A stretch of DNA of 64,000 nt from Salinarchaeum sp. Harcht-Bsk1 (GTDB lineage Archaea; Halobacteriota; Halobacteria; Halobacteriales; Salinarchaeaceae). The notes beneath the pieces were generated by a model, which was not told the origin of the DNA, did no database searches, and saw nothing but the letters and a program-made list of their open reading frames with translations. Position numbers and translations under genes: made by a program. Position 1 is the first letter of the stretch, and each line of letters starts with the position of its first letter. The stretch is taken from the NCBI RefSeq assembly GCF_000403645.1, contig NC_021313.1:1383014-1447013 (forward strand), read 5' to 3'. Shown piece by piece: positions 1 through 64,000 of this stretch.

Positions 1-765
1 ACCGTCCCGAGCGTCTCCACCGTCGAGTCGCGCCTCGATGAGGCGAGATCTCATCGCGTCGAAGCGGTCGCAGCACAGTTCCGGCGGATCACCGGCACGA
101 CCACTGACGCAGCTACTCCAGCCGGTGCCTGTAACGAACTGATGGAGTGGCTGGGGTCGAACGAGGAGCGCGTTCGGAGCATCCTCGAAGCTGCAGCGGA
201 CGAATTCGAGGCGGCCACGCTGGCCGATCTCGAGACGCTCTTCGAAGCGGTCTGGGAGGGAAAAGCAGTGACGGAAGCTACAATCGTCGACGCGACCGCG
301 GTTCAGCAGGTGGAAACCTACGAACGGCTGCGTCAATTGCTCGACGACGCGGACGGTCAGAGCCTCTGGTCGCAGTTACAGGATGCCGGTGACCACCTGC
401 GGTCGGACCATCCTGATTCGCCGACGACGGACGCCGTCGAGACCGCACTCGACTCCTCCCGACCGCCGACCGAGCGACGCGTTCGCCAGCTCCTCGAGCG
501 TGCCGAGGATCCCAGACCGCCTCGTCCGGATGACGACGACTGGGCAGCGCTGCTCCGGATCACCGAGGAGCTCCGGCAGAATCACCCGGCCGCGGAGATC
601 ACTGACGAGGTGACTGCGGCCGTCGACGGTAACGAGCGGCCTGACGCGGAGCGCGTCACGGAACTGCTGGAAGGGGCTCGGCCGGTTCTGGAGCGGATTA
701 ACCGTGTCACAGAGCGCCTCGACGAGCTCGAAGATGGAAGTATCGTGCTTATCGAGGACCGGTAA
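1..765 (+). CDS. brxC: BrxC/PglY-like BREX ATPase, C-terminal part (5' end outside window)
   Basis: The frame is open from base 1 to a TAA at 763-765, so this is the last 254 residues of a larger protein. What is visible is an acidic, helix-rich, coiled-coil-like tail with no catalytic motif; the P-loop of a BrxC/PglY ATPase (usually above 1100 residues) would lie upstream. The identification rests mainly on position: it precedes pglX, pglZ and an SNF2 helicase on the same strand, which is where BREX loci carry the large ATPase. The tail repeats a pattern of short helices ending in a Leu-rich segment (LLDDADG, LLERAED, LLEGARP), as if one helical module occurs three times. Another BREX-associated coiled-coil protein remains possible. 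Confidence 0.6.
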   Translation, partial: TVPSVSTVESRLDEARSHRVEAVAAQFRRITGTTTDAATPAGACNELMEWLGSNEERVRSILEAAADEFEAATLADLETLFEAVWEGKAVTEATIVDATAVQQVETYERLRQLLDDADGQSLWSQLQDAGDHLRSDHPDSPTTDAVETALDSSRPPTERRVRQLLERAEDPRPPRPDDDDWAALLRITEELRQNHPAAEITDEVTAAVDGNERPDAERVTELLEGARPVLERINRVTERLDELEDGSIVLIEDR

Positions 766-983
766 CCCAAGGTTCGTTGATTCGGGAAGTGGCTAGGGCA
801 GTCAGCAACGGCCGAGCATGCGAGGCCGTGTTCGACGCGGCAATTTCGAGAGCGGGGCGGAATTCGAACGAGCCATACAAGAGAAGGTATCTGTCGCGTG
901 GGACGGAACACGAGTGCCCATCGGCTAGGAGCGTCGGGGACGACGTGAGACACCCGATGGCGAGTGCGTTGCCACCCCGACCG

Positions 984-1316
984 CTATGTAACAGCGATGA
1001 GAAAGTTTTTCAGGATATCACAGCCGATCAATACTTTGTGATCCATCCCGCTCCGGTCCCCGATATCCACCTTGGTGTCGAACCGTTTGCCCGCCAGTTC
1101 GATTGAGGTTTGGACGGTATCGCGTTTTTCACTGCCGAGAGCGGAATAGACCTCGCGTTGGCCGAGACGTTCGGCGCCCCCGATCTCTACGATGAGATCG
1201 TAATGAATCGACGTGCTTTCAGATCCACTGTCACACTTTGCCATGACCTCTTTCGTGGCGTAGTCACCGTGGAGTTTGACTTCAGTTAGATGCTCGATCA
1301 CAGGCCGGTCATTCAT
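984..1316 (-). CDS. small retropepsin-like aspartic protease (COG4067 / RimK-associated protease family)
   Basis: A 110-residue protein. The N-terminal third has KCDSGSESTSIH, which matches the catalytic D-T/S-G loop of the retropepsin-like family annotated as ATP-dependent zinc protease (typical form KVDTGAxTSALH). The C-terminal half has DIGDRSGMDHKVLIGCDIL, matching the family's DRSxMxxPVLLGRxxL block. Family members are usually 130-170 residues, so this is a compact version. An AT-rich box around 1344-1358 read on the minus strand lies about 30 bases before the ATG, consistent with a leaderless transcript. It faces the brxC-like gene and is divergent from pglX, inside the BREX locus. A role in the defence system is inferred from location only. 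Confidence 0.6.
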   Translation of the reverse strand: MNDRPVIEHLTEVKLHGDYATKEVMAKCDSGSESTSIHYDLIVEIGGAERLGQREVYSALGSEKRDTVQTSIELAGKRFDTKVDIGDRSGMDHKVLIGCDILKNFLIAVT

Positions 1317-1674
1317 GGAGACAAGCAGCCAGTTTCCCGGTAATGCAAAATATTTTTGTGTTATATTTCAAGTCTCCCAATCTGTATCTTCTCGTCGGTC
1401 ATCGCTGGATCACGGCGTAGACCGTGAGTAGATGCTCGTCCGAGTGGCTTTCTGTCGAACACGCGTTACCTCGGTGGCGCGTCCCATCACGATTTCTGGT
1501 GATCGTCACGCACCTGTCGAAGTGCAACCGATCGATGCACCGGTTTCGATCGTCGTGCAGCCAGTATGAGACACCGGACGCGGGAAGCGTATCTCCGCCC
1601 CGTGGTTCGACTTGTGTCTTCTTGCCAATCTTCAAGTGGTCCCTGCGCATTTTCGGTCCTATTCCGAGTTTCCA
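1317..1674. promoter_or_regulatory. divergent intergenic region between the protease gene and the first pglX
   Basis: These 358 bases hold no convincing gene. The left part (about 1340-1375) is very AT-rich and supplies the minus-strand TATA-like box for the protease gene. The right part is ordinary GC content; a weak box around 1645-1655 sits about 27 bases before the chosen pglX start. Longer frames that cross this region are shadows of pglX. Confidence 0.4.
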
Positions 1675-4600
1675 ATGGCAAGCGATTCTCTCTCCCACCA
1701 CAAGGCCCAACTCGACAAGGAAGAGCGCGAGCACCTCGAGGACGTCGTCGCCGACATGCGAGAGCGCGTCGAGGACAACGTCCGCTTCCAGCTCACCCAG
1801 CACGGACTCGGCGACGAGCCAGAGGATCGCTCGGCCCTCGACGAGGAGGCCGAGCAACTCGTCGAGGCGATCGAACTCGAGGCCGTCGACGGCAACACCT
1901 GGGGAGAGGCCTTCGAGCAGTACGTCACCGGCGTCGGCTACACCATCGTCAACCGCCTCGCCGCCCTGCGCTGCATGGAGGTCCGGGACTTCGTCGACGA
2001 GGAGGTCACCGTCTTCAAGGACAACGGGCTCACGCCCGCCGCCGAGACGCTCGTCACCGAGGAGTTCCTCCTCGAAGAGGAGGCCATCCTCCAGGCCTAC
2101 CACGACGCCTGCGACGACCTCGCCGCGGAGATCGAGATCCTCTTCGATCGCTCCTCGGCCTACAGCCAGGTCGATCCCGACGACGACACCTTCGACGATC
2201 TTTGCGGGATGCTCGATTCGGTCCCCGACGAGGTCTGGCGCGCCGACGACGTGCTCGGCTGGGTCTACGAGTACTACAATCGCCCCGTCGTCGAAGCACT
2301 CGACGCGAAGAACACGCTTGCGCCGGAGGACGTCGGGCCTGCGAACCAGTTCTACACGCCCCACTGGGTCGTGCGGATGCTCACCGACAACTCGCTGGGG
2401 AAGCTCTATCTCGAGGCGACTGACCAGACGGACGCTATCCCGGAACCCGAAGCCCTCTCTCCCGAGGAGCGAAAAGACCGTCTGGTCACGCCAGCGGACG
2501 CTCCCAGCGTTACGGACCTCTGTACGTACCTCATTCCGGATGAGGAGCCCGGCGAGGCCCCGGAGTTCGACCATCCGCGGGAACTACGTGTCATCGATCC
2601 TGCCTGTGGAAGCGGGCACTTCCTGCTGTACGCCTTCGACGTCCTGGAGCGCATCTGGTGGGCCGAAACTGATCTGGATCGAGCAGCGATCCCCGAGAAG
2701 GTACTGGAGCACAACCTCTACGGCGTCGACATCGACCTGCGCTCCTGTCAGCTCTCAGCGTTCAACCTCTATCTCAAAGCCAGGACGCGCGCCGAGGCGC
2801 AAGACGGACAGTTCGAGATGCCAAACGTCGGCATCGTCTGCGCGGACGCCCGCGTCGCCGAGGTCGATGAGGCTACCGACGTCCTGGACGATATCACTGG
2901 TGAGGGGAGCGATCTTCGGGAGGAGCTGGACGACGTGACCGAAACGTTCCAGCATACCGAAGCACTCGGGAGCCTGCTGGATGTGGGTGGAACGCTCGAA
3001 GAAGCCTTCGACTCGAGTAAGATGCAAGCGGAGCTTAGTGACTACAACGGGGGCGCTCACCAGTCGCTGCATTCTTTCCTGAAAGCGCTCCGGCGAGCAG
3101 TAGCGGACCAGACGAACGATTCGTTTCGTGAACAGAACCTGCGGAGTTTCCTACATTTATTGGCGGTGCTCACGCAGGACTACGACGTCGCTCTGATGAA
3201 TCCACCGTATGGGTCAGGTGGGCGGATGCCCAGCAGCGTGCAAGCGTACGTTGAGGAACACTACGAGTACATGACCGAATATTATGCCAACTTCTTCGAG
3301 GCATGTGATCGCTTAGCGCGTGACGGGGGCCGGGTGGGGATGTTGGTCCCGAGATCATTCCTGTTCAATCAAACCTTAGAGCCCTTTAGAGCCGACTTCA
3401 TCGGAAATCGAGGTTCGTTTGATTTCTTGGCAGAGTTCGGGTACGGAATCCTGGATAACGCGACAGTTGGAACGGCCGGAACGGTAGTTCGGAGCGGCTC
3501 GTCGCAGGACACCGTGGGAAGCTTCATTCGGCTTCACGACGTCGAAAAAGGCGACAAGGAAGCGACCTACCTGAGAACGGCATTCACTTCGCGAGAAGAC
3601 GACGAGATTGTCAGGCACTTCGAAATCGCTATCGATGAATTCAACGAGATCCCCGGACGTACGCTCTGTTACTCGCTCCCCGAAAAGATCAGGGACCTTC
3701 ATTCGTCGGATAGAAAGATCGGTGTAGAAGACGATACAGGCGGCGTCGAACGTATCGCAGATGTAAAACAGGGGCTTGCTACCGGAGATAATAGTCGATT
3801 CTTGCGAGCGCACTGGGAAACGTCCTCCAGCGACTTTCAGCCGTTCACAAACGCTGGCGGGAAGGTGTGGGTTCTCCCAGAGGTCGACGAGGTGATCGAT
3901 TGGACCGATAGCGGAAGCCGAATTCGTCGGTATTCCGGTTCTCGATTCCAGAACACCCAATACTACCATCGTGAAGGGCTGACGTGGGCGTATATCAAGC
4001 GGACAGGGCGGCGGTTCGGATACTACCCAGACGGAGGCCTCTTCGGTCATGCAAGCAACATGATATTCCCGATCTCGGATATTTCTCTCTGGTCACTGCT
4101 GGGTGTGCTAAATTCCGATGCGTATCACGGATTGATGCTGTGCCTCACCCCGGAACGGAAGTGGGAGGCGGGATACGTCGGGAAGCTACCGTGGTTCAAG
4201 AAGTTAGAAGGTCGAGCGGACCTGGCCGAGAAGGTCAAAGAGCAGTACCGGACGATGATCAAACAGAGTGTCCACAACTTCGGGAGTCCGTACTATATCG
4301 GCCCTGTACTGCTTCCCGAGTCACGTCGGCCGACGTTTTTCTATACTGAACACGATCACCAGCGAGCAATTGCAGCAGAACCTGACACGCTGTTCGAGAC
4401 TGGGCAGACCGATGAGACGCTCTTGGAACGTTCCCGGCAAGCAGTTGTCTTAGATCGACGACGGCAAAAGCGGATAGAGACGCTCGCAGACGAGATTGAC
4501 CAGGAGATATTCCAAGCGTTAGGAGTGGATAGCGCGACGAGAAACCAGGTCAAAGAAGAAATCTGGCTTCGGACCGTGGAAGAGAAGTCCGATCGCGAGG

Positions 4601-5877
4601 TACCCAGCCCTGACGAAGTTCCGGAGTATCCTGAAATATTCCCCAAACAGATCAAGGACCTCATTCTCCACCTCGCACTCTGCGCCGTCCGGAGGGCTGA
4701 CGACGGCATCATCCCTGTCTCCGACGTCGAGGGTGAGGACGACCTCCTGACACATATCACGGCCGAGTTCGAGCGCGTATGGGGCGACCACGCCGACGCG
4801 CGGCTCGCCGAAGTCGACGACGTGCTCGGGAGGAAGAGCGCTGGCGAAGCGGCCTATCCCAACCTTCGGACGTGGCTCGAGGAGGATCTCTTCGACTACC
4901 ACGTCTCGAAGTTCGACCGTGTGCCCATTCTCTGGCGGTTCACGACCGAGCGCCTCGTTTCGGACTCCGAGGGCGAGGGGTTCGGCTGTCTGGTCGACTA
5001 CCACCAACTGGACGGGGGAGCCTTCGATGGGCTGCAGAACCGCTACCTCGAACCACGGAAGAACCGCTTGCGGGAGCGCCGCAGCGCCGCGAACCGGCGC
5101 CGAAGCGACGACTCGCTCTCGGCGAGCAAGCAGGCCGAGGCTGCCGAGGAGTACGCCCGCTGTGAGAGCGGGCTAGAACAGATCTCGGTGCTCGAGGACC
5201 GACTCGCCGAGCTGGCGCAGCCCGAGCCCCGACAGTGGTCGACGGAGGAACAGGCGGCCGCTGATGCGGCCGCCAAACGTGTCGCTGAGTTCCGCCGGCG
5301 AACCGAGAAGCGCCTCGAGATCGTCGACGAACTTGCCGCGATGGACGACGTCGACGTGGGTGAGCTGTTCACCGGGAACTTCTACGAGAAGATCGAAAAC
5401 CAGCGCGAGGAATGGATCGACGCGCTGGGAGACCTCGAAGCGGCGTTCGATGCCTACGCTGCGGACTCGGAACAGCCCGTGGGAGCGCACCTGTACGATC
5501 TGTTCGACTATTACACCGACGACCTCCTCGGGAGTTCGCACTTCGCGAGCAACGGCATCCTCTACATGACCTACTACTTCGACGAGTTCGAGCAGGCCGA
5601 TCAGGGCCGCCTCGGCGACGCCGGCGTTGCGCGGCGACAGCGGCTGATCTCACAGCTCGCACGTGACCTGGACGAGTACATCGACCTCGGCGAGGCCATT
5701 GCTGAGGACTGTGAGGAACTCTCGTCGGAGATCTCCTCGGACTGGGAAGACCGCGCACTCTCCGAAATCACGGCCGCTGGCTACCAGCCAAACCACAAGC
5801 ACGGCGTCGAGATCAATATCACACCGCTCGCCGAGGCGGAGATCGTTCCGGAGACTGTCGAGGAACAGGTCCTCTAA
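1675..5877 (+). CDS. pglX: BREX adenine-specific DNA methyltransferase PglX, copy 1
   Basis: A 1400-residue class I N6-adenine methylase. The SAM-binding motif DPACGSG starts near residue 308 and the catalytic NPPYG motif is at about residue 509 (ALMNPPYGSG). The central and C-terminal parts are target-recognition and helical regions, ending with a conserved block (HGVEINITPLAE). In BREX, PglX methylates host DNA as the self mark and is also needed for exclusion of phage DNA. The ATG at 1675 was chosen because the conserved block shared with copy 2 begins nine codons after it and the upstream extension is not conserved. The stop is 2 bases before pglZ. The middle of the gene (about 2.95-4.7 kb) uses more AT-rich codons than the two ends, which hints at a mosaic origin. 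Confidence 0.93.
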   Translation: MASDSLSHHKAQLDKEEREHLEDVVADMRERVEDNVRFQLTQHGLGDEPEDRSALDEEAEQLVEAIELEAVDGNTWGEAFEQYVTGVGYTIVNRLAALRCMEVRDFVDEEVTVFKDNGLTPAAETLVTEEFLLEEEAILQAYHDACDDLAAEIEILFDRSSAYSQVDPDDDTFDDLCGMLDSVPDEVWRADDVLGWVYEYYNRPVVEALDAKNTLAPEDVGPANQFYTPHWVVRMLTDNSLGKLYLEATDQTDAIPEPEALSPEERKDRLVTPADAPSVTDLCTYLIPDEEPGEAPEFDHPRELRVIDPACGSGHFLLYAFDVLERIWWAETDLDRAAIPEKVLEHNLYGVDIDLRSCQLSAFNLYLKARTRAEAQDGQFEMPNVGIVCADARVAEVDEATDVLDDITGEGSDLREELDDVTETFQHTEALGSLLDVGGTLEEAFDSSKMQAELSDYNGGAHQSLHSFLKALRRAVADQTNDSFREQNLRSFLHLLAVLTQDYDVALMNPPYGSGGRMPSSVQAYVEEHYEYMTEYYANFFEACDRLARDGGRVGMLVPRSFLFNQTLEPFRADFIGNRGSFDFLAEFGYGILDNATVGTAGTVVRSGSSQDTVGSFIRLHDVEKGDKEATYLRTAFTSREDDEIVRHFEIAIDEFNEIPGRTLCYSLPEKIRDLHSSDRKIGVEDDTGGVERIADVKQGLATGDNSRFLRAHWETSSSDFQPFTNAGGKVWVLPEVDEVIDWTDSGSRIRRYSGSRFQNTQYYHREGLTWAYIKRTGRRFGYYPDGGLFGHASNMIFPISDISLWSLLGVLNSDAYHGLMLCLTPERKWEAGYVGKLPWFKKLEGRADLAEKVKEQYRTMIKQSVHNFGSPYYIGPVLLPESRRPTFFYTEHDHQRAIAAEPDTLFETGQTDETLLERSRQAVVLDRRRQKRIETLADEIDQEIFQALGVDSATRNQVKEEIWLRTVEEKSDREVPSPDEVPEYPEIFPKQIKDLILHLALCAVRRADDGIIPVSDVEGEDDLLTHITAEFERVWGDHADARLAEVDDVLGRKSAGEAAYPNLRTWLEEDLFDYHVSKFDRVPILWRFTTERLVSDSEGEGFGCLVDYHQLDGGAFDGLQNRYLEPRKNRLRERRSAANRRRSDDSLSASKQAEAAEEYARCESGLEQISVLEDRLAELAQPEPRQWSTEEQAAADAAAKRVAEFRRRTEKRLEIVDELAAMDDVDVGELFTGNFYEKIENQREEWIDALGDLEAAFDAYAADSEQPVGAHLYDLFDYYTDDLLGSSHFASNGILYMTYYFDEFEQADQGRLGDAGVARRQRLISQLARDLDEYIDLGEAIAEDCEELSSEISSDWEDRALSEITAAGYQPNHKHGVEINITPLAEAEIVPETVEEQVL
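1702..2069 (+). repeat. direct repeat, left copy (5' end of pglX copy 1)
   Basis: These 368 bases match 8067-8434 with three mismatches found by eye (two near 1805-1812, one at 2040). The match stops abruptly in codon-level divergence after 2069. Both copies are in the same orientation, 6365 bases apart, and encode the N-terminal domains of the two PglX proteins. Confidence 0.9.
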
Positions 5878-5879
5878 CC

Positions 5880-8039
5880 ATGCCAGCAACGAAGACGATC
5901 CCCCAGGCCGCCGAGGACGCGATCCAGACCAGAATCGAGGGGGCGCCCGACGAGGAGCCGGTCGTGCTGTGGTGGGACGATGGCGGGCACCTTCGCGAGA
6001 TCGTCGAGAGCGTGAGCGACTCGCTCGGCTGTGAGTTCCACGCCGCCGAGACGACGCCCCTCGAACTTCGCGCCGATGCGCCCCGCGATCGAACCGTCTG
6101 GTACGTTCCCCAGGCACCCGACGACGACGTGGACTGGTTCCGGGACGTCGAGAATACCGGTGGCGTCGTCGAGGCTCACATCGGGAAGCTCGCGGCCCGC
6201 TGCTTCCAGAACGACCGCATCAACGCCGCCTCGATCCGGACGGCCTACGAGAGTTCTGACGAGAGGGACCGCGAGCAGATCGCGCGGACGCTCTACGACG
6301 CGCTCGACGGCGAGGGCGGCCTGCCGACGCTCCAGAGCCTCCAGACCCAGATCGTCCTCGACGGCCACGACGATCCCGTGGCGTTCGTCCTCGAGCACGG
6401 CGAGGCGAACCTCCCCGAGGATACCGACGACCTGCTGGAGATCCGCGACCTCCTGGTCGACGACGGCGTCACCGCCGTCGAGGGCGTCACCGAAGCGGGG
6501 GCCCTCGTCGAGCGAACGCGACGCTGGGCCGTCGCGGAGTGGCTCGTCGACGAGGGGCTCGACCCTTCGCTCCTCGAGTCCGGCTATCGGCCCGAACCCG
6601 ATTCCGGCCTCGGCGTGTCGCGACCCGAGCTCCAGTCGATGCTGAGCAAGACCGAGCGCAAAGCGGAGCTGGCCGAAACCTATCTCGATCCGGGCGCTCG
6701 CTACTGGCACGACGTACTCCGGACGCTCGACGATCCCTGGGAACTCGCGGACTGTCCCGTCGACGCCGCGCTCGAGCACGAACTCTGGGACGCCTGGACG
6801 CGAGCCTTCAACGACGGCGAGTACGATACCTGTGCGGACCGGGCGACCCGGCGCCACGAGCGCCTCGAAGCGACCTACGACGACGTCCCCTGGACCGTCG
6901 TCTGGGAGCAGGCGATCGACGTCGCAAACCTCGCCGCGGAGCTCCAGGACTGGGCGGAGAGCACCGACGTCGACGACGTCGTCGAGGTGTACGGCGACGT
7001 CGAGGATGGCACCTGGCAGATCGACAACGCGGTCTTCAACCTCATCACCTCGGGCGAGCCCGAGTCCGACCTGCCGGAAGAGCATCCGGCGACGGCGTCG
7101 CTCGACGACCTCCGGACCTCGCTCGTGGAGTCCCGCTACCTCGAGTACCTCGGCGACCTCGGCGATCTCGTCGTCGACCAGATCGAGACCGGATCGCCCT
7201 TCGTCGGCGAGAACTTCGCCCACCAGTTCTTCGATCAGGAGCAAGAGCACCTCCAGAGCGGGCAGAGCGTCGCGCTGTTCGTCGTCGACGCGCTCCGGTT
7301 CGATCTCGCCCACGAACTGGCCGAGTCCGTCCGGCGGGCACTGCCGGGCCTCGAGGTCGACGAGAGCGCCTGGGTCGGCACGCTCCCCTCCGACACTGAC
7401 TTCGGAAAGGCGGCGCTCACCCCGGGAAGCAAGTTCAGCTTCAACGTCACGCTCGACGACGGGGAACTCGTCCCGGAGCGCAACGGCCGCAAGATCACGA
7501 ACTATCAGCGCGAGAAACTGCTCACGGACGACGGCTGGAGTTACATCATGCAGAGCGATGACGAAAAAGTGGGCTGGGGCGAGAACCGCGTCGCGTACTA
7601 CTGGAACGACCTCGACAAGGCCGGCGAGGAGGAACTCACCGACTTCGAGCACGTCTTCAGCGATCGCATCGAGACGATCTCCGAGATCATCTGCGAGAAG
7701 TTACAGAAGGGCGAGTGGGATCGCGCCTACATTCTGGCGGACCACGGATTCGTCTCCCTGCCCCGCCAGATCGACATCGACGACATCCATCCTCCTGACG
7801 GAGCCGAGCACGTCACCAGGCGGTGGGTCGCCGGCGAAGACCTCGACGACGACGGTCCCGGCGTGCTGCTCGACGAGAACGCCCACCTCGGGTACCTCGA
7901 CGGCGAGACGAAGATCCGGGCGCTCGCAGATCCGATCCAGCGGTTCCGGAACCAGGGCCTCCCGGATGCCCGGTTCTATCACGGGGGCGTGCTCCCCCAG
8001 GAGTTCGTGCTGAACTTCGTGACGATCACACAGGAGTAA
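5880..8039 (+). CDS. pglZ: BREX phosphatase-like protein PglZ
   Basis: A 719-residue protein of the alkaline-phosphatase superfamily PglZ family. The PglZ domain lies in the C-terminal third: VVDALRFDL with the likely metal-binding Asp at about residue 470, then ADHGF at 620-624, then FYHGGVLPQEF close to the end, the usual order of this domain. The N-terminal part is the helical region found in BREX PglZ. PglZ is a core BREX component needed for exclusion. It sits 2 bases after pglX copy 1 and 3 bases before pglX copy 2, so the three genes are almost certainly one transcript. It is closest in layout to PglZ of haloarchaeal (type 5) BREX. Confidence 0.93.
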   Translation: MPATKTIPQAAEDAIQTRIEGAPDEEPVVLWWDDGGHLREIVESVSDSLGCEFHAAETTPLELRADAPRDRTVWYVPQAPDDDVDWFRDVENTGGVVEAHIGKLAARCFQNDRINAASIRTAYESSDERDREQIARTLYDALDGEGGLPTLQSLQTQIVLDGHDDPVAFVLEHGEANLPEDTDDLLEIRDLLVDDGVTAVEGVTEAGALVERTRRWAVAEWLVDEGLDPSLLESGYRPEPDSGLGVSRPELQSMLSKTERKAELAETYLDPGARYWHDVLRTLDDPWELADCPVDAALEHELWDAWTRAFNDGEYDTCADRATRRHERLEATYDDVPWTVVWEQAIDVANLAAELQDWAESTDVDDVVEVYGDVEDGTWQIDNAVFNLITSGEPESDLPEEHPATASLDDLRTSLVESRYLEYLGDLGDLVVDQIETGSPFVGENFAHQFFDQEQEHLQSGQSVALFVVDALRFDLAHELAESVRRALPGLEVDESAWVGTLPSDTDFGKAALTPGSKFSFNVTLDDGELVPERNGRKITNYQREKLLTDDGWSYIMQSDDEKVGWGENRVAYYWNDLDKAGEEELTDFEHVFSDRIETISEIICEKLQKGEWDRAYILADHGFVSLPRQIDIDDIHPPDGAEHVTRRWVAGEDLDDDGPGVLLDENAHLGYLDGETKIRALADPIQRFRNQGLPDARFYHGGVLPQEFVLNFVTITQE

Positions 8040-8042
8040 CTC

Positions 8043-11000
8043 ATGTCTGCACCTACAGTACCACGGAAGGCCCAACTCGACAAGGAAGAGCGCGAGCACC
8101 TCGAGGACGTCGTCGCCGACATGCGAGAGCGCGTCGAGGACAACGTCCGCTTCCAGCTCACCCAGCACGCACTCGACGACGAGCCAGAGGATCGCTCGGC
8201 CCTCGACGAGGAGGCCGAGCAACTCGTCGAGGCGATCGAACTCGAGGCCGTCGACGGCAACACCTGGGGAGAGGCCTTCGAGCAGTACGTCACCGGCGTC
8301 GGCTACACCATCGTCAACCGCCTCGCCGCCCTGCGCTGCATGGAGGTCCGGGACTTCGTCGACGAGGAGGTCACCGTCTTCAAGGACAACGGGCTCACGC
8401 CCGCAGCCGAGACGCTCGTCACCGAGGAGTTCCTGCTGGAGGACGAGGCGATCCTCCAGGCCTACCACGACGCCTGCGACGAGCTCGCCGCGGAGATCGA
8501 GATCCTCTTCGATCGAGAAACGGCGTACAGCCAGGTCGATCCCGACGACGACACGTTCGAGGACCTCTGTCGGATGCTCGATTCAGTCCCCGACGAGGTC
8601 TGGCGAGCCGACGACGTGCTCGGCTGGGTCTATGAATACTACAACGTCAAGCTCCTCGACGACCTCCGGCGGAAGGGAGACCGCACGGGTCTGGATCCGG
8701 AGGACGTCCCGCCGGCGAATCAGTTCTACACGCCCCACTGGGTGGTCCGGATGCTCACGGACAACTCGCTGGGGAAGCTCTATCTCGAACACACCGGCGA
8801 ACTCCAGGACGTCGTCGAGACGCAGGAAGCCCTCTCACCCGACGAGCGCAAGAACCGGCCGCTGTCTCCCGACGAGTCACCGGATATTGCGGACTTCTGC
8901 ACCTACCTCGTTCCCTCCGAAGAAGAGGGCGAGCCGACGGACTTCGACCATCCGCGAGAACTCCGCGTCATCGACCCCGCCTGTGGGAGCGGTCACTTCC
9001 TGCTCTACGCCTTCGACGTCCTCGAGCGCATCTGGCGGGCCGAGACCGATCTCGCTCCCGAGACGATCCCGCGGAAGATCCTCGAGCACAACCTCTACGG
9101 CGTCGACCTCGACATGCGCGCCTGTCAGCTCGCGGCATTCAACCTCTACCTCAAGGGCCGAACGCGAACCGAAGCCGAGGGCGCCGACGGCTTCGACATG
9201 CCCGAAATCGGCATCGTCTGTGCTGACGCAACGATCGCCGATATCGACGGCGTCGAGGCGGTGTTCGAGGAGGTTGCCGGCGACGATCCCGAGGTCCAGC
9301 AGGCGCTAGAGCGTATCCTCGACGCCTTCGAGGAGGTCCACGGTCTCGGTAGTTTGCTCGATGTGCGCGGCACCCTCGGCGACCTCTTCGAGGACGATGC
9401 CGAGATCGGTGGCACGCAGCTGACCCTCGGCGACGACCCCCGCGAGAGCCATACGCTCTCCCAGGTGCTGCACAGCCTTCGCGGGGCAGTGGAGGAGCAC
9501 CGCGATGCAGACTCGTTTTTGGCCCAAGATCTCCGAAGCTTCGTTCGGTTGCTGGACATTTTGGCCCAAGAATACGACGTTGCGCTGATGAACCCGCCGT
9601 ATGGGTCACGGAACCGAATGCCGGATTCGGTGAAGGAGTACGTGTCCGAGCACTACACGTACAAACCGGAGTTCTACATCAACTTCTTCGAAGTGTGTGA
9701 CACGCTCGTTACTCGCGAAGGCCGAATCGGGATGCTAATTCCTCGGACGTTCATGTTCAAGACGAGCTTCGAAGGATTCCGCGAGGATTTCGTGGGCAGC
9801 CGAGGAAATTTCGAGTTCCTCGCCGAGTTCGGAATCGGGATTCTGGACAACGCGACCGTTCGAACCGTTGGAACCGTTGTTCGTTCTGGGGACAGCGCAA
9901 ATACGGCTAGGGATGGAACATTCATTCGGCTCCACGACGTCTTAAAAGGTAAAAAAGAGGAATTCTTCCTCCGAGCCGCCTTCGAGGCCCGCGTTGACGG
10001 AGACGGTGTGACGAGGAAATACACTCGCGAGATGTCGGAGTTCAACGTAATCCCCGGCGCCCCGCTCTCCTACTGGGTATCACGGGACATTCGAGAAATT
10101 TACGGGGCAAACACCGTATTCGACGAAGGAAACGCGAAGGTCGGAGCAGAAAGCTTGGGCTCAGTGAACCAGGGAATCGCTTCCGGGAACAACGACCGAT
10201 TTGTGCGGCGGTTCTGGGAGACGCCGAACGAAGACTGGGTGCCGTTCGCGATGGGTGGAAAAGACGCGTGGATCCTCCCCAAGCTGAACGAGATGCTGAT
10301 CTGGGGGAACGAAGGCAGCGAGCTCAAAAGATGCGAGTCCGGGAACGGTACTCCGAACGAGGAAGATTACTTCACGGAGGGGTTGACGTACACGTACATC
10401 AAAGAGGGAGGGCGCCGGTTCGGATTCCTACACGAAGAGTCAGTGTTTAGCAACACGGGGTTCGTCTTCCTCCCCAAACACAGTCTCTGGCACCTCCTCT
10501 CCTACACCAACAGCAGTCTGCTGACCTATCTGATGATCGCACAGACGACCGGGCGTCACTGGAACGCCGGTGAAGTTGCCAAACTACCCTGGGCCGCCGA
10601 GGTAGGGGAGGAGGAGACGCTAGCTGAACAGGCCAAGGCGATGCTGGGGGTCATGCTCGCACGGCGGAAGGAGATGCCCGACTCACCCCACTACGAAGCG
10701 CCGGGGCTTCTCCGTGTGCTACAGGAGTACTCTTCAGAATCGCCGTTTGACCACCCACACAGAACACTCCTCTCGGAAGTGGCGAGCTATCAGACGGAGG
10801 CGAGTACGTCGCGCGCAGACTCTCTCTGGGAAATGGGGATTGCGCTAGCCAAACATAGGGCGGAGATCGAGGCGTCACTTGAGACGATGGCACGGGAGAT
10901 TGACGAAACCGTGTTCGAGATATTCGGAATAGAAGATACTGCTCAGCAGGATGTCCTCACCGAGATCGCGCTGCGAACGAACGAAGACCCCCGGAGTCGG

Positions 11001-12377
11001 AACGTTCCAGACCCTGCTGAGGTGCAGGAGATACCAGACGATTTCGAGCAGGATGTCAAGGACCTCGTCCACCACTTCGCGATGGAGGTCGTCCGGGAGG
11101 AGGACGACGGCATCGTTCCACTCCAGGGCGTCAATGGTCAGCCGGGTATGCTGGACCGCATCGTCGACCGGTTCAAGCATGCCTACGGCGAGCTCGCCGA
11201 GGACCGATTAATCGAGGTTGACGAAATTCTCGGCGCCGAGTCCGCCACCGAGGAGGCCTACCCCAACCTCAGCCGTTGGATCGCCGAGGATTTGTTCGAT
11301 TACCACGTGAGCCGGATGGAGAACTCGCCTATCGTCTGGGAGCTCACCACCGGGCGCCTGCTCGCGGACTCAACCGGCGAGGGCTTCGCGTGCTTCGTCG
11401 ACTACCACAGTCTCGACGCAGGGCTGTTCGACCGCCTCTCGAACCAGTACCTCGAACCGCGGAAGGCCGAGCTTCGGGAGCGTCGTAGCGCCGCAAATCG
11501 CCGTCGAAATGACGACTCGCTGTCGGCGAGTGAGCAAGCCCAAGCCGCCGAGCTGTACGAGCGATGTGCGAGTGGCCTTGACCAGATCACCGTCTTCGAG
11601 GACGTCCTCCAGGACCTCGGCAGCACTGACGAGCGGGAGTTCGACCAGAAGGACCGCCGTCTCGTCGAGGAGCTGGCGCCGAAGGTCGCCTCCTTCCGCG
11701 AAGCGACCAAAGAGCGGGTAGAAACACTTGCAGCGCTCCGGGATCGCAACGGCGAAGAATGGTTCCAGGACACGTTCTCCGACAACTTCTGGGAGGCCGT
11801 AGACGAGTGGCGAGACGAGTGGATCGACGCCTTGGAAGACCTGGCGTACGCCTGCGAGCAGTATGCCGAGCCCGCCGACGAGCCTGTCGAAGCCCATCTT
11901 GCCGATCTCTTCGACTACTTCAACTGGCGACTCAAGGGCTCGGACCACTACTCAAGCACGGGCATTCTGTTCATGACGTACTACTTCGAGCGGGAGGGCG
12001 CGCCCTTGCTCGACGAGGACGGCCAGCCGTTCGACAACCTGACCGACGAAGAACGGAACCTTGCTACGCTTGCGATGGGCCTCGACGACCCGTCGATCGT
12101 GGACGATGAATACCTCGAAGAGATGGCCGAAGAGGAAGGAGTCGAACACGTAGACGACCTCCCGCCACTTGCCCAGTTCAAGGCCCTGGCCGAGGAGATC
12201 GACGATCGGTGCCAGACGATCGATCAGCGGATTCCCGACGAGTGGTCCGATCGCGCACTCTCCGAGATCACGACCGCCGGCTACCAGCCAAACCACAAAC
12301 ACGGCGTCGAGATCAACATCACGCCGCTCGCCGAGGTGGAGATCGTCCCGAAGACCGTGAACGAAGACGTGCTCTGA
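8043..12377 (+). CDS. pglX: BREX adenine-specific DNA methyltransferase PglX, copy 2
   Basis: A 1444-residue paralogue of copy 1. DPACGSG begins at about residue 311 and NPPYG is at about 517, so the methylase core is complete. The N-terminal 130 residues are almost identical to copy 1. The post-catalytic target-recognition region (about residues 520-900) is clearly diverged and AT-richer than the flanks, and the last 35 residues are again nearly identical. Both copies look catalytically intact, so they may recognise two different sites or share PglZ and BrxC alternately. The start follows the pglZ stop by 3 bases and directly precedes the conserved block. BREX loci usually carry one pglX. 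Confidence 0.93.
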   Translation: MSAPTVPRKAQLDKEEREHLEDVVADMRERVEDNVRFQLTQHALDDEPEDRSALDEEAEQLVEAIELEAVDGNTWGEAFEQYVTGVGYTIVNRLAALRCMEVRDFVDEEVTVFKDNGLTPAAETLVTEEFLLEDEAILQAYHDACDELAAEIEILFDRETAYSQVDPDDDTFEDLCRMLDSVPDEVWRADDVLGWVYEYYNVKLLDDLRRKGDRTGLDPEDVPPANQFYTPHWVVRMLTDNSLGKLYLEHTGELQDVVETQEALSPDERKNRPLSPDESPDIADFCTYLVPSEEEGEPTDFDHPRELRVIDPACGSGHFLLYAFDVLERIWRAETDLAPETIPRKILEHNLYGVDLDMRACQLAAFNLYLKGRTRTEAEGADGFDMPEIGIVCADATIADIDGVEAVFEEVAGDDPEVQQALERILDAFEEVHGLGSLLDVRGTLGDLFEDDAEIGGTQLTLGDDPRESHTLSQVLHSLRGAVEEHRDADSFLAQDLRSFVRLLDILAQEYDVALMNPPYGSRNRMPDSVKEYVSEHYTYKPEFYINFFEVCDTLVTREGRIGMLIPRTFMFKTSFEGFREDFVGSRGNFEFLAEFGIGILDNATVRTVGTVVRSGDSANTARDGTFIRLHDVLKGKKEEFFLRAAFEARVDGDGVTRKYTREMSEFNVIPGAPLSYWVSRDIREIYGANTVFDEGNAKVGAESLGSVNQGIASGNNDRFVRRFWETPNEDWVPFAMGGKDAWILPKLNEMLIWGNEGSELKRCESGNGTPNEEDYFTEGLTYTYIKEGGRRFGFLHEESVFSNTGFVFLPKHSLWHLLSYTNSSLLTYLMIAQTTGRHWNAGEVAKLPWAAEVGEEETLAEQAKAMLGVMLARRKEMPDSPHYEAPGLLRVLQEYSSESPFDHPHRTLLSEVASYQTEASTSRADSLWEMGIALAKHRAEIEASLETMAREIDETVFEIFGIEDTAQQDVLTEIALRTNEDPRSRNVPDPAEVQEIPDDFEQDVKDLVHHFAMEVVREEDDGIVPLQGVNGQPGMLDRIVDRFKHAYGELAEDRLIEVDEILGAESATEEAYPNLSRWIAEDLFDYHVSRMENSPIVWELTTGRLLADSTGEGFACFVDYHSLDAGLFDRLSNQYLEPRKAELRERRSAANRRRNDDSLSASEQAQAAELYERCASGLDQITVFEDVLQDLGSTDEREFDQKDRRLVEELAPKVASFREATKERVETLAALRDRNGEEWFQDTFSDNFWEAVDEWRDEWIDALEDLAYACEQYAEPADEPVEAHLADLFDYFNWRLKGSDHYSSTGILFMTYYFEREGAPLLDEDGQPFDNLTDEERNLATLAMGLDDPSIVDDEYLEEMAEEEGVEHVDDLPPLAQFKALAEEIDDRCQTIDQRIPDEWSDRALSEITTAGYQPNHKHGVEINITPLAEVEIVPKTVNEDVL
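8067..8434 (+). repeat. direct repeat, right copy (5' end of pglX copy 2)
   Basis: Partner of the repeat at 1702-2069. Homologous recombination between the two would delete most of pglX copy 1 and all of pglZ while leaving one intact pglX; gene conversion would keep the ends identical. Confidence 0.9.
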
Positions 12378-12428
12378 GGACGGTGATGGCGGAGCAGGGT
12401 TCCATCCTCCCGCGCGAGCCGCCAGTGG

Positions 12429-12438
12429 CCTTATTGAT
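12429..12438 (+). promoter_or_regulatory. TATA-like promoter of the nuclease-helicase pair
   Basis: The box CCTTATTGAT lies 25-34 bases upstream of the ATG at 12463, the haloarchaeal spacing for a leaderless transcript. It supports that start and suggests that the nuclease and helicase can be transcribed apart from the pglX-pglZ-pglX operon. Confidence 0.5.
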
Positions 12439-12462
12439 CATGGCTGTCGTTTGCAGTTGGTA

Positions 12463-12879
12463 ATGAGTCGGAACGCGGGGCACGTCGACGGGGAACTGGC
12501 GGAGTTCGCCGTCGCCGCCGATCTCGTGGCGAAGGGGTGTCGGGTGTCGTACACCCACGGCCAGTACAAGTACGACCTGATCGCAGACAGGGACGATGAG
12601 TTGCTGCGAGTCCAGGTCAAGAAGGCCAACCAGGACAACGACAAGCCCTGGAAGTACAGGATCTTCACCGACCGGTACGAAGAAGGGGACGTCGACCTCT
12701 TCGCCGGATACATTCCTGCGCTGGAGGAAACGTTCTACACGACGTTCGAAGACGCGGGATCCAGGTTCAGGATCAACACCAAATCACGCGAGCAGTTGAT
12801 ACCCGAAAACCGGAGCCAAGCGAAGCTGCTCGATGACTTCACGTTCGAACGGGCCGTGACGGAACTGGAACGGGAGTAG
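12463..12879 (+). CDS. PD-(D/E)XK-like nuclease of the group I intron endonuclease type
   Basis: A 138-residue protein. It has the spacing of small PD-(D/E)XK nucleases: Glu11 in the first helix, Asp38 in YKYDLIAD, and Gln51-Val-Lys53 in LLRVQVKKA. The QxK form in place of (D/E)xK is known in the PDDEXK group that includes intron-associated and resolvase-like enzymes. The start at 12463 fits the promoter spacing; the upstream TTG would add only four residues. It ends 6 bases before the helicase start, so the two are probably co-transcribed and may act together on DNA. It is not a standard BREX gene; its cargo role in the locus is inferred. Confidence 0.6.
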   Translation: MSRNAGHVDGELAEFAVAADLVAKGCRVSYTHGQYKYDLIADRDDELLRVQVKKANQDNDKPWKYRIFTDRYEEGDVDLFAGYIPALEETFYTTFEDAGSRFRINTKSREQLIPENRSQAKLLDDFTFERAVTELERE

Positions 12880-12885
12880 CCACAG

Positions 12886-15792
12886 ATGGATTCACTCAAC
12901 CCTGGCGACGCCGTGCGCCTCAATGGGACCCCAGCCGAGGTCATCAAAACGTACGCTGTTGGCGATCTCGAGTACATCCGAGCATACGTCGATGGAGACG
13001 GCGTGAAGACCGTCTGCATCGACGACGTCGAGATCGAGCCGAAGCCGGACCAGCTCGCTGCGCTGGACCCCGCCACTGCCGACGACCTCCACCCCGACCA
13101 CGACGCCGTCTCCGCCGAGTGGTTCGATCTCCGTTCTCAGGCCCTCCAGCTCCAGATCGCCCACGAGCAGGGGCAACTGCTCAGCATCTCGAATTCACGG
13201 GTTCGCCTCGAGCCCTACCAGCTCGCCGCCGTCAACTGGGTGATGCAGAAACTCCGGCAGCGCGCCCTGATCGCCGACGACGTCGGGCTCGGGAAGACCA
13301 TCGAGGCCGGCCTGATCCTCAAGGAACTTACCGCTCGAAATCGGGCCGATCGCGTCCTGTTCGTCGTCCCCGCGCACCTCCAGAAGAAGTGGATTCGAGA
13401 TATGGACCGCTTCTTCGACGTCGACCTGACGCCCGCCGATCGCCAGTGGGTCGAGGGCGAGCGTCGACGGCTCGGCGAGGAGGCCAACATCTGGGACCAG
13501 GACCACCAGCGGATGGTTGCCAGCCAGGCCTTCCTCCGCCAGGACGAGTTCCAGCCCGCGCTCGATGAGGCCTTCTGGGACGTCGTGATCGTCGACGAGG
13601 CCCACAAGGCCGCCAAGCGGGGCGAGTCGCCCAGCGAGACCTCGAAGATGGTCGAGCGGGTCGCGGGCAACTCCGATTCCTGCCTCCTGCTCAGCGCGAC
13701 GCCACACGACGGCAAGGGCGAGGCGTTCCGCTCGCTCGTCGAGTACGTCGACCCGTTCCTCGTCGCCGAGGATCGGGAGCTCTCGAGGGAGGCGGTCGAC
13801 CGGGTGATGATCCGCCGCGGGAAGCAGACGATCTACGACGACGACGGCGAGCGGATCTTCCCGGATCGGACGGTCAACACCGTTCCCGTGGAGATGACCC
13901 ACGAGGAGCGGCAGTTCTACCAGGCCGTCACGGAGTACGTCCAGCACGTCTACAACCGCTCCGAGCAGCTCAACGAGCCCGCAGTCGGGTTCGCCATGGC
14001 GCTGATGCAAAAGCGCCTCGTCAGCAGCGTCGGCGCGATCCAGGCCACGCTCAGCCGGCGGCTGGGCGACCTGGTCGAGGAGCAATCGACCGCCACCAGT
14101 CTGTCTGCGGAAGCCACGGCGTATCTCGACGGCGAAGATCTCGACGAGGCGGACAAGCAGGCCGCAGAGGACGAACTGTCGGCGCTGACCGTCACCGAGA
14201 GCGACGCCCAGCTCGAGGAGGAGATCGAGACGCTCCGCGACCTGGTTGGCCTCGCCGAGAACATCTCGGTCGACTCCAAGGGCCAGAAAGTTCGCCGCTA
14301 CGTCCAGCAGTTGCTCGAGGAGCAGCCCGACGAGAAGCTCCTGCTGTTCACGGAGTACCGCGACACGCTCGACTACCTCCTCGAACTGGTCGAGGACGAA
14401 CCCTGGGCCGACGAAATCCTGGTCATCCACGGCGACGTCGACAAAGCGGACCGCGCCCGTATCGAGGACGAGTTCAACCACGGCGAGTCACGGCTGCTGT
14501 TCGCCACCGACGCTGCCAGCGAAGGGATCGACCTGCAGCACAGCTGCCACATCATGGTGAACTACGAACTGCCGTGGAATCCGAACCGCCTCGAGCAACG
14601 GATCGGCCGAATCCATCGATACGGACAGGACAAGGAGGTCAAGGTCTGGAACTTCTCCTTCGAGGACACTCGCGAGGGCGAGATCTTCGAGATGCTCCAG
14701 AACAAGGTCGAGAGCATCCGCGGCAAACTCGGGAACACCGCCGACGTGCTAGGGATGCTCGACGACGTCGACGTCGACTCCCTGATCATGGAATCGATCC
14801 GGAACGAGGAGCCGCCGGGGGCGACGAAGGAGGAACTCGAGGAGCTCATCGACGAGCGACAGCGGACGCTCCAGGAGTGGTACGAACGCAGCCTCATCGA
14901 CACGAGCACGTTCGACCAGGAGAGCCGCGAGAAGATCCAGGAAGTGATGGATCAATCCGAGGACGTCTACGGCTCGGAGGCCGATATTCGCGAGTTCGTG
15001 GAACGGGGTGTGGAGGCCCTCGGTGGCAGCGTGGAGACGACCGGTACCGATCTCTTCCGGGCGGAACTCCCCGCATCGCTCCGGACGGGAATGGAGGAGG
15101 AGTACGGGCCGTTCACGTTCAGCCGTGACTTCGCGATGGACCACGACGGGATCGAGTACGTATCGCCGGACGACGACCTCGTCCAGCGCCTCATGCAGGA
15201 GGTGCTCGAAAGCGACCGGGGGGACGTTGGGCTGAAGCTGCTCCCCTTCGTCGACGAACCGGGGATCGTCTACACGTATCGCCTGAGGTTCGAAGACGGT
15301 ACTGGGGCGGTCATCCGAGAAGAATTGCTCCCGGTGTACGTCGATGCTCGCCACCAGGACACCCGACAGCGATTGGGAGAGCGTATCGTAGCGGGCGATA
15401 GCGTGACAGGCACTCACGACGCGGACCGTGTCCGATCGCTCATTCAGAGCCAGGAACAGTTGCGATCGGCCGCGGATCGCTACAGTAGTCAGACGGTTCG
15501 CTCCCTCCGTGAGGAGCTACACGAACGACGACGATCGGAGACGCAGCAGGAACTCGACGATCTGGAAGCATACGCCGACACCGAGCGCGAGCGGATTCGA
15601 GCGTTCATCGACGAGTACGAGCGGAAGGCCGACGCTGGCACGGACATGGACATCGCCATCCGAGGACAGCGAGATCGACTCAGCAAACTCGAACAGCGGA
15701 TCGAGGACCGTCGGGAGGAACTCGAGCGGAAAGCACAGGTCATCTCCCTTGCACCCGAAGTCGAAAGTATCTGCCTCGCGCTCCCAGTGTGA
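12886..15792 (+). CDS. brxHII: SNF2-family DNA helicase/translocase, BREX BrxHII type
   Basis: A 968-residue superfamily 2 protein. Motifs in order: EPYQLAAVNW (Q-like motif), DDVGLGKTIEAG with GLGKT at residues 134-138, DEAH at 237-240, LSATPHDG (motif III), LLLFTEYRDTL (motif IV), and FATDAASEGIDLQ followed by QRIGRIHRYGQ (motifs V and VI). The last 200 residues are charged coiled coil. BREX type 5 and type 3 loci carry an SNF2 helicase, BrxHII, in the place where type 1 has BrxL. A DISARM-type SNF2 protein is the alternative, but the neighbouring pglX and pglZ favour BREX. Confidence 0.8.
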   Translation: MDSLNPGDAVRLNGTPAEVIKTYAVGDLEYIRAYVDGDGVKTVCIDDVEIEPKPDQLAALDPATADDLHPDHDAVSAEWFDLRSQALQLQIAHEQGQLLSISNSRVRLEPYQLAAVNWVMQKLRQRALIADDVGLGKTIEAGLILKELTARNRADRVLFVVPAHLQKKWIRDMDRFFDVDLTPADRQWVEGERRRLGEEANIWDQDHQRMVASQAFLRQDEFQPALDEAFWDVVIVDEAHKAAKRGESPSETSKMVERVAGNSDSCLLLSATPHDGKGEAFRSLVEYVDPFLVAEDRELSREAVDRVMIRRGKQTIYDDDGERIFPDRTVNTVPVEMTHEERQFYQAVTEYVQHVYNRSEQLNEPAVGFAMALMQKRLVSSVGAIQATLSRRLGDLVEEQSTATSLSAEATAYLDGEDLDEADKQAAEDELSALTVTESDAQLEEEIETLRDLVGLAENISVDSKGQKVRRYVQQLLEEQPDEKLLLFTEYRDTLDYLLELVEDEPWADEILVIHGDVDKADRARIEDEFNHGESRLLFATDAASEGIDLQHSCHIMVNYELPWNPNRLEQRIGRIHRYGQDKEVKVWNFSFEDTREGEIFEMLQNKVESIRGKLGNTADVLGMLDDVDVDSLIMESIRNEEPPGATKEELEELIDERQRTLQEWYERSLIDTSTFDQESREKIQEVMDQSEDVYGSEADIREFVERGVEALGGSVETTGTDLFRAELPASLRTGMEEEYGPFTFSRDFAMDHDGIEYVSPDDDLVQRLMQEVLESDRGDVGLKLLPFVDEPGIVYTYRLRFEDGTGAVIREELLPVYVDARHQDTRQRLGERIVAGDSVTGTHDADRVRSLIQSQEQLRSAADRYSSQTVRSLREELHERRRSETQQELDDLEAYADTERERIRAFIDEYERKADAGTDMDIAIRGQRDRLSKLEQRIEDRREELERKAQVISLAPEVESICLALPV

Positions 15793-15867
15793 GCTACCGG
15801 GGGAATCGGTTCCCCACCATCATCGGCCCACCCGATCGAGTAGGCGAGTTCGATCCTCCAAGGTACA

Positions 15868-16815
15868 ATGGAACTGCTGACCCGGTGAGTCACATACAAG
15901 CCCGTAACCGAACGCGTCGAATCTCTCCGCACTGACGGCGTCTTCGATAGTCCAGAATAGCAACGACGTTACTCGTGGGAAGCCTGCCAGTGCGGAGAGC
16001 TACTCGACGACATTCGGTATCTCCCGGAGGACCGAACACACTTCGTTGGAAATAGTATTCGAAAAAGCAGGACGAACGGTACACCACCGCATCTGGTCGG
16101 CGGCCCGACGCGTCCACCGTCGTCGACGGCCAACAGCGACTGACGACCGTTCGCATCCTGCTGGCTGTCGCGACGGGTTGGATGCTGCAGTCGAGACCAC
16201 TCTCGAGGAATCGAACGCGGTCCGAGTTCCGAACGATCGGCCTCGACTGCTTCCCCAGGATCAAGATCGGGCGTTCTTCCGCGACAGCGTGCTGGGCGAT
16301 CGATCGCTGACGGCCGATACGCCGTCGCAGACTCGACTCGAGCGAGCGCACAGGGACCTCCGCGACGAGTTCCGAGAGTCGGGGTCCGAGAGCGACGTTT
16401 CCAAGCTGACCAGCCGGCTGCTCTACGACTTCGAGATCGACGTCGTCGAGGTCGACGACGACGCCGGAGCGGCGTCGATTTTCGAGAGCACCGACGATCG
16501 GGGGAAACCGCTCTCGTCACTCGAGGACACCAAGAGCTTCCTGATGAACGTGGACGATCGGGCCGCTGTCGATCGATCGCTCCGGAACGAGAGCAACGAT
16601 CGGTTCGGTGGGCTCTACCGCGAGCTGTTCGTTCTCGAAGACGGTCACAGCCACGTCGACGACTTCGACGAGGACAGTCTCCAGCAGTCCACTGGGGCCC
16701 TATACGATGGGTTCGACGCAGACGAGTACTGCAACAATTTCGACACGCTACAACAGCCCCTGTACGAGCCGTACCGCTACGCCGACCACGACGACGTGAC
16801 ACGTAGTTGCGGACG
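15868..16815 (+). pseudogene. decayed GmrSD / DUF262 type IV restriction gene
   Basis: Pieces of a DUF262 N-terminal domain can be read in three frames. Frame 1: VFDSPE, a TAG stop at 15958-15960, then QRRYSWEACQCGELLDDI, which is the family's PxYQRxYSW...LLxDI block; the stop falls where the conserved Tyr should be. Frame 2: NIVFEKAGRTV-like text from 16046. Frame 3: VVDGQQRLTTVRILL from 16119, the DGQQR nucleotide-binding motif. Frame 2 again from about 16200: IFESTDDRGKPLSSLEDTKSFL, the NxRGxxLSxxDxxK block. There is also an in-frame TGA near 15886. The HNH-bearing C-terminal half (DUF1524) is missing. GmrSD enzymes cut modified phage DNA; this copy cannot make a full protein. Confidence 0.8.
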
Positions 16816-16859
16816 CGAATTGGCCCAGGGAGCCAGTCCACACCAATCCAATCGGTTCC

Positions 16860-19481
16860 TCAGTCCACGAATTCGACGCCGGTGAGCTCGAAGCAGGCGC
16901 CGCCGTCGGCGCTCTCACAGACCGTGACCTCCCACCCGTGGGCGGCGGCAATCTCCCGAACGATCGCGAGTCCGAGTCCAGTGCCACCGTCGGATCCGGA
17001 GTGGCCCTCCTCGAAGATCCGATCCCGATCCGTCTCGGGAACACCGGGCCCGTCGTCCGCCACGTACAGTCCCTGGCGGTCGTCGAGGACGCCGACGGTG
17101 ATCCGAGCGCTGCCGTCGCCGTGCTCGACCGCGTTGTGGAAGAGGTTCTCCAGGAGCTGGCGCAGCCTGGTTCGATCCGCCAGAATCTCGCAGCTCCCGT
17201 CGAAGTCGAGGGTCGCATCGGTGTCCCGGATCGTGCGAAAGCAGGTCTCCGCGACCGTCGACAGCGCCACCGGTTCCGTATCGATCACGGCCTCGCCGGT
17301 CTTCGACAGGACGAAGAGGTCGTCCAGCAGCTGTCGGATGCGATCGAGTGCGTACTGAACGTCGTCGAGGTCGGCGTCGTCGTACCGCTCCTGGAGGAGC
17401 TCCACGCGGCCGGTTGCCAGCGCCAGCGGGTTCGTGACGTCGTGAGAGACGGCTCTCGCGAACTGGTCGAGTCGGTCGTTCCGTCGTTCTAGCTCCCGTT
17501 CTCGGTCGAGCGTCCGGAGCGCCGTCCGGGTGTGGAGGACGAGCAGCTGGGCGAGCTCGAGGTCGCGCTCGTCGAAGGCGCCAGGGCGATCGTCCGTGAC
17601 CTGGAAGACGCCGTAGTCACCGACCGGAACGCTCAGCGCCGCGCGAATGGCCTCGGACTGTGGGGCGGCCGTCTCGTCGACAGCTGCGTCGTCGACGAGG
17701 TAGGATTCGCCCGTTCGGTACGTCTTGCCGGCCAGCCCCTCCTCGACGGGCAGCGACGGCCGTTCCTCCAGCGGGACGTTCTCGGACATCGATCGCACGT
17801 GGAGCTTGCCGTCCGCTTCGGTCGCGATTGCGGCGCTGCCGAAGTCCAGGAGCACCTCGGCCGCCTCGATCGTCCGGTCGTAGATCGCCTGCCGCGAGTC
17901 GGCTCCGACGAGTTCGGTCGCGGTGCGGTGGAGGTCGGCGATCTCCTGTTCGTACTGCTTCCGTTCGGTGACGTCCGCGTTGACGGCGACGAAGTGTTCG
18001 ATCTCGCCGTCGTTCGTGACGGGCGCGATCGTCTGGTGTGCCACGTACCGCTCGCCCGATTTCGTCGTGTTCACGATCTCGGATTGCCAGACGTCGCCGG
18101 AGAGAATCGTCTGCCACAGATCCCGGTAGTACTCGCTGTCGTGCTCGCCCGATTTGAGAATGCTCGGGGTCTGCCCGATGGCCTCCTCGGCGGTGTATCC
18201 CGTCTTCTCCTCGAACGCCGGATTCACGTACGTGATCGTGCCGTTCGGCTCGGTCCAGTAGATCGAGTGCCCGGACGCCTCGACGGCCCGCTGATAGCGG
18301 CGGAGTCGTTCTTGCTCCTGCTTCCGATCGGCGAGATCGGCGTAGATGGCGTAGGTTCCGGTGGAGGTATCGGAGACCTCGAAGGGGAACACGCGGAGGA
18401 GAAACTGGCGGGGCCCGTCGTGGGTCTGGCGACGCACTTCGGAGACGACCGGTTCGCCCTGAAGGACCTGCGCAGTGATCTCGTCGTGGTGACGCTGTGA
18501 TTCCGAATCGGGCGGGACGATCGCCTCCGAAACTGGTTCCCCGATCACCGCCTCCCGGTCGTGGCCGAACAGCGTCTCGAACGTGTCGTTCACGTCCTGA
18601 ATGATCGGCGTCCGGTCGTCGAACTCGATCTCGATGACCGGGTCGGTGGGATTCTCGAAGAGCGCCTCGCGACGGTCGCGCTCCTCGCGGAGTCGCTGTT
18701 CGCGCTGCTTGCGATCCGTGACGTCCTGGACGACGCCGAGCGCGTGGACCGGCTCGCCGTCATCGTCGAAATCGACCTCTGCCCGCTCCCGGACCCAGCG
18801 GGTCTCGCCGCTCCCGGTCAGGATCCGGTGTTCGATGTCGTAGGTGTCGCCCTTGAGGGCGCGGTCCCAGGACTCCAGGACGTGGTCTCTATCGTCGGGA
18901 TGGACGTACTCCAGGAACGACTCGAAGGTCATCGACACGTCGTCCGGGAGGTCGAAGATGTCGGCGACTGCATCCGACCACACGAGGTCGTCCTCGACGA
19001 GGTCGTAGTGCCATCGCCCGAGGTCCGCCATCTCCTGTGCGGTTCGGAGCTGCGATTCGCGGCGCTCGAGGTCGCGCTGGGTCCGGGTTCGTTCGACGTG
19101 CGTGGCGATGCGGTTCGCGAGTAGCTCGTACCGTTCCGTCCCGGTTCCCTTCTGGAGGTAGTCGGAGACGCCGGCAGAGATGGCTTCGCTGGCGACCTCC
19201 TCGCTCCCCTTGCCTGTGAACAGGACGAACGGCAGCGACGGGTAGTCCTCGCGAACGGCCTCGAGCAGTTCGATGCCGTTTCGACCGGGCATGTCGTAAT
19301 CGGAGACGACGCAGTCGTAGTCGCCCGCATCGAGCAACTCGAGCCCCTCGCTAGCCGAGGCGGCCGGTTCCACCTCGAACCGGTCGTCCTCCCGCTCGAG
19401 GAACTCCGCCGCCAAGGACGCAAAACTCGAATCGTCCTCGACGTGGAGGATCGAAATCGATCTGGCCATGCCGCGTCGCAT
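16860..19481 (-). CDS. hybrid sensor histidine kinase: REC, three PAS, GAF, HisKA, HATPase
   Basis: An 873-residue soluble kinase. An N-terminal receiver domain has acidic VEDD and a phosphoacceptor Asp near residue 61 (VVSDYDMPGRNG). Three PAS units follow at roughly 145-510, each closed by a DRK/ERK-type linker (VQDVTDRKQ, ADLADRKQ, VNADVTERKQ). A GAF domain lies at about 530-650. The HisKA box AVSHDVTNPL has His at residue 680, followed by an ATPase domain with NLFHNAVEHG, DDGPGVP and GGTGLGLAI. There are no membrane segments, so it senses cytoplasmic signals. An ATG four codons downstream (19469) is an equally good start. No response regulator is adjacent, as is common for haloarchaeal kinases. 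Confidence 0.9.
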   Translation of the reverse strand: MRRGMARSISILHVEDDSSFASLAAEFLEREDDRFEVEPAASASEGLELLDAGDYDCVVSDYDMPGRNGIELLEAVREDYPSLPFVLFTGKGSEEVASEAISAGVSDYLQKGTGTERYELLANRIATHVERTRTQRDLERRESQLRTAQEMADLGRWHYDLVEDDLVWSDAVADIFDLPDDVSMTFESFLEYVHPDDRDHVLESWDRALKGDTYDIEHRILTGSGETRWVRERAEVDFDDDGEPVHALGVVQDVTDRKQREQRLREERDRREALFENPTDPVIEIEFDDRTPIIQDVNDTFETLFGHDREAVIGEPVSEAIVPPDSESQRHHDEITAQVLQGEPVVSEVRRQTHDGPRQFLLRVFPFEVSDTSTGTYAIYADLADRKQEQERLRRYQRAVEASGHSIYWTEPNGTITYVNPAFEEKTGYTAEEAIGQTPSILKSGEHDSEYYRDLWQTILSGDVWQSEIVNTTKSGERYVAHQTIAPVTNDGEIEHFVAVNADVTERKQYEQEIADLHRTATELVGADSRQAIYDRTIEAAEVLLDFGSAAIATEADGKLHVRSMSENVPLEERPSLPVEEGLAGKTYRTGESYLVDDAAVDETAAPQSEAIRAALSVPVGDYGVFQVTDDRPGAFDERDLELAQLLVLHTRTALRTLDRERELERRNDRLDQFARAVSHDVTNPLALATGRVELLQERYDDADLDDVQYALDRIRQLLDDLFVLSKTGEAVIDTEPVALSTVAETCFRTIRDTDATLDFDGSCEILADRTRLRQLLENLFHNAVEHGDGSARITVGVLDDRQGLYVADDGPGVPETDRDRIFEEGHSGSDGGTGLGLAIVREIAAAHGWEVTVCESADGGACFELTGVEFVD

Positions 19482-19682
19482 TCCTCGACGCTCTTGAGAT
19501 TTTAGGCTGGAGCAATCGAAGCGGGGGAATGGTCGAGTCGCCCGCCAGCGGCGCGACGAATCGGTGCAGGATCGACGCGGACGAGTTGCCGCCGGCGTGC
19601 TGGGACCGAGCGATCCGGTGATAGCGGCTGGGCCGCCCGGATCCGGCCTAGGTTTACCCGCTGGTACGTCGACAGTCCATCC

Positions 19683-20327
19683 ATGGCCACGGAATCGGAC
19701 TCCCTCGTCGACGGCATCGCCGACGCGGCACTCGCTGGCGTCGCCCTGCTGCTCACCGGCGGCGTCTCGCTACTCGGGATCATCACCGCGGAGGCGCTCC
19801 ACCCCGACTACGCCACGACCCAGGAGATCAGCGACCTCGGCTCGACCAGGCCGCCGGATCCGGTCAGCTACGAGCCGACCGCCACGATCTTCAACGCGAC
19901 CATGCTGGTCTCGGGGGCGCTGGTGCTCACGGCCGCGTTCTTCCTGTATCGCGACGGCCGCCGGCGAGCGCTCTGGCTGCCACTCGGCGTGTTCGGACTC
20001 GGCATCTTCGGCGTCGGCGTGTTCCCCGGCGACGTCACGCCCTGGCACGGTATCTTCGCGCTGCTGACGTTCACGAGCGGCGGCATCGCGGCGGCCCTCT
20101 CCGCCCGAGCGGTGTCCAAGCCCTTCGCGTACGTCTGTCTGCTCTTCGGCGGCTTCTCGCTGGCGTCGCTGGTGTACGCGATCTTCCTCGGCGACACCGG
20201 ACCGCTCGGCGACCTGGAACTCGGCGGCATCGAGCGCTGGGTGGTCTACCCGCTGCTGGTGTGGGTGGCGGGGCTGGGTGGGTATCTGCTGGGCGAACGC
20301 ACGGACGCAGCGGACCACACGACCTGA
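19683..20327 (+). CDS. DUF998 family membrane protein
   Basis: A 214-residue protein with six predicted hydrophobic segments. The block FPGDVTPWHGIFALLTF is the hallmark of DUF998, a six-helix family of unknown function that is common in haloarchaea. A box GGTTTAC about 30 bases before the ATG supports the start. The gene stands alone between a divergent kinase and an ADP-ribosylglycohydrolase and has no evident functional partner. Confidence 0.8.
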   Translation: MATESDSLVDGIADAALAGVALLLTGGVSLLGIITAEALHPDYATTQEISDLGSTRPPDPVSYEPTATIFNATMLVSGALVLTAAFFLYRDGRRRALWLPLGVFGLGIFGVGVFPGDVTPWHGIFALLTFTSGGIAAALSARAVSKPFAYVCLLFGGFSLASLVYAIFLGDTGPLGDLELGGIERWVVYPLLVWVAGLGGYLLGERTDAADHTT

Positions 20328-20483
20328 CCGGCGGCGACGGATCACGGATTCCCGGCCCGATCAATCGAATCCGACGTCGTCGACATCGCTTCGTGCGTCG
20401 CCAGGCCCACCAGCGAAAGCTCCTCGAAGCCTGCGTATTCGGCTGCAGCCACGTTTATCGGCGAGGGCGCGACAAGGAGGTGT

Positions 20484-21383
20484 ATGAACCCGAATCGAGC
20501 CGAGGGCGTGCTCCTGGGGCTGGCCTGTGGCGACGCCCTCGGACGACCGGTCGAGTTCGACTCGCCCGAGCAGATCGCCGACGAGCACGGGACGCTCACC
20601 GATATGGTCGGCTTCGGAACCTGGAACCAGCCGGCCGGCACGCTCACCGACGACACCGAACAGGCGCTGTGCATCGCCAGCAGCGTCGCCGAACACGGCT
20701 CCTTCGACCCCGCAGACGTCGCGGAGCGCTTCCGCACCTGGTACGAGTCGGAGCCCTTCGACGTCGGCGTCATGACCCGGCGATCGCTCGAAGCGCTCGA
20801 CCGCGGGGCGGCCTGGGACGAGGCGGGCCAGTCCGTCTGGGAGGACAGCCCCGAGGGACAGAACGCCGGCAACGGGAGCGTGATGCGGTGTCCGCCGCTC
20901 ACGATTCCCCTCCGGAACGAGCCCGAACGGCTCGTCGAGGCGAGCAAGCAGTCCTCGCAGATCACCCACGCCGATCCACGGTGCACCTGGGGCTGTGCGG
21001 CGCTGAACCTCACGATCGCCGGGTATCTCACGGATCGAGAGGCGCCACTGCAGTGGGCGCTCGACCGGATTCGATCGGACGCCCCCGACGAGCTGGTCGA
21101 CGCGCTCGACCCCATCGCCGCCGGCGAGACGCCCGACTCGCTGTCCACGTCGGGCTACGTCGTCGACACGCTCCAGACGGCGCTCCACGACGCCATCGCC
21201 GCAGACTCGGCCAGCGACGCGATCGTCACCGCCGTGAATCGCGGCGGCGACGCGGACACGATCGGCGCCGTGGCGGGTGCCGTCGCCGGCGCCCGGTTCG
21301 GCGCGGTGGACCTCGACCGCGAGTGGCTAGTGGCGATCGACGAGACGGAGGCGATGCGGAGTCTGGCGATCGCGCTGGTCTGA
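20484..21383 (+). CDS. ADP-ribosylglycohydrolase (DraG/ARH family)
   Basis: A 299-residue protein. GVLLGLACGDALGRPVEF at the N-terminus, GTLTDDTEQALCIA (metal-binding TDDTE, residues about 52-60), GNGSVMRCPPL, and the C-terminal NRGGDADTIGAVAGAVAGA are the diagnostic motifs of ADP-ribosylglycohydrolases, including the D-x-D/T dinuclear metal site. The enzyme would remove ADP-ribose from proteins, nucleic acids or small molecules. A TATA-like box (GTTTATCG) 25-32 bases upstream fits a leaderless transcript. It lies beside a restriction module and could reverse ADP-ribosylation in a toxin or phage context, but nothing in the sequence shows this. Confidence 0.9.
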   Translation: MNPNRAEGVLLGLACGDALGRPVEFDSPEQIADEHGTLTDMVGFGTWNQPAGTLTDDTEQALCIASSVAEHGSFDPADVAERFRTWYESEPFDVGVMTRRSLEALDRGAAWDEAGQSVWEDSPEGQNAGNGSVMRCPPLTIPLRNEPERLVEASKQSSQITHADPRCTWGCAALNLTIAGYLTDREAPLQWALDRIRSDAPDELVDALDPIAAGETPDSLSTSGYVVDTLQTALHDAIAADSASDAIVTAVNRGGDADTIGAVAGAVAGARFGAVDLDREWLVAIDETEAMRSLAIALV

Positions 21384-21471
21384 GCGAAGGTCGGTGTAGA
21401 TCGGGAGTTCGAATTGGTTCCTCTGGAGGAGGATCCGACCTGCGACGTCTTCTGACATACATCGAAGGGAC

Positions 21472-21681
21472 TCAGAGATACGACTCGGCGCGTTGTACGA
21501 CTTCGTCGAGGTGAGAGACGGACTCGCGTGAGACGGTGCCGACCCTGACAGTAGGGCAAGAACTGTTGCCTGCTTGGCACACACGGTAAACCTTCCAGCC
21601 CGTTGGCTCCTCTTTCAGTCCAACGCCGACAGCACTACCACAACGAGGACAGCTTCGATCGTCGACTCGACGTACCAGCAC
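21472..21681 (-). CDS. small zinc-ribbon protein, hypothetical
   Basis: A 69-residue frame starting with GTG. It contains CPRCG near residue 11 and a second Cys pair (VCQAGNSSCP), the layout of a small zinc ribbon. An AT-rich box (about 21701-21710 on the minus strand) lies near -25, which would suit a leaderless start at the GTG. It is divergent from the McrBC-like operon, with 79 bases between the two starts. No family is recognised. It could be a small regulator or one of the abundant haloarchaeal CxxC micro-proteins; a chance frame is possible. Confidence 0.45.
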   Translation of the reverse strand: MLVRRVDDRSCPRCGSAVGVGLKEEPTGWKVYRVCQAGNSSCPTVRVGTVSRESVSHLDEVVQRAESYL

Positions 21682-21726
21682 AACGATAGCTCGCCCCGGC
21701 TTAGAATTTCAACCTGCGGGCCCAGT

Positions 21727-21751
21727 AGTTATTTGAAGGCGATCTTCAAAT
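21727..21751 (+). promoter_or_regulatory. TATA box and perfect inverted-repeat operator of the McrBC-like operon
   Basis: A TATA-like stretch (GTTATTTGA) lies about 26-34 bases before the ATG at 21761. Overlapping its end is a perfect inverted repeat with 8-base arms, ATTTGAAG at 21731-21738 and CTTCAAAT at 21744-21751, around the spacer GCGAT. A repressor bound here would block TBP/TFB access or the start site. Confidence 0.55.
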
Positions 21752-21760
21752 CAACGGGAT

Positions 21761-23335
21761 ATGGCATACGATGGGCCGAAAATCTTTCTGGCGCCCTACG
21801 GAAGCAACGCGGCGCAGGAGAACTTCCAGAAGACAGTTCTGGAAGGCATTTCGGCCGAACGTATAGCTTCGTTTACTGATTTCCCCAACGAAGAGACCGA
21901 CGTCGTCCGGTTGTGGGGGACGAAGTCGACGGTCAAAGGATCGTGGAGAAAAATAGAGCCCGGTGACTACCTCCTATTCTACCTCGATGGAAGCTATACG
22001 CACTCCGCGGAGGTTCTGGGAACCGAGGAGAACGAAGAGCTAGGTCGCGATATCTGGCCAAATTTCGACGAAGAACCCTGGAGTCAGATCATCTATCTGG
22101 AGGCCCCAGTAGCGATCGACGTTCCGTCGGAGAACGTCCACGAACTCGCTGGGTACGATCGGGACCACCCACAAGGATTTAGCTCGCTCCACGATCTGGG
22201 CGTCGGCGGCATTCGCGGACAGTACGGTTCGGTCGAAGCGTTCGCCAACGGAGGGGATCCTATCGAACGACGGTCGGCGGTACGAGCTGGTGTTAGCGAT
22301 GCCGACAGCGCGATCGACGTTCATAGGGAACCCGAAGTCGATTTCGGGGACAACCTCCTCGATGGGCTCTACTTCCCAGACGGTCGAGGCGAAGAAATTC
22401 TCGACCAGGTGGCATCGGCCTTCGACAGTGGAAAGCACGTTATCTTCACCGGACCGCCGGGGACCGGAAAGACCGAACTCGCACGCCGAGTCTGCAGCGA
22501 ACTTGTCGAAGACCACCCCGACGTATACTCGGGGCACCAGATAACGACCGCTACGGCCGACTGGTCCACCTTCGAGACTGTCGGCGGCTACATGCCCACA
22601 GAATCCGACGGCGAGAACCTCTCGTTCGAACCGGGACAGGTTCTCCGCCGGTTCAAGCAAGACGGACAGCAACGCAACGAACTGCTCGTCATCGACGAGA
22701 TCAATCGCGCCGACATCGACAAGGCATTCGGTCAGTTGTTCACGCTGCTTTCCGGTCAATCGGTCCAACTCCCCTACCGCAAACAGGGGGAGGAGATTGT
22801 CGTTCGACCTGCAGACGCTGACGACGGCGAAGCCGCGGATCACGAGTACGTCATGCCGGCGTCATGGCGTCTCATCGCGACGATGAACACGTACGACAAG
22901 ACCTCGCTATACGAACTCTCCTACGCGTTCATGCGGCGCTTCTCGTTCGTACACGTCGACGCGCCGACCGTCCCAGAGGATCGCGAGGATCGCCTCGCAC
23001 TCCTCGCCGAGTACACCGCTGCGTGGGACCTCGATCCAGACGAGGCGATCCTCGACGCAGTCGCAGAGATCTGGCGTGTGCTCAACAGCGGGAACGAGGA
23101 CCGGAAAATCGGGCCGGCAATCGTCCAGGACATCCTCAGAGGGATCGAACACGGGCCGCACAGAGACGAACGTACTGCAATCACTGCAGCCGTCGCCAAT
23201 TACGTACTGCCGCAGCTGGAAGGGACCCGTCGTCAAGAGACAATCGTCAATCGGCTTTCGAGAGTCGAAGCGGTCGATCGAACGCGCCTGATCGATCTCT
23301 CGGAGGACGTACTGCAGGTCGAGATCGATGGATAG
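21761..23335 (+). CDS. McrB-like AAA+ ATPase with N-terminal EVE-like domain
   Basis: A 524-residue protein. Residues 1-135 resemble an EVE/PUA-like reader domain (WRKIEPGDYLLFY...SAEVLG), a fold that recognises modified bases. After a linker comes a McrB-type AAA+ module: Walker A GPPGTGKT at 231-238, Walker B LLVIDEINRAD near 310, and the McrB-type sensor IATMNTYD...LSYAFMRRFSF. Such proteins are the NTP-driven motor and recognition subunit of type IV restriction enzymes that attack modified DNA. The start is fixed by a TATA box at the right distance. The stop overlaps the next gene by 8 bases. Codons are somewhat more AT-rich than in the flanking genes, suggesting acquisition. Confidence 0.85.
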   Translation: MAYDGPKIFLAPYGSNAAQENFQKTVLEGISAERIASFTDFPNEETDVVRLWGTKSTVKGSWRKIEPGDYLLFYLDGSYTHSAEVLGTEENEELGRDIWPNFDEEPWSQIIYLEAPVAIDVPSENVHELAGYDRDHPQGFSSLHDLGVGGIRGQYGSVEAFANGGDPIERRSAVRAGVSDADSAIDVHREPEVDFGDNLLDGLYFPDGRGEEILDQVASAFDSGKHVIFTGPPGTGKTELARRVCSELVEDHPDVYSGHQITTATADWSTFETVGGYMPTESDGENLSFEPGQVLRRFKQDGQQRNELLVIDEINRADIDKAFGQLFTLLSGQSVQLPYRKQGEEIVVRPADADDGEAADHEYVMPASWRLIATMNTYDKTSLYELSYAFMRRFSFVHVDAPTVPEDREDRLALLAEYTAAWDLDPDEAILDAVAEIWRVLNSGNEDRKIGPAIVQDILRGIEHGPHRDERTAITAAVANYVLPQLEGTRRQETIVNRLSRVEAVDRTRLIDLSEDVLQVEIDG

Positions 23336-24668
23336 GGCCGAACTGATCGACTCGGTGGCGGAGGACCTCTTCGCCTACGTGATGCACGGCACGATGCCCG
23401 AAACGCACGTCGCCGAGCAGATCAAACCGAACGGTCTGGACGAGCGGTTCGAGGACTTCGACGCCCTCGTCGACCTCCATTTTATCCTCAAACCGGAAGT
23501 GATCGACTTCGTCGAGGCCCTACCGCATCGAATTCGAAGCATCAAGACGCAGACGAAGAACGTCTCGACGGCGAGTCGAGGCGAGATCGACGGCCGGATC
23601 GACTGGGAGTCCACGATGACCACTCGAGCGTCGAGTGCGCCCGGCGATCGATCACTGTTCGTCTGCGATACGCGTCACGAGAGCTACGACGTCGACGAGA
23701 ACGTCGTGCTCAAGCGGCTCCTCTCGTTGATCTACACGACGCTCGACGACGCCGAATACTACCTCAAGCAGGAATATGACTGGGTGACGGATCGTTGGCA
23801 AGAGAATCTCGAACTCGTCGATCGAATGCGTGATCTCTTCGAGCGGAACGTCCACGTCACGAGAATTCGTGCACCGGAGCGGTACGAACCGACGGATCGT
23901 ATGTTGCAGCGTGCCGATGGAGCACGGAATGAAATCTACCGGGAGGCTGCGGCCTTGCTTCGGGATCACCAAGCGAGCCGTCGTGGGGACGTGGATGCAA
24001 TTCGAACACTACTCGCAGACACGGCGATCACGCCGGGAGACGAGGAGACGCTCTTCGAACTGTACGTCCTCTTCCAGTACGTCAACGCCATCGAAGACCA
24101 CAAAGACGGTGATGCAACCGTCTCGACGATCCAGACAGATCGGCAAGAGGTGGCCCGAATTGAGAGCGAGGACGGCTCCGACGTGGTCCTCTATCACGAT
24201 AACTCGGGGCGCGACGACATTTCTTTCATCACGCATCCGCGGGAGAAGGCCGAGAGCGACCTCACGCGATCGGAGCGAATCTACCACGAGACCCAGAAAA
24301 TCACCAACCGATACTTCAAAGACAGCGACTTTCAGGTGCGGTCGAATCGGCCGGACGTCATCGTCCTCGAGATTCAGCGAGACGACCAGTACGAATATCT
24401 GGTGACCGAGGTGAAAAACTCGATTGGAAGGCGAACGATCCGGAATGGAATCACCGAGACGCTGGAGTATCTTGCATTCCTTCGACGGGACGACCAACTC
24501 GTCTACGAAGAAGAGACCCCATTCGGCACGGGCTGGAACGGTGTCCTCGTGGTTCAGGACATGGAAGAGCAAGACACTGCATCTCTGCACGAGCAGGAAA
24601 CCATCCGAATTCTCCAAGCCTCCGAACTCGATACTGCGATTCCGGAGTTATTGGAGCGCGTGCTGTAG
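23328..24668 (+). CDS. McrC-like partner with PD-(D/E)XK nuclease domain
   Basis: A 446-residue protein overlapping the McrB-like gene by 8 bases. The first 270 residues are helical and not recognised with confidence; they are in the position of the McrC/DUF2357-type N-terminal part that docks on the AAA ring. The C-terminal third has a nuclease core: RPDVIVLE with Asp343, then YEYLVTEVKNS with Glu361 and Lys363, a canonical PD...ExK arrangement. It is therefore the likely cutting subunit of the module. It is not a close McrC match, so specificity may differ from methylcytosine-dependent McrBC. Confidence 0.75.
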   Translation: MDRAELIDSVAEDLFAYVMHGTMPETHVAEQIKPNGLDERFEDFDALVDLHFILKPEVIDFVEALPHRIRSIKTQTKNVSTASRGEIDGRIDWESTMTTRASSAPGDRSLFVCDTRHESYDVDENVVLKRLLSLIYTTLDDAEYYLKQEYDWVTDRWQENLELVDRMRDLFERNVHVTRIRAPERYEPTDRMLQRADGARNEIYREAAALLRDHQASRRGDVDAIRTLLADTAITPGDEETLFELYVLFQYVNAIEDHKDGDATVSTIQTDRQEVARIESEDGSDVVLYHDNSGRDDISFITHPREKAESDLTRSERIYHETQKITNRYFKDSDFQVRSNRPDVIVLEIQRDDQYEYLVTEVKNSIGRRTIRNGITETLEYLAFLRRDDQLVYEEETPFGTGWNGVLVVQDMEEQDTASLHEQETIRILQASELDTAIPELLERVL

Positions 24669-24774
24669 CAGTGCAGCGTCCGGGTCGAGCCAATGTGCAT
24701 TGTTCCCAACTCCTTCCCAGATTATGACCCTGCACGACCAACACTTATTGAAAGCTGCCACGAACTAGCACGGC

Positions 24775-24954
24775 ATGGCGCACGTCCCCGAGAACGTCAA
24801 ACAGTTCGTCTGTTCGAGTTGTAACGTCGTCCACGCCGGCACGCCGATTCACCAAGCGGACGGCACTCACTCCTGGGAGGAGCCACCGGCCTGCGGTGCC
24901 TGCGAGGGCGAGGAGTTCGTCCCGATGGAGCAGTGGATTCGTCACCACGAGTGA
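24775..24954 (+). CDS. CxxC micro-protein, probable zinc-binding
   Basis: A 59-residue protein with CSSC at residues 13-16 and CGAC near 39-42, spaced to hold one zinc ion in a rubredoxin-like or zinc-ribbon fold, ending WIRHHE. Small acidic proteins of this shape are abundant and conserved in haloarchaea. A box ACTTATTG 26-34 bases upstream of the ATG supports the start. The function is unknown; a regulatory or metal-related role is the usual guess for the family. Confidence 0.75.
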   Translation: MAHVPENVKQFVCSSCNVVHAGTPIHQADGTHSWEEPPACGACEGEEFVPMEQWIRHHE

Positions 24955-25574
24955 CGCCCAGTCCGAGGCGAGTGCGGTCGGCGCCGAGCGACGGGACTGG
25001 CGGCGTCCGGCCCGCCTACTGACGAGACGCACCCGCAACGAGGCAGCGGCGCTGCCCCGATCAACTGGCCCCGGAGCGCTTCGAGGAGCCCGGCGGTCGC
25101 GTCGAGTTACAGAGCGTCCACCTGACGACAGTGATTATAGAAGCAGGCTTACTAATACGGTATTCCATCAGTAGTCTGTAATCTTTGAAAGGGCGAGTCG
25201 GATTCGAGATACCGTAGAATCTGGTGTCGAGATGGGTTTGGACCGCGGAATCTCGTATATTGACCAATACCGAAATTTACACAGTTTCTTCGGGAATCGC
25301 AGAGATATATAGTAATATCACCGGATTTCGGAGCCATTATCCACGATTGATTCGTATTCGCCCGATTATAATTCGTATCGCAATAATAGCGCCGGTACTA
25401 AACATCAGTGGTATATGAGTTATTTACTATTGTCATATTTCGGCACCAGTGCAGCGCTCAGCAGACGCTGCGCTGATCACCCGGCCACGAAATTCGGTAG
25501 ACCTATTTACAGCGGTACCGGTGTAATGGCCATGCGACCGACGGACGAACGCCGACGGCCGACGCCCAGGAACG
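24955..25574. other. 620-base intergenic region, AT-rich in its centre
   Basis: No convincing gene. From about 25130 to 25440 the base composition falls far below the local average, with several TATA-like stretches (around 25300-25320 and 25360-25435) and loosely repeated ATTCGTAT strings. Short frames here have no recognisable motif. The right end carries the palindrome at 25507-25526. The region may be an old insertion scar or a multi-promoter regulatory region for rdfA. Confidence 0.5.
25507..25526. promoter_or_regulatory. 20-base near-perfect palindrome upstream of rdfA
   Basis: TTACAGCGGTACCGGTGTAA reads nearly the same on both strands; only the symmetric positions 6 and 15 break the dyad. 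It overlaps a TATA-like CTATTTAC and lies 49 bases before the rdfA start. A copy differing at one base is at 29546-29565. Confidence 0.6.
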
Positions 25575-26189
25575 ATGAGTGACGATCTGCCGCCGGCCGA
25601 ACGGAGCAAAGTGGGCCGCCTGATCGCGGAGAACGACCTGTCCGGCGCCGGTGAGACGCTGGAGCGCCGGTGGACCGGCGAGGCTGGCGAACGCGCGAGT
25701 CTGCGCGATCTGGCCGACTGGTTCAACCAGCGGGTGCTGGAGGCAGTCCTGGCCGAGCACGACCGGCAGCCTGCCGCGGAAACGACCGAGACGACCTATC
25801 GGCTCCTCACCGACGACGAGGTCGGCCCGACGGCGCAGACACAGACCAGGCGCGACCTCGAACGGAAGGGGATCGACGTCGACGACCTCGAAGCCGACTT
25901 CGTCTCCCACCAGGCGATCCACACGTACCTGACGTCCTACCGGGACGCGTCGCTCGAGGACGACGTGCGCTCGTCGAGCCTGGAAGACGTCGAGGAGGCC
26001 ATCGATCGGCTCCAGAGCAAGACCGCGACGGTCACGAAGTCGAACGTCGAGCGACAGCGGGCGGCGGGGAACGTCGACGTCGGGGAGGTCGACGTGATCG
26101 TGACGATCGACGTCGTCTGCACCGACTGTGGCGACTCGTTCACGTTCGGCGAACTGATCGAGGCAGGCGGCTGTAGCTGCGGCGACTGA
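25575..26189 (+). CDS. rdfA: RdfA family (rod-determining factor) protein
   Basis: A 204-residue protein. The N-terminus SKVGRLIAENDL...LERRWTGE...SLRDLADWFNQRVL and the C-terminal cysteine cluster CTDCG...GGCSCGD match the haloarchaeal RdfA family, described as needed for rod shape in Haloferax. The four C-terminal cysteines probably bind zinc. The next gene encodes the archaea-specific SMC-related protein with which RdfA genes usually pair. Paralogues of this pair are scattered in haloarchaeal genomes and plasmids, so this copy need not be the shape-determining one. Confidence 0.8.
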   Translation: MSDDLPPAERSKVGRLIAENDLSGAGETLERRWTGEAGERASLRDLADWFNQRVLEAVLAEHDRQPAAETTETTYRLLTDDEVGPTAQTQTRRDLERKGIDVDDLEADFVSHQAIHTYLTSYRDASLEDDVRSSSLEDVEEAIDRLQSKTATVTKSNVERQRAAGNVDVGEVDVIVTIDVVCTDCGDSFTFGELIEAGGCSCGD

Positions 26190-26258
26190 CGCCCCGGGTG
26201 GCCGCCGGATCGTCCCGGACCGGTAGGTTTTATGCCGAGAACCGACGTGGAATATACA

Positions 26259-28226
26259 ATGAGTTCGCAGGGAGCCTCGAACGCGTACTACGACGTCGAG
26301 GTCGAAAATATCGGGGGCATCGAGGAGTCCCACCTGCGGTTCGCGCCGGGGATCACGATCCTCTCGGGCCGAAACGCGACCAACCGAACCTCCTTTCTAC
26401 AGGCGATCATGGCCGCCCTGGGAAGCGATCGAGCCTCGCTCAAGGCCGACGCGGAGGCGGGTACCGTCTCGCTGACCGTGGACGGCGAGACGTACGACCG
26501 CGAACTGTGGCGCGAGGGCGACGCCGTGTTGACGGACGGAGAACCGTATCTCGAAGAGCCCGACATTGCCGACCTCTTCGCGTTTTTGCTGGAGGACAAC
26601 GAGGCCAGACAGGCCGTCGAGCAGAACGGCGACCTGCGCGAGGTGATCATGCGGCCGGTCGACACGGACGCGATCCACGCGGAGATCGACGAACTCACCG
26701 CCGAGAAGGAGCGACTCGACGACGAGATCGCCGACCTCGACGAGGCGAAGCGCCGACTGCCCGAGCTCGAGGCGGAACGGTCCCGGCTGGAGGACGCCAT
26801 CGAGGAGAAGCGCGACGCGCTGGCTGACGCGGAAGCCGAGATCGACGAGGCCGACGGCGGGATCGAGGAGACGCGAGAGACGAAGGACGAACTGGAGGGG
26901 AAACTCGCGGAACTGCGGGCGGTCAGATCCGAGCGGGAGGACGTCCGCTACGACCTCGAGACCGAGCGCGAGAGCCTCGCGTCGTTGCGGACGGAACGCG
27001 AGGACCTCGAGGCGGAACTCGCGTCGCTGCCCGAGATGCCGGCGGGCGAGCACGGGGAGATCGAGGCGCGCCTCGAAGCGCTCCGGGACCGCAAACAATC
27101 GATCTCGTCGGACCTCTCACAGCTCCAGACCATCGTCCAGTTCAACGAGGAACTGCTCGACGGTGCGGACAACGACCTGGTCGAGGCCGTCACCGAAGGG
27201 GACGCCGCGGACGGTGCCGAGTCGAGGTCCCCCACCGACAGACTCGTCGATGACGCCGAGCAACTCACCTGCTGGACGTGCGGCAACACCGTCGAGCGGG
27301 CGCACGTCGAGTCGGTCGTCGACGGCATCGAGGAGCTCCGCCGTGAGAAACTGGCGGAGCGCAGCGACGTCGACGAGGAGATCGGCGACCTCCAGTCCGA
27401 GAAGCAGGAGCTCGAGCGCCAGCAACAGCGCCACGAGAAGCTCCAGCGGACCCTCGATCGACGGACCGAGGAGATCGAGGACACCGAGGAGCGGATCGAA
27501 TCCCTCGAGGCGCGGAGCGAGGAACTCGCCGACGAGATCGGATCGCTCGAGGCGGAGATCGAAGCGCTCGAACGGGAGGAGTACAGCGAACTGCTGGAGC
27601 TACACACGGAGGCCAACCAGCTAGAGTTCGAGATCGACCGCCTGGAGGACGAACTGGCCGCGACCACCGGGGAGATCGAGTCGATCGAGGAGCGCCTCGA
27701 CCGGCGAGCCGACCTCGAAGACGAGCGAGCGGACGTCGTCGCCCGGCTGCGCGACCGCCGGACGCAGATCGACCGGACCGAACAGCGCGCCGTCGAGTCC
27801 TTCAACCATCACATGGACGACGTGCTGAACGCCCTGGAGTACGAGAACGTCGAGCGCGTCTGGATCGAACAGCGAGAACGCGAGGTGCGGGAGGGCCGTC
27901 GCACCGTCGCCAGGAGCACGTTCGAACTCCACGTCGTGCGGGAGACCGAGTCCGGCGAAGCCTACGAGGACACCCTGGAGCACCTGAGCGAGAGCGAGCG
28001 GGAAGTGATCGGCCTCGTGTTCGCGCTCGCGGGCCACCTGACCCACGAGGTGTACGAGGAGATGCCGCTGATGCTCCTGGACTCCCTCGAGGCGCTCGAC
28101 AGCGAGCGCATCGAAGCGCTCGTGGACTACCTCGAGGAGTACGTCGATTCGCTGGTGATCGCACTCCTCGAAGAGGACGCGGCGGTCTTCGAGGACGCCG
28201 AGGACGTGACGATCTGTGAGTTCTAG
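26259..28226 (+). CDS. archaea-specific SMC-related protein (Rad50/Sph-like ATPase)
   Basis: A 655-residue protein with SMC layout. The N-terminal head has GRNATNRTS at residues 37-45 in place of the Walker A GxxGxGKS; the Lys is replaced by Arg, which is typical of this family. Long coiled coils run from about 130 to 530 and are split by a zinc-hook-like CWTC at 338-341. The C-terminal head has HLSESEREVIGLVFALAGH (signature motif) and MPLMLLDSLEAL (Walker B-like). The ATG at 26259 was preferred over 26232 because a TATA-like GGTTTTATG lies 28-35 bases before it. It follows rdfA by 69 bases. ATP hydrolysis may be weak or lost. Likely role: chromosome organisation or cell shape with RdfA. Confidence 0.85.
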   Translation: MSSQGASNAYYDVEVENIGGIEESHLRFAPGITILSGRNATNRTSFLQAIMAALGSDRASLKADAEAGTVSLTVDGETYDRELWREGDAVLTDGEPYLEEPDIADLFAFLLEDNEARQAVEQNGDLREVIMRPVDTDAIHAEIDELTAEKERLDDEIADLDEAKRRLPELEAERSRLEDAIEEKRDALADAEAEIDEADGGIEETRETKDELEGKLAELRAVRSEREDVRYDLETERESLASLRTEREDLEAELASLPEMPAGEHGEIEARLEALRDRKQSISSDLSQLQTIVQFNEELLDGADNDLVEAVTEGDAADGAESRSPTDRLVDDAEQLTCWTCGNTVERAHVESVVDGIEELRREKLAERSDVDEEIGDLQSEKQELERQQQRHEKLQRTLDRRTEEIEDTEERIESLEARSEELADEIGSLEAEIEALEREEYSELLELHTEANQLEFEIDRLEDELAATTGEIESIEERLDRRADLEDERADVVARLRDRRTQIDRTEQRAVESFNHHMDDVLNALEYENVERVWIEQREREVREGRRTVARSTFELHVVRETESGEAYEDTLEHLSESEREVIGLVFALAGHLTHEVYEEMPLMLLDSLEALDSERIEALVDYLEEYVDSLVIALLEEDAAVFEDAEDVTICEF

Positions 28227-28370
28227 GCGGACGTCCGGACGACGTGGACGCCTCCAGGCACCCAGTGATCCGCCTCGTGCGATTCGGCGAAGCGCACGGG
28301 AGCGCCTCGAGGCGGCAGTGAACGACGGGAATCGGGGAAGCTAAGGGACGGGCGCACACTCACCAGACGC

Positions 28371-29444
28371 ATGGACACCGACGCCTCGCGGTACCACGCG
28401 TTCGTTGGGACGTACACCGATGGCGACAGCGACGGCATCTACACCTGCTCGCTCGATCCGACGACCGGCGTGCTCGAACGCGTCGGCGTCACCGACGCGG
28501 GCGATGACCCGTCGTTCGTCGCGGTCCACCCGAGCGGCGACTACCTCTACGCCGTGAACGAGGTCGACGACGGCGCCGTCACGGCCATGGAGATCGACCG
28601 GGAATCCGGCGACCTCTCCGTGCTCAACCGGGTCGTCACCGGGGGCGGCGCGGACCCGTGTTACTGCGAGGTCGACGCCACTGGCGAGCATCTCCTCGTC
28701 GCCCACTACACCGGCGGCAGCGTCGCGGTCGTCCCCATCGGCGAGGACGGCCGCGTCGACGATCCGACGCACCTGGTCGAGCACGAGGGCTCCGGCCCGA
28801 ACGAGGAGCGACAGGAGGCCGCCCATCCCCACAGCATCCGTGCGGGGCCGGCCAACCGGTTCGTCTACGCCCCCGACCTCGGCGCCGACCGCGTGTTCGT
28901 CTACGAGTTCGACGTCGACGCCGGCCGACTCGAACCGGCCGAGCAGCCCGCCGTCGAACTCCCCGGCGGTGCTGGCCCACGGCACATGGCCTTCCACCCG
29001 GAGGAGCCACTCGTCTACCTGCTGAACGAACTGGACTCGACGCTGACCGTCCTGGAGCGCGATCCCGACACCGGCGCGCTCGAGGTCCTCGACGCCGCCT
29101 CGACGCTTCCCGATGGCGTCGACGACAACCTCACAGCCGACGTTCACGTCCACGACTCCGGCGAGTGGGTGTACGCCTCGAATCGGGGCCACGACAGCGT
29201 CGCGGTCTTCGCCGTGGGCGAGGACGGCCGGTCGCTCTCGCGTACCCAGGTCGTCTCGACGGGCGGGGAGTGGCCTCGGAACGTCGCGCTCACGCCCGGC
29301 GGCGACTACCTGCTCGCGGAGAACGCCCACACCGACGAGGTCGTCACGTTCGCGATCGATTCCGAGGACGGGACCCTCGAGCCGACCGACGACGTCGAGG
29401 CGATTCCCTCGCCGACCTGCCTGCAGTTCCTCGCCGCGGAGTGA
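28371..29444 (+). CDS. lactonase family protein (6-phosphogluconolactonase type, seven-bladed propeller)
   Basis: A 357-residue beta-propeller protein. It starts HAFVGTYTDGDSDGIYTCSLD and carries repeated blade motifs (SFVAVHPSGDYLYAVNE, NRFVYAPDLGADRVFVYEFD, PRHMAFHPEEPLVYLLNELD, EWVYASNRGHDSVAVF, PRNVALTPGGDYLLAEN). This is the Lactonase_7 family (YbhE/Pgl, carboxymuconate cyclase-like). It would open a sugar lactone to the acid, a sensible first step for the sugar-acid enzymes downstream. A box near 28338-28345 sits about 30 bases before the ATG. The exact lactone is unknown. Confidence 0.87.
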   Translation: MDTDASRYHAFVGTYTDGDSDGIYTCSLDPTTGVLERVGVTDAGDDPSFVAVHPSGDYLYAVNEVDDGAVTAMEIDRESGDLSVLNRVVTGGGADPCYCEVDATGEHLLVAHYTGGSVAVVPIGEDGRVDDPTHLVEHEGSGPNEERQEAAHPHSIRAGPANRFVYAPDLGADRVFVYEFDVDAGRLEPAEQPAVELPGGAGPRHMAFHPEEPLVYLLNELDSTLTVLERDPDTGALEVLDAASTLPDGVDDNLTADVHVHDSGEWVYASNRGHDSVAVFAVGEDGRSLSRTQVVSTGGEWPRNVALTPGGDYLLAENAHTDEVVTFAIDSEDGTLEPTDDVEAIPSPTCLQFLAAE

Positions 29445-29545
29445 CCCAAGGCCCGTCGAGCGCCGCGTTCCTCGACGCCTCTGTGGACGTTGCTACGACA
29501 GCAGAGAGTGAATGGCTCGGGGACGACTGGCGAAGCAGGTCGCCG

Positions 29546-29565
29546 TTACAGCCGTACCGGTGTAA
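29546..29565. repeat. second copy of the 20-base palindrome
   Basis: TTACAGCCGTACCGGTGTAA, one base different from 25507-25526. Here it sits in the 145-base gap between the convergent 3' ends of the lactonase and iclR genes. An extended dyad, CCGTTACA at 29543-29550 and TGTAACGG at 29561-29568, has perfect 8-base arms. No promoter is expected at this place. Confidence 0.6.
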
Positions 29566-29589
29566 CGGATTGGCGCCCGTCGGCTCCAG

Positions 29590-30372
29590 TCAGTCGTGCT
29601 GGGCGCGCTGGTGCGTGACGTTGATCTCGATCTCGCGAGCCACGTTCGAGACGAGCTGGGGGTACTCCTCCCTGAACCGCTCCCCGCGGACGCGGTGGGT
29701 CGGGCCGGTCATCGCGAGTGCGCCGAGGACCTCGCCGGACCCCTCGTGCGTGATCGGGGCGCCGATCCCGCGCATCCCGTCGATGCGCTCCTCGTCGTCG
29801 AGCGAGAACCCACGCTCGCGGGTACGCTGAACGTCCTCGCGGAGTTCGTCCTCGTCGACGATCGTGTTCTTGGCGTGTCGATCGAGGTCGATCTCGTCGA
29901 GCACCGCCTCGAAGGTCTCCGTCGACAAGTTCGCGAGCATCGCCTTGCCGGTCGCGGTGGCGTGGATCGGGAGTTCCAGGCCGGGGTAGGAGTCCGTAGT
30001 CACGGCCTTCGACCCCCGCGCCTGGTAGACCGGAACGGAGTTGGTCCCGTAGAAGGCCGAGAGGACGGAGAGCTCCTCGGTCTCCCGGGCGAGGTTCGTC
30101 GCCGGGATCTGGCCGTGCTGGAACAGTTCGAGGTCGTCGCGAGCGTGACCGCCGAAGCGGAGCCACCGCAGCCCGACGACGTACCGGTCGCCGTCCCGTT
30201 CGACGAACCCGCGCTCCCGGAGGGTCGCGAGGTGGTCGTGGACGGTACTCTTCGAGACGCCGAGTTCGTCGGCGACCTCGGTGACCCTGGCGCCGTTGGC
30301 GTCCCGCAGGATCTCCAGGATCTCCAGCGCCGTCCCGATCGCCTTCACCCGGTCGGTCTCGCGCCCGTGCAT
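29590..30372 (-). CDS. IclR family transcriptional regulator
   Basis: A 260-residue regulator. The N-terminal winged helix-turn-helix is clear (IGTALEILEIL...VTEVADELGVSKSTVHDHLATLRERGFVERDGD), followed by the IclR effector domain with LPIHATATGKAML and RGIGAPITHEGSGEVLGAL. The ATG at 30372 begins right before the HTH and has an AT-rich box (CTTAGTT on the plus strand) at about -25; the longer frame up to 30486 adds 38 unconserved residues and would run through the candidate binding site. IclR proteins in haloarchaea often control sugar and sugar-acid catabolism, which fits the surrounding genes. Confidence 0.88.
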   Translation of the reverse strand: MHGRETDRVKAIGTALEILEILRDANGARVTEVADELGVSKSTVHDHLATLRERGFVERDGDRYVVGLRWLRFGGHARDDLELFQHGQIPATNLARETEELSVLSAFYGTNSVPVYQARGSKAVTTDSYPGLELPIHATATGKAMLANLSTETFEAVLDEIDLDRHAKNTIVDEDELREDVQRTRERGFSLDDEERIDGMRGIGAPITHEGSGEVLGALAMTGPTHRVRGERFREEYPQLVSNVAREIEINVTHQRAQHD

Positions 30373-30458
30373 ACGACGGTCTTCGGTCCGGTTCCCCTTA
30401 GTTCTGTTCCCCATCACCGAACGATCGCGCCAGCGAGCGCCCGGCGAACCCGTTGTGT

Positions 30459-30474
30459 GGTAACGGGTAACGAA
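30459..30474 (+). promoter_or_regulatory. candidate IclR operator, copy 1
   Basis: GGTAACGGGTAACGAA contains the direct repeat GGTAAC/GGTAAC with 7-base spacing. It matches 14 of 16 bases with 52050-52065, which overlaps the TATA box of a sugar isomerase gene. Its location about 90 bases before the iclR start suggests autoregulation. Confidence 0.4.
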
Positions 30475-30488
30475 CTCGCTTCTCATTG

Positions 30489-30503
30489 CGCCAGAATCTG
30501 GCG
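30489..30503. promoter_or_regulatory. 15-base palindrome upstream of iclR
   Basis: Arms CGCCAGA and TCTGGCG around a single A. It is adjacent to the GGTAAC motif. It could be a second regulator site; no second copy was noticed. Confidence 0.35.
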
Positions 30504-30759
30504 TTGTAGCGCTGCTAACCGCCGTTCGTAGCGCAACCGTTGGCAGCGAAGGAGGCCGAGTTGACGTCAGGACGTTCCGTAATAACGAACGATCGGCAAT
30601 CTCGGAGTTCGTTCCAGTTCGCTGGAGACGGAGTTCCAGCTCTCAGGAGGCAGAGACGCTATCCACGGGCCCGCGGGCACGAGAGTACTCCGAGGACGTC
30701 GGGGCGTGTTCCGCTATTCCGAACGCCCTGGCGATCGGTATCCGCGATCGTCGGGAGAG

Positions 30760-31650
30760 TTACTCGTCGAGGTACGTCAGTACGCCGTCGACGTTGAGCC
30801 GGACGAGTTCCCACGCGACGCGCTCCTCGTACAGATCGGCGTACAGGTGGTCCTCGAGCAGCGCGTCGACGATGGCCGCGGTGTCGTCGTGGCGCTCGTG
30901 CAGTTCGGCGACCGCCTCGACCCACTCATCGAGCACCGTGCGATACTCGGCGATCGCCTGCTGGGGAGCCGTGTGTTCGCCGTAGTGCGGGAAGTAGATG
31001 GCGTCGAGTTCGCTGTCGGCGAAGCCGTCGAGGCTCTCCTCGATCGCGTCGGGATCGAAGTCCGGTGGGGGCGTGCTCGGGACGACCGTGTCGTCTACGT
31101 ACTCGCCGCACTCGTCACCGGGGAACAGACAACCGTTGTCGCCGTCGTAGTACGCGACCTGGTGGGGTGCGTGACCCGGGGCGTGGACGACCTCCAGCGA
31201 CCGTGCGCCGAGGTCGATCGTCTCGCCGCCCTCGAGGACGCGGATTCGGTCGCGAGGGATCGGCCGCATCGTCCCGTAGTCGTTTGCGAGATCGCCGACC
31301 GCTTCGTGGACGCCCTCGACGAGTTTCGGAACGACCTCCGGGTCGGAGATGAAGTCCACGCCGTACTCGTGACAGAGCACGGTCGCGTTCGCACAGGCCT
31401 CGACGATCTCGGCGGCACCCCCCGCGTGATCCATGTGGATGTGCGTGAGCGCGACGTACTCCACGTCCGCGGGATCGAGGCCGATCTCGTCGAGGGCGTC
31501 GAGAATGTGCGGCGCACCCGTCGAGAGTCCGGTGTCCACGATCGTGGGCTGTTCGTCGTCGACGACGTAGGCGGCGGTCCGCTCGGGAATCCCCATCTCG
31601 TGGGTGTCGACGACGTACGTCTCGGGACTCACGGCGACTGGTTCGACCAT
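30760..31650 (-). CDS. MBL-fold metallo-hydrolase
   Basis: A 296-residue metallo-beta-lactamase fold protein. The HxHxDH motif is THIHMDHAGG with His70, His72, Asp74 and His75. Further ligands are LCHEYG (His near 100), the His of APGHAPH, the Asp of FPGDECG and the His of FPHYGEH, so the dinuclear metal site looks complete. The start at 31650 fits a minus-strand TATA box (GGTTTATG, about 31674-31683). The substrate is unknown; lactones, thioesters and glyoxalase-type substrates are all possible for this fold. It is divergent from the sugar-acid operon that starts at 31799. Confidence 0.85.
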   Translation of the reverse strand: MVEPVAVSPETYVVDTHEMGIPERTAAYVVDDEQPTIVDTGLSTGAPHILDALDEIGLDPADVEYVALTHIHMDHAGGAAEIVEACANATVLCHEYGVDFISDPEVVPKLVEGVHEAVGDLANDYGTMRPIPRDRIRVLEGGETIDLGARSLEVVHAPGHAPHQVAYYDGDNGCLFPGDECGEYVDDTVVPSTPPPDFDPDAIEESLDGFADSELDAIYFPHYGEHTAPQQAIAEYRTVLDEWVEAVAELHERHDDTAAIVDALLEDHLYADLYEERVAWELVRLNVDGVLTYLDE

Positions 31651-31798
31651 ACCCGGCGTCACCACGCTCGCGGGCATAAACCTGTGGCCGGGCGGAGCGC
31701 TGACCGGGCGGGGCGGTCACTGGCCAGCGCGGTGACCCGGGACGGCGCTGCCGCCGGACCAACATTTATCGTACCGCATTACCGATTCAGGCCACACG

Positions 31799-32584
31799 AT
31801 GGCTACCAAGAGACACGCCGAGCGGACTGCGATCGTCACCGGCGCATCCAGCGGGATCGGTCGTCGCATCGCACTCCAGTTCGCCGAAGAGGGCGCGAAC
31901 GTCGTCTGTGCCTCCCGGAGCAACGAACCCCACCAGGGGGTACACCACGACACCGACGTCGCGAGGCCCACCGAGCAGGTGATTCGGGAGGACTACGACG
32001 GCGACGCCATCTTCGTCTCGACGGACGTGAGCGACCCCGACGAGGTCCGGAATCTCGTCGACGAGACCGTCGATCGCTTCGGCGGCATCGACGTGCTCGT
32101 CAACAACGCCGGCGTCTTCGTCGAGGGCGACTCCCAGGAGACCTCCGTCGACGACTGGCAGTTCATGCTCTCCGTCGACCTCGACGGCACGTTCTACTGC
32201 TGCAAGTTCGCGATCCCGCACCTCAAGGAGTCCTCGGGCCACATCGTCAACATCGCCTCGGTGAACGCGACCGAAGGCGGCTCCGGACCCGCCTATGCGG
32301 CGGCGAACGCCGGGCAGGTCAACCTCACCCGCGACCTCGCGGTCGAACTCGGTCCCCACGACGTCAACGTCAACTGCCTCTCGCCGGGCTACATCAAGAC
32401 GCCGATCCAGGACTACCAGGACGAGGAGAGCATCCAGATCTCCCGGGAGCAGACGCTCCTCCCCGAACTCGGCGAGCCAGAGGAGGTCGCGACCGTCGTG
32501 ACCTTCCTCGCTAGCGAGGAGGCGAGCTACGTCCACGGCGCCGACATCTACGTCGACGGCGGGTGGGCAGCCCACCGGGTCTGA
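31799..32584 (+). CDS. short-chain dehydrogenase with altered catalytic Lys
   Basis: A 261-residue SDR. The Rossmann motif TGASSGIG is at residues 14-21, NNAG at 102-105, the catalytic Ser near 154 (NIASVNA) and Tyr166. The usual YxxxK is YAAAN here: residue 170 is Asn (AAC), one base from AAG for Lys. All other family features are intact, including the C-terminal ASYVHGADIYVDGG. The loss of the Lys should impair proton relay and cofactor ribose binding, so the enzyme may be slow, altered or inactive. TATA-like ATTTATCG lies 28-36 bases before the ATG. It heads an operon with the kinase and PdxA2-like genes and probably oxidises a polyol or sugar acid. Confidence 0.85.
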   Translation: MATKRHAERTAIVTGASSGIGRRIALQFAEEGANVVCASRSNEPHQGVHHDTDVARPTEQVIREDYDGDAIFVSTDVSDPDEVRNLVDETVDRFGGIDVLVNNAGVFVEGDSQETSVDDWQFMLSVDLDGTFYCCKFAIPHLKESSGHIVNIASVNATEGGSGPAYAAANAGQVNLTRDLAVELGPHDVNVNCLSPGYIKTPIQDYQDEESIQISREQTLLPELGEPEEVATVVTFLASEEASYVHGADIYVDGGWAAHRV

Positions 32585-32586
32585 CC

Positions 32587-33834
32587 GTGTCCTACCTCGT
32601 CGTCGCCGACGACCTCACCGGTGCGAACGACACCGGTGCCGCGTTCGCCGCCACGGGCCAGGAGACGGTGATCGAGATCGAGGGCGGTGGAGATGGACGC
32701 GAGGACGCTAGCGATGCTGCCGTTCGGGTCGTCAACACCGACTCACGCTACAGCGATCCGGCGACCGCCGCCGAGCGAGTCCGATCGGCCGTCGAGCGTG
32801 CGCCCGACGCCGACGTCTACAAGAAGGTCGATTCGACGCTCCGGGGGAACCTCGTCGCCGAGATCGACGCGGCGATGGCGGCCAGCGGTGCGGACCTCGC
32901 GATCGTGGCCCCGGCGTTCCCGGCGACCGGCCGGATCACTGTCGGCGGCTACCACCTCGTCGAGGAGACGCCGGTGGCTGAGACCGCGGCTGGCCGCGAC
33001 GCCAAGGGGCCGACGACGTCCCACGTGCCGACGCTCCTCGAGGCGTCGTCGTACCCGGTCGTCCACCGGTCGCTCGACGACCTCGGCGAGTCTGTGGCGC
33101 TCCGGGCGTCCTTCGAGGAACTGGCGGCCTCCGGCGACGGCGCCCTCGTCGTCGCCGACGCGACCACCGACGAGCACCTCGAACGCGTGGCCGACGCCGC
33201 GGCCGCGGCGAGGGAAGCGGCGGGCATCGACGTGCTGTTCGTCGGGAGCGGCGGGCTGGCGGCCCACGTGGGAAGCGGTGGATCGAGCGCCGTCCTCGGC
33301 GTCGTCGGGAGCGTCGCCCCCGAGACGTTCGAGCAACTCGAGGCGGTCCCGGACGACCAGGTCGTTCTACTCGACTCCGAACTGGTCGTCACCGAGCCGG
33401 CGGCCGCGGTCGCCGACGCCGCCGAGGCGCTCGGGCAACGGCTCGACGACGACCAGCCGGCCGTCGTGACCGCCGCGACCGACCGGGAGGACGTCGAAGC
33501 GACGCTCGCCGCCGGTCGGGCCACGGGGCTCGACGACGAGGAGATCCGCGACCACGTCGCCGAGGCTCTGGGGAAGACGGCCCTCACCGTCGAACGGGAC
33601 CACGGGATCGACGGGCTGTTCGCGACGGGCGGCGCCGTGGCCACGGCGACCTTCGACGCGTTCGACGCGATGGGCGTCCGCCTGACGGGCCACCAGGTCG
33701 AGGCCGGTATTCCGCTGGGACGGATCCAGGGCGGACGGGCCGACGGCCTGGCGGTCGTCACGAAAGCGGGCGCGTTCGGCGGCGAAACGGCAATCGTTAA
33801 TGGACTCCGCTTCCTCGCGAGGTACGATGACTGA
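32587..33834 (+). CDS. four-carbon acid sugar kinase (tetronate kinase family, DUF1537)
   Basis: A 415-residue kinase. The N-terminal sugar-binding part has VVADDLTGANDTGAAFA and YKKVDSTLRGNL, the signature of the OtnK/DtnK/LtnK family; the C-terminal nucleotide-binding part ends TGGAVATATFDAF...RIQGGRADGLAVVTKAGAFG. These enzymes phosphorylate D-erythronate, D-threonate or related acids. The GTG at 32587, 3 bases after the SDR stop, begins the conserved text; the upstream extension overlaps the SDR. It overlaps the PdxA-like gene by 8 bases. The kinase-PdxA2 pair is the known core of four-carbon acid sugar catabolism to dihydroxyacetone phosphate. Confidence 0.88.
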   Translation: MSYLVVADDLTGANDTGAAFAATGQETVIEIEGGGDGREDASDAAVRVVNTDSRYSDPATAAERVRSAVERAPDADVYKKVDSTLRGNLVAEIDAAMAASGADLAIVAPAFPATGRITVGGYHLVEETPVAETAAGRDAKGPTTSHVPTLLEASSYPVVHRSLDDLGESVALRASFEELAASGDGALVVADATTDEHLERVADAAAAAREAAGIDVLFVGSGGLAAHVGSGGSSAVLGVVGSVAPETFEQLEAVPDDQVVLLDSELVVTEPAAAVADAAEALGQRLDDDQPAVVTAATDREDVEATLAAGRATGLDDEEIRDHVAEALGKTALTVERDHGIDGLFATGGAVATATFDAFDAMGVRLTGHQVEAGIPLGRIQGGRADGLAVVTKAGAFGGETAIVNGLRFLARYDD

Positions 33835-34816
33835 CCTGCCAGTCGTGGGCGTCACGATGGGCGATCCGGCGGGGATCGGGGCCGAAATCGTCGTCGAGGG
33901 GCACGACGAAATCGCCGCGCTCGCCGACGTCGTCGTGATCGGCGACGCGTCGGTCCTTCGCGCCGCCGTGGAGTGCTGTGACTCGTCGCTGTCCGTCGAG
34001 GCGGTCGACGACGTCGCCGAGGCGTCCTTCGCCGACGACGCCGTCAGCGTCCTCGACCTCGACCTCGTCGACGACCTCGAGTACGGGGTCATCCGCGAGG
34101 AGTACGGCGCGGCGAGCCTCGCCTACGTCGAGAAGGCGATCGAACTGGCGAAGGCCGGCACGATCGACGCGATCACGACCGCGCCCATCCACAAGCAGGC
34201 GACCCGCATGGCCGGCAGCGAGCACGCTGGCCACACCGGCCTGCTCGCCGCCCGCACCGACACCGACGTCTACTCGATGATGCTCGTCCACGACGACCTC
34301 CGCGTCTCCCACGTGAGCACGCACGTCCCGCTCCGAGAGGCCTGCGACCTGGTCACGACGGAGGCCGTCCTCGACACGATCCGCGTGACCGACGAGGGGC
34401 TCCGCCAGCTCGGCGTCGAGGAGCCAATCATCGCCGTCGCGGGACTCAATCCCCACGCCAGCGACGGTGGCCTGCTCGGCGACGAGGAGGCCGCGGAGAT
34501 CGAACCCGCCGTCGAGCGAGCTCGCGAGGAGGGCATCGACGCGGTTGGCCCGGAACCGCCGGACACCGTCTATCCGCAGGCCGCTGGCGGCGCCGCCGAT
34601 TGCGTCGTCTCGATGTACCACGACCAGGGCCACATCCCGATCAAGATGCTCGGCTTCGGCGACGGCGCCGTCACCGGCGTCAACGTGACGATCGGGCTGC
34701 CGATCGTCCGCACCAGCGTCGACCACGGGACTGCTTTCGATATCGCTGGCACGTGCCAGGCCGACCCGACGAGTCTGATCGACGCCGTCGAGGTCGCCGT
34801 CAGGGCTGCGCGGTAG
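33827..34816 (+). CDS. PdxA2-type 4-phospho-D-threonate / D-erythronate dehydrogenase
   Basis: A 329-residue PdxA-family NAD-dependent dehydrogenase. It starts VGVTMGDPAGIGAEI; the metal and substrate motifs include TTAPIHKQ, AGLNPHASDGG and MYHDQGHIPIKML, then GLPIVRTSVDHGTAFDIAG. Because haloarchaea do not use the PdxA/PdxJ route for vitamin B6 as far as is known and the gene overlaps a tetronate kinase, it should be the catabolic PdxA2, which oxidises and decarboxylates a phosphorylated four-carbon acid to dihydroxyacetone phosphate. The internal ATG at 33827 is used because the longer start lies inside the kinase. Confidence 0.87.
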   Translation: MTDLPVVGVTMGDPAGIGAEIVVEGHDEIAALADVVVIGDASVLRAAVECCDSSLSVEAVDDVAEASFADDAVSVLDLDLVDDLEYGVIREEYGAASLAYVEKAIELAKAGTIDAITTAPIHKQATRMAGSEHAGHTGLLAARTDTDVYSMMLVHDDLRVSHVSTHVPLREACDLVTTEAVLDTIRVTDEGLRQLGVEEPIIAVAGLNPHASDGGLLGDEEAAEIEPAVERAREEGIDAVGPEPPDTVYPQAAGGAADCVVSMYHDQGHIPIKMLGFGDGAVTGVNVTIGLPIVRTSVDHGTAFDIAGTCQADPTSLIDAVEVAVRAAR

Positions 34817-34919
34817 CGGTCACGGCGTGAGGCCGCGAGGAGAGTTCGCGGAAACGACAACTGCGCCAGTGCGCTCAGGAACGCTCGGTAGGTCGACGGA
34901 ACCGTACCGGCCGAGCGCC

Positions 34920-36929
34920 TCACCTCGCCGCTTCGATCGCGTCCAGTGCCTCGGGGTTCTCGACGCTGCTCAGGTCGCCGAGTTCCTCGCCCGTGTAGGC
35001 GGCCTGGACCGCACGGCGGACGATCTTGCCGCTCTGCGTCTTCGGGAACGCGTCGACGAACAGCACCTCGCGGGGACGGAACGGTTTGCCCTGCTCCTCG
35101 CCGACGGTTTCCATGATCCCTTCGGCCAGGTCCGAGTCTGGATCGACGTCCGGTTCGGGGACGACGTAGAGGACCACCGCGGTTCCCGTGGTGTCGTCGG
35201 GGACGCCGATGGCCGCCGCCTGGTTGACCGCGTCGTGCTCCATCGCGGCGCCTTCGACCTCCGCCGGGCCGACCTTCCGACCGGCGACGTTGAGCGCGTC
35301 GTCGGCCCGGCCGTGGAGGAACCACAGGCCGTCCTCGTCGACCTGCGCCCAGTCGCCGTGGTCCCACAGGTCCTCCCAGGTCGACCAGTACTCCTCGAGG
35401 TAGCGCTCGTCGCCGGACCACAGCGACTTCGTCATCGACGGGCAGGAGTCCTTGGCGACGAGGTACCCCCGTTCGTGCTCGTCGGCGACGGAGTTGCCCT
35501 CGGCGTCGACGACGTCGATGTCCATCCCGAGGCCGGGGCCGCCGAGCGTGCAGGGCTTCAGCGACTGGATCGGCATCGGCATCAGGAAGCAGCCACAGAT
35601 CTCCGTGCCGCCGGAGATATTGACGATCGGACACTCGCCGCCGCCGACGTGCTCGAGGAACCACTGCCAGGACTCGGGGTCCCAGGGCTCGCCCGTCGAG
35701 CCGAGGAGCCGGAGCGAGGAGAGGTCGTGGCCCTCCAGCCACTCCTCGCCGTGCTTCCGGAGGGCGCGGATCGCCGTCGGCGAGATGCCGAACTGCGTGA
35801 GTCCGTGCCGGTCGATCATGCGCCAGAACCGGTCGGGCTCCGGGTGGTCGGGCGCTCCCTCGTACATGAACACGGTCCCGCCGAAGGTGTGGTTCCCGAC
35901 GAGCGTCCAGGGGCCCATCATCCAGCCGATGTCCGACACCCAAAAGAAGCGGTCGGCCGGTTGCTGGTCGAACCCGAAGTGGATCTCCTTGGCGCACTGC
36001 GTGAGGATCCCGGCGTGCGTGTGGACGATCCCCTTCGGTTCGCCGGTCGTCCCGGAGGAGTACAGCAGCATCGACTCCTGGTCGGACGGGAGGTGTTTGG
36101 TCGCGTACTCGTCGGGCTGTGGGCCGATCGCGTCGGCCCACCAGGCGTCGCGCTCGTCGTCCCAGCCGACGTCGACCGCGCCGTCGCTCGCACCGATCCG
36201 GTCGACGACGACGGTGTGCTCGACGTGCCCCGCGGCCTCGATGGCCTCGTCGGCGGTGTCCTTGAGCACCACCTCGCTCCCACGCCGGTAGAAGCCGTCG
36301 CCGGTGAACAGGACGCTGCACTCGCTGTCGGCGATCCGGGTCGCGGTCGCGTCGACGCCGAACCCCGAGAAGATCGGCACCGCGATCGCCCCGACCTTGA
36401 GGCAGCCGTAGAGGATCGAGACGACCTCGGGGACCATCGGCATGTACAGCCCGACCGTGTCGCCGGTCTCGATCCCGACGGACTCCAGGTAGTTCGCGAC
36501 CCGGTTCGCCTCGCGGTGCAGTTCGTGGTAGGTCACCTCGCGCACGTCGCCCGGCTCGCCCTCCCAGATGAGTGCGACCGAGTTGCGAGCCTCGGCGTCC
36601 ACCGCGGCGTGCCTGTCGAGCACGTTGTGGGCGACGTTGAGCTCGCCCCCGGGGTACCAGTCGGTGAACTGCGGCCCGTCGGAATCGTCCCGAACCCGCT
36701 CGTAGTCCTCGTAGAACTCGATCCCGAGGTAGTCGACCAGTTCGTCCCAGAACCACTCGACGCCCGAGTCCGGTTCGCCGGGGACCTCGCTCGTGGTGCG
36801 CTCGATCAGTTCGTCGTAGTCATCGATGCCGTACTCCTGCATAAACTGCCAGACGTTGGTCGACTCGACGAACGACTCCTCGGGTTCGAACGCGAACGAT
36901 TCGCTCCGCTGGGCGTCCTCGCGTGTCAT
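34920..36929 (-). CDS. AMP-forming acyl-CoA synthetase (acetyl-/acetoacetyl-CoA synthetase group)
   Basis: A 669-residue ANL-superfamily ligase. The N-terminal acetyl-CoA synthetase type block (WFWDELVDYLGIEFYEDY...GGELNVAHNVLDRH), the P-loop-like YSSGTTGEPKGIVHTH near residue 285, the GGTEICG motif, and the C-terminal catalytic Lys in TQSGKIVRRAVQ are all present. It activates a short carboxylic acid to its CoA ester with ATP. The ATG at 36929 has a TATA-like AATAATT at about -30; a GTG two codons earlier is less likely. It lies downstream of a keto-acid cleavage enzyme and a hydroxyacyl-CoA dehydrogenase homologue and may activate a product of that pathway. Confidence 0.88.
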   Translation of the reverse strand: MTREDAQRSESFAFEPEESFVESTNVWQFMQEYGIDDYDELIERTTSEVPGEPDSGVEWFWDELVDYLGIEFYEDYERVRDDSDGPQFTDWYPGGELNVAHNVLDRHAAVDAEARNSVALIWEGEPGDVREVTYHELHREANRVANYLESVGIETGDTVGLYMPMVPEVVSILYGCLKVGAIAVPIFSGFGVDATATRIADSECSVLFTGDGFYRRGSEVVLKDTADEAIEAAGHVEHTVVVDRIGASDGAVDVGWDDERDAWWADAIGPQPDEYATKHLPSDQESMLLYSSGTTGEPKGIVHTHAGILTQCAKEIHFGFDQQPADRFFWVSDIGWMMGPWTLVGNHTFGGTVFMYEGAPDHPEPDRFWRMIDRHGLTQFGISPTAIRALRKHGEEWLEGHDLSSLRLLGSTGEPWDPESWQWFLEHVGGGECPIVNISGGTEICGCFLMPMPIQSLKPCTLGGPGLGMDIDVVDAEGNSVADEHERGYLVAKDSCPSMTKSLWSGDERYLEEYWSTWEDLWDHGDWAQVDEDGLWFLHGRADDALNVAGRKVGPAEVEGAAMEHDAVNQAAAIGVPDDTTGTAVVLYVVPEPDVDPDSDLAEGIMETVGEEQGKPFRPREVLFVDAFPKTQSGKIVRRAVQAAYTGEELGDLSSVENPEALDAIEAAR

Positions 36930-37093
36930 CGTCACTGGAAGTGGACGGACGATCCTAATAATTGTACTGTGTGTCCCGGGCAGTCAGGGGTGCGATGCAG
37001 CGAGATGTGCACGCCAGATGCACCAATACCGAGCACGTGCCACGCATCGCCAGGAACGACGGCGCAGCGAGGAGGCGTGCCCGCTCGCCCGCC

Positions 37094-38158
37094 TCAGGTC
37101 CGATCGTAGTACGCCGGCGGCGACGATTCGGCGTCGCTCTCCTCGTAGAGGTCGAGCATGTCGAGCAACGCGCCGTCGCGGCGCTCCCGCACCGACTCGA
37201 GGTCGACGTCCGTCCAGTCGTAGATGCCCTTGCCCGTCTCCGTGCCGGTGTAGCCCTCTTCGAGGAGTTCCTCGATGACGGGGTTGGGATCGGTGCCGCG
37301 GTCGAGGTCGCCCATGAGGCGCTTCTCGACTTCGTGGTGGATCGCGAGGCCGGACTGGTCCATCTTCTCGAAGATACCCATGATCGGGAGGCGGAAGCCG
37401 AACCCTGCCTTGACCGCCCGGTCGATGTCCTGGGGCGTCGCGACGCCGCGGGCGAGCAGCGAGAACGCCTCGTAGGACATCGCCGCCTGGATCCGGTTGC
37501 CGATGAACCCGGGGACGTCCTTCTGGACGACGATCGGGGTTTTGTCCGCGTCCTCGAGGAGCGCACGGATTCGCTGCGCCGCCGCGTCCGTCGTCGCCGA
37601 GCCCTTGACGACCTCCACCAGCGGCACGAGGTGGGGCGGGTTGAACCAGTGGGTGCCGAGCACGCGACTCGCGTCCTCGACCGGCCCGGCGATCTCGTCG
37701 ATGGAGATGCCGGAGGTGTTCGTCGCGAGGATCGCGTCGGCGGGGGCGTGCTCGTCGAGGTCCTCGAACACGGCCTGCTTGATCGCGGCGTCCTCAGCGA
37801 CGGCCTCCGTCACGAAGTCGACGCCGTCGACGGCCTCGGCGACGTCGGTGTGCAGCGAGATCCGATCGAGCGCGTCGGTCGCCGCCGATTCGGAGTACCG
37901 TCCGCGCTCGGTGAACGTGTCGAGGGCGTCTGCGATGCGGTCGGGGCTGGACGCGAGCGTCTCCTCGTCGACGTCGAACAGGCGGACCGGGTGCCCGGCG
38001 AGCGCGTAGGTCAGCGCGATGCCGTGGCCCATCCTGCCCGCGCCGACGACGGCGATCCCGTCGACGTCGTGATCCGGCGCGTCGACGTCGTGGTCCGGCG
38101 CGTCGTGGTCGGTTGCATCGGCTGGTTCCGAGGCGTCTGCGTCGGGGGTATCGCTCAT
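37094..38158 (-). CDS. 3-hydroxyacyl-CoA dehydrogenase / L-carnitine dehydrogenase family protein
   Basis: A 354-residue protein. An NAD-binding Rossmann motif GAGRMGHGIALTYALAG begins at residue 39; NTSGISIDEIA, THWFNPPHLVPLVEVV (catalytic His) and VQKDVPGFIGNRI follow, the standard order for this family. The N-terminal 35 residues are an extra acidic tail with a repeated APDHDVD unit (38060-38110). It starts 5 bases after the BKACE stop, so the two are one operon. L-carnitine dehydrogenase belongs to the same fold and is often paired with a BKACE, making a hydroxy-acid rather than a CoA ester a possible substrate. Confidence 0.85.
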   Translation of the reverse strand: MSDTPDADASEPADATDHDAPDHDVDAPDHDVDGIAVVGAGRMGHGIALTYALAGHPVRLFDVDEETLASSPDRIADALDTFTERGRYSESAATDALDRISLHTDVAEAVDGVDFVTEAVAEDAAIKQAVFEDLDEHAPADAILATNTSGISIDEIAGPVEDASRVLGTHWFNPPHLVPLVEVVKGSATTDAAAQRIRALLEDADKTPIVVQKDVPGFIGNRIQAAMSYEAFSLLARGVATPQDIDRAVKAGFGFRLPIMGIFEKMDQSGLAIHHEVEKRLMGDLDRGTDPNPVIEELLEEGYTGTETGKGIYDWTDVDLESVRERRDGALLDMLDLYEESDAESSPPAYYDRT

Positions 38159-38162
38159 GGGC

Positions 38163-39101
38163 TCAGACGATCGCCGTGTTCTCGAGTCCCTTCAGCCCGA
38201 GGAACTCGCGGACCTCGTCGGGTTCGGCAGGCTCGCGGCCGGTCAGTTCGTCGCCGAGGCGGACGATCTTCTCGACCATCGCGGCGTTGGACTCGGCGAG
38301 TTCGCCGGGGCCGAGGTAGAGGTTGTCCTCCAGGCCGACGCGGGGGTTGCCGCCCATCGAGATCGCCTGGGTGGCCATGCTGAACTCGTTCCGGCCGGCG
38401 CCGATGACCGAGAAGGAGTAGTCCTCGCCGAACAGTTCGTCGGCGATCCGGACCATGTGCGTGAGGTTCGCGGCCGTCGAGGCGATGCCGCCGTGGATGC
38501 CCGTGACGAACTGGAGGTGGATCGGCGTCTCGATCAGCCCGCGGTCGACGAAGTGCTTGGCATTGTAGAGGTGGCCGACGTCGTAGCACTCGAGTTCGGG
38601 CTTGGTGTCGTGCTCGTTGAAGATCGGGAGGACGGTTTCGAGGTCCGCGAACGTGTTCTGGAAGATCAGGTCGCGAGTGCCAGCCAGGTACTCGGGCTCC
38701 CAGTCGTACTCCCAGTCGTCGTACTTATCGAGCAGCTGGTAGAGCCCGAAGTTGATCGACCCCATGTTGCAGGAGGCCATCTCCGGTTCGAGTTCGGGGA
38801 CGACGCCGACGCGCTCCTCCGGCGGGTCCATCGGCGCCCCGCCGGTCGTCGGCTGGACGATCACGTCCGTCTCGGCGGCGATCCGTTCTGCGACCTCGCG
38901 AAAGAGGTCCCAGTCGTTGACCGGCTGCCCCGTCTCGGGATCCCGGACGTGGACGTGGACGATACTGGCTCCGGCCTCCGAGGCCTCGATCGCGGCGGTC
39001 GCGATCTCCGCTGGCGTCACCGGGAGGTGCGGAGACATCGTCGGCGTGTGGATCGCTCCCGTCACTGCACAGGAGACGATCATCTTGTCGAGACTGCGCA
39101 T
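38163..39101 (-). CDS. beta-keto acid cleavage enzyme (BKACE, DUF849)
   Basis: A 312-residue TIM-barrel enzyme. It begins KMIVSCAVTGAIHTPTMSPHLPVTP, carries the zinc-ligand block IVHVHVRDPETGQP, NMGSINFG, and GIHGGIASTAANL, which together define BKACE (the 3-keto-5-aminohexanoate cleavage family). These enzymes condense a beta-keto acid with acetyl-CoA to give acetoacetyl-CoA plus a shortened acid. The ATG fits a minus-strand TATA-like CTATTTAC at about 39128-39137. It is followed at once by a hydroxyacyl-CoA dehydrogenase homologue that could supply its keto-acid substrate. The precise keto acid cannot be read from the sequence. Confidence 0.9.
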   Translation of the reverse strand: MRSLDKMIVSCAVTGAIHTPTMSPHLPVTPAEIATAAIEASEAGASIVHVHVRDPETGQPVNDWDLFREVAERIAAETDVIVQPTTGGAPMDPPEERVGVVPELEPEMASCNMGSINFGLYQLLDKYDDWEYDWEPEYLAGTRDLIFQNTFADLETVLPIFNEHDTKPELECYDVGHLYNAKHFVDRGLIETPIHLQFVTGIHGGIASTAANLTHMVRIADELFGEDYSFSVIGAGRNEFSMATQAISMGGNPRVGLEDNLYLGPGELAESNAAMVEKIVRLGDELTGREPAEPDEVREFLGLKGLENTAIV

Positions 39102-39248
39102 CTGGTAGCTGAATAGCGAATTTCGTTGTAAATAGATTGTGGTGGCCCCAGTGCGTACAGCTTGCCGGTTTCAACTGCGACGGCGTACAGTGGCGGGCCG
39201 CGCAGGGTGTTGTGAGGGCACCGCGAGGCCCTGTCATTCCCACACTCT

Positions 39249-39273
39249 GTGGTCCCCACAACTGGGGGACCAC
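39249..39273. promoter_or_regulatory. inverted repeat in the divergent BKACE / isomerase intergenic region
   Basis: Arms GTGGTCCCC (39249-39257) and GGGGACCAC (39265-39273) are perfect complements around a 7-base spacer. It lies between two divergent catabolic operons, about 45 bases upstream of the TATA-like ATTAATAAT of the isomerase gene. It is probably a regulator site. Confidence 0.45.
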
Positions 39274-39335
39274 GCCACTGGCAGACTGCCTGCGCACAAA
39301 GTATTAATAATGAAAAAAGAGAACAGCAATCCGCT

Positions 39336-40316
39336 ATGCAAGTCGGAGTATTGACTGTTCCGCTCGGCGGACAGTCGCTGGACGAAGCACTCGAGTACCT
39401 GACCGGCCTCGGCGTCGAGATGGTCGAACTAGGCTGCGGCGGCGACCCGGGCGACGACCACCTGCCGATGGACGAGTACCTCGACGACGAGGAGGCACAG
39501 GCCGAACTGCAGGCGCTCCTCGACGAGCACGGCGTCGGGATCAGCGCGCTCGCGACGCACAACAACCCGCTCCACCCCGACGAGGAGCGGGCCGAGGCGG
39601 CCGACGAACAGCTCCGGAACGCGATCCGGCTGGCCGACCAGCTCGACGCGAACACGATCACCTGCTTCTCCGGCCTGCCAGCGGGCGGTCCGAACGACGA
39701 GGTCCCGAACTGGGTCACAGCACCGTGGCCGAACGAGCACCTCGACGCGCTGGAGTACCAGTGGGAAGAGGTGGCGATTCCGTACTGGCAGGACATGGCC
39801 GAGTTCGCCGACGACCACGGAGTCGACGTCGCCATCGAGATGCACCCGAACTTCCTGGTGTACAACCCGCCGTCGATGCTGAAGCTCCGGGAGGCGACGA
39901 ACGAGCGGATCGGGACGAACCTCGACCCCGCGAACATCGTCTGGCAGGGCATCGACGTGCCCGAGGCGATCCGCTACCTCGGCGAGGAGGACGCCATCCA
40001 CCACGTCCACGCGAAGGACCTCCGCACCTACGAGTCCAACAAGGACGTCACCGGCGCGCTCGACACGAAGCCCTACACCGAGGAGATCGATCGGTCCTGG
40101 ATCTTCCGCTCGATCGGCTACGGCCACGACATGGACTACTGGAAGGACCTCGTCTCGACGCTGCGGATGGTCGGCTACGACGGCACGCTCTCCGTCGAGC
40201 ACGAGGACTCCCTCACCTCCGCACGTGAGGGCCTCGAGAAGGCCATCGGCACGCTCGACGAAGCGATCTTCGAGACCCAGCCCGGCGAGGCCTACTGGGT
40301 CGACTCCGACGTGTGA
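39336..40316 (+). CDS. sugar phosphate isomerase/epimerase (xylose isomerase-like TIM barrel)
   Basis: A 326-residue TIM-barrel protein. The metal ligands expected for the AP-endonuclease-2/xylose isomerase family are visible in order: IEMHPN (Glu), NLDPANIVW (Asp), HVHAKD (His) and SVEHED (Glu). The ATG at 39336 starts the first strand (MQVGVLTVPL), and a TATA-like ATTAATAAT is about 25-35 bases upstream; the longer frame runs through the inverted repeat. The stop is 2 bases before the oxidoreductase start, so the two form an operon of the kind used for inositol or keto-sugar metabolism. The substrate is unknown. Confidence 0.88.
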   Translation: MQVGVLTVPLGGQSLDEALEYLTGLGVEMVELGCGGDPGDDHLPMDEYLDDEEAQAELQALLDEHGVGISALATHNNPLHPDEERAEAADEQLRNAIRLADQLDANTITCFSGLPAGGPNDEVPNWVTAPWPNEHLDALEYQWEEVAIPYWQDMAEFADDHGVDVAIEMHPNFLVYNPPSMLKLREATNERIGTNLDPANIVWQGIDVPEAIRYLGEEDAIHHVHAKDLRTYESNKDVTGALDTKPYTEEIDRSWIFRSIGYGHDMDYWKDLVSTLRMVGYDGTLSVEHEDSLTSAREGLEKAIGTLDEAIFETQPGEAYWVDSDV

Positions 40317-40318
40317 CC

Positions 40319-41458
40319 ATGTACGACGTAGGATTCCTCGGCTACAAGTTCATGGGGAAGGCCCACGGCAACGCGCTGGCGCGTCTGCCGATGTTCTTCC
40401 CCGAAGCCCCCGAGACGAATCGCCACGTCCTGATCGGCCGGGACGAGGAAGCGCTCGCCGACGCCGCCGACCGGTTCGGGTTCGAGACGACGAGCACCGA
40501 CTGGGAGGCCGCGCTCGACGAGATCGACGTCCTGTACAACCTCGGTCCGAACTGGCTCCACGTCGAGCCGACGATCGAGGCACTGGACCGCGGGATCCAC
40601 GTGTTCTCGGAGAAACCGCTCGCCCCGACGGCCGAGGACGCGGCGCGCGTCGCCCAGGCCGCCGAAGCCAGCGACGCGATGGCGGGCGTCGCCTTCAACT
40701 TCCGCGCGGTGCCGGCGCTGATCTACGCCAAACAGCTGATCGACGACGGCGTCCTCGGCGAGATCCACCACGTCCGGGCACAGTACCTGCAGGACTGGCT
40801 CGTCGACCCCGATGCGCCGTGGTCCTGGCGCAACGACGAGGAGATGGCCGGCAGCGGCGCGCTCGGCGACCTCGGCGCTCACACCGTCGACGCGATCCAG
40901 TGGCTCGTGGACGACGTCGCTCGCGTCAGTGGCCAGCTCAAGACGTTCGTCGACGAGCGGCCCGTCGAGGGACAGGACGCCCGCGGCGACTCCGTCGGCC
41001 ACGAGGAGGGCGCCGAGACGGAGACCAAGCCCGTCACCGTCGACGACGCCTACACCGCCAACGTCGAACTCGAGAACGGCGCGATCGGGACGATCGAGGC
41101 GTCGCGGTTCGCGAACGGTCGGAAGAACGACCACACCATCGAGATCGAGGGCTCGAAGGGGAGCCTCCGGTACGACCACGAGCGCCTCAACGAACTCGAG
41201 GTGCTCCGGGAGGACGACCGCGGCTACGAGACGATCCTGGTCACCGACGCCGACGATCCCTACGTCGACCGCTGGTGGCCCCCCGGCCACATCATCGGCT
41301 GGGAGCACACGTTCGTCCACGAGAACTACGAGTTCCTCACGGCGCTCGAAGCGGGCGAGCAGTTCCAGCCCGACTTCCAGAGCGGGCTCCAGGTCCAGCA
41401 GGTCCTGGGGGCGATCGAGGAGAGCGACGAGACCGGCGCCTGGGTCGACGTCGACTGA
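40319..41458 (+). CDS. Gfo/Idh/MocA family oxidoreductase
   Basis: A 379-residue NAD(P)-dependent sugar dehydrogenase. The N-terminal Rossmann fold begins VGFLGYKFMGKAHGNAL, with the family's catalytic EKPLA (VFSEKPLAPT) near residue 100, and the C-terminal beta-sheet domain contains GALGDLGAHTVDAIQWL (His/Asp active-site region). It follows the isomerase gene by 2 bases. The gene's last codons are part of a 25-base tandem repeat that includes the stop codon. Oxidation of a sugar or cyclitol together with the upstream isomerase is the likely role. Confidence 0.9.
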   Translation: MYDVGFLGYKFMGKAHGNALARLPMFFPEAPETNRHVLIGRDEEALADAADRFGFETTSTDWEAALDEIDVLYNLGPNWLHVEPTIEALDRGIHVFSEKPLAPTAEDAARVAQAAEASDAMAGVAFNFRAVPALIYAKQLIDDGVLGEIHHVRAQYLQDWLVDPDAPWSWRNDEEMAGSGALGDLGAHTVDAIQWLVDDVARVSGQLKTFVDERPVEGQDARGDSVGHEEGAETETKPVTVDDAYTANVELENGAIGTIEASRFANGRKNDHTIEIEGSKGSLRYDHERLNELEVLREDDRGYETILVTDADDPYVDRWWPPGHIIGWEHTFVHENYEFLTALEAGEQFQPDFQSGLQVQQVLGAIEESDETGAWVDVD

Positions 41459-41500
41459 ACTGCGCTGGGTCGACGTCGACTGGACTGCGCTGGGTCGACG
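41441..41500 (+). repeat. 25-base tandem repeat across the oxidoreductase stop codon
   Basis: Two full units starting at 41441 and 41466 (each begins TGGGTCGACGTCGACTG) and a partial third at 41491. The units differ at one base: the first holds TGA, the stop, where the second has TGG. The last residues of the protein (WVDVD) are encoded in unit 1. Confidence 0.75.
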
Positions 41501-41528
41501 GCCGACCCAGTGTCCCCCGCCGGATCCG

Positions 41529-42842
41529 TTACCAGGGCAGCTCGAGGTCCCCGTTTTCGTCGAAGGAGAGCGGCTCCAGCGGTCCGACCTCGACGTCCGG
41601 ATGCTCCGCGAGCTCCTCGGCAACCGGCGCAGAGACGAGCAGATCGTCGGGTTCGAGCGTGTTCTCGATCACGGCGGCCCGCAGGTCACCGATCGACTGG
41701 ACGCCGGTCGTCGAGTTCGCGAGTGTGAGGGCGGTCGCGTCCGAGGGGACGACGAACGGAAGCTTCGCGCGGACGGGTTCACCGCTCGTGGCGATGTTGA
41801 CGTAGGTGTCGCCGAAGTCGACGTCGGCGACGAGGTCCCGGTGGACGAAGTCCGCGAGCCCCATCCCGAGGGCGTTGCCGTGGGAGGCCGGGGTGAGCGA
41901 CCGGACGTAGATCCGCGTGACGTCGATGGCGTCGGCGGGTTCGGGCTGGCCGTGGAAGAGCTGTCGGCCGACGACGTTCGTGTCCAGCCCCGTGCCGCTG
42001 ACCTCCTTGCCCATCTCCTCGACGAGCAGGAAGTCGAGGTCGTCGACCGGGAGCGTCGGGAGGAGGTCGGCCGCGCGCTCGAGGAGCGCCGGTTCGCGCT
42101 CCATGATTTCCCCGGCGTCGAGCCCGACGATATCGGCCGCTCGCTCGTTCGCGTTTTCGAGCAGTGCGAGCCCGCCGACCACGGGCGTCTCCTCGATGAG
42201 AATCTCCGCGCGCTCGGGAATCACCTCCTGAAAGCCGCGGGCGAGCGCAGCGTTGTGCATCGCCTCCGCGCCGCGGTGCTTGCCGAGGCCGACCACGGCC
42301 ATCTTCGCGAGGCCGCTCTCGTAGGGGCCGGCGTAGTCGGTGTGGGGCTTGACGCGATTCACGAGGAGGACGGCCTCGGCGTCGAGGGCGTCTCGTGCGG
42401 CGAACACGGGCCGACCGTCCTCGTCCTCCCCCACCTGCTCGACGGCCATCGAGGACCGGAACTCACAGCCGATCGTCTCCTCCGTGATGCCGAGTGACTC
42501 CAGTGTCTCGAGTTGGCCCGCCGCCGTCGCGCCGCCGTGGCTCCCCATCGCGGGCATGACGAACGGGGAGAGGCCGCGTTCGTCCAGCGCCGAGACGGTC
42601 GTCGCGAGCACCTCGGGGACGTCGTGGATCCCCCGGCTCCCGGCGGTCACGGCGACCTCGGCACCGTCGGCGAGCGAGTCGAGGCCGTCGATCGCGTCGA
42701 GTGCACGCCGCGTGGCGTCGGCGACGTCCGAGACGCGAGGATCGTCGCGAGAGCGCGTGGCCCGTGCGAACCGGGGGAAGTCCGCCGGCGTCACGTCCGC
42801 ACTCCCTTCGAGGCGCTCCCTGCTCGGGAAAGCTAGCTCCAT
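41529..42842 (-). CDS. LarA-like (lactate racemase fold, DUF2088) protein
   Basis: A 437-residue protein. Residues matching the LarA active site are in place: His102 (MGSHGGAT), His167 (VKPHTDYAG), Lys180 (GLAKMAVVGLG) and His196 (AMHNAA). LarA homologues racemise or epimerise alpha-hydroxy acids with a covalently bound nickel-pincer cofactor. The ATG at 42842 has an AT-rich box (ATTAACT on the minus strand) at about -28. It is convergent with the isomerase-dehydrogenase operon. The cofactor-maturation genes larB, larC and larE are not in the window. Inversion of a sugar acid at carbon 2 is a reasonable guess. Confidence 0.8.
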   Translation of the reverse strand: MELAFPSRERLEGSADVTPADFPRFARATRSRDDPRVSDVADATRRALDAIDGLDSLADGAEVAVTAGSRGIHDVPEVLATTVSALDERGLSPFVMPAMGSHGGATAAGQLETLESLGITEETIGCEFRSSMAVEQVGEDEDGRPVFAARDALDAEAVLLVNRVKPHTDYAGPYESGLAKMAVVGLGKHRGAEAMHNAALARGFQEVIPERAEILIEETPVVGGLALLENANERAADIVGLDAGEIMEREPALLERAADLLPTLPVDDLDFLLVEEMGKEVSGTGLDTNVVGRQLFHGQPEPADAIDVTRIYVRSLTPASHGNALGMGLADFVHRDLVADVDFGDTYVNIATSGEPVRAKLPFVVPSDATALTLANSTTGVQSIGDLRAAVIENTLEPDDLLVSAPVAEELAEHPDVEVGPLEPLSFDENGDLELPW

Positions 42843-43188
42843 ACGTCCAGACTGCCGCCGAGCGTAGTTAATGGTGCGGTCGGGGCGTTCTCCACCGGAT
42901 CGTGGTACCGGGCTGAGAACGGCCCGGGGCCGGAGCGGGAGATGCGGTCGGCCGATCGACGGATGTGTCACCGATCGCTGGGCAGGTTGCCGATCCCCGG
43001 GCGGATTGCCGATCGCCGGACGGATTGCCGGATAGGTTGCCATCGCCGGGAGGTGCAGGGGCCGGCGTGGAGACCGCGGTGACGCGGCAGGTGTTGCCGC
43101 GAATCCTCAGGCGAGAGGTGCAGATCGCACCGTGATGTTGGTTAACATACACAAATTATATATGCAGGCGATTTTATATGCTTCGTTG
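42843..43188. other. 346-base divergent intergenic region with short tandem repeats
   Basis: No gene. The centre (42982-43050) holds about three and a half imperfect copies of a 19-20 base unit of the type CGGATTGCCGATCGCCGGA. The right end, 43140-43188, is AT-rich and holds the promoter of the BMP transporter operon (ATTATATATG about 27 bases before the ATG at 43189) next to a small dyad TGTT-GGTT-AACA. Confidence 0.5.
42982..43050 (+). repeat. imperfect 19-20 base tandem repeat
   Basis: Recurring core GGTTGCCGAT / GGATTGCCGAT followed by C/G-rich spacer. Units drift in length and sequence. It lies between two divergent promoters. Confidence 0.5.
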
Positions 43189-44292
43189 ATGCGGGATAGC
43201 ACTGACATTCGACGACGATCGTTTATCAAAGCTGCAGGTGGCGGCGTCGCCCTCACGGGCCTCGCCGGCTGCCTGGACCGACTCCCGGGTGGTGGCGGGG
43301 GAAGCGACGACTTCTCCGCTGCGATCATCTCCGGACCGGGTGGGTTCGGAGACAACGCGTACAACGACAGTGCGCTCCAGGGACTCGAGCAGGCCGCCGA
43401 AGAGAACGACGGATCGGTCAACCAGGTGCAGGGTGCGGGTGGCGAGTACCGCAGTCTCCAGAGCCAGCTCGCGGAGAGCTCCGACGACTACGACGTGATC
43501 GTCTGCGTCGGGTTCTACCAGGCCGAGGCGCTCAAACAGAGCGCCGACGAGTACTCCGACCAGAACTGGATGCTCATCAACCAGGGCCTCTACCGTGAAA
43601 GCGGCGACCACTACGAGAACGTCGCCGGGTACGTGTGGGGCAACCACGAGATGTCGTACCTCGCCGGCGTCGTCGCCGGAACGATGACGACCCGGGAGCT
43701 GACCTACGAGGGCAACAGCAACGACCCGAGCGGCTCGACCGTCGGCTTCGTCGGGGGCGTCGACAGCGCACTCATCAACGCGTTCGAGGAGGCCTACGTG
43801 GCTGGCGCACAGTGGGCGGACTCCAACGTCGACGTCACGGTCGGGTACGCCGGGTCCTTCCAGGACCCGGCTGCAGGTCGGGAGGTCGCCCTCTCGCAGT
43901 ACGAGGCGGGCGCGGACATCGTCTACCACGCCGCAGCGGGGACGGGACCGGGCATCTTCCAGGCGGCCCAGGAAGAGAGCCGGTTCGCCATCGGCGTGGA
44001 CGGCGAGCAGTCCCTCGCGCTGCCCGACTACAGCGACGTCATCGTCGGCAGTGCGGTCAAGGACATCAACGTCGGCACGTACGACGTGTCGACGGCCGCC
44101 TACAACGGCAACTGGGGAGACGTGTCCGGCTTCAAGACGTACGGACTCGAGCAGGAGGCAGTCCGGTTCAACAAGGGTGCAGACGTTGGTGGGGAGCTGC
44201 CCAGCGTCGTCGACGAGAACCTCCAGGAGGCGACGGAGGGCATCGTCAACGGCGACATCACCGTCCCGTGCTCGGCGACGGGCTGTCAGTAG
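43189..44292 (+). CDS. BMP family ABC transporter substrate-binding lipoprotein
   Basis: A 367-residue protein with a Tat lipoprotein signal: twin Arg in RRRSFIKAAGG at residues 8-18 and a lipobox LAGC with Cys28. The mature part is a BMP/PnrA-type binding protein (GFGDNAYNDSALQGL, DYDVIVCVGFYQAEAL, GYVWGNHEMSYLAGVVAG, VGFVGGVDSALINAFEEAYVAGAQW, AAGTGPGIFQAAQE). BMP proteins bind nucleosides in characterised cases. The start at 43189 fits the TATA box and the signal peptide. It is followed by a T-rich stretch (about 44295-44302) that could partly end transcription and so raise its level over the next genes. Confidence 0.92.
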   Translation: MRDSTDIRRRSFIKAAGGGVALTGLAGCLDRLPGGGGGSDDFSAAIISGPGGFGDNAYNDSALQGLEQAAEENDGSVNQVQGAGGEYRSLQSQLAESSDDYDVIVCVGFYQAEALKQSADEYSDQNWMLINQGLYRESGDHYENVAGYVWGNHEMSYLAGVVAGTMTTRELTYEGNSNDPSGSTVGFVGGVDSALINAFEEAYVAGAQWADSNVDVTVGYAGSFQDPAAGREVALSQYEAGADIVYHAAAGTGPGIFQAAQEESRFAIGVDGEQSLALPDYSDVIVGSAVKDINVGTYDVSTAAYNGNWGDVSGFKTYGLEQEAVRFNKGADVGGELPSVVDENLQEATEGIVNGDITVPCSATGCQ

Positions 44293-44353
44293 GTTTTTTA
44301 TCCGCACCGCAGTTTCTTCGTCACATGATCACACAGAGACAGGGGAGAGACGC

Positions 44354-45967
44354 ATGAGTGGGTCACGACCGCCGGCGGTCAGGCTCGAGGGCATCTCGAA
44401 GCACTTCGGCGACGTCGTCGCGAACGACGACGTCAACTTCGACCTCGAGCGAGGCTCCGTGCACGCACTCATCGGAGAGAACGGGGCGGGAAAGACGACG
44501 CTGATGAAGATCCTCTACGGCCAGTACACGCCGGACGCTGGGCGGATCTACGTCGACGGCGAGGAGCGATCGTTCGAGTCGTCGCGCGACGCGATCGACG
44601 CGGGGATCGGCATGATCCACCAGCACTTCATGCTGATCGACACGTTGACCGTCCTCCAGAACGTCGTGCTCGGGAACGAACCCACGGACCGATTCGGCAG
44701 GGTCGACACCGAGCGGGCGCGCCGCGAGATCACAGAGATCTGCGAGGAGTACGGCTTCGACGTCGACGAGTACCTCGACGACCGGATCGAAGACGTCGGC
44801 GTCGGCGTGCAACAGCGCGTCGAGATCCTCAAGACGCTCTACCGCGACGCGGACACGATCGTGCTCGACGAGCCGACGGCCGTGTTGACCCCACAGGAGG
44901 TCGAGTCGCTCTACCAGGTGATGGATGAGCTGACGGCACAGGGCCACTCGATCATCTTCATCACGCACAAGCTCGAGGAGGCGATGCGTGCCGCCGACGA
45001 GATCACCGTCCTGCGCGACGGCCACACGGTCGGGACCGTCGACGCCGAGGAGGCGACGCAGGAGCAACTCGCCGAACTGATGGTCGGGCGCGAGGTCCTC
45101 TTCGAGGTCGAGCAGCACGAACACGACGTCGGTGCCGAAGTCCTCGACGTCGCGGGACTCCACGTGAACGACGACCGGGACATCGAGAAAGTCAGCGGGC
45201 TCGACTTCACGATCAAGGAGGGCGAGATCTTCGGCATCGCCGGCGTCGAGGGCAACGGACAGCGCGAACTCGTCGAGGCCATCACCGGCCTGCGAGAGGC
45301 CTCCCGGGGAACGGTCGTCTACGAGGAAGCGGACATCTCCGACCTATCGCGCCGCGAGCGAATCGAAGCCGGCATCGCCTACGTGCCCGAGGACCGCCAG
45401 GAGGAGGGCATCGTGATGAACTACGACCTCGTCCAGAACGCGCTCCTCGGGAACCAGACCGCGGAAGTGTTCCAGAACGGTCGCTTCCTCGACTGGGACG
45501 AAGTGGAGCGACAGGCCGAACGAATCGTCGAGGAGTACGACGTGGAGCCGCGGAACGTCGCCACGCGGTCGGCGGACCTCTCGGGTGGCAACCAGCAGAA
45601 GTTCATCGTCGGTCGCGAGTTCGAGCACGACCCGACCCTGATCGTCGCCGCCCACCCGACGCGCGGTGTCGACGTCGGGAGCATCGAGTTCATCCACGAC
45701 CGGCTCCTCGAGATCCGCGACGAGGGCGCCGCGGTGTTGCTCGTCTCCTCGAAACTCGACGAGGTGCAGAAGCTCTCCGATCGCATCGGCGTGCTCTACG
45801 AGGGCGAGTTCACCGACGTCGTCGAGCCCGAGGCCGTGAACGAGCAGGAGCTCGGTCTCATGATGGCCGGCCAGCGACCTGGCCAGGCCGACGCGGACGT
45901 GCCCACGTCCTCTAGCGACGACGCGGCTGCCGGTGCCAACGCGGCAGCGGAAGGGGGTGACCCATGA
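44354..45967 (+). CDS. ABC transporter ATP-binding protein, double NBD (sugar/nucleoside type)
   Basis: A 537-residue protein with two nucleotide-binding domains, as in RbsA, MglA and NupO. NBD1: GENGAGKTT at 41-49, Walker B IVLDEPTAVL. NBD2: degenerate P-loop GVEGNGQREL, signature LSGGNQQK, Walker B-like LIVAAHPTRGVDVG. It energises import from the cytoplasmic side. A purine-rich GGGGAGAG precedes the ATG at 44354. Its stop overlaps the next permease start by 4 bases. The C-terminal 30 residues are an acidic Ala-rich tail. Confidence 0.92.
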   Translation: MSGSRPPAVRLEGISKHFGDVVANDDVNFDLERGSVHALIGENGAGKTTLMKILYGQYTPDAGRIYVDGEERSFESSRDAIDAGIGMIHQHFMLIDTLTVLQNVVLGNEPTDRFGRVDTERARREITEICEEYGFDVDEYLDDRIEDVGVGVQQRVEILKTLYRDADTIVLDEPTAVLTPQEVESLYQVMDELTAQGHSIIFITHKLEEAMRAADEITVLRDGHTVGTVDAEEATQEQLAELMVGREVLFEVEQHEHDVGAEVLDVAGLHVNDDRDIEKVSGLDFTIKEGEIFGIAGVEGNGQRELVEAITGLREASRGTVVYEEADISDLSRRERIEAGIAYVPEDRQEEGIVMNYDLVQNALLGNQTAEVFQNGRFLDWDEVERQAERIVEEYDVEPRNVATRSADLSGGNQQKFIVGREFEHDPTLIVAAHPTRGVDVGSIEFIHDRLLEIRDEGAAVLLVSSKLDEVQKLSDRIGVLYEGEFTDVVEPEAVNEQELGLMMAGQRPGQADADVPTSSSDDAAAGANAAAEGGDP

Positions 45968-47070
45968 ACGCCCTCGGCAGACTGCGCGGGGTCGCCGATC
46001 GGATGGCGACGGCCTCAGGCGGCGAGCGGCTGCTGATCGGGATCGGGTCGGTCCTGCTCGCGCTGTTCATCGGCTCGATCATCGTCTTCGCGGCGGGGTA
46101 CGACCCGATCACCTTCCTCCTGTTCCTCTTCTGGGGCGCGTTCGGCAGTGCGGGTGACGTCGCGTTCACCCTGCGCAAGACCACGCTGTTGATCCTCGCC
46201 GGCGTCGCGGTCGCGCTGGCGTTCCGTGCGAACATCTTCAACATCGGGGTCCAGGGACAGCTGGTCGTCGGCGGGTTCGGGACCGCGATGTCGATCATCT
46301 GGCTCGCACCGTACGTGCCCTCGGGTACGCTCGGCGGGATCGTCCTGATGCTGATCGGGATTCCGATCGGGATGGTCTGTGGCGGCCTCTACGCCGCCAT
46401 TCCCGGCGTGATGAAGGCCTACGCCGACGCGAACGAGGTCATCACGACGTTGATGTTGAACTTCATCGCGACCGGCGTCCTGTTCGTCCTCGTCGACGGT
46501 CCGCTCAAGGACCCCGACTCGCCCGCGCCGAAGACCGTCGACTTCCCGGACAGCGTCGAGTTCCCCTCCGTGGTCCTCGACTCGAGCCGGTTCTCGCTTT
46601 ACGGGCTGCTCATCGCGCTCGCGGCCGTCGTTGTCGTCTCGGTCGTGATGAACCGGACCGCCTTCGGCTACGACCTCCGCACGAGCGGCGAACAGGCCGA
46701 GGCAGCGGCCTACAGCGGCGTGATCCCGGAGCGAATGATCGTCTCGACGATGGTCTTCTCCGGGATCGTCGCCGGTCTGTGCGGTGCGGTCTACACGATC
46801 ATGGTGCTCGGCTACTACCAGGATCCGGGCGTCACGCCGACGTTCGGCTTCGACGCGATCGCGGTGAGCCTGCTCGCGGCGAACAACCCGATCGGGGTCG
46901 TGCCGTCGAGTCTCCTCTTCGGGAGCCTCTCCTCTGGCAAGCAGTTCGTGGAGATCAACCAGAACGTGCCCCAGGAGCTCGTCGACGGCATCGTCGGACT
47001 GATCGTCCTCTTCGTTGCCACGCCGGAGCTCTTCCGGATGGCTGGCCGTCGCCGGGGTGATCGGGAATGA
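45964..47070 (+). CDS. ABC transporter permease (BMP/nucleoside-type), subunit 1
   Basis: A 368-residue integral membrane protein of the BPD_transp_2 family, with about nine hydrophobic segments. Visible landmarks are ANIFNIGVQGQLVVGGFGTA, GVMKAYADANEVITTLMLNFIA and the C-terminal TFGFDAIAVSLLAANNPIGV. It pairs with the next permease to form the channel for the BMP-bound substrate. It overlaps both neighbours by 4 bases (ATGA), the mark of a tightly coupled operon. Confidence 0.92.
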   Translation: MNALGRLRGVADRMATASGGERLLIGIGSVLLALFIGSIIVFAAGYDPITFLLFLFWGAFGSAGDVAFTLRKTTLLILAGVAVALAFRANIFNIGVQGQLVVGGFGTAMSIIWLAPYVPSGTLGGIVLMLIGIPIGMVCGGLYAAIPGVMKAYADANEVITTLMLNFIATGVLFVLVDGPLKDPDSPAPKTVDFPDSVEFPSVVLDSSRFSLYGLLIALAAVVVVSVVMNRTAFGYDLRTSGEQAEAAAYSGVIPERMIVSTMVFSGIVAGLCGAVYTIMVLGYYQDPGVTPTFGFDAIAVSLLAANNPIGVVPSSLLFGSLSSGKQFVEINQNVPQELVDGIVGLIVLFVATPELFRMAGRRRGDRE

Positions 47071-48122
47071 AGTACCTCTCGATGACGAACCAGCGACTGA
47101 TGGCGCTCGCGAGCGTGCTCGGCGTCGTCGTGCTGTGGTTCGTCGGGAGGCTCTTCCCGGAGACGGTCGTCGGCGAGATCTTCACGACCGGAATGGTCGC
47201 ACGGTCGCTACGGCTCTCCGTGCCGATCGCGCTCGCCGCCGTCGGCGGGCTCTACGCCGAGAAGAGCGGCGTGTTCAACATCGGGCTCGAGGGACTGCTC
47301 ATCTTCGGGGCGTTCACGGCAGCGGCCGTCTCGTGGGAACTCGGTGGAAGTCAGATCAGCCAGCTCGACCTCTGGATCGCCGTGCTCGTGGCGATGGCCG
47401 TCTCCGCCGCCATCGCGGCCATCTTCGCGGTGTTCACGATCCGGTACAAGGCGAACCAGATCGTCGCGGGACTGGCGATCTGGTTCCTCGGGCTGGGCTT
47501 CGCGCCCTTCGCCGCGATCGTGCTCTGGGACCGGGTCAACAGCCCGTCGCTCAACGGTATCGACACGATCGTCGTGCCCGGGCTCTCGGAGATCCCGCTC
47601 CTCGGTCCGGTGCTCTTCGAGGCGTCGCCGTTCGTGCCGATCACCGTGGGGATCGTGATCCTCGCCTACCTCGTCCTCTACTACACCCGGTGGGGCTACT
47701 GGGTGCAGGCGGCGGGCGAGAACCCCGAGGCGCTCGACACGGCCGGCGTGAGCGTCAACCGGGTCCGCTACGCCTCCGTCATCTTCTCCGGGGTCCTCTG
47801 TGGCCTCGGCGGCGCAGCACTCTCGATCGGCTTCTCCGAGGGGTTCGTCGGCCGGGGCGTCACGATGGTCGACGGCCGTGGCTGGATCGCGATCGTCGCC
47901 TACCTGTTCGGGAACTACAACCCGCTGGGCGCGTTCGGCGCCTCCCTGCTGTTCGGCGGGGTCAACGCGCTCCAGATCCAGTTGCAGACGATCGGCGTCA
48001 GCATCCCGAACCGCCTCTCGGGGCTGTTCCCCTACATCGCGGTGCTGATCGTCCTCGCGTTCGTCGGAGGCACCCGCATTCCGTCCGCGGCCGGCGAGCC
48101 CTACGAGACCGAGAGCGAGTAG
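47067..48122 (+). CDS. ABC transporter permease (BMP/nucleoside-type), subunit 2
   Basis: A 351-residue membrane protein homologous to the first permease. It has SGVFNIGLEGLLIFGAFTAA, YKANQIVAGLAIWFLGLG, GENPEALDTAGVSVNRVRY and GFVGRGVTMVDGRGWIAIVA, typical of YufQ/NupC-type partners. Ends the four-gene transport operon. Whether the cargo is a nucleoside or, as the neighbourhood suggests, a uronide or other sugar derivative cannot be told from sequence. Confidence 0.92.
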   Translation: MKYLSMTNQRLMALASVLGVVVLWFVGRLFPETVVGEIFTTGMVARSLRLSVPIALAAVGGLYAEKSGVFNIGLEGLLIFGAFTAAAVSWELGGSQISQLDLWIAVLVAMAVSAAIAAIFAVFTIRYKANQIVAGLAIWFLGLGFAPFAAIVLWDRVNSPSLNGIDTIVVPGLSEIPLLGPVLFEASPFVPITVGIVILAYLVLYYTRWGYWVQAAGENPEALDTAGVSVNRVRYASVIFSGVLCGLGGAALSIGFSEGFVGRGVTMVDGRGWIAIVAYLFGNYNPLGAFGASLLFGGVNALQIQLQTIGVSIPNRLSGLFPYIAVLIVLAFVGGTRIPSAAGEPYETESE

Positions 48123-48266
48123 ACGCTCACCGCCGTCGTCCCGATTTTGCTGCTCCCCGGCGTCACCACCTGCGTCGGAAACGGTTGCCGCGCAGGGACT
48201 GGTAGAGGGAATCGCGTGACACGGATCGCCGCTGTCGACGGGGTCCGTTGATCTGCTGCCGGCTCC

Positions 48267-49289
48267 TCAGGAGGGACCGACCGTCGCTTCGTAGGACGCC
48301 GAGCGCTCCTCGCCAGGGGCGAGGTGGTCGAGCGTTCCGTTCGCGCGCTGTGCGTCGGGGACGTCGCCTGCTGGGTAGGCGGAGGTGGGCTCGAGGCCGA
48401 CGTTGTAGTTCCGGTTCCAGTAGGGGTAGGCCGCGTGCCCGCCGAAGGGCTGCCAGTACCAGACGTGCTCGAAGGGATCGAGCGGGAACGAGAACTCGAA
48501 GCGGAGGTCGATTTCCTCGTTGGACACGGCGTAGCGGCCCTCCCGCAGGTCGGTCGCGTACGCGAGGTCGTGGATCGTCGCGTCGTACGGCGGGAACTCC
48601 CGGAGGTCGACGGTCTCGCCGTCAGCGCCCGGTGCGTCGGGCCAGGCGAAGCGTTCCCCGCCGGCGAGGCGCGCGTTCTCGTGGCCGTCGCCGTAGTCCT
48701 CGACGTGGCCGGTCTCCGCGGGAAGTTCGAGGCGCGCGTCCGGCCCGACGAGCGGCGGCCCGAGCGCGAGGTGCTGTTGCCAGACGAACGGAACCGCGAC
48801 GCCACCCTCGTTCGTGACCGTCTCCTCGACGAACAGCGTCGGCTCGTCTCGGCGGAGCGTCAGGTCGCGTTCGATCGCGAAGGGATACCGGAGCAGGTCG
48901 GTCTCGAGGTGGAGCGTGACTGCCTCCTCGCGTCGCTCAGACGTGGCGTCCCACGCCAGGAGTGCGCTCTCGCCGTGGAGCCCGTAGGGCGTCCCGTCGA
49001 AGTCGTCGGTCTCGCCGGCCATCGGCAGGTGGAGTTGCCACCCGCCGGGGTAGTGATCGTGATATGCGTCGGGCTCCGTGATCGGGAGTCGGCCGTCGCC
49101 CGGCGCCTGCCAGTCGTGGTCGGCGTGCCAGAGGACGTCGACGTCGGTGCGCTTGTCGCGGAACTCGAGGACGTCGCCGCCCTTGCCGGAGAGGACGAGG
49201 AGCTGGAGGTGGCGGTTCTCGAGGAGGACCGCGTCGATTCCCCTGTACGCGTAGGCGTCGTCGACACGGAGGTGTGTGCCTGCGGCCAT
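48267..49289 (-). CDS. aldose 1-epimerase-like (galactose mutarotase fold) protein
   Basis: A 340-residue beta-sandwich protein. Features: LVLSGKGGDVLEFRDKRTDVDVLWH near the N-terminus, YPGGWQLHLPMAG, YGLHGESALLAWD with the conserved His, VTNEGGVAVPFVWQQHLALGPP, and HVWYWQPFGGHAAYPYWNRNYNVGLEP. These match aldose epimerase/DUF4432-type enzymes, which act on free sugars. The ATG at 49289 has a minus-strand box GTTTATTG about 20-29 bases upstream; the much longer frame continuing to 50588 runs antisense through the GH88 gene and is not real. It is divergent from GH88. Confidence 0.8.
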   Translation of the reverse strand: MAAGTHLRVDDAYAYRGIDAVLLENRHLQLLVLSGKGGDVLEFRDKRTDVDVLWHADHDWQAPGDGRLPITEPDAYHDHYPGGWQLHLPMAGETDDFDGTPYGLHGESALLAWDATSERREEAVTLHLETDLLRYPFAIERDLTLRRDEPTLFVEETVTNEGGVAVPFVWQQHLALGPPLVGPDARLELPAETGHVEDYGDGHENARLAGGERFAWPDAPGADGETVDLREFPPYDATIHDLAYATDLREGRYAVSNEEIDLRFEFSFPLDPFEHVWYWQPFGGHAAYPYWNRNYNVGLEPTSAYPAGDVPDAQRANGTLDHLAPGEERSASYEATVGPS

Positions 49290-49418
49290 GTGGGAGTGAC
49301 CCACGCGAGGGACAATAAACGCTCTCCGCGAATCCTGCCTCCTCGCACTCCGCGTCGAGTCGTGGTCGAGCGGGTCGCTCGCCGAGATACTTAAGAGGGC
49401 AACGGACGACCAGCCGGT

Positions 49419-50570
49419 ATGCAGCCCGACGCAGAGCGTGCCTTCGAGCAGATGGTAGCCCGCGTCGACACGACGCTCGACGCGGTGGGCGAGGCGTTTC
49501 CCTACGTCGCGGAGCCCGACACGGGGGCGTGGACGACGACCGACGACGGCAACTGGTGTGGCGGCCACTGGGTCGGCCTGCTGTGGCTCGCCCACGAGTA
49601 CACCGGCGAGGATCGGTTTCGGACGGCTGCCGAGCGTGCGACGGAGACCGTCGTGGCGTCGGTCGAGCCGCGGTCGATGTTCTACGGGATGAACGCGAAC
49701 TACTGTGGCTTCCGGGCATTCGATCTGACAGGCGAGCAGCGCTTCCGCGAGATCGGGATCGACGGCGCCGACCGGACGGTCGACTACTTCCACCAGGGCG
49801 CCCGACAGGTGCCACTCGGCACCCAGCCCATCGAGGCCCCAGCGACGAACTTTCGCGGCCCGGAGGCCGACGAGGGACCCTCCGGCGACGTCCTCGGCGC
49901 CGTGGACTCGGTCTACACCGCCCTGCCGGTCCTGTGGCGGGCCTACCGCGAGACCGGCGATCCGACCTACCGCGACACGGCGGTCTCCCACGCCGATCGG
50001 ACGCTGGACTGGTTCGTTCGCGAGGACGGGCGGACCTGGCATCACGCAGAGTTCGACCCGGAGACCGGCGAACTCGTCCGCCAGTACAACGAACTCGCCT
50101 ACAGCGACGACACCTGCTGGGCGCGGGGGCAGGGCTGGGCGATCGCCGGACTCGCCCGGGCCTACGACGAGACCGGTGCGGAGCGCTACCTGGACGCCCT
50201 GGAGCGGACGGTCGGCTACTACGAGACGCACGCGCCCGCCGACCTCGTTCCCTACTGGGACTTCGAACACCCCGACGCGCCCGACGTCCCCCGCGACACC
50301 AGTGCCGCGGGGCTGGCGGCCTACGGACTCACGCGACTCGACGACTCGCCCGAGACGGCCGACCTCCGCGAGACCGGCGACGCGATCCTTGACTCGCTGG
50401 TGGAAAACTACCAGACCCCGACCGGGGCCGAGGACGATCGGCAGCCGGGAATGGTCATCGAGGGATGCTACAACGGGCCCGCGGGGTACGCCGACGCAAA
50501 CGAACTCGTCTGGACGGACTACTACGTCGCAGTTGCGCTGGCGAACCGGGCGGGCGTCGTCTCCGTTTGA
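49419..50570 (+). CDS. glycoside hydrolase family 88, unsaturated uronyl hydrolase
   Basis: A 383-residue (alpha/alpha)6-barrel enzyme. GNWCGGHWVGLLWLAHEYTG, GAVDSVYTALPVLWRAYRETGDPTYRD (catalytic Asp region), YSDDTCWARGQGWAIAGLARAY and the terminal NELVWTDYYVAVAL are landmarks of GH88/GH105 enzymes, which hydrate the double bond of unsaturated uronic acid left on oligosaccharides by polysaccharide lyases. No signal peptide, so it is cytoplasmic and needs imported oligosaccharides, for which the BMP importer next door is a candidate. A box GATACTTAAG about 25-33 bases upstream fits a leaderless start. Confidence 0.88.
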   Translation: MQPDAERAFEQMVARVDTTLDAVGEAFPYVAEPDTGAWTTTDDGNWCGGHWVGLLWLAHEYTGEDRFRTAAERATETVVASVEPRSMFYGMNANYCGFRAFDLTGEQRFREIGIDGADRTVDYFHQGARQVPLGTQPIEAPATNFRGPEADEGPSGDVLGAVDSVYTALPVLWRAYRETGDPTYRDTAVSHADRTLDWFVREDGRTWHHAEFDPETGELVRQYNELAYSDDTCWARGQGWAIAGLARAYDETGAERYLDALERTVGYYETHAPADLVPYWDFEHPDAPDVPRDTSAAGLAAYGLTRLDDSPETADLRETGDAILDSLVENYQTPTGAEDDRQPGMVIEGCYNGPAGYADANELVWTDYYVAVALANRAGVVSV

Positions 50571-50749
50571 GCGCGAGGGGCCGGTCACCGCTGGACTGTG
50601 GCCGGTCGCCGCTGGAGCGTGGGCGACGACCGCTGTCGTGGCGGACGGTCGACGCCCCGGATCGCACGATCACGGCTGGTACCCCGCGTTCGACGCACCG
50701 TGGCCCCATCATTTATGAAGACCGTCGTGAATCTCACTAGGGGAAGCCA

Positions 50750-51931
50750 ATGCAGATCAGAGACATTACTGCGTACCCCCTGCAGGACGACCTGTGGAAC
50801 CCCTGGTGTATCGTCACGGTCGAGACCGACGACGGCCTTCGCGGCGTCGGCGAAGCCGGCGGCCTCTGGGCCAACACCGACCTCTACGCGAAGGTCGAGT
50901 ACGCGAAGAAGTTCGACGAGTGGTTCGAGGGGATGGACCCGCTCAACATCGAGTCGCTCCGCGTGAAGGCCCAGGAGACCGCGTGGGGGCAGTCGCGCAT
51001 CTCCCAGGCGATGCTCTCGGGCATCGAGATGGCCTGCTGGGACATCGCCGGCAAGCATTACGGCGAGCCTGTTCACAAACTGCTCGGCGGCGCGATCCGA
51101 ACCGAACTGCCCGCCTACGCGAACGGCTGGTACGACGGGCTGGAGACGCCCGAGGAGTGGGCCGAGGGAGCTGCCGACGTGATCGATCGGGGGTACGACG
51201 CGCTGAAGTTCGACCCCTACGAGAACTCCGTGCGCGACATCGAGAACGACGAGATGCAGCTGGCGCTCGACCGCATCGCCGCAATCAGAGAGGAGGTCGG
51301 CGAGGAGCCCTCGCTCATGATCGAGGGGCACGCCCGCCTGACGCCAGGCGAGGCGATCAAGATCGGCTCCCGTCTCGAGGAGTACAACCCGACCTGGTTC
51401 GAGGCGCCGATCCAGGCCCACCAGGGACCGGACGCGTTCCGGGAGGTCCGGGAGGCGCTGTCGATCCCCATCTCGGACGACCTCGCGAGCATCGAGAACA
51501 AGTTCGAGGCCTTCGAGTTCATCTCCGAGCGCGCGATCGACGTCATCCAGCCCGACGCCGCGAACGTCGGCGGCCTCCGGGAGGTCCAGTACATCGCGCA
51601 GATGGCCGACGCGGCCTCGATCTCGATCGCACCGCATGCCGCGGGCGGTCCAGTGGCGATGACCGCCACCGTGCACCTGGACGCCGTGCTCCCGAACTTC
51701 AAGATCCAGGAGGGGTTCAACGAGTTCACGCGCCCGGACTGGGTGACCGACGTCATCGAGGATCCGATCTCCATCGAGGACGGAACCATCGACGTGCCCG
51801 AGGAGCCCGGCCTCGGCATCGAGTTCGACGCGGACCTCGCCGAGGAGCACGACTGTAACCCGATGCCCGACCACAACTTCCTCTCCAGCGAGTTCAAGGA
51901 CACCTACGGCTCGCAGGAGCACGCGGAGTAA
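50750..51931 (+). CDS. enolase-superfamily sugar-acid dehydratase (mandelate racemase / galactonate dehydratase group)
   Basis: A 393-residue protein. It has the N-terminal capping domain and a barrel with ALKFDPYEN (catalytic Lys; the second residue of KxK is Asp, as in several acid-sugar dehydratases), IEGHARLTP and FEAPIQ metal-ligand strands, SDDLASIENKFEAFEFI, and IAPHAAGGPVAMTA with the catalytic His. It would abstract the proton next to a carboxylate and eliminate water from a sugar acid to give a 2-keto-3-deoxy acid. CATTTATG 36-43 bases before the ATG is the likely promoter. The sugar acid is not identifiable from motifs alone. Confidence 0.87.
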   Translation: MQIRDITAYPLQDDLWNPWCIVTVETDDGLRGVGEAGGLWANTDLYAKVEYAKKFDEWFEGMDPLNIESLRVKAQETAWGQSRISQAMLSGIEMACWDIAGKHYGEPVHKLLGGAIRTELPAYANGWYDGLETPEEWAEGAADVIDRGYDALKFDPYENSVRDIENDEMQLALDRIAAIREEVGEEPSLMIEGHARLTPGEAIKIGSRLEEYNPTWFEAPIQAHQGPDAFREVREALSIPISDDLASIENKFEAFEFISERAIDVIQPDAANVGGLREVQYIAQMADAASISIAPHAAGGPVAMTATVHLDAVLPNFKIQEGFNEFTRPDWVTDVIEDPISIEDGTIDVPEEPGLGIEFDADLAEEHDCNPMPDHNFLSSEFKDTYGSQEHAE

Positions 51932-52049
51932 CCGGACGAACCCCCACGGGACGGGGCGGCAGGCCCCGGATCCGGCGGGCCGGTAGCTGTCGCTGGACGC
52001 CGATTTGGGTCCGAGGGACGACTACGAGGAGATCACCCACCGATTTTAT

Positions 52050-52065
52050 GGTAACGGGTGACAAA
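52050..52065 (+). promoter_or_regulatory. candidate IclR operator, copy 2
   Basis: GGTAACGGGTGACAAA, 14 of 16 bases as in 30459-30474. It begins at the end of a TATA-like ATTTTATGG (52043-52051) and lies about 20-35 bases before the ATG at 52086, so a bound regulator would sit on the core promoter or start site. Confidence 0.45.
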
Positions 52066-52085
52066 CTGTTCTGTGGTGTTCGACC

Positions 52086-53057
52086 ATGAAGTTAGGCCTC
52101 CTCACGGTATCCTATAGCGGCCTCTGGCACGACGGGCCAGGGCTATCGATCGAAGAACAGATCGAGCGCGCCGACGAACTGGGCTACGACGCGATCTCGA
52201 TCGAGACGAAGCGACCGACGGCGTTCCCGCTGGATTTCGACGCCGACGATCGCCAGCGGATCCGCGAGACCGCCGACGAGGCGGGCATCGAGATCTGCGC
52301 CGTCGAGTCTATGTCGAACTTCGCGAGCGAGTTCCACGAGGAGCGGGAGAACAACCTCGCGATGATGCACGACGTCCTCGAGTTCGCCGACGACCTCGGG
52401 GTCGACCTCGTGAAGGTGTTCCCGGCGTGGCCCGGCATCAAGGACGACCAGGCCGAGACCGCGATCTACGGCGAGATCCCGATGCGCGCCCACTGGGAGC
52501 AGCAGTATCCCGGCACCGAGCAGTACGCCAAGTGGAGCCGCTGCGTCGAGGGGATCCGCGAGGTCGCCGACTGGGCGGCGGAGATGGACATCACGCTCGC
52601 GCTGCAGAACCACCCGCCGGTGCTCGCGGGCGGCTACGAGGACGCCCTGCAGATGGTCCAGGAGATCGACCGCGACAACGTCGGGCTCTGCCTCGACGCC
52701 GTCCTGTTCTACGAGCGCCAGAGCGACGAGTACGTTCGGGAGGCCGTCGAAGCCTGCGCCGAGCACATCGAACTCTCCCACTACGGCGCCTGGAACTTCG
52801 CCCGCGAGGACGGCGAGGTCGTCCAGACGCCGTCGCCGCTGTCGGGCGAGCTGATCAACAACGAGGCGTTCGTCCGCGCCCTCGACGACGTCGGCTACGA
52901 CGGCTACCTCGTCTCGGAGTACTGCGTCCCGGTCATGGAGGACCACGAGGTGCAGGGCATCGAGGCGATCGACGAGGCAAACGAGATGTCGCTTGGCTAC
53001 ATGCAGGAGATCCTGGAGGACGTGGAATCGGAGGGAGCGGTCGCGGCCGAGGACTGA
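52086..53057 (+). CDS. sugar phosphate isomerase/epimerase (TIM barrel), second type
   Basis: A 323-residue protein of the xylose isomerase-like family: MKLGLLTVSYSGLW, GYDAISIETKRP, LALQNHPPVLAGG, VGLCLDAVLFYE, IELSHYGAW and GYLVSEYC give the expected chain of barrel strands and metal ligands. It is clearly different from the protein at 39336. Its promoter carries a copy of the motif found before iclR, so it is a likely IclR target. Probably an isomerase or epimerase for a keto-sugar or sugar acid. Confidence 0.86.
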   Translation: MKLGLLTVSYSGLWHDGPGLSIEEQIERADELGYDAISIETKRPTAFPLDFDADDRQRIRETADEAGIEICAVESMSNFASEFHEERENNLAMMHDVLEFADDLGVDLVKVFPAWPGIKDDQAETAIYGEIPMRAHWEQQYPGTEQYAKWSRCVEGIREVADWAAEMDITLALQNHPPVLAGGYEDALQMVQEIDRDNVGLCLDAVLFYERQSDEYVREAVEACAEHIELSHYGAWNFAREDGEVVQTPSPLSGELINNEAFVRALDDVGYDGYLVSEYCVPVMEDHEVQGIEAIDEANEMSLGYMQEILEDVESEGAVAAED

Positions 53058-53423
53058 GTGGGTGCGGGAGCGGGCGATCGGCGGCGGGCCGATTCGCCGT
53101 CTCGCGGCCGGACGGGGCGACACGCGTCGGCGTTGATTCCCCGTCACGTATTCGGGTAGAGTACCAACCGCACGGAAACGGCCGTCTGATCTACCGCGAC
53201 CTGGCGGAATGAAAGGGCGAGGCCGTCTCGGCAAACCTCGACGACGCAAGCACTGCAGCGAGTGAGCGTAGCGAACGAGCGAAGCGCGCAGCGAGTCGCG
53301 GGAGCCGAGACGGCCGAGGGCTTTCGAGGCTGCTGCGGAAGCGATTCGCACATTTCCAAACGCCACCCGGTTCCTCTGGCCGAACCTTTTTGCTCCGCGC
53401 AGGTGACCTAGCGACCGATTCGC
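53058..53423. other. 366-base intergenic region with a long-range stem and low-complexity GCGAG repeats
   Basis: No gene. It contains 12-base complementary arms at 53221-53232 and 53304-53315 enclosing 71 bases rich in GCGAGTGAGC/GAACGAGCGAAGC strings, which are common in haloarchaeal intergenic DNA. The promoter of the next gene may be the AACCTTTTTGC around 53384-53394. Confidence 0.5.
53221..53315. repeat. inverted repeat with 12-base perfect arms
   Basis: GGCCGTCTCGGC and GCCGAGACGGCC. The enclosed sequence contains CGAG-rich short repeats. It could fold as an RNA hairpin in either direction; a terminator for the isomerase operon or a structured transcript is possible. Confidence 0.6.
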
Positions 53424-54554
53424 ATGACCTGGACAGTCGCCGGCATCAACTTCGCACACTTCCACATGGGCGACCAGCTCGGCAACGTCGTGGACAACCC
53501 AGACACGGAACTCGTCGCGATCTGCGACGAGGATCCCGAGCGCGCGACGCTCTCCCTGGAGACGACGGCCGAACAGTTCGACCTCGACGACGAGCAAGTC
53601 TATCGCGACCACGAGCGCTGCCTCGAGGAGAACGACGTCGACCTCGTGGTCACCTGTCCGGTGCCGACCGAGCACGCCGACTGGGTCGAGCACCTCGCCG
53701 AGTACGACGTCCACGTCCAGCTCGAGAAGCCCTTCGCCACCTCCGTGGAGGACTGCGAGCGGGCGATGGCCGCCATGGAGGACTCGGCGGGCGAACTCGC
53801 GATCAACTGGCCGCTGGCGTGGTACCCCACGCACCGGACGACGAAGCGCCTCGTCGAGGAGGGCCGCATCGGCGAGGTGATCGAGGTCCACTACTACGAT
53901 GGCAACCGCGGCGGCCAGCGGTTCACGGAGGTCGAGTACGGCGACGAGGGGGAGATGCACTTCATGGGCGACCTCGAGGGCGGCGGCCCGATCGAGAACG
54001 TCGAGCCGCGCCAGCGCGACGAGCAGGCCTGGTGGCACGACCCCGACTCCGGCGGCGGATCGCTCCACGACTACCTCGGCTACGGGACGACGTTCGGCAC
54101 CTGGTTCCGCGGCGGCGACCTGCCGATCTCGGTGACGGCGAACACCTTCGTCCCCGACCATATGGACGTCGACACCCACTGCATCGCCGTGGCGAAGTAC
54201 GAGGAAGGACTCTCGAAGTTCGAGTCCCGGTGGGGGACCTTCACTGACCCCTGGATCGACCAGCCCCAGCCGAAGTGCGGGTTCGTCCTCGTGGGCACCG
54301 AAGGAACGATCTCCTGTTACGACTACGAGGAGACCGTCCGCGTGCAGGACGAGGACCACCCCGAGGGCTACGAGGTCGAGGTCGACGACCTCGCGCCGCC
54401 CAAGCAGGGCCCGATCCAGTACATGGTCGATCGGATGGAGACCGAGGAGCCAGTCGAGTTCGGCCCGCTGCGTCCGGACCTCTGTCGCGACGCCCAGCGC
54501 ATCGCTGACGCCGCCGTCGAGAGCGCCGAGCGCGGCGAAGAAGTGTTCCTATGA
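53424..54554 (+). CDS. Gfo/Idh/MocA family oxidoreductase (second)
   Basis: A 376-residue protein. It opens TWTVAGINFAHFHMGDQLGNV, with a less typical dinucleotide loop than the classical GxGxxG, then VQLEKPFATSVEDCERAM with the catalytic Lys, GEVIEVHYYDGNRGGQ and GGGSLHDYLGYGTTFGTWF in the C-terminal domain. The unusual AGINFAHFH start suggests a divergent cofactor-binding loop. It overlaps the next oxidoreductase by 4 bases, so two related dehydrogenases are made together. Confidence 0.85.
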   Translation: MTWTVAGINFAHFHMGDQLGNVVDNPDTELVAICDEDPERATLSLETTAEQFDLDDEQVYRDHERCLEENDVDLVVTCPVPTEHADWVEHLAEYDVHVQLEKPFATSVEDCERAMAAMEDSAGELAINWPLAWYPTHRTTKRLVEEGRIGEVIEVHYYDGNRGGQRFTEVEYGDEGEMHFMGDLEGGGPIENVEPRQRDEQAWWHDPDSGGGSLHDYLGYGTTFGTWFRGGDLPISVTANTFVPDHMDVDTHCIAVAKYEEGLSKFESRWGTFTDPWIDQPQPKCGFVLVGTEGTISCYDYEETVRVQDEDHPEGYEVEVDDLAPPKQGPIQYMVDRMETEEPVEFGPLRPDLCRDAQRIADAAVESAERGEEVFL

Positions 54555-55699
54555 GCGGGGACGGGACGGAGGATGGCGCCGGAGGGGGTGACGAAGACGA
54601 CTACGGGCTCGCGGAGATCGTCGACCTCGAGGAGACGACCGCCCCGACCTACCCCTACCAGCCGCAGGACCCGGACGACTACGACCCCGGGATCGCCCTG
54701 ATCGGCACCGGCGGCATCAGCGAACAGCACCTGAAAGCCTACACCGCGGCGGGCTACGACGTCGTCGCCCTGTGCAATCGGACGGTCGAGAAGGCCGAGG
54801 ACCGCCGGGAAGAGTTCGACCTCGACGCCGACGTCTACGCCGACTACGAGGAGGTCCTCGAACTGGACGCGGTCGAGGTCGTCGACGTCACACCACACCC
54901 CGAACAGCGCGTGCCGATCGTCGAGGACGCCATTCGCGCCGGCAAGCACGTCCTGAGCCAGAAGCCGTTCGCGACCGACCTCGACGACGCCGAGCGACTC
55001 GTGGAGCTCGCCGACGAGTACGACGTCAAACTGGCAGTCAACCAGAACGGCCGGTGGGCGCCGCACTTCGCCTACCTCCGTCAGGCCGTCGCGGACGGCC
55101 TCATCGGCGACGTCCACGGCGTCGCCTGCAACGTCCACTGGGACCACAACTGGATCGGCGACACGCCCCTGGACGACGTCGAGCACATCGTGCTCTACGA
55201 CTTCGCGATCCACTGGTTCGATATGGTCACGCAACTCGTCGAGGACCCGCCCGAGCGAGTGTACGCGAACTACGAGCCCTCGCCCAGCCAGACCGCCTCG
55301 CCGCCGCTGCTCGGCAGCGCGATCGTCGAGTTCGACGGCGCGCAGGTGACGCTCGCCTTCGACGCGGACACCAAGCTCGGGCCGGAGGACCGCACCGTAG
55401 TCACCGGTGGTGAGGGCACGCTCAAGAGCGAGGGGCCGGACCTCGAGGAGCAGGAGGTGACCGTCTTCACCGAGGATGGCTACGCGACGCCGGAGCTCGA
55501 CGGCGCGTGGTTCCCCGACGGCTTCCACGGCGCGATGGCCGAGTTGCTCAGCGCGATCGAGGCGGACCGGGAGCCCACCAACAGCGGCCGGGACAACCTC
55601 GCGACGCTGGAACTGACCTTCGCGGCGGTCGCGAGCGCGGAGGACGGCGAGCCGAAGACGCCCGGCGACGTCCGCCGGCTCCCCGAGGGTGCCGGATAG
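54551..55699 (+). CDS. Gfo/Idh/MocA family oxidoreductase (third)
   Basis: A 382-residue protein with an acidic 50-residue N-terminal tail before the Rossmann fold (IALIGTGGISEQHLKAYTAAGYDVVALCNR). The catalytic motif is SQKPFATDLDDAERLV near residue 140, and the C-terminal domain has NVHWDHNWIGDTPLDDVEHIVLYDFAIHWFDMV. It starts in an ATGA overlap with the preceding oxidoreductase. Such pairs catalyse linked oxidation and reduction steps in sugar or cyclitol interconversion. Confidence 0.88.
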   Translation: MSGDGTEDGAGGGDEDDYGLAEIVDLEETTAPTYPYQPQDPDDYDPGIALIGTGGISEQHLKAYTAAGYDVVALCNRTVEKAEDRREEFDLDADVYADYEEVLELDAVEVVDVTPHPEQRVPIVEDAIRAGKHVLSQKPFATDLDDAERLVELADEYDVKLAVNQNGRWAPHFAYLRQAVADGLIGDVHGVACNVHWDHNWIGDTPLDDVEHIVLYDFAIHWFDMVTQLVEDPPERVYANYEPSPSQTASPPLLGSAIVEFDGAQVTLAFDADTKLGPEDRTVVTGGEGTLKSEGPDLEEQEVTVFTEDGYATPELDGAWFPDGFHGAMAELLSAIEADREPTNSGRDNLATLELTFAAVASAEDGEPKTPGDVRRLPEGAG

Positions 55700-56240
55700 G
55701 CTGGACGCCCGGCCGACGGTCACCGTGTCGGAGGTGCTCAGGAACGCAATCGTGGTCGGAGCGAACCGTCGGTTGACGATCCTACCTATTCGAGAAATAT
55801 TACTATTTTCAGATACGATCGATAGGCAGGCCGATGCCGATCGGCCGGATTTCGCTGCGGCGATCGGGGACGAATCGGAAGTTAGCGCCTATTAAATGCG
55901 AATAAAACCCTTGCTTCTGACGGGAGTCCGGTGCGAGACTCGCGGGCAGTGAAGAGAGGCAATATTAGTGAAATAACGTCCATTGATATGCGGATAGTCC
56001 AGACAGAACAGGAGAAGTGACGGCAAACAGTGCGCTAAAGACCGAAAATTTCCACCAATTTATGAACTATCGATGTGAGCCCCAGAATAGTTACTGCGAA
56101 TCGTTAGATCTCGAAATACATAAGCAAATAGTTATTCCATGTCCGCCAGGTTCGTCGGTTCGCGGAGGATCGTCGGTAGCGCTTCCACGGTCGTACGGGT
56201 CTCGGCCCGTGGACGGACGTGATCGGACGGCGCAATCGTC
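55700..56240. other. 541-base AT-rich intergenic region
   Basis: No gene is supported; the short frames present lack motifs. Base composition between about 55780 and 56130 is well below the surrounding genes, with several TATA-like strings (CTATTAAATGCG and AATAAAA near 55888-55910). The right side is the 3' side of the broken DUF5518 gene. It may be a remnant of inserted DNA. Confidence 0.45.
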
Positions 56241-57002
56241 TCAGGGCGTCTGGTCCGACTCGTTCGCCGAGGACCCGCCATTCCGCTCCCGGTCGGCGAG
56301 TTTGCCGCCGAGGAAGCCGCCGATGGCGCCAAGCCCGGCGCCGACCGTCGCGAGGAGCGCCAGCGACAGGAGCAACGCTGCGCCGACGACGAGCGCGAGT
56401 GCGCCCTCGCCGACCTCGAGGAGCCCGGCAACGATGCCGGCCAAGACGAAGACCAGGAGTGCGAGCAGCGGCGCAACCGACAGGAACCCGGAGAACGCGC
56501 CGACGCCGACGACGCGTTCGGAGCTCCCCGACTCGAGGTAGCCCGCGACGATCCCGCCCAGCGCCTGGGAGAAGGGGACGAAGGAGAGGACGATCGCGAG
56601 GATCGCGCCCAGCAGTGCGTTCGCACCGAAGTTGCTCACCTGCTCGCCTGCGGCGGCCCGGCTGTGGGTACGACGACGGACGGCGACGTACGCGAACCCG
56701 AGCACGAACAGGATCGCGCCGATGGCGATCAGTCCGACGGCTGTCCAGGTCGCGAGCGCCTGGGTCACGTCGACGAGTTCGGCGTTCGAGAGCACGTCGG
56801 ACTGGATCTCCTCGTCGGCGACGGCCTACCGGATCTCCGAGCGATCGATCGCGAAGAACAACGCCGAACCGGCGAGCGCGCTCGCGAGGCCGACGAGGAC
56901 GAGGAGGGCGCCGAGGACCCAGTCGACGACCTCGGGGACCGGTCGGAGGGCGGTTCGGTCGGCGTCGAACGACCCGCTCTCCGTGGTTGGTGTGGATACC
57001 AT
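56241..57002 (-). pseudogene. DUF5518 family membrane protein interrupted by one in-frame TAG
   Basis: Read from the ATG at 57002 the frame gives 58 residues (ending AIDRSEIR), a TAG at 56828-56826, and then continues in the same frame for the rest of the protein, matching the intact neighbour (57150-57905) along its length. At the stop the neighbour has IREALVD; here it is IR-stop-AVAD, so one base (GAG to TAG) explains it. The read-through product would be 253 residues against 251 in the paralogue, with four membrane segments. Re-initiation at the GTG at 56795 could yield the C-terminal 184 residues. A recent nonsense mutation is the simplest view. Confidence 0.85.
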
Positions 57003-57149
57003 AGCAGGTACAGATACGTCTGCTGGAGGCTTGAATCTGCCTTTTACCCGTGCTGTAAGGACCAGAGAACTGGCGATTACCCCGCAAGCGCGTGCGACCG
57101 TCGGACCGGCGCGAGGCGGGAGCGACGCGTCGGCGCGCTGGGATCCGGC

Positions 57150-57905
57150 TCAGGTCGTCGTTCCGGGCTCGCTCACCTCGCGGCGGGTGCCGGTGCCGCG
57201 GAGCTTGCCGCCGAGCCAGCCCCCGATGGCGCCGAGGGCGGCGCTGAGCGTCGCCACGATCGCGAGCGACAACAGGAGTCCTGCGCTCGCGGCGAGCGCG
57301 AGGCCCGCCTCGCCGATGTCCAGCAGGCCGATCACGCCGCCGACGAGCACGAAGATCGACACGAACAACAGTGGGACCACGGTCAGGAACCCCGAGAGCG
57401 CGCCGGCGCTGACGTCACGCGGCGACGTCGCGCGCTCGAGGTAGCCGGCGACGATGCCGCCGAGCACCTGCGAGAACGGGACGAAGGAGAGCACGACGGC
57501 GACGATCGCGCCGAGAAGCGCGTTCGCGCCGTAGCTGCTGACTGCTTCGCCCGCCTTGGCCCTGCGCCGTGCTCGGCCACGCCGGAACACGTAGCCCAGG
57601 CCGACGAGCACGACGAGCACGCCGAAGACGATCAGGCCGACGCTCGACCACGTCCCGGTCGTCGCCGACACGTCGACGAGTTCCTGGAGCGTGAGGGGAT
57701 CCGGATCGGTCTCGGCGTCGACGAGCGCCTCGCGGATCTCCGAGCGGTCGATCACGGTGAACAGCGCTCCGCCGCCGAGTGTGAACGCGAAGCCCACGAT
57801 GATCAGCAGTGCGCCGACCAGCCAGTCGACGACCGCCGGAACGGGGCGGACGGACGTGCGGTCCACCTCGTGGGACTCGCTCTCCGTTGACGATGTGGAG
57901 GACAT
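57150..57905 (-). CDS. DUF5518 family membrane protein
   Basis: A 251-residue protein with four to five hydrophobic segments (VVDWLVGALLIIVGFAFTLGGG; WSSVGLIVFGVLVVLVGLGYVF; ALLGAIVAVVLSFVPFSQVLGGIVAGYL; VVPLLFVSIFVLVGGVIGLL; and a Gly/Ala/Leu-rich last one). GIVAGYL and ALGAIGGWLGGKL are typical of the haloarchaeal DUF5518 family. It is a tandem paralogue of the broken copy downstream. Function unknown. Confidence 0.8.
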   Translation of the reverse strand: MSSTSSTESESHEVDRTSVRPVPAVVDWLVGALLIIVGFAFTLGGGALFTVIDRSEIREALVDAETDPDPLTLQELVDVSATTGTWSSVGLIVFGVLVVLVGLGYVFRRGRARRRAKAGEAVSSYGANALLGAIVAVVLSFVPFSQVLGGIVAGYLERATSPRDVSAGALSGFLTVVPLLFVSIFVLVGGVIGLLDIGEAGLALAASAGLLLSLAIVATLSAALGAIGGWLGGKLRGTGTRREVSEPGTTT

Positions 57906-58173
57906 TGCGTGTTACTCTATGACACAGAAACGTTTGAACCTGCCTTCGGAGGGCGATTTCTGGACAGGAATCCGGTGACGAACCGGCGACGAGCGAGCGG
58001 CGACGCCGACGCTCCAGGCAATTGGGCGGTTCGCCACTGGCCGGGCCGTGGGCAGCGAGTGGCGACCAGCGACGCGGACAGCTCGGAGCCCCGTCGTGAC
58101 GCGCGTCGGCGTCCGAACCCGTCGGTGACGCTCACCCGACGGAATCTTACGTTCGGCGAAAAATCCTCGAACG

Positions 58174-58827
58174 ATGACCGACTTCCCAACCGACGGCGTG
58201 GTGTACCTGGTCACGCAGGCCGACGCCTCGGCCGGCCGCTCGACGGTCGAGATCGTCGAGGCCGCGATCGAGGGCGGCGTCGACGTCGTCCAGTTGCGCG
58301 AGAAGGACAGTCCCGCGAGCGACCGGTACGAACTCGGACGGGAGCTCCGCGAGCTGACCGCCGACGCCGGCGTCCCGCTGATCGTCAACGACCGCATCGA
58401 CCTCGCGAGTGCGATCGACGCCGACGGCGTGCACCTCGGCGACGAGGACCTGCCGATCGCCGTCGCCCGCGAGCAGCTCGGCCCCGACGTGATCGTCGGC
58501 CGCTCGGTCGCGACGCCCGAGGCAGCCGTCGCCGCCGAGGAGGCGGGCGCGGACTACCTCGGCGTCGGCGCGATCTACCCGACGGACTCGAAGGAGAAGC
58601 CGCCCGAGGAGTCCGATCTCGGGGCCGAAGGGATCGCCGCGGTGCGCGAGGCGGTGTCGATTCCGATCGTCGGCATCGGCGGGGTCACCTCCGACAACGC
58701 CGCGGACGTGACCGCCGCTGGCGCGGCGGGCGTCGCGGTGATCACGGCGATCACGCAGGCCGACGACCCGGCGGCCGCGACGCGTGACCTCGGCGACGCC
58801 GTCGCCCAGGGGGTGCGTGCCCGATGA
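58174..58827 (+). CDS. thiE: thiamine-phosphate synthase ThiE
   Basis: A 217-residue TIM-barrel enzyme that joins the pyrimidine diphosphate and thiazole phosphate to make thiamine phosphate. Motifs: VVQLREKDSPASDRYELGREL, LIVNDRIDLASAIDADGVHLGDEDLP, IVGRSV, GADYLGVGAIYPTDSKE and GIGGVTSDNAADVTAAGAAGVAVI. Length is normal. TATA-like ATCTTACG is about 23-31 bases upstream. It overlaps thiM by 4 bases. Confidence 0.95.
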   Translation: MTDFPTDGVVYLVTQADASAGRSTVEIVEAAIEGGVDVVQLREKDSPASDRYELGRELRELTADAGVPLIVNDRIDLASAIDADGVHLGDEDLPIAVAREQLGPDVIVGRSVATPEAAVAAEEAGADYLGVGAIYPTDSKEKPPEESDLGAEGIAAVREAVSIPIVGIGGVTSDNAADVTAAGAAGVAVITAITQADDPAAATRDLGDAVAQGVRAR

Positions 58828-59702
58828 GCGACGACCGCCTCGTCGCCGACGGTGGGACGGACGCCTCCCCCTTCGACGGCGAGGTCACGCTCCCGTCGGC
58901 GCTCGACGCGATCGCCGAGCAGCCCCCGCTGGTCCACTGCATCACCAACGACGTCACCGTCAACGACGTCGCGAACGTCACCCTGCACTGGGGCGCCCTC
59001 CCCGTCATGGCGGTCGATCCGCGAGAGGTCGAGACGATGGCCGGCGCAGCGGCCGGCCTCTACCTCAACATGGGGACCGTCGACGAGGACGAAGAGGAGA
59101 TGATCGCCGCCGGGCAGGCCGCCAACGAGGCCGGCACGCCCGTCGCGTTCGATCCCGTCGGCGTCGGCGCGACGCCGACCCGCGACGAGGTCGCGGCGGA
59201 GATCCTCGAACAGGTCGACGTCTCGATCGTCAAGGGCAACTACGGCGAGGTCACCGCGCTCGCCGGCGAGGACGCCGAGGTCCAGGGCGTCGAGTCCGTC
59301 GGCGAGTACGCCGAGATCGCCGAGACAGCGATGTCCCTCGCGGCGGACACCGACGCCGTGGTCGTCGCCTCCGGCGAGGTCGACGTGGTCGCAGACGCCG
59401 ACGCTGCTTACGAGGTCGAGTCGGGGGACCCGATGATGGGCCGCTTCGTCGGCACCGGCTGCATGCTCGGCGTCACCGAAGCCGTCTTCGCCGGCGCGCT
59501 CGGCGAGGACCGCGCTCTCGAGGCCGCCCTCGCAGGCACGGCCGCCTTCGGCGTCGCCGGCGAAGACGCGGCCGAGGAGGGCGACTGGAACGGCCCCGCG
59601 AGCTACCGGACCGCGTTCCACGACGCCGTCGCAGCGATGACGGCCGACGGCCTCGACGCGGGCGAACTCGACGCCCGGGTCGACCTGGCGGCGGAGCGGT
59701 AG
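58824..59702 (+). CDS. thiM: hydroxyethylthiazole kinase ThiM
   Basis: A 292-residue ribokinase-like salvage enzyme phosphorylating hydroxyethylthiazole for ThiE. Motifs: PPLVHCITNDVTVNDVANVTLHWGALPVMA, GAAAGLYLNMGTV, FDPVGVGATPTRD, VKGNYGEVTALAG and GRFVGTGCMLG with the catalytic Cys/anion hole region. It overlaps thiE, so salvage and coupling are co-produced. Confidence 0.95.
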   Translation: MSDDRLVADGGTDASPFDGEVTLPSALDAIAEQPPLVHCITNDVTVNDVANVTLHWGALPVMAVDPREVETMAGAAAGLYLNMGTVDEDEEEMIAAGQAANEAGTPVAFDPVGVGATPTRDEVAAEILEQVDVSIVKGNYGEVTALAGEDAEVQGVESVGEYAEIAETAMSLAADTDAVVVASGEVDVVADADAAYEVESGDPMMGRFVGTGCMLGVTEAVFAGALGEDRALEAALAGTAAFGVAGEDAAEEGDWNGPASYRTAFHDAVAAMTADGLDAGELDARVDLAAER

Positions 59703-59846
59703 GCCCTGACCGCGGCCCGGCAGCTATCCGGCCGTTGCCGACGTGCGCGCCGCTCGCGGCAGCCGATCCGGTTCGGGCCAGCGATCCTGGCTGGCCAGGG
59801 CCACCGCGAGCGAAACGACTACCTCCCGCCGAGCGCGAGCGTGTGT

Positions 59847-61112
59847 ATGGCAGACATGGATGCGCTCGGGGCGGAGTACGCGCCGAAAGTCGCGGCGAAC
59901 CTCGAGGACTCGATCCTGGACTTCTGGTACCCCCGCTGCATCGACGAGGAGCACGGCGGCTACATCACCAGCTACGACGCCGACGGCGAGTTCGCCGGCA
60001 CGTCCGAGAAGCAGATCGTCACGCAGGCCCGCTTCGTCTGGTTCTTCGCCCGACTCGATCGGGAGGGCCACGGCGACTATCGCGAAGCCGCCGAGCAGGG
60101 CCTCGAGTTCCTCATCGAGGAGATGTGGGACGACGAGCACGGCGGGTTCTACTGGCAGGTCGAGCGCGACGGCACGGTCACCAAGCCGAACAAGCACATG
60201 TACGGCCAGTCGTTCGGGCTGTACGCGCTCTCGGAGTTCGACCGCGCCTTCGACAGTGGCCTCTCCACGGGCGGGAATCAGGCACGCGAGTACGCCGAGC
60301 GCCTCGTCGCACTGTTCGACGAGGAGGCGCACGACGACGAGAACGGCGGCTACGTCGAGTACTTCGAGCCCGACTGGACGCCGATCCTCGAGGGGCGGAC
60401 CTACCTCGACGGCATCGAGCCCGACTGGTCGACGAAGGAGTCCGACGACGAGGAACTCGACGCCTCGTTCAAGCTGATGAACACCCACATTCACCTGCTG
60501 GAGTCCGTTACGGAGTACCACCGGGCGACGGGGGCCGGCCGCGATCAGCTCGAGGAGCTGTTGCACATCTGTACGAACACCGTCCTTCGCAAGGACGTGG
60601 GCGCCTGCACCGACAAGTACGCGCCCGACTGGACACCCCAGCTCGGCGACCTCGCGCTGGCCTCCTACGGCCACGACCTCGAGAGCGTCTGGCTCGTCAT
60701 GGACGCCGTCGAGGCGCTCGGGCTCTCCCAGGAGCTCTTCGAGGACTTCTACGAAACGCTCTGGGACTACTCCCTGGAGTACGGCTACGACGACGAACAC
60801 GGGGGCTTCTACTTCTTCGGCCCGATCGGGGAGCCCGCGACCAACCGCGTGAAGGCGTGGTGGGTCCAGGCCGAGGTCCTGACGAGCGCGCTGCGAATGT
60901 TCGACCTGACCGGGGAGGAGCGCTACGCCGAGGTGTTTGAGGAGACCTGGGACTTCCTCGAGTCCTACCAGTTCGACGACGAGGTCGGCGAGTGGCACTC
61001 CGGGGTTACCGACGACCTCGAGCCGGTCGGCCGGAAGGGCGCGCTCTACAAGGGCGCCTACCACAACGGCCGCGCAATGATCGAGTGTCTCGACGCGCTG
61101 GGCGGGACGTAA
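59847..61112 (+). CDS. AGE-family (N-acylglucosamine 2-epimerase / mannose isomerase-like) protein
   Basis: A 421-residue (alpha/alpha)6-barrel. Characteristic text: FWYPRCIDEEHGGYITSYDADGEF, KQIVTQARFVWFFARLDREG, DEHGGFYWQVERDG, NKHMYGQSFGLYALSEF, KLMNTHIHLLESVTEYHRATG, YDDEHGGFYFFGPIGEP and KAWWVQAEVLTSAL, including the conserved His and Arg of the active site. It may interconvert sugars such as mannose/fructose or cellobiose-type disaccharides. The ATG at 59847 is preferred to the GTG two codons earlier. It continues the sugar theme but is not obviously in an operon. Confidence 0.87.
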   Translation: MADMDALGAEYAPKVAANLEDSILDFWYPRCIDEEHGGYITSYDADGEFAGTSEKQIVTQARFVWFFARLDREGHGDYREAAEQGLEFLIEEMWDDEHGGFYWQVERDGTVTKPNKHMYGQSFGLYALSEFDRAFDSGLSTGGNQAREYAERLVALFDEEAHDDENGGYVEYFEPDWTPILEGRTYLDGIEPDWSTKESDDEELDASFKLMNTHIHLLESVTEYHRATGAGRDQLEELLHICTNTVLRKDVGACTDKYAPDWTPQLGDLALASYGHDLESVWLVMDAVEALGLSQELFEDFYETLWDYSLEYGYDDEHGGFYFFGPIGEPATNRVKAWWVQAEVLTSALRMFDLTGEERYAEVFEETWDFLESYQFDDEVGEWHSGVTDDLEPVGRKGALYKGAYHNGRAMIECLDALGGT

Positions 61113-61331
61113 CCCGGAGCGACCGACCTGGGAAACGCTCGGGGCGTGTGAATAGTTCACATTATATCTGCACTCGCTGCCGACGCTGAAACTACGACCG
61201 GACTCGTCGAACGTTGGCCAAAACACCGAATAGAGCCGCTCATTCCTCGTATTTTCCTACCGTTGCCAATGGCCACAACACTTTACTCACGGCTTTTCGT
61301 TAGGAAGTACCACGCAGTCTGGAGTCCCACG

Positions 61332-61922
61332 ATGGCACCTGGCACACGAGCACACGTCCTGATCGTCGAGGACCGGCCGGAGATCGCCCGGCTCTACGAG
61401 AGCTGGCTCTCCGAGGACTACGACGTCTCCGTGTCCCACGACGGCGACGACGCGGTCGACACCTTCGACCAGAGCGTCGACGTCGTCGTCCTCGACCGGC
61501 GGCTCCCCGGCCGCCCCGGTGACGAAGTGCTCCAGGCTATCCGCGACGTGAGCGACTGCAGCGTCGCGATGGCGACCGCCGTCGAGCCGGACTTCGACAT
61601 CCTCGAGATGGGGTTCGACGAGTACGTCGTGAAGCCGCTCACCCGTGGTGAACTCATCGGGACCATCGAGCGGCTCCTCGCCCGCGACAACTACGCGGAC
61701 TCCCTCCAGCGGTACTTCGCGCTCGTGGCCAAGCGATCCGTCCTCGAAGAGCACAAGTCAAGCGCCGAACTCGACGACGACCGCTATCGGGAGTTCTCCG
61801 AGCAGATCGACGACCTCGAGGCCGACCTCGAACACTGCGTCGACCGGTTCGAACACCGCGACTTCGAGGCGCTGTTCCGCTCGCTCGATGACACCGAGGA
61901 AGCTGACCCCATCCTCGAGTGA
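61332..61922 (+). CDS. response regulator with HalX domain
   Basis: A 196-residue protein. The receiver domain has acidic VED at 12-14, the phosphoacceptor Asp55 (VVVLDRRLPGRPGDE), Ala in MATAVEP and Lys in YVVKPLTRGEL. The C-terminal 70 residues (LLARDNYADSLQRYFALVAKRSVLEEHKSS...) form the HalX helical domain typical of haloarchaeal regulators, whose partner is unknown. There is no DNA-binding domain. The ATG at 61332 begins just before the receiver; the longer frame is in unconserved text. Confidence 0.88.
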   Translation: MAPGTRAHVLIVEDRPEIARLYESWLSEDYDVSVSHDGDDAVDTFDQSVDVVVLDRRLPGRPGDEVLQAIRDVSDCSVAMATAVEPDFDILEMGFDEYVVKPLTRGELIGTIERLLARDNYADSLQRYFALVAKRSVLEEHKSSAELDDDRYREFSEQIDDLEADLEHCVDRFEHRDFEALFRSLDDTEEADPILE

Positions 61923-61942
61923 GGCGGCTGCCGGTACGCTGT

Positions 61943-62998
61943 TCAGCGGTAGGTGCTCGCGAGGTGGAACGGCTCGCGGGCGATCGTCTCGCGGAGGTCC
62001 GAGAGTCCAGCCGGACTCGTACCGTTTGCAGCGTGGACCACGGCGAGGACCTCCTGCCGGGACACTTTCACACCACCGTCCGTGAGCGCGTCCTTCGGCC
62101 GATCGCGCAGTTCCCGGAGCGTCCCCACACTCAGGAGATAGGGGATCGACCAGGCAGCGATCGTGTTGCCGAAGGCCATCGGGGCGGTTTCGAGGTAGGA
62201 CTGTGCGTCGTCGAGGAACGTCTGGGCGAACGCTGCCGTCCGGTCGACGACCGTGGCGACCGCGTCCCGATTGTCGGGATCGAGGACGGCATCCTGCTCG
62301 ACGCCAGCAGCGTCGAGCCACTCCGCGGGGAGGTAGACGTTGTTCTCTTCGTGGAAGTCGGCGTAGACGTCCTTCGAGACGTTCACGAGCTGCAGGAGGA
62401 GCCCGAAGGCGCCGGCAGTGTCGTAGAGCTGCCGTGATCTGTCCTGGCCGACGTCGCCCCGGGTGAGGAGGTTCGTAATGAGGGTCCCGACCGTTCCAGC
62501 GGCGTAGTGACAGTAGGACTCGAGTTCGGCGCGGTCGGCGATCCGGAGCCCGCCCGCGTCTTCGTAGCGCTCGATGAACTGCCCCATCCCGGTGACCATC
62601 TCCCGGACCGGCGGCACGACGGCGCAGCGGACGGCTTCGGGGCGTTCCTCGAACGTCGCCCACACGGTCGGGACGTTCGCCACGACCGACCAGTCCGCAT
62701 TCCGCTCGGCCGGCGACGGGAGCCACTCGTCGACCTCCGAGCGAAACTGCGCCATCGTGACGTCCGTGTCGGACGAGAGCGCGGCGTCGTAGCGATCCAG
62801 CAGCGCGACCTGTTCGGCCGGCGGAAGGTGGCTGGCGTCCTCGATCGTGTCGGCGACGCGACAGAGGAGGTAGCCCAGGCAGATCTGGGAGGACATCGGT
62901 TCCTCGAGCACGTCGACGGTGAGTGCGAACGTTCGAGAGACGTCCTGGACGGCGTCGTGACACCACTCGAGGTCCGACGAGGGCAGTCGGGCAGTCAC
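61943..62998 (-). CDS. squalene/phytoene synthase family protein (probable farnesyl-diphosphate farnesyltransferase)
   Basis: A 351-residue all-alpha prenyl synthase. The first Asp-rich motif is ADTIED at 49-54, and the second is in SKDVYADFHEENNVYLP near residue 200; both bind magnesium diphosphate. The N-terminal WCHDAVQDVSRTFALTVDVLEEP is typical of haloarchaeal squalene synthases, which feed squalene and related isoprenoid lipids. Both possible starts (62998 and 63025) are GTG; the inner one is taken because the conserved text begins there. Phytoene synthase is the alternative reading, less likely from the N-terminal pattern. Confidence 0.85.
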   Translation of the reverse strand: MTARLPSSDLEWCHDAVQDVSRTFALTVDVLEEPMSSQICLGYLLCRVADTIEDASHLPPAEQVALLDRYDAALSSDTDVTMAQFRSEVDEWLPSPAERNADWSVVANVPTVWATFEERPEAVRCAVVPPVREMVTGMGQFIERYEDAGGLRIADRAELESYCHYAAGTVGTLITNLLTRGDVGQDRSRQLYDTAGAFGLLLQLVNVSKDVYADFHEENNVYLPAEWLDAAGVEQDAVLDPDNRDAVATVVDRTAAFAQTFLDDAQSYLETAPMAFGNTIAAWSIPYLLSVGTLRELRDRPKDALTDGGVKVSRQEVLAVVHAANGTSPAGLSDLRETIAREPFHLASTYR

Positions 62999-63025
62999 GC
63001 GTTCGGCCCCCACTCGATCGTCCAC

Positions 63026-63563
63026 CCGTCGGCCGACTGGTGGGGGCCTGGTATCACACGCGAGGAATCGTCGCTGCCCGACGTAGCGTCCGTTGGGATC
63101 ACCGCGGACTGCCGTGCTGTGGGCTGGCGTCGCATTCGTTCGATACGACGACGAACGGTCTCCGGACGTTTTCGAGTTCCGGATCGGGAACGGCCGAGGG
63201 TAGCACGTCGGAGGCCGTCCGGTGGCGTGTTGGGCGCCGATCCCTGCCCACGCTGGTCGCTATCGGTCACCGATTCAGTTCCGGAAGCATGCTTCCCGCA
63301 CGATCCGCTCGTCGCTGTCGCTCCGCGATCAGGTTCGGGACGGATGCGCTCACTTCGCTCGCGCCTCGAATGCGCCGGGAGACTCACTCCGCTCGTCTCC
63401 CGAGCCCTGGCTCGCTTTGCTCGCCAGGACGCCGGGCGGGAATTGGACCAGAGGAAGACGTTCCGGGCGTGCGGCCTCGCTGTGCTCGGCCGTTCCGGGA
63501 CTGCGACTTCCAGGCTTCAATCCCTTCATTGCGCATTCGCTCCTCCGTCCGTTCGTCGCAGAA
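63026..63563. other. 538-base intergenic region with tRNA fragment and GCTCG repeats
   Basis: No gene is supported. From about 63340 to 63430 there are CTCACTTCGCTCG / CTGGCTCGCTTTGCTCGCC strings, the low-complexity type seen at 53250-53300. At 63431-63445 the bases GCCGGGCGGGAATTG repeat the 3' end of the tRNA-Gly gene located 136 bases further on. Confidence 0.5.
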
Positions 63564-63634
63564 TGCGCCGGGCGGGAATTGAACCCGCGCTATGAGCTTG
63601 GGAAGCTCATGTCCTACCACTAGACCACCGGCGC
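63564..63634 (-). tRNA. tRNA-Gly (anticodon CCC)
   Basis: On the minus strand the acceptor GCGCCGG pairs with CCGGCGC, the D arm is GTCT-AGTGGTA-GGAC, the anticodon stem TGAGC/GCTCA encloses the loop TTCCCAA, and the T arm GCGGG-TTCAATT-CCCGC is perfect. The loop puts CCC at positions 34-36, so it reads GGG. Length is 71 with discriminator A; CCA is not encoded and there is no intron. Confidence 0.93.
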
Positions 63635-63690
63635 ACTCGCTCACTCCGTTCGCTCGTGCGCCGAGGTTCGCAAATCCTCCGGATTTGCTC

Positions 63691-63703
63691 ACCACCGGCG
63701 CAC
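63691..63703. repeat. duplicate of the tRNA-Gly 5' end
   Basis: ACCACCGGCGCAC here repeats 63624-63636, the 5' end of the tRNA gene, in the same orientation, 67 bases apart. The two are separated by low-complexity sequence containing an AAATCCTCCGGATTT palindrome (63671-63685). Confidence 0.5.
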
Positions 63704-63902
63704 GATATCCGGGCCGATGCCTGCCTCGCCTCGCCCGGCAGGACACCGGCGCTCGGGAACGGCGGTGAGGTTCACTCGAAGGTATCGCCGTGGCGCACTT
63801 GAACGTAGCGCTCCGGACCGCAGTCGAGCGACCGGGCAACGTGCGTGCAGAAATTGATGCCGACGGACGGCTATTTGGTGGCCCGCACCCAACGAGGCAG
63901 CA

Positions 63903-64000
63903 ATGATCGACCTTCGGTTCTCAGAGGCGGAGCTGGCGCGACGGCGCGAGCACATCGGGAGCTTTCTCCAGGAACAGGTCGCCGCTGCCGGGGCGGAGGG
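63903..64000 (+). CDS. nadE: probable NAD synthetase NadE, N-terminal fragment (runs off window)
   Basis: Only the first 32 codons are present: MIDLRFSEAELARRREHIGSF followed by an acidic/alanine helix ending AAAGAE. The LRFSExEL...RxxIxxFLxExVxxAGAEG pattern resembles the start of haloarchaeal NH3-dependent NAD synthetases, in which the ATP-binding SGGxDS motif would follow a few residues past the edge. A TATA-like CTATTTGG sits about 30 bases before the ATG. The call cannot be proved without the next 60 bases. Confidence 0.55.
   Translation, partial: MIDLRFSEAELARRREHIGSFLQEQVAAAGAE

Follow-up and report, generated by a model that had tools for sequence, protein, structure and literature searches.

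Paired 20-bp dyads at the rdfA-asrp locus of a haloarchaeon as probable operators of an IclR-family regulator

Two near-identical 20-bp palindromes bracket the gene for rod-determining factor A (rdfA) and the adjoining gene for an SMC-related protein (asrp) in Salinarchaeum sp. Harcht-Bsk1. Judging from how such sites are distributed across haloarchaeal sequences, we consider it probable that they are operators of an IclR-family regulator, which would control rdfA-asrp and also bind 3' of its own gene. That IclR itself is the protein bound there is something we infer, as are the sign of the regulation, the ligand and any looping of the DNA between the sites. RdfA and its SMC-like partner are required for rod formation in Haloferax volcanii (PMC10869688). 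The window is the whole stretch of DNA that was analysed, 64,000 nucleotides of contig NC_021313.1, and its relevant features are as follows.

25501 to 25508, plus strand: candidate TATA box of rdfA, ctatttac, a reading of the sequence; overlaps the 5' end of palindrome copy 1
25507 to 25526, no strand assigned: palindrome copy 1, TTACAGCGGTACCGGTGTAA, exact match; proposed IclR operator that overlaps the core promoter of rdfA
25575 to 26189, plus strand: rdfA, rod-determining factor A (Pfam RdfA, 234 bits), 204 amino acids, with a C-terminal CxxC...CxC
26232 to 28226, plus strand: asrp, archaea-specific SMC-related protein (NCBIfam ASRP, 660 bits), a relative of Sph3, 664 amino acids as counted from a start at 26232, a later start being possible
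28371 to 29444, plus strand: lactonase, seven-bladed beta-propeller, 357 amino acids, inside the palindrome bracket
29546 to 29565, no strand assigned: palindrome copy 2, TTACAGCCGTACCGGTGTAA, one mismatch relative to copy 1; proposed second IclR site
29590 to 30372, minus strand: IclR-family regulator (HTH_IclR, 55 bits; IclR_C, 112 bits), 260 amino acids, the proposed binder

A first-pass annotation had described a 20-base palindrome at 25507 and a copy with one change at 29546, and we confirmed both at those positions. Its account of the surroundings was also correct: the two copies bracket rdfA, the SMC-related gene and the lactonase gene, and copy 2 lies between convergent genes. The overlap that it saw between copy 1 and a probable rdfA promoter holds up on our reading of the sequence, with the 5' end of the palindrome over the TATA-like ctatttac and its 3' edge 48 bp before rdfA begins at 25575. 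Absent from that annotation was the identity of the gene that converges on the lactonase gene beside copy 2, which encodes an IclR-family regulator with both HTH_IclR and IclR_C domains and ends 24 bp from the palindrome, on its 3' side. No other IclR_C gene occurs in the genome. In copy 1, nine of the ten pairs of the dyad are symmetric. When the complete genome (3,255,260 bp) was searched at up to three mismatches, these two copies, 4 kb apart, were the only matches; a reversed control pattern gave none in the same genome, and 100 dinucleotide-preserving shuffles of the window produced no such palindrome. A chance origin is ruled out by the shuffles together with the reversed-pattern controls.

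The wider surroundings of the locus hold several other gene groups. Beside iclR, at 30760-34816, are genes for a metallo-beta-lactamase-fold protein, a short-chain dehydrogenase, a PF07005/PF17042 sugar-binding-type kinase and a PdxA-like dehydrogenase; this catabolic cluster looks like a sugar-acid pathway, suggesting a sugar acid as the ligand of the IclR protein. On the other side, just upstream of the rdfA region (21761-24668), an McrB-like AAA ATPase and an adjoining 446-aa protein, for which there was no Pfam match, form an McrBC-like pair. Further away, at 1675-15792, lies a BREX-like defence locus that resembles BREX type 5, with two PglX methylases around one PglZ, followed by a BrxHII-type helicase (PADLOC scores of 2260, 1127, 2306 and 1899 bits).

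The palindrome is not confined to this species. In a search of 392 genomes of the same order, the motif was found far above the reversed control in some genera; in one genome (G380) there were 92 sites at up to one mismatch compared with no control matches, and the sites inspected there were intergenic in every case. From 184 distinct sites, the core of the motif is T[T/A]ACA-N3-GTAC-N3-TGT[A/T]A. The N3 positions are Watson-Crick complementary in just 29%, which points to a DNA dyad bound by protein rather than an RNA stem and rules out an RNA hairpin or terminator. A separate family of 20-mers, TTTCARCGGTATCNSTGTAA, recurs in haloarchaeal replicons of six genomes (G182, G303, G333, G360, G214 and G274), with three copies within about 5 kb in G182 C3. 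This family fits the search pattern at two mismatches and no better, and seems to be an element distinct from the dyad.

Sites are concentrated at rdfA-asrp pairs. In a sample of 80 rdfA loci from GTDB species there were 77 sites and no matches to the reversed pattern, and 57 of the 77 lie no more than 500 bp from the rdfA-asrp pair, a distance within which site density is 0.22 per kb, compared with 0.021 per kb beyond it. Thirty-nine sites precede rdfA or asrp by no more than 250 bp, nine are just 3' of asrp, and the pair is bracketed by sites in five of the 80 loci. A site is carried by 36 of the 80 loci, with about half of rdfA loci having none that we could detect. The families represented are many, and several share the same placement upstream of rdfA. 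In Halobacterium and Halorubrum the site may overlap the core promoter, 24-27 bp ahead of the rdfA start, although several Halorubrum-type sites are weaker evidence because they have two mismatches and a TATA-like core inside; at some rdfA loci the site is just upstream of a TATA-like box. G026, a genome of the same genus, shares its rdfA site letter for letter with Salinarchaeum laminariae R26. In Haloferax of the larsenii or elongans type (L278/L270), the promoter region of rdfA contains a perfect site. The sites are thus neither scattered at random nor absent near other rdfA genes, since they recur at rdfA-asrp pairs across Halobacteria, and the proposal that the palindromes are tied to the rdfA-SMC pair is supported by their recurrence in many families, sometimes on both sides of the pair.

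The dyad is also associated with IclR genes, and its presence depends on them. Haloarchaeal genomes have up to 52 IclR genes, and across 30 genomes the number of sites correlates with the number of IclR genes (Spearman 0.80, and 0.66 after genome size is taken into account). The 55 genomes that lack IclR have essentially no core-like palindromes. At the rdfA loci of 12 IclR-minus genomes, a site is present in 1 of 19, compared with 36 of the 80 loci sampled generally (p = 0.001, with related genomes in the sample inflating such p-values). In G380, an iclR gene is the immediate neighbour of 18 of the 39 perfect sites, where about 0.7 would be expected, and the neighbours of the remaining sites are mostly catabolic genes, many of them for carbohydrates. 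Around 129 IclR genes, we found a 3' site for 51, within about 600 bp and in many cases less than 100 bp away, and a 5' site for 26, the nearest about 158 bp from the gene; no site is inside any of the 129. The 3' sites are often between convergent genes and outside promoters. A test for covariation between helix-turn-helix residues and the TTACA or TAACA form of the site gave no signal. This result counts against IclR as the binder, as do the 3' position of the iclR-side sites and the rdfA loci in which we detected no site.

In genomes with a single iclR gene, ten sites are within 1.5 kb of the lone gene, compared with no control matches, and good sites are at rdfA-asrp, just 3' of iclR, or both. 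Three of these genomes (G316, G131 and G182) have two good sites each. The first is at rdfA-asrp and the second is 54-85 bp beyond the 3' end of iclR, and the distances between these two places are 16 kb, 19.5 kb and 143 kb, respectively. The gene order of the window is repeated in another genome (G212), which has a site, rdfA, asrp, a second site and a convergent iclR. In ten single-iclR genomes besides that of the window, an RdfA or ASRP gene was found within the few kb fetched around iclR.

The link between the genes extends beyond the sites. Of the 392 genomes, 325 have both RdfA and IclR, 15 have only RdfA (a class that includes three doubtful hits), 12 have only IclR, which is the least robust of these categories, and 40 have neither. 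An iclR gene is no more than 2 kb from rdfA-asrp in 23 of the 80 loci, for which the chance estimate is less than one. The possibility that the IclR proteins partnered with rdfA form a single clade was ruled out by the tree, on which the rdfA-linked label changes 31 times, with at least 18 of these changes forced by well supported branches (mean of 40 for shuffled labels). The rdfA-linked iclR genes are polyphyletic, suggesting that the link has been made many times. In four genomes of one genus (G256, G301, G333 and G360), a single in-frame TGA interrupts the IclR homologue, suggesting decay of the lone regulator there.

We considered whether a protein other than IclR might bind the dyads. 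RdfA, alone or with the SMC-like ASRP, could bind them to regulate its own expression and to tether or organise DNA; an SMC-like machine would then load or be anchored at the dyads, and iclR genes would be among its frequent clients. Sites do occur on both sides of rdfA-asrp in several loci, including the 3' side of asrp, where a promoter is not required, and the 12 genomes with IclR and without RdfA seem to be poor in sites or to lack them, which leaves room for a reading in which RdfA takes part. By contrast, an RdfA-ASRP binding site should be present at rdfA-asrp regardless of IclR, but of the 19 rdfA loci with an intact asrp in IclR-minus genomes, 1 has a site. Furthermore, the sites in G380 are often near iclR, and the 1.5-2 kb fetched around them contains neither RdfA nor ASRP; RdfA has no recognised DNA-binding domain; and a search with an AlphaFold model of RdfA (mean pLDDT 84) gave no match to a PDB fold at E<=0.001, so that RdfA as a DNA binder is not favoured by its predicted fold. 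The suggestion in the first-pass annotation that RdfA is the binder therefore finds no support in the comparison of IclR-minus genomes with the general set or in the G380 sites, and we regard this reading as distinctly unlikely. Its other suggestion, a regulator of RdfA, is the best fit, and across genomes the sites follow iclR genes. A third, unlinked regulator might instead bind the dyads and control both iclR-type catabolic modules and rdfA-asrp. A single global binder is conceivable because the iclR genes that have sites are diverse and are not tracked by the variable N3 letters, and many sites in G380 adjoin catabolic genes with no iclR. Nonetheless, sites disappear with IclR and rise in number with it, and single-iclR genomes have sites by that one gene, such that losses and gains of the third regulator would have to parallel those of IclR; we consider it unlikely.

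A further reading is that the palindromes are not operators at all. Near-identical direct copies 4 kb apart, one of them between convergent genes, could be direct repeats that a mobile element left behind, could form a hairpin or terminator, or could have arisen by chance. However, the N3 letters differ elsewhere, and copies are single or up to 143 kb apart, with positions that are constant with respect to genes and not to a segment; we reject mobile-element ends because spacer letters and distances vary whereas gene-relative positions persist. Together with the low complementarity of the N3 positions and the shuffled and reversed-pattern controls, this makes such an origin very improbable and largely excludes it. 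The arrangement is like ParB/parS in having short palindromes near an SMC-like gene. Unlike parS, there is no cluster of several copies: the whole genome has only two, 4 kb apart and at gene flanks, and elsewhere the sites are intergenic, single or loosely paired, and by catabolic regulators. There is no ParB-like gene within the bracket. A partition-like site, as had been suggested, is thus not what we see; the sites may have a DNA-organising role, which had been suggested as well.

We propose that a dimer of the IclR-family regulator would bind one 20-bp dyad, T[T/A]ACA-N3-GTAC-N3-TGT[A/T]A. IclR proteins bind as dimers or tetramers (PMC8222616), and we therefore suggest that a dimer of dimers could hold both sites. 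Since site 1 lies over the core promoter of rdfA-asrp, its occupancy would control transcription; most simply, the occupied site would repress rdfA-asrp, depending on a small molecule sensed by the IclR domain. The position of site 2, 3' of iclR, is recurrent, yet it is no ordinary operator position, and it may be a second anchor for looping or a local store of regulator. More tentatively, haloarchaea might share a three-part circuit of IclR, RdfA and the SMC-like ASRP, connected by 20-bp dyads that come in pairs, beside the shape genes and where the regulator gene ends, in which a metabolite sensor directly sets cell shape by DNA looping from one site to the other, possibly with the SMC-like partner; we see this as a possibility, and not the likeliest one.

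Haloarchaeal regulators of the IclR family, namely XacR, GacR, RhcR and MscR, have been described as activators of sugar catabolism (PMC11519228). The regulator in the window belongs to the same protein family and has a similar sugar-catabolism neighbourhood, but its sites are at cell-shape genes. In Haloarcula hispanica, a dyad on pHH400 (L298:32324) is situated 13 bp beyond the 3' end of the IclR gene HAH_RS18025, which we assigned as mscR from its place in the msc sugar-alcohol cluster. Our search of the msc divergent promoter region found no dyad, which weighs against the IclR reading. In bacteria, dimers or tetramers of IclR regulators bind inverted repeats close to the gene of the regulator, and the published consensuses include GKTYCRYW3-4RYGRAMC and TGRAACAN1-2TGTTYCA (PMC8222616). 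The haloarchaeal sites are likewise inverted repeats near the regulator gene, but they differ from the described upstream sites in their position 3' of the gene, and in a by-eye comparison of the site matrix with these two consensuses the 20-bp TTACA-N3-GTAC-N3-TGTAA dyad does not fit. No consensus spans the whole IclR family (PMC8222616), and our claim is accordingly of an IclR-type operator, not of membership in a bacterial motif class. CsmR, a transcription factor of Haloferax volcanii, affects expression of rdfA and sph3 and has the motif TATCA(N4)TGATA, for which a possible Lrp/AsnC-type comparison has been offered without similarity (PMC13286277). CsmR resembles the proposed regulator in its effect on rdfA and sph3 expression, but it has another motif and involves no IclR.

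In the paper on the ASRP family (PMC9389158), a term search turned up neither IclR nor neighbouring genes, and in the open literature, the scope of our search, there was no report of the dyad, of a known rdfA palindrome, of a XacR motif or of an IclR-RdfA-ASRP circuit. The common motif would give an operator to the catabolic regulators of this large family in haloarchaea, whose DNA sites we did not find described there, and its recurrence 3' of the regulator gene is in itself puzzling for archaeal regulation. If a dedicated regulator that senses a metabolite acts on rdfA-asrp through a defined operator, cell shape would be linked to carbon supply.
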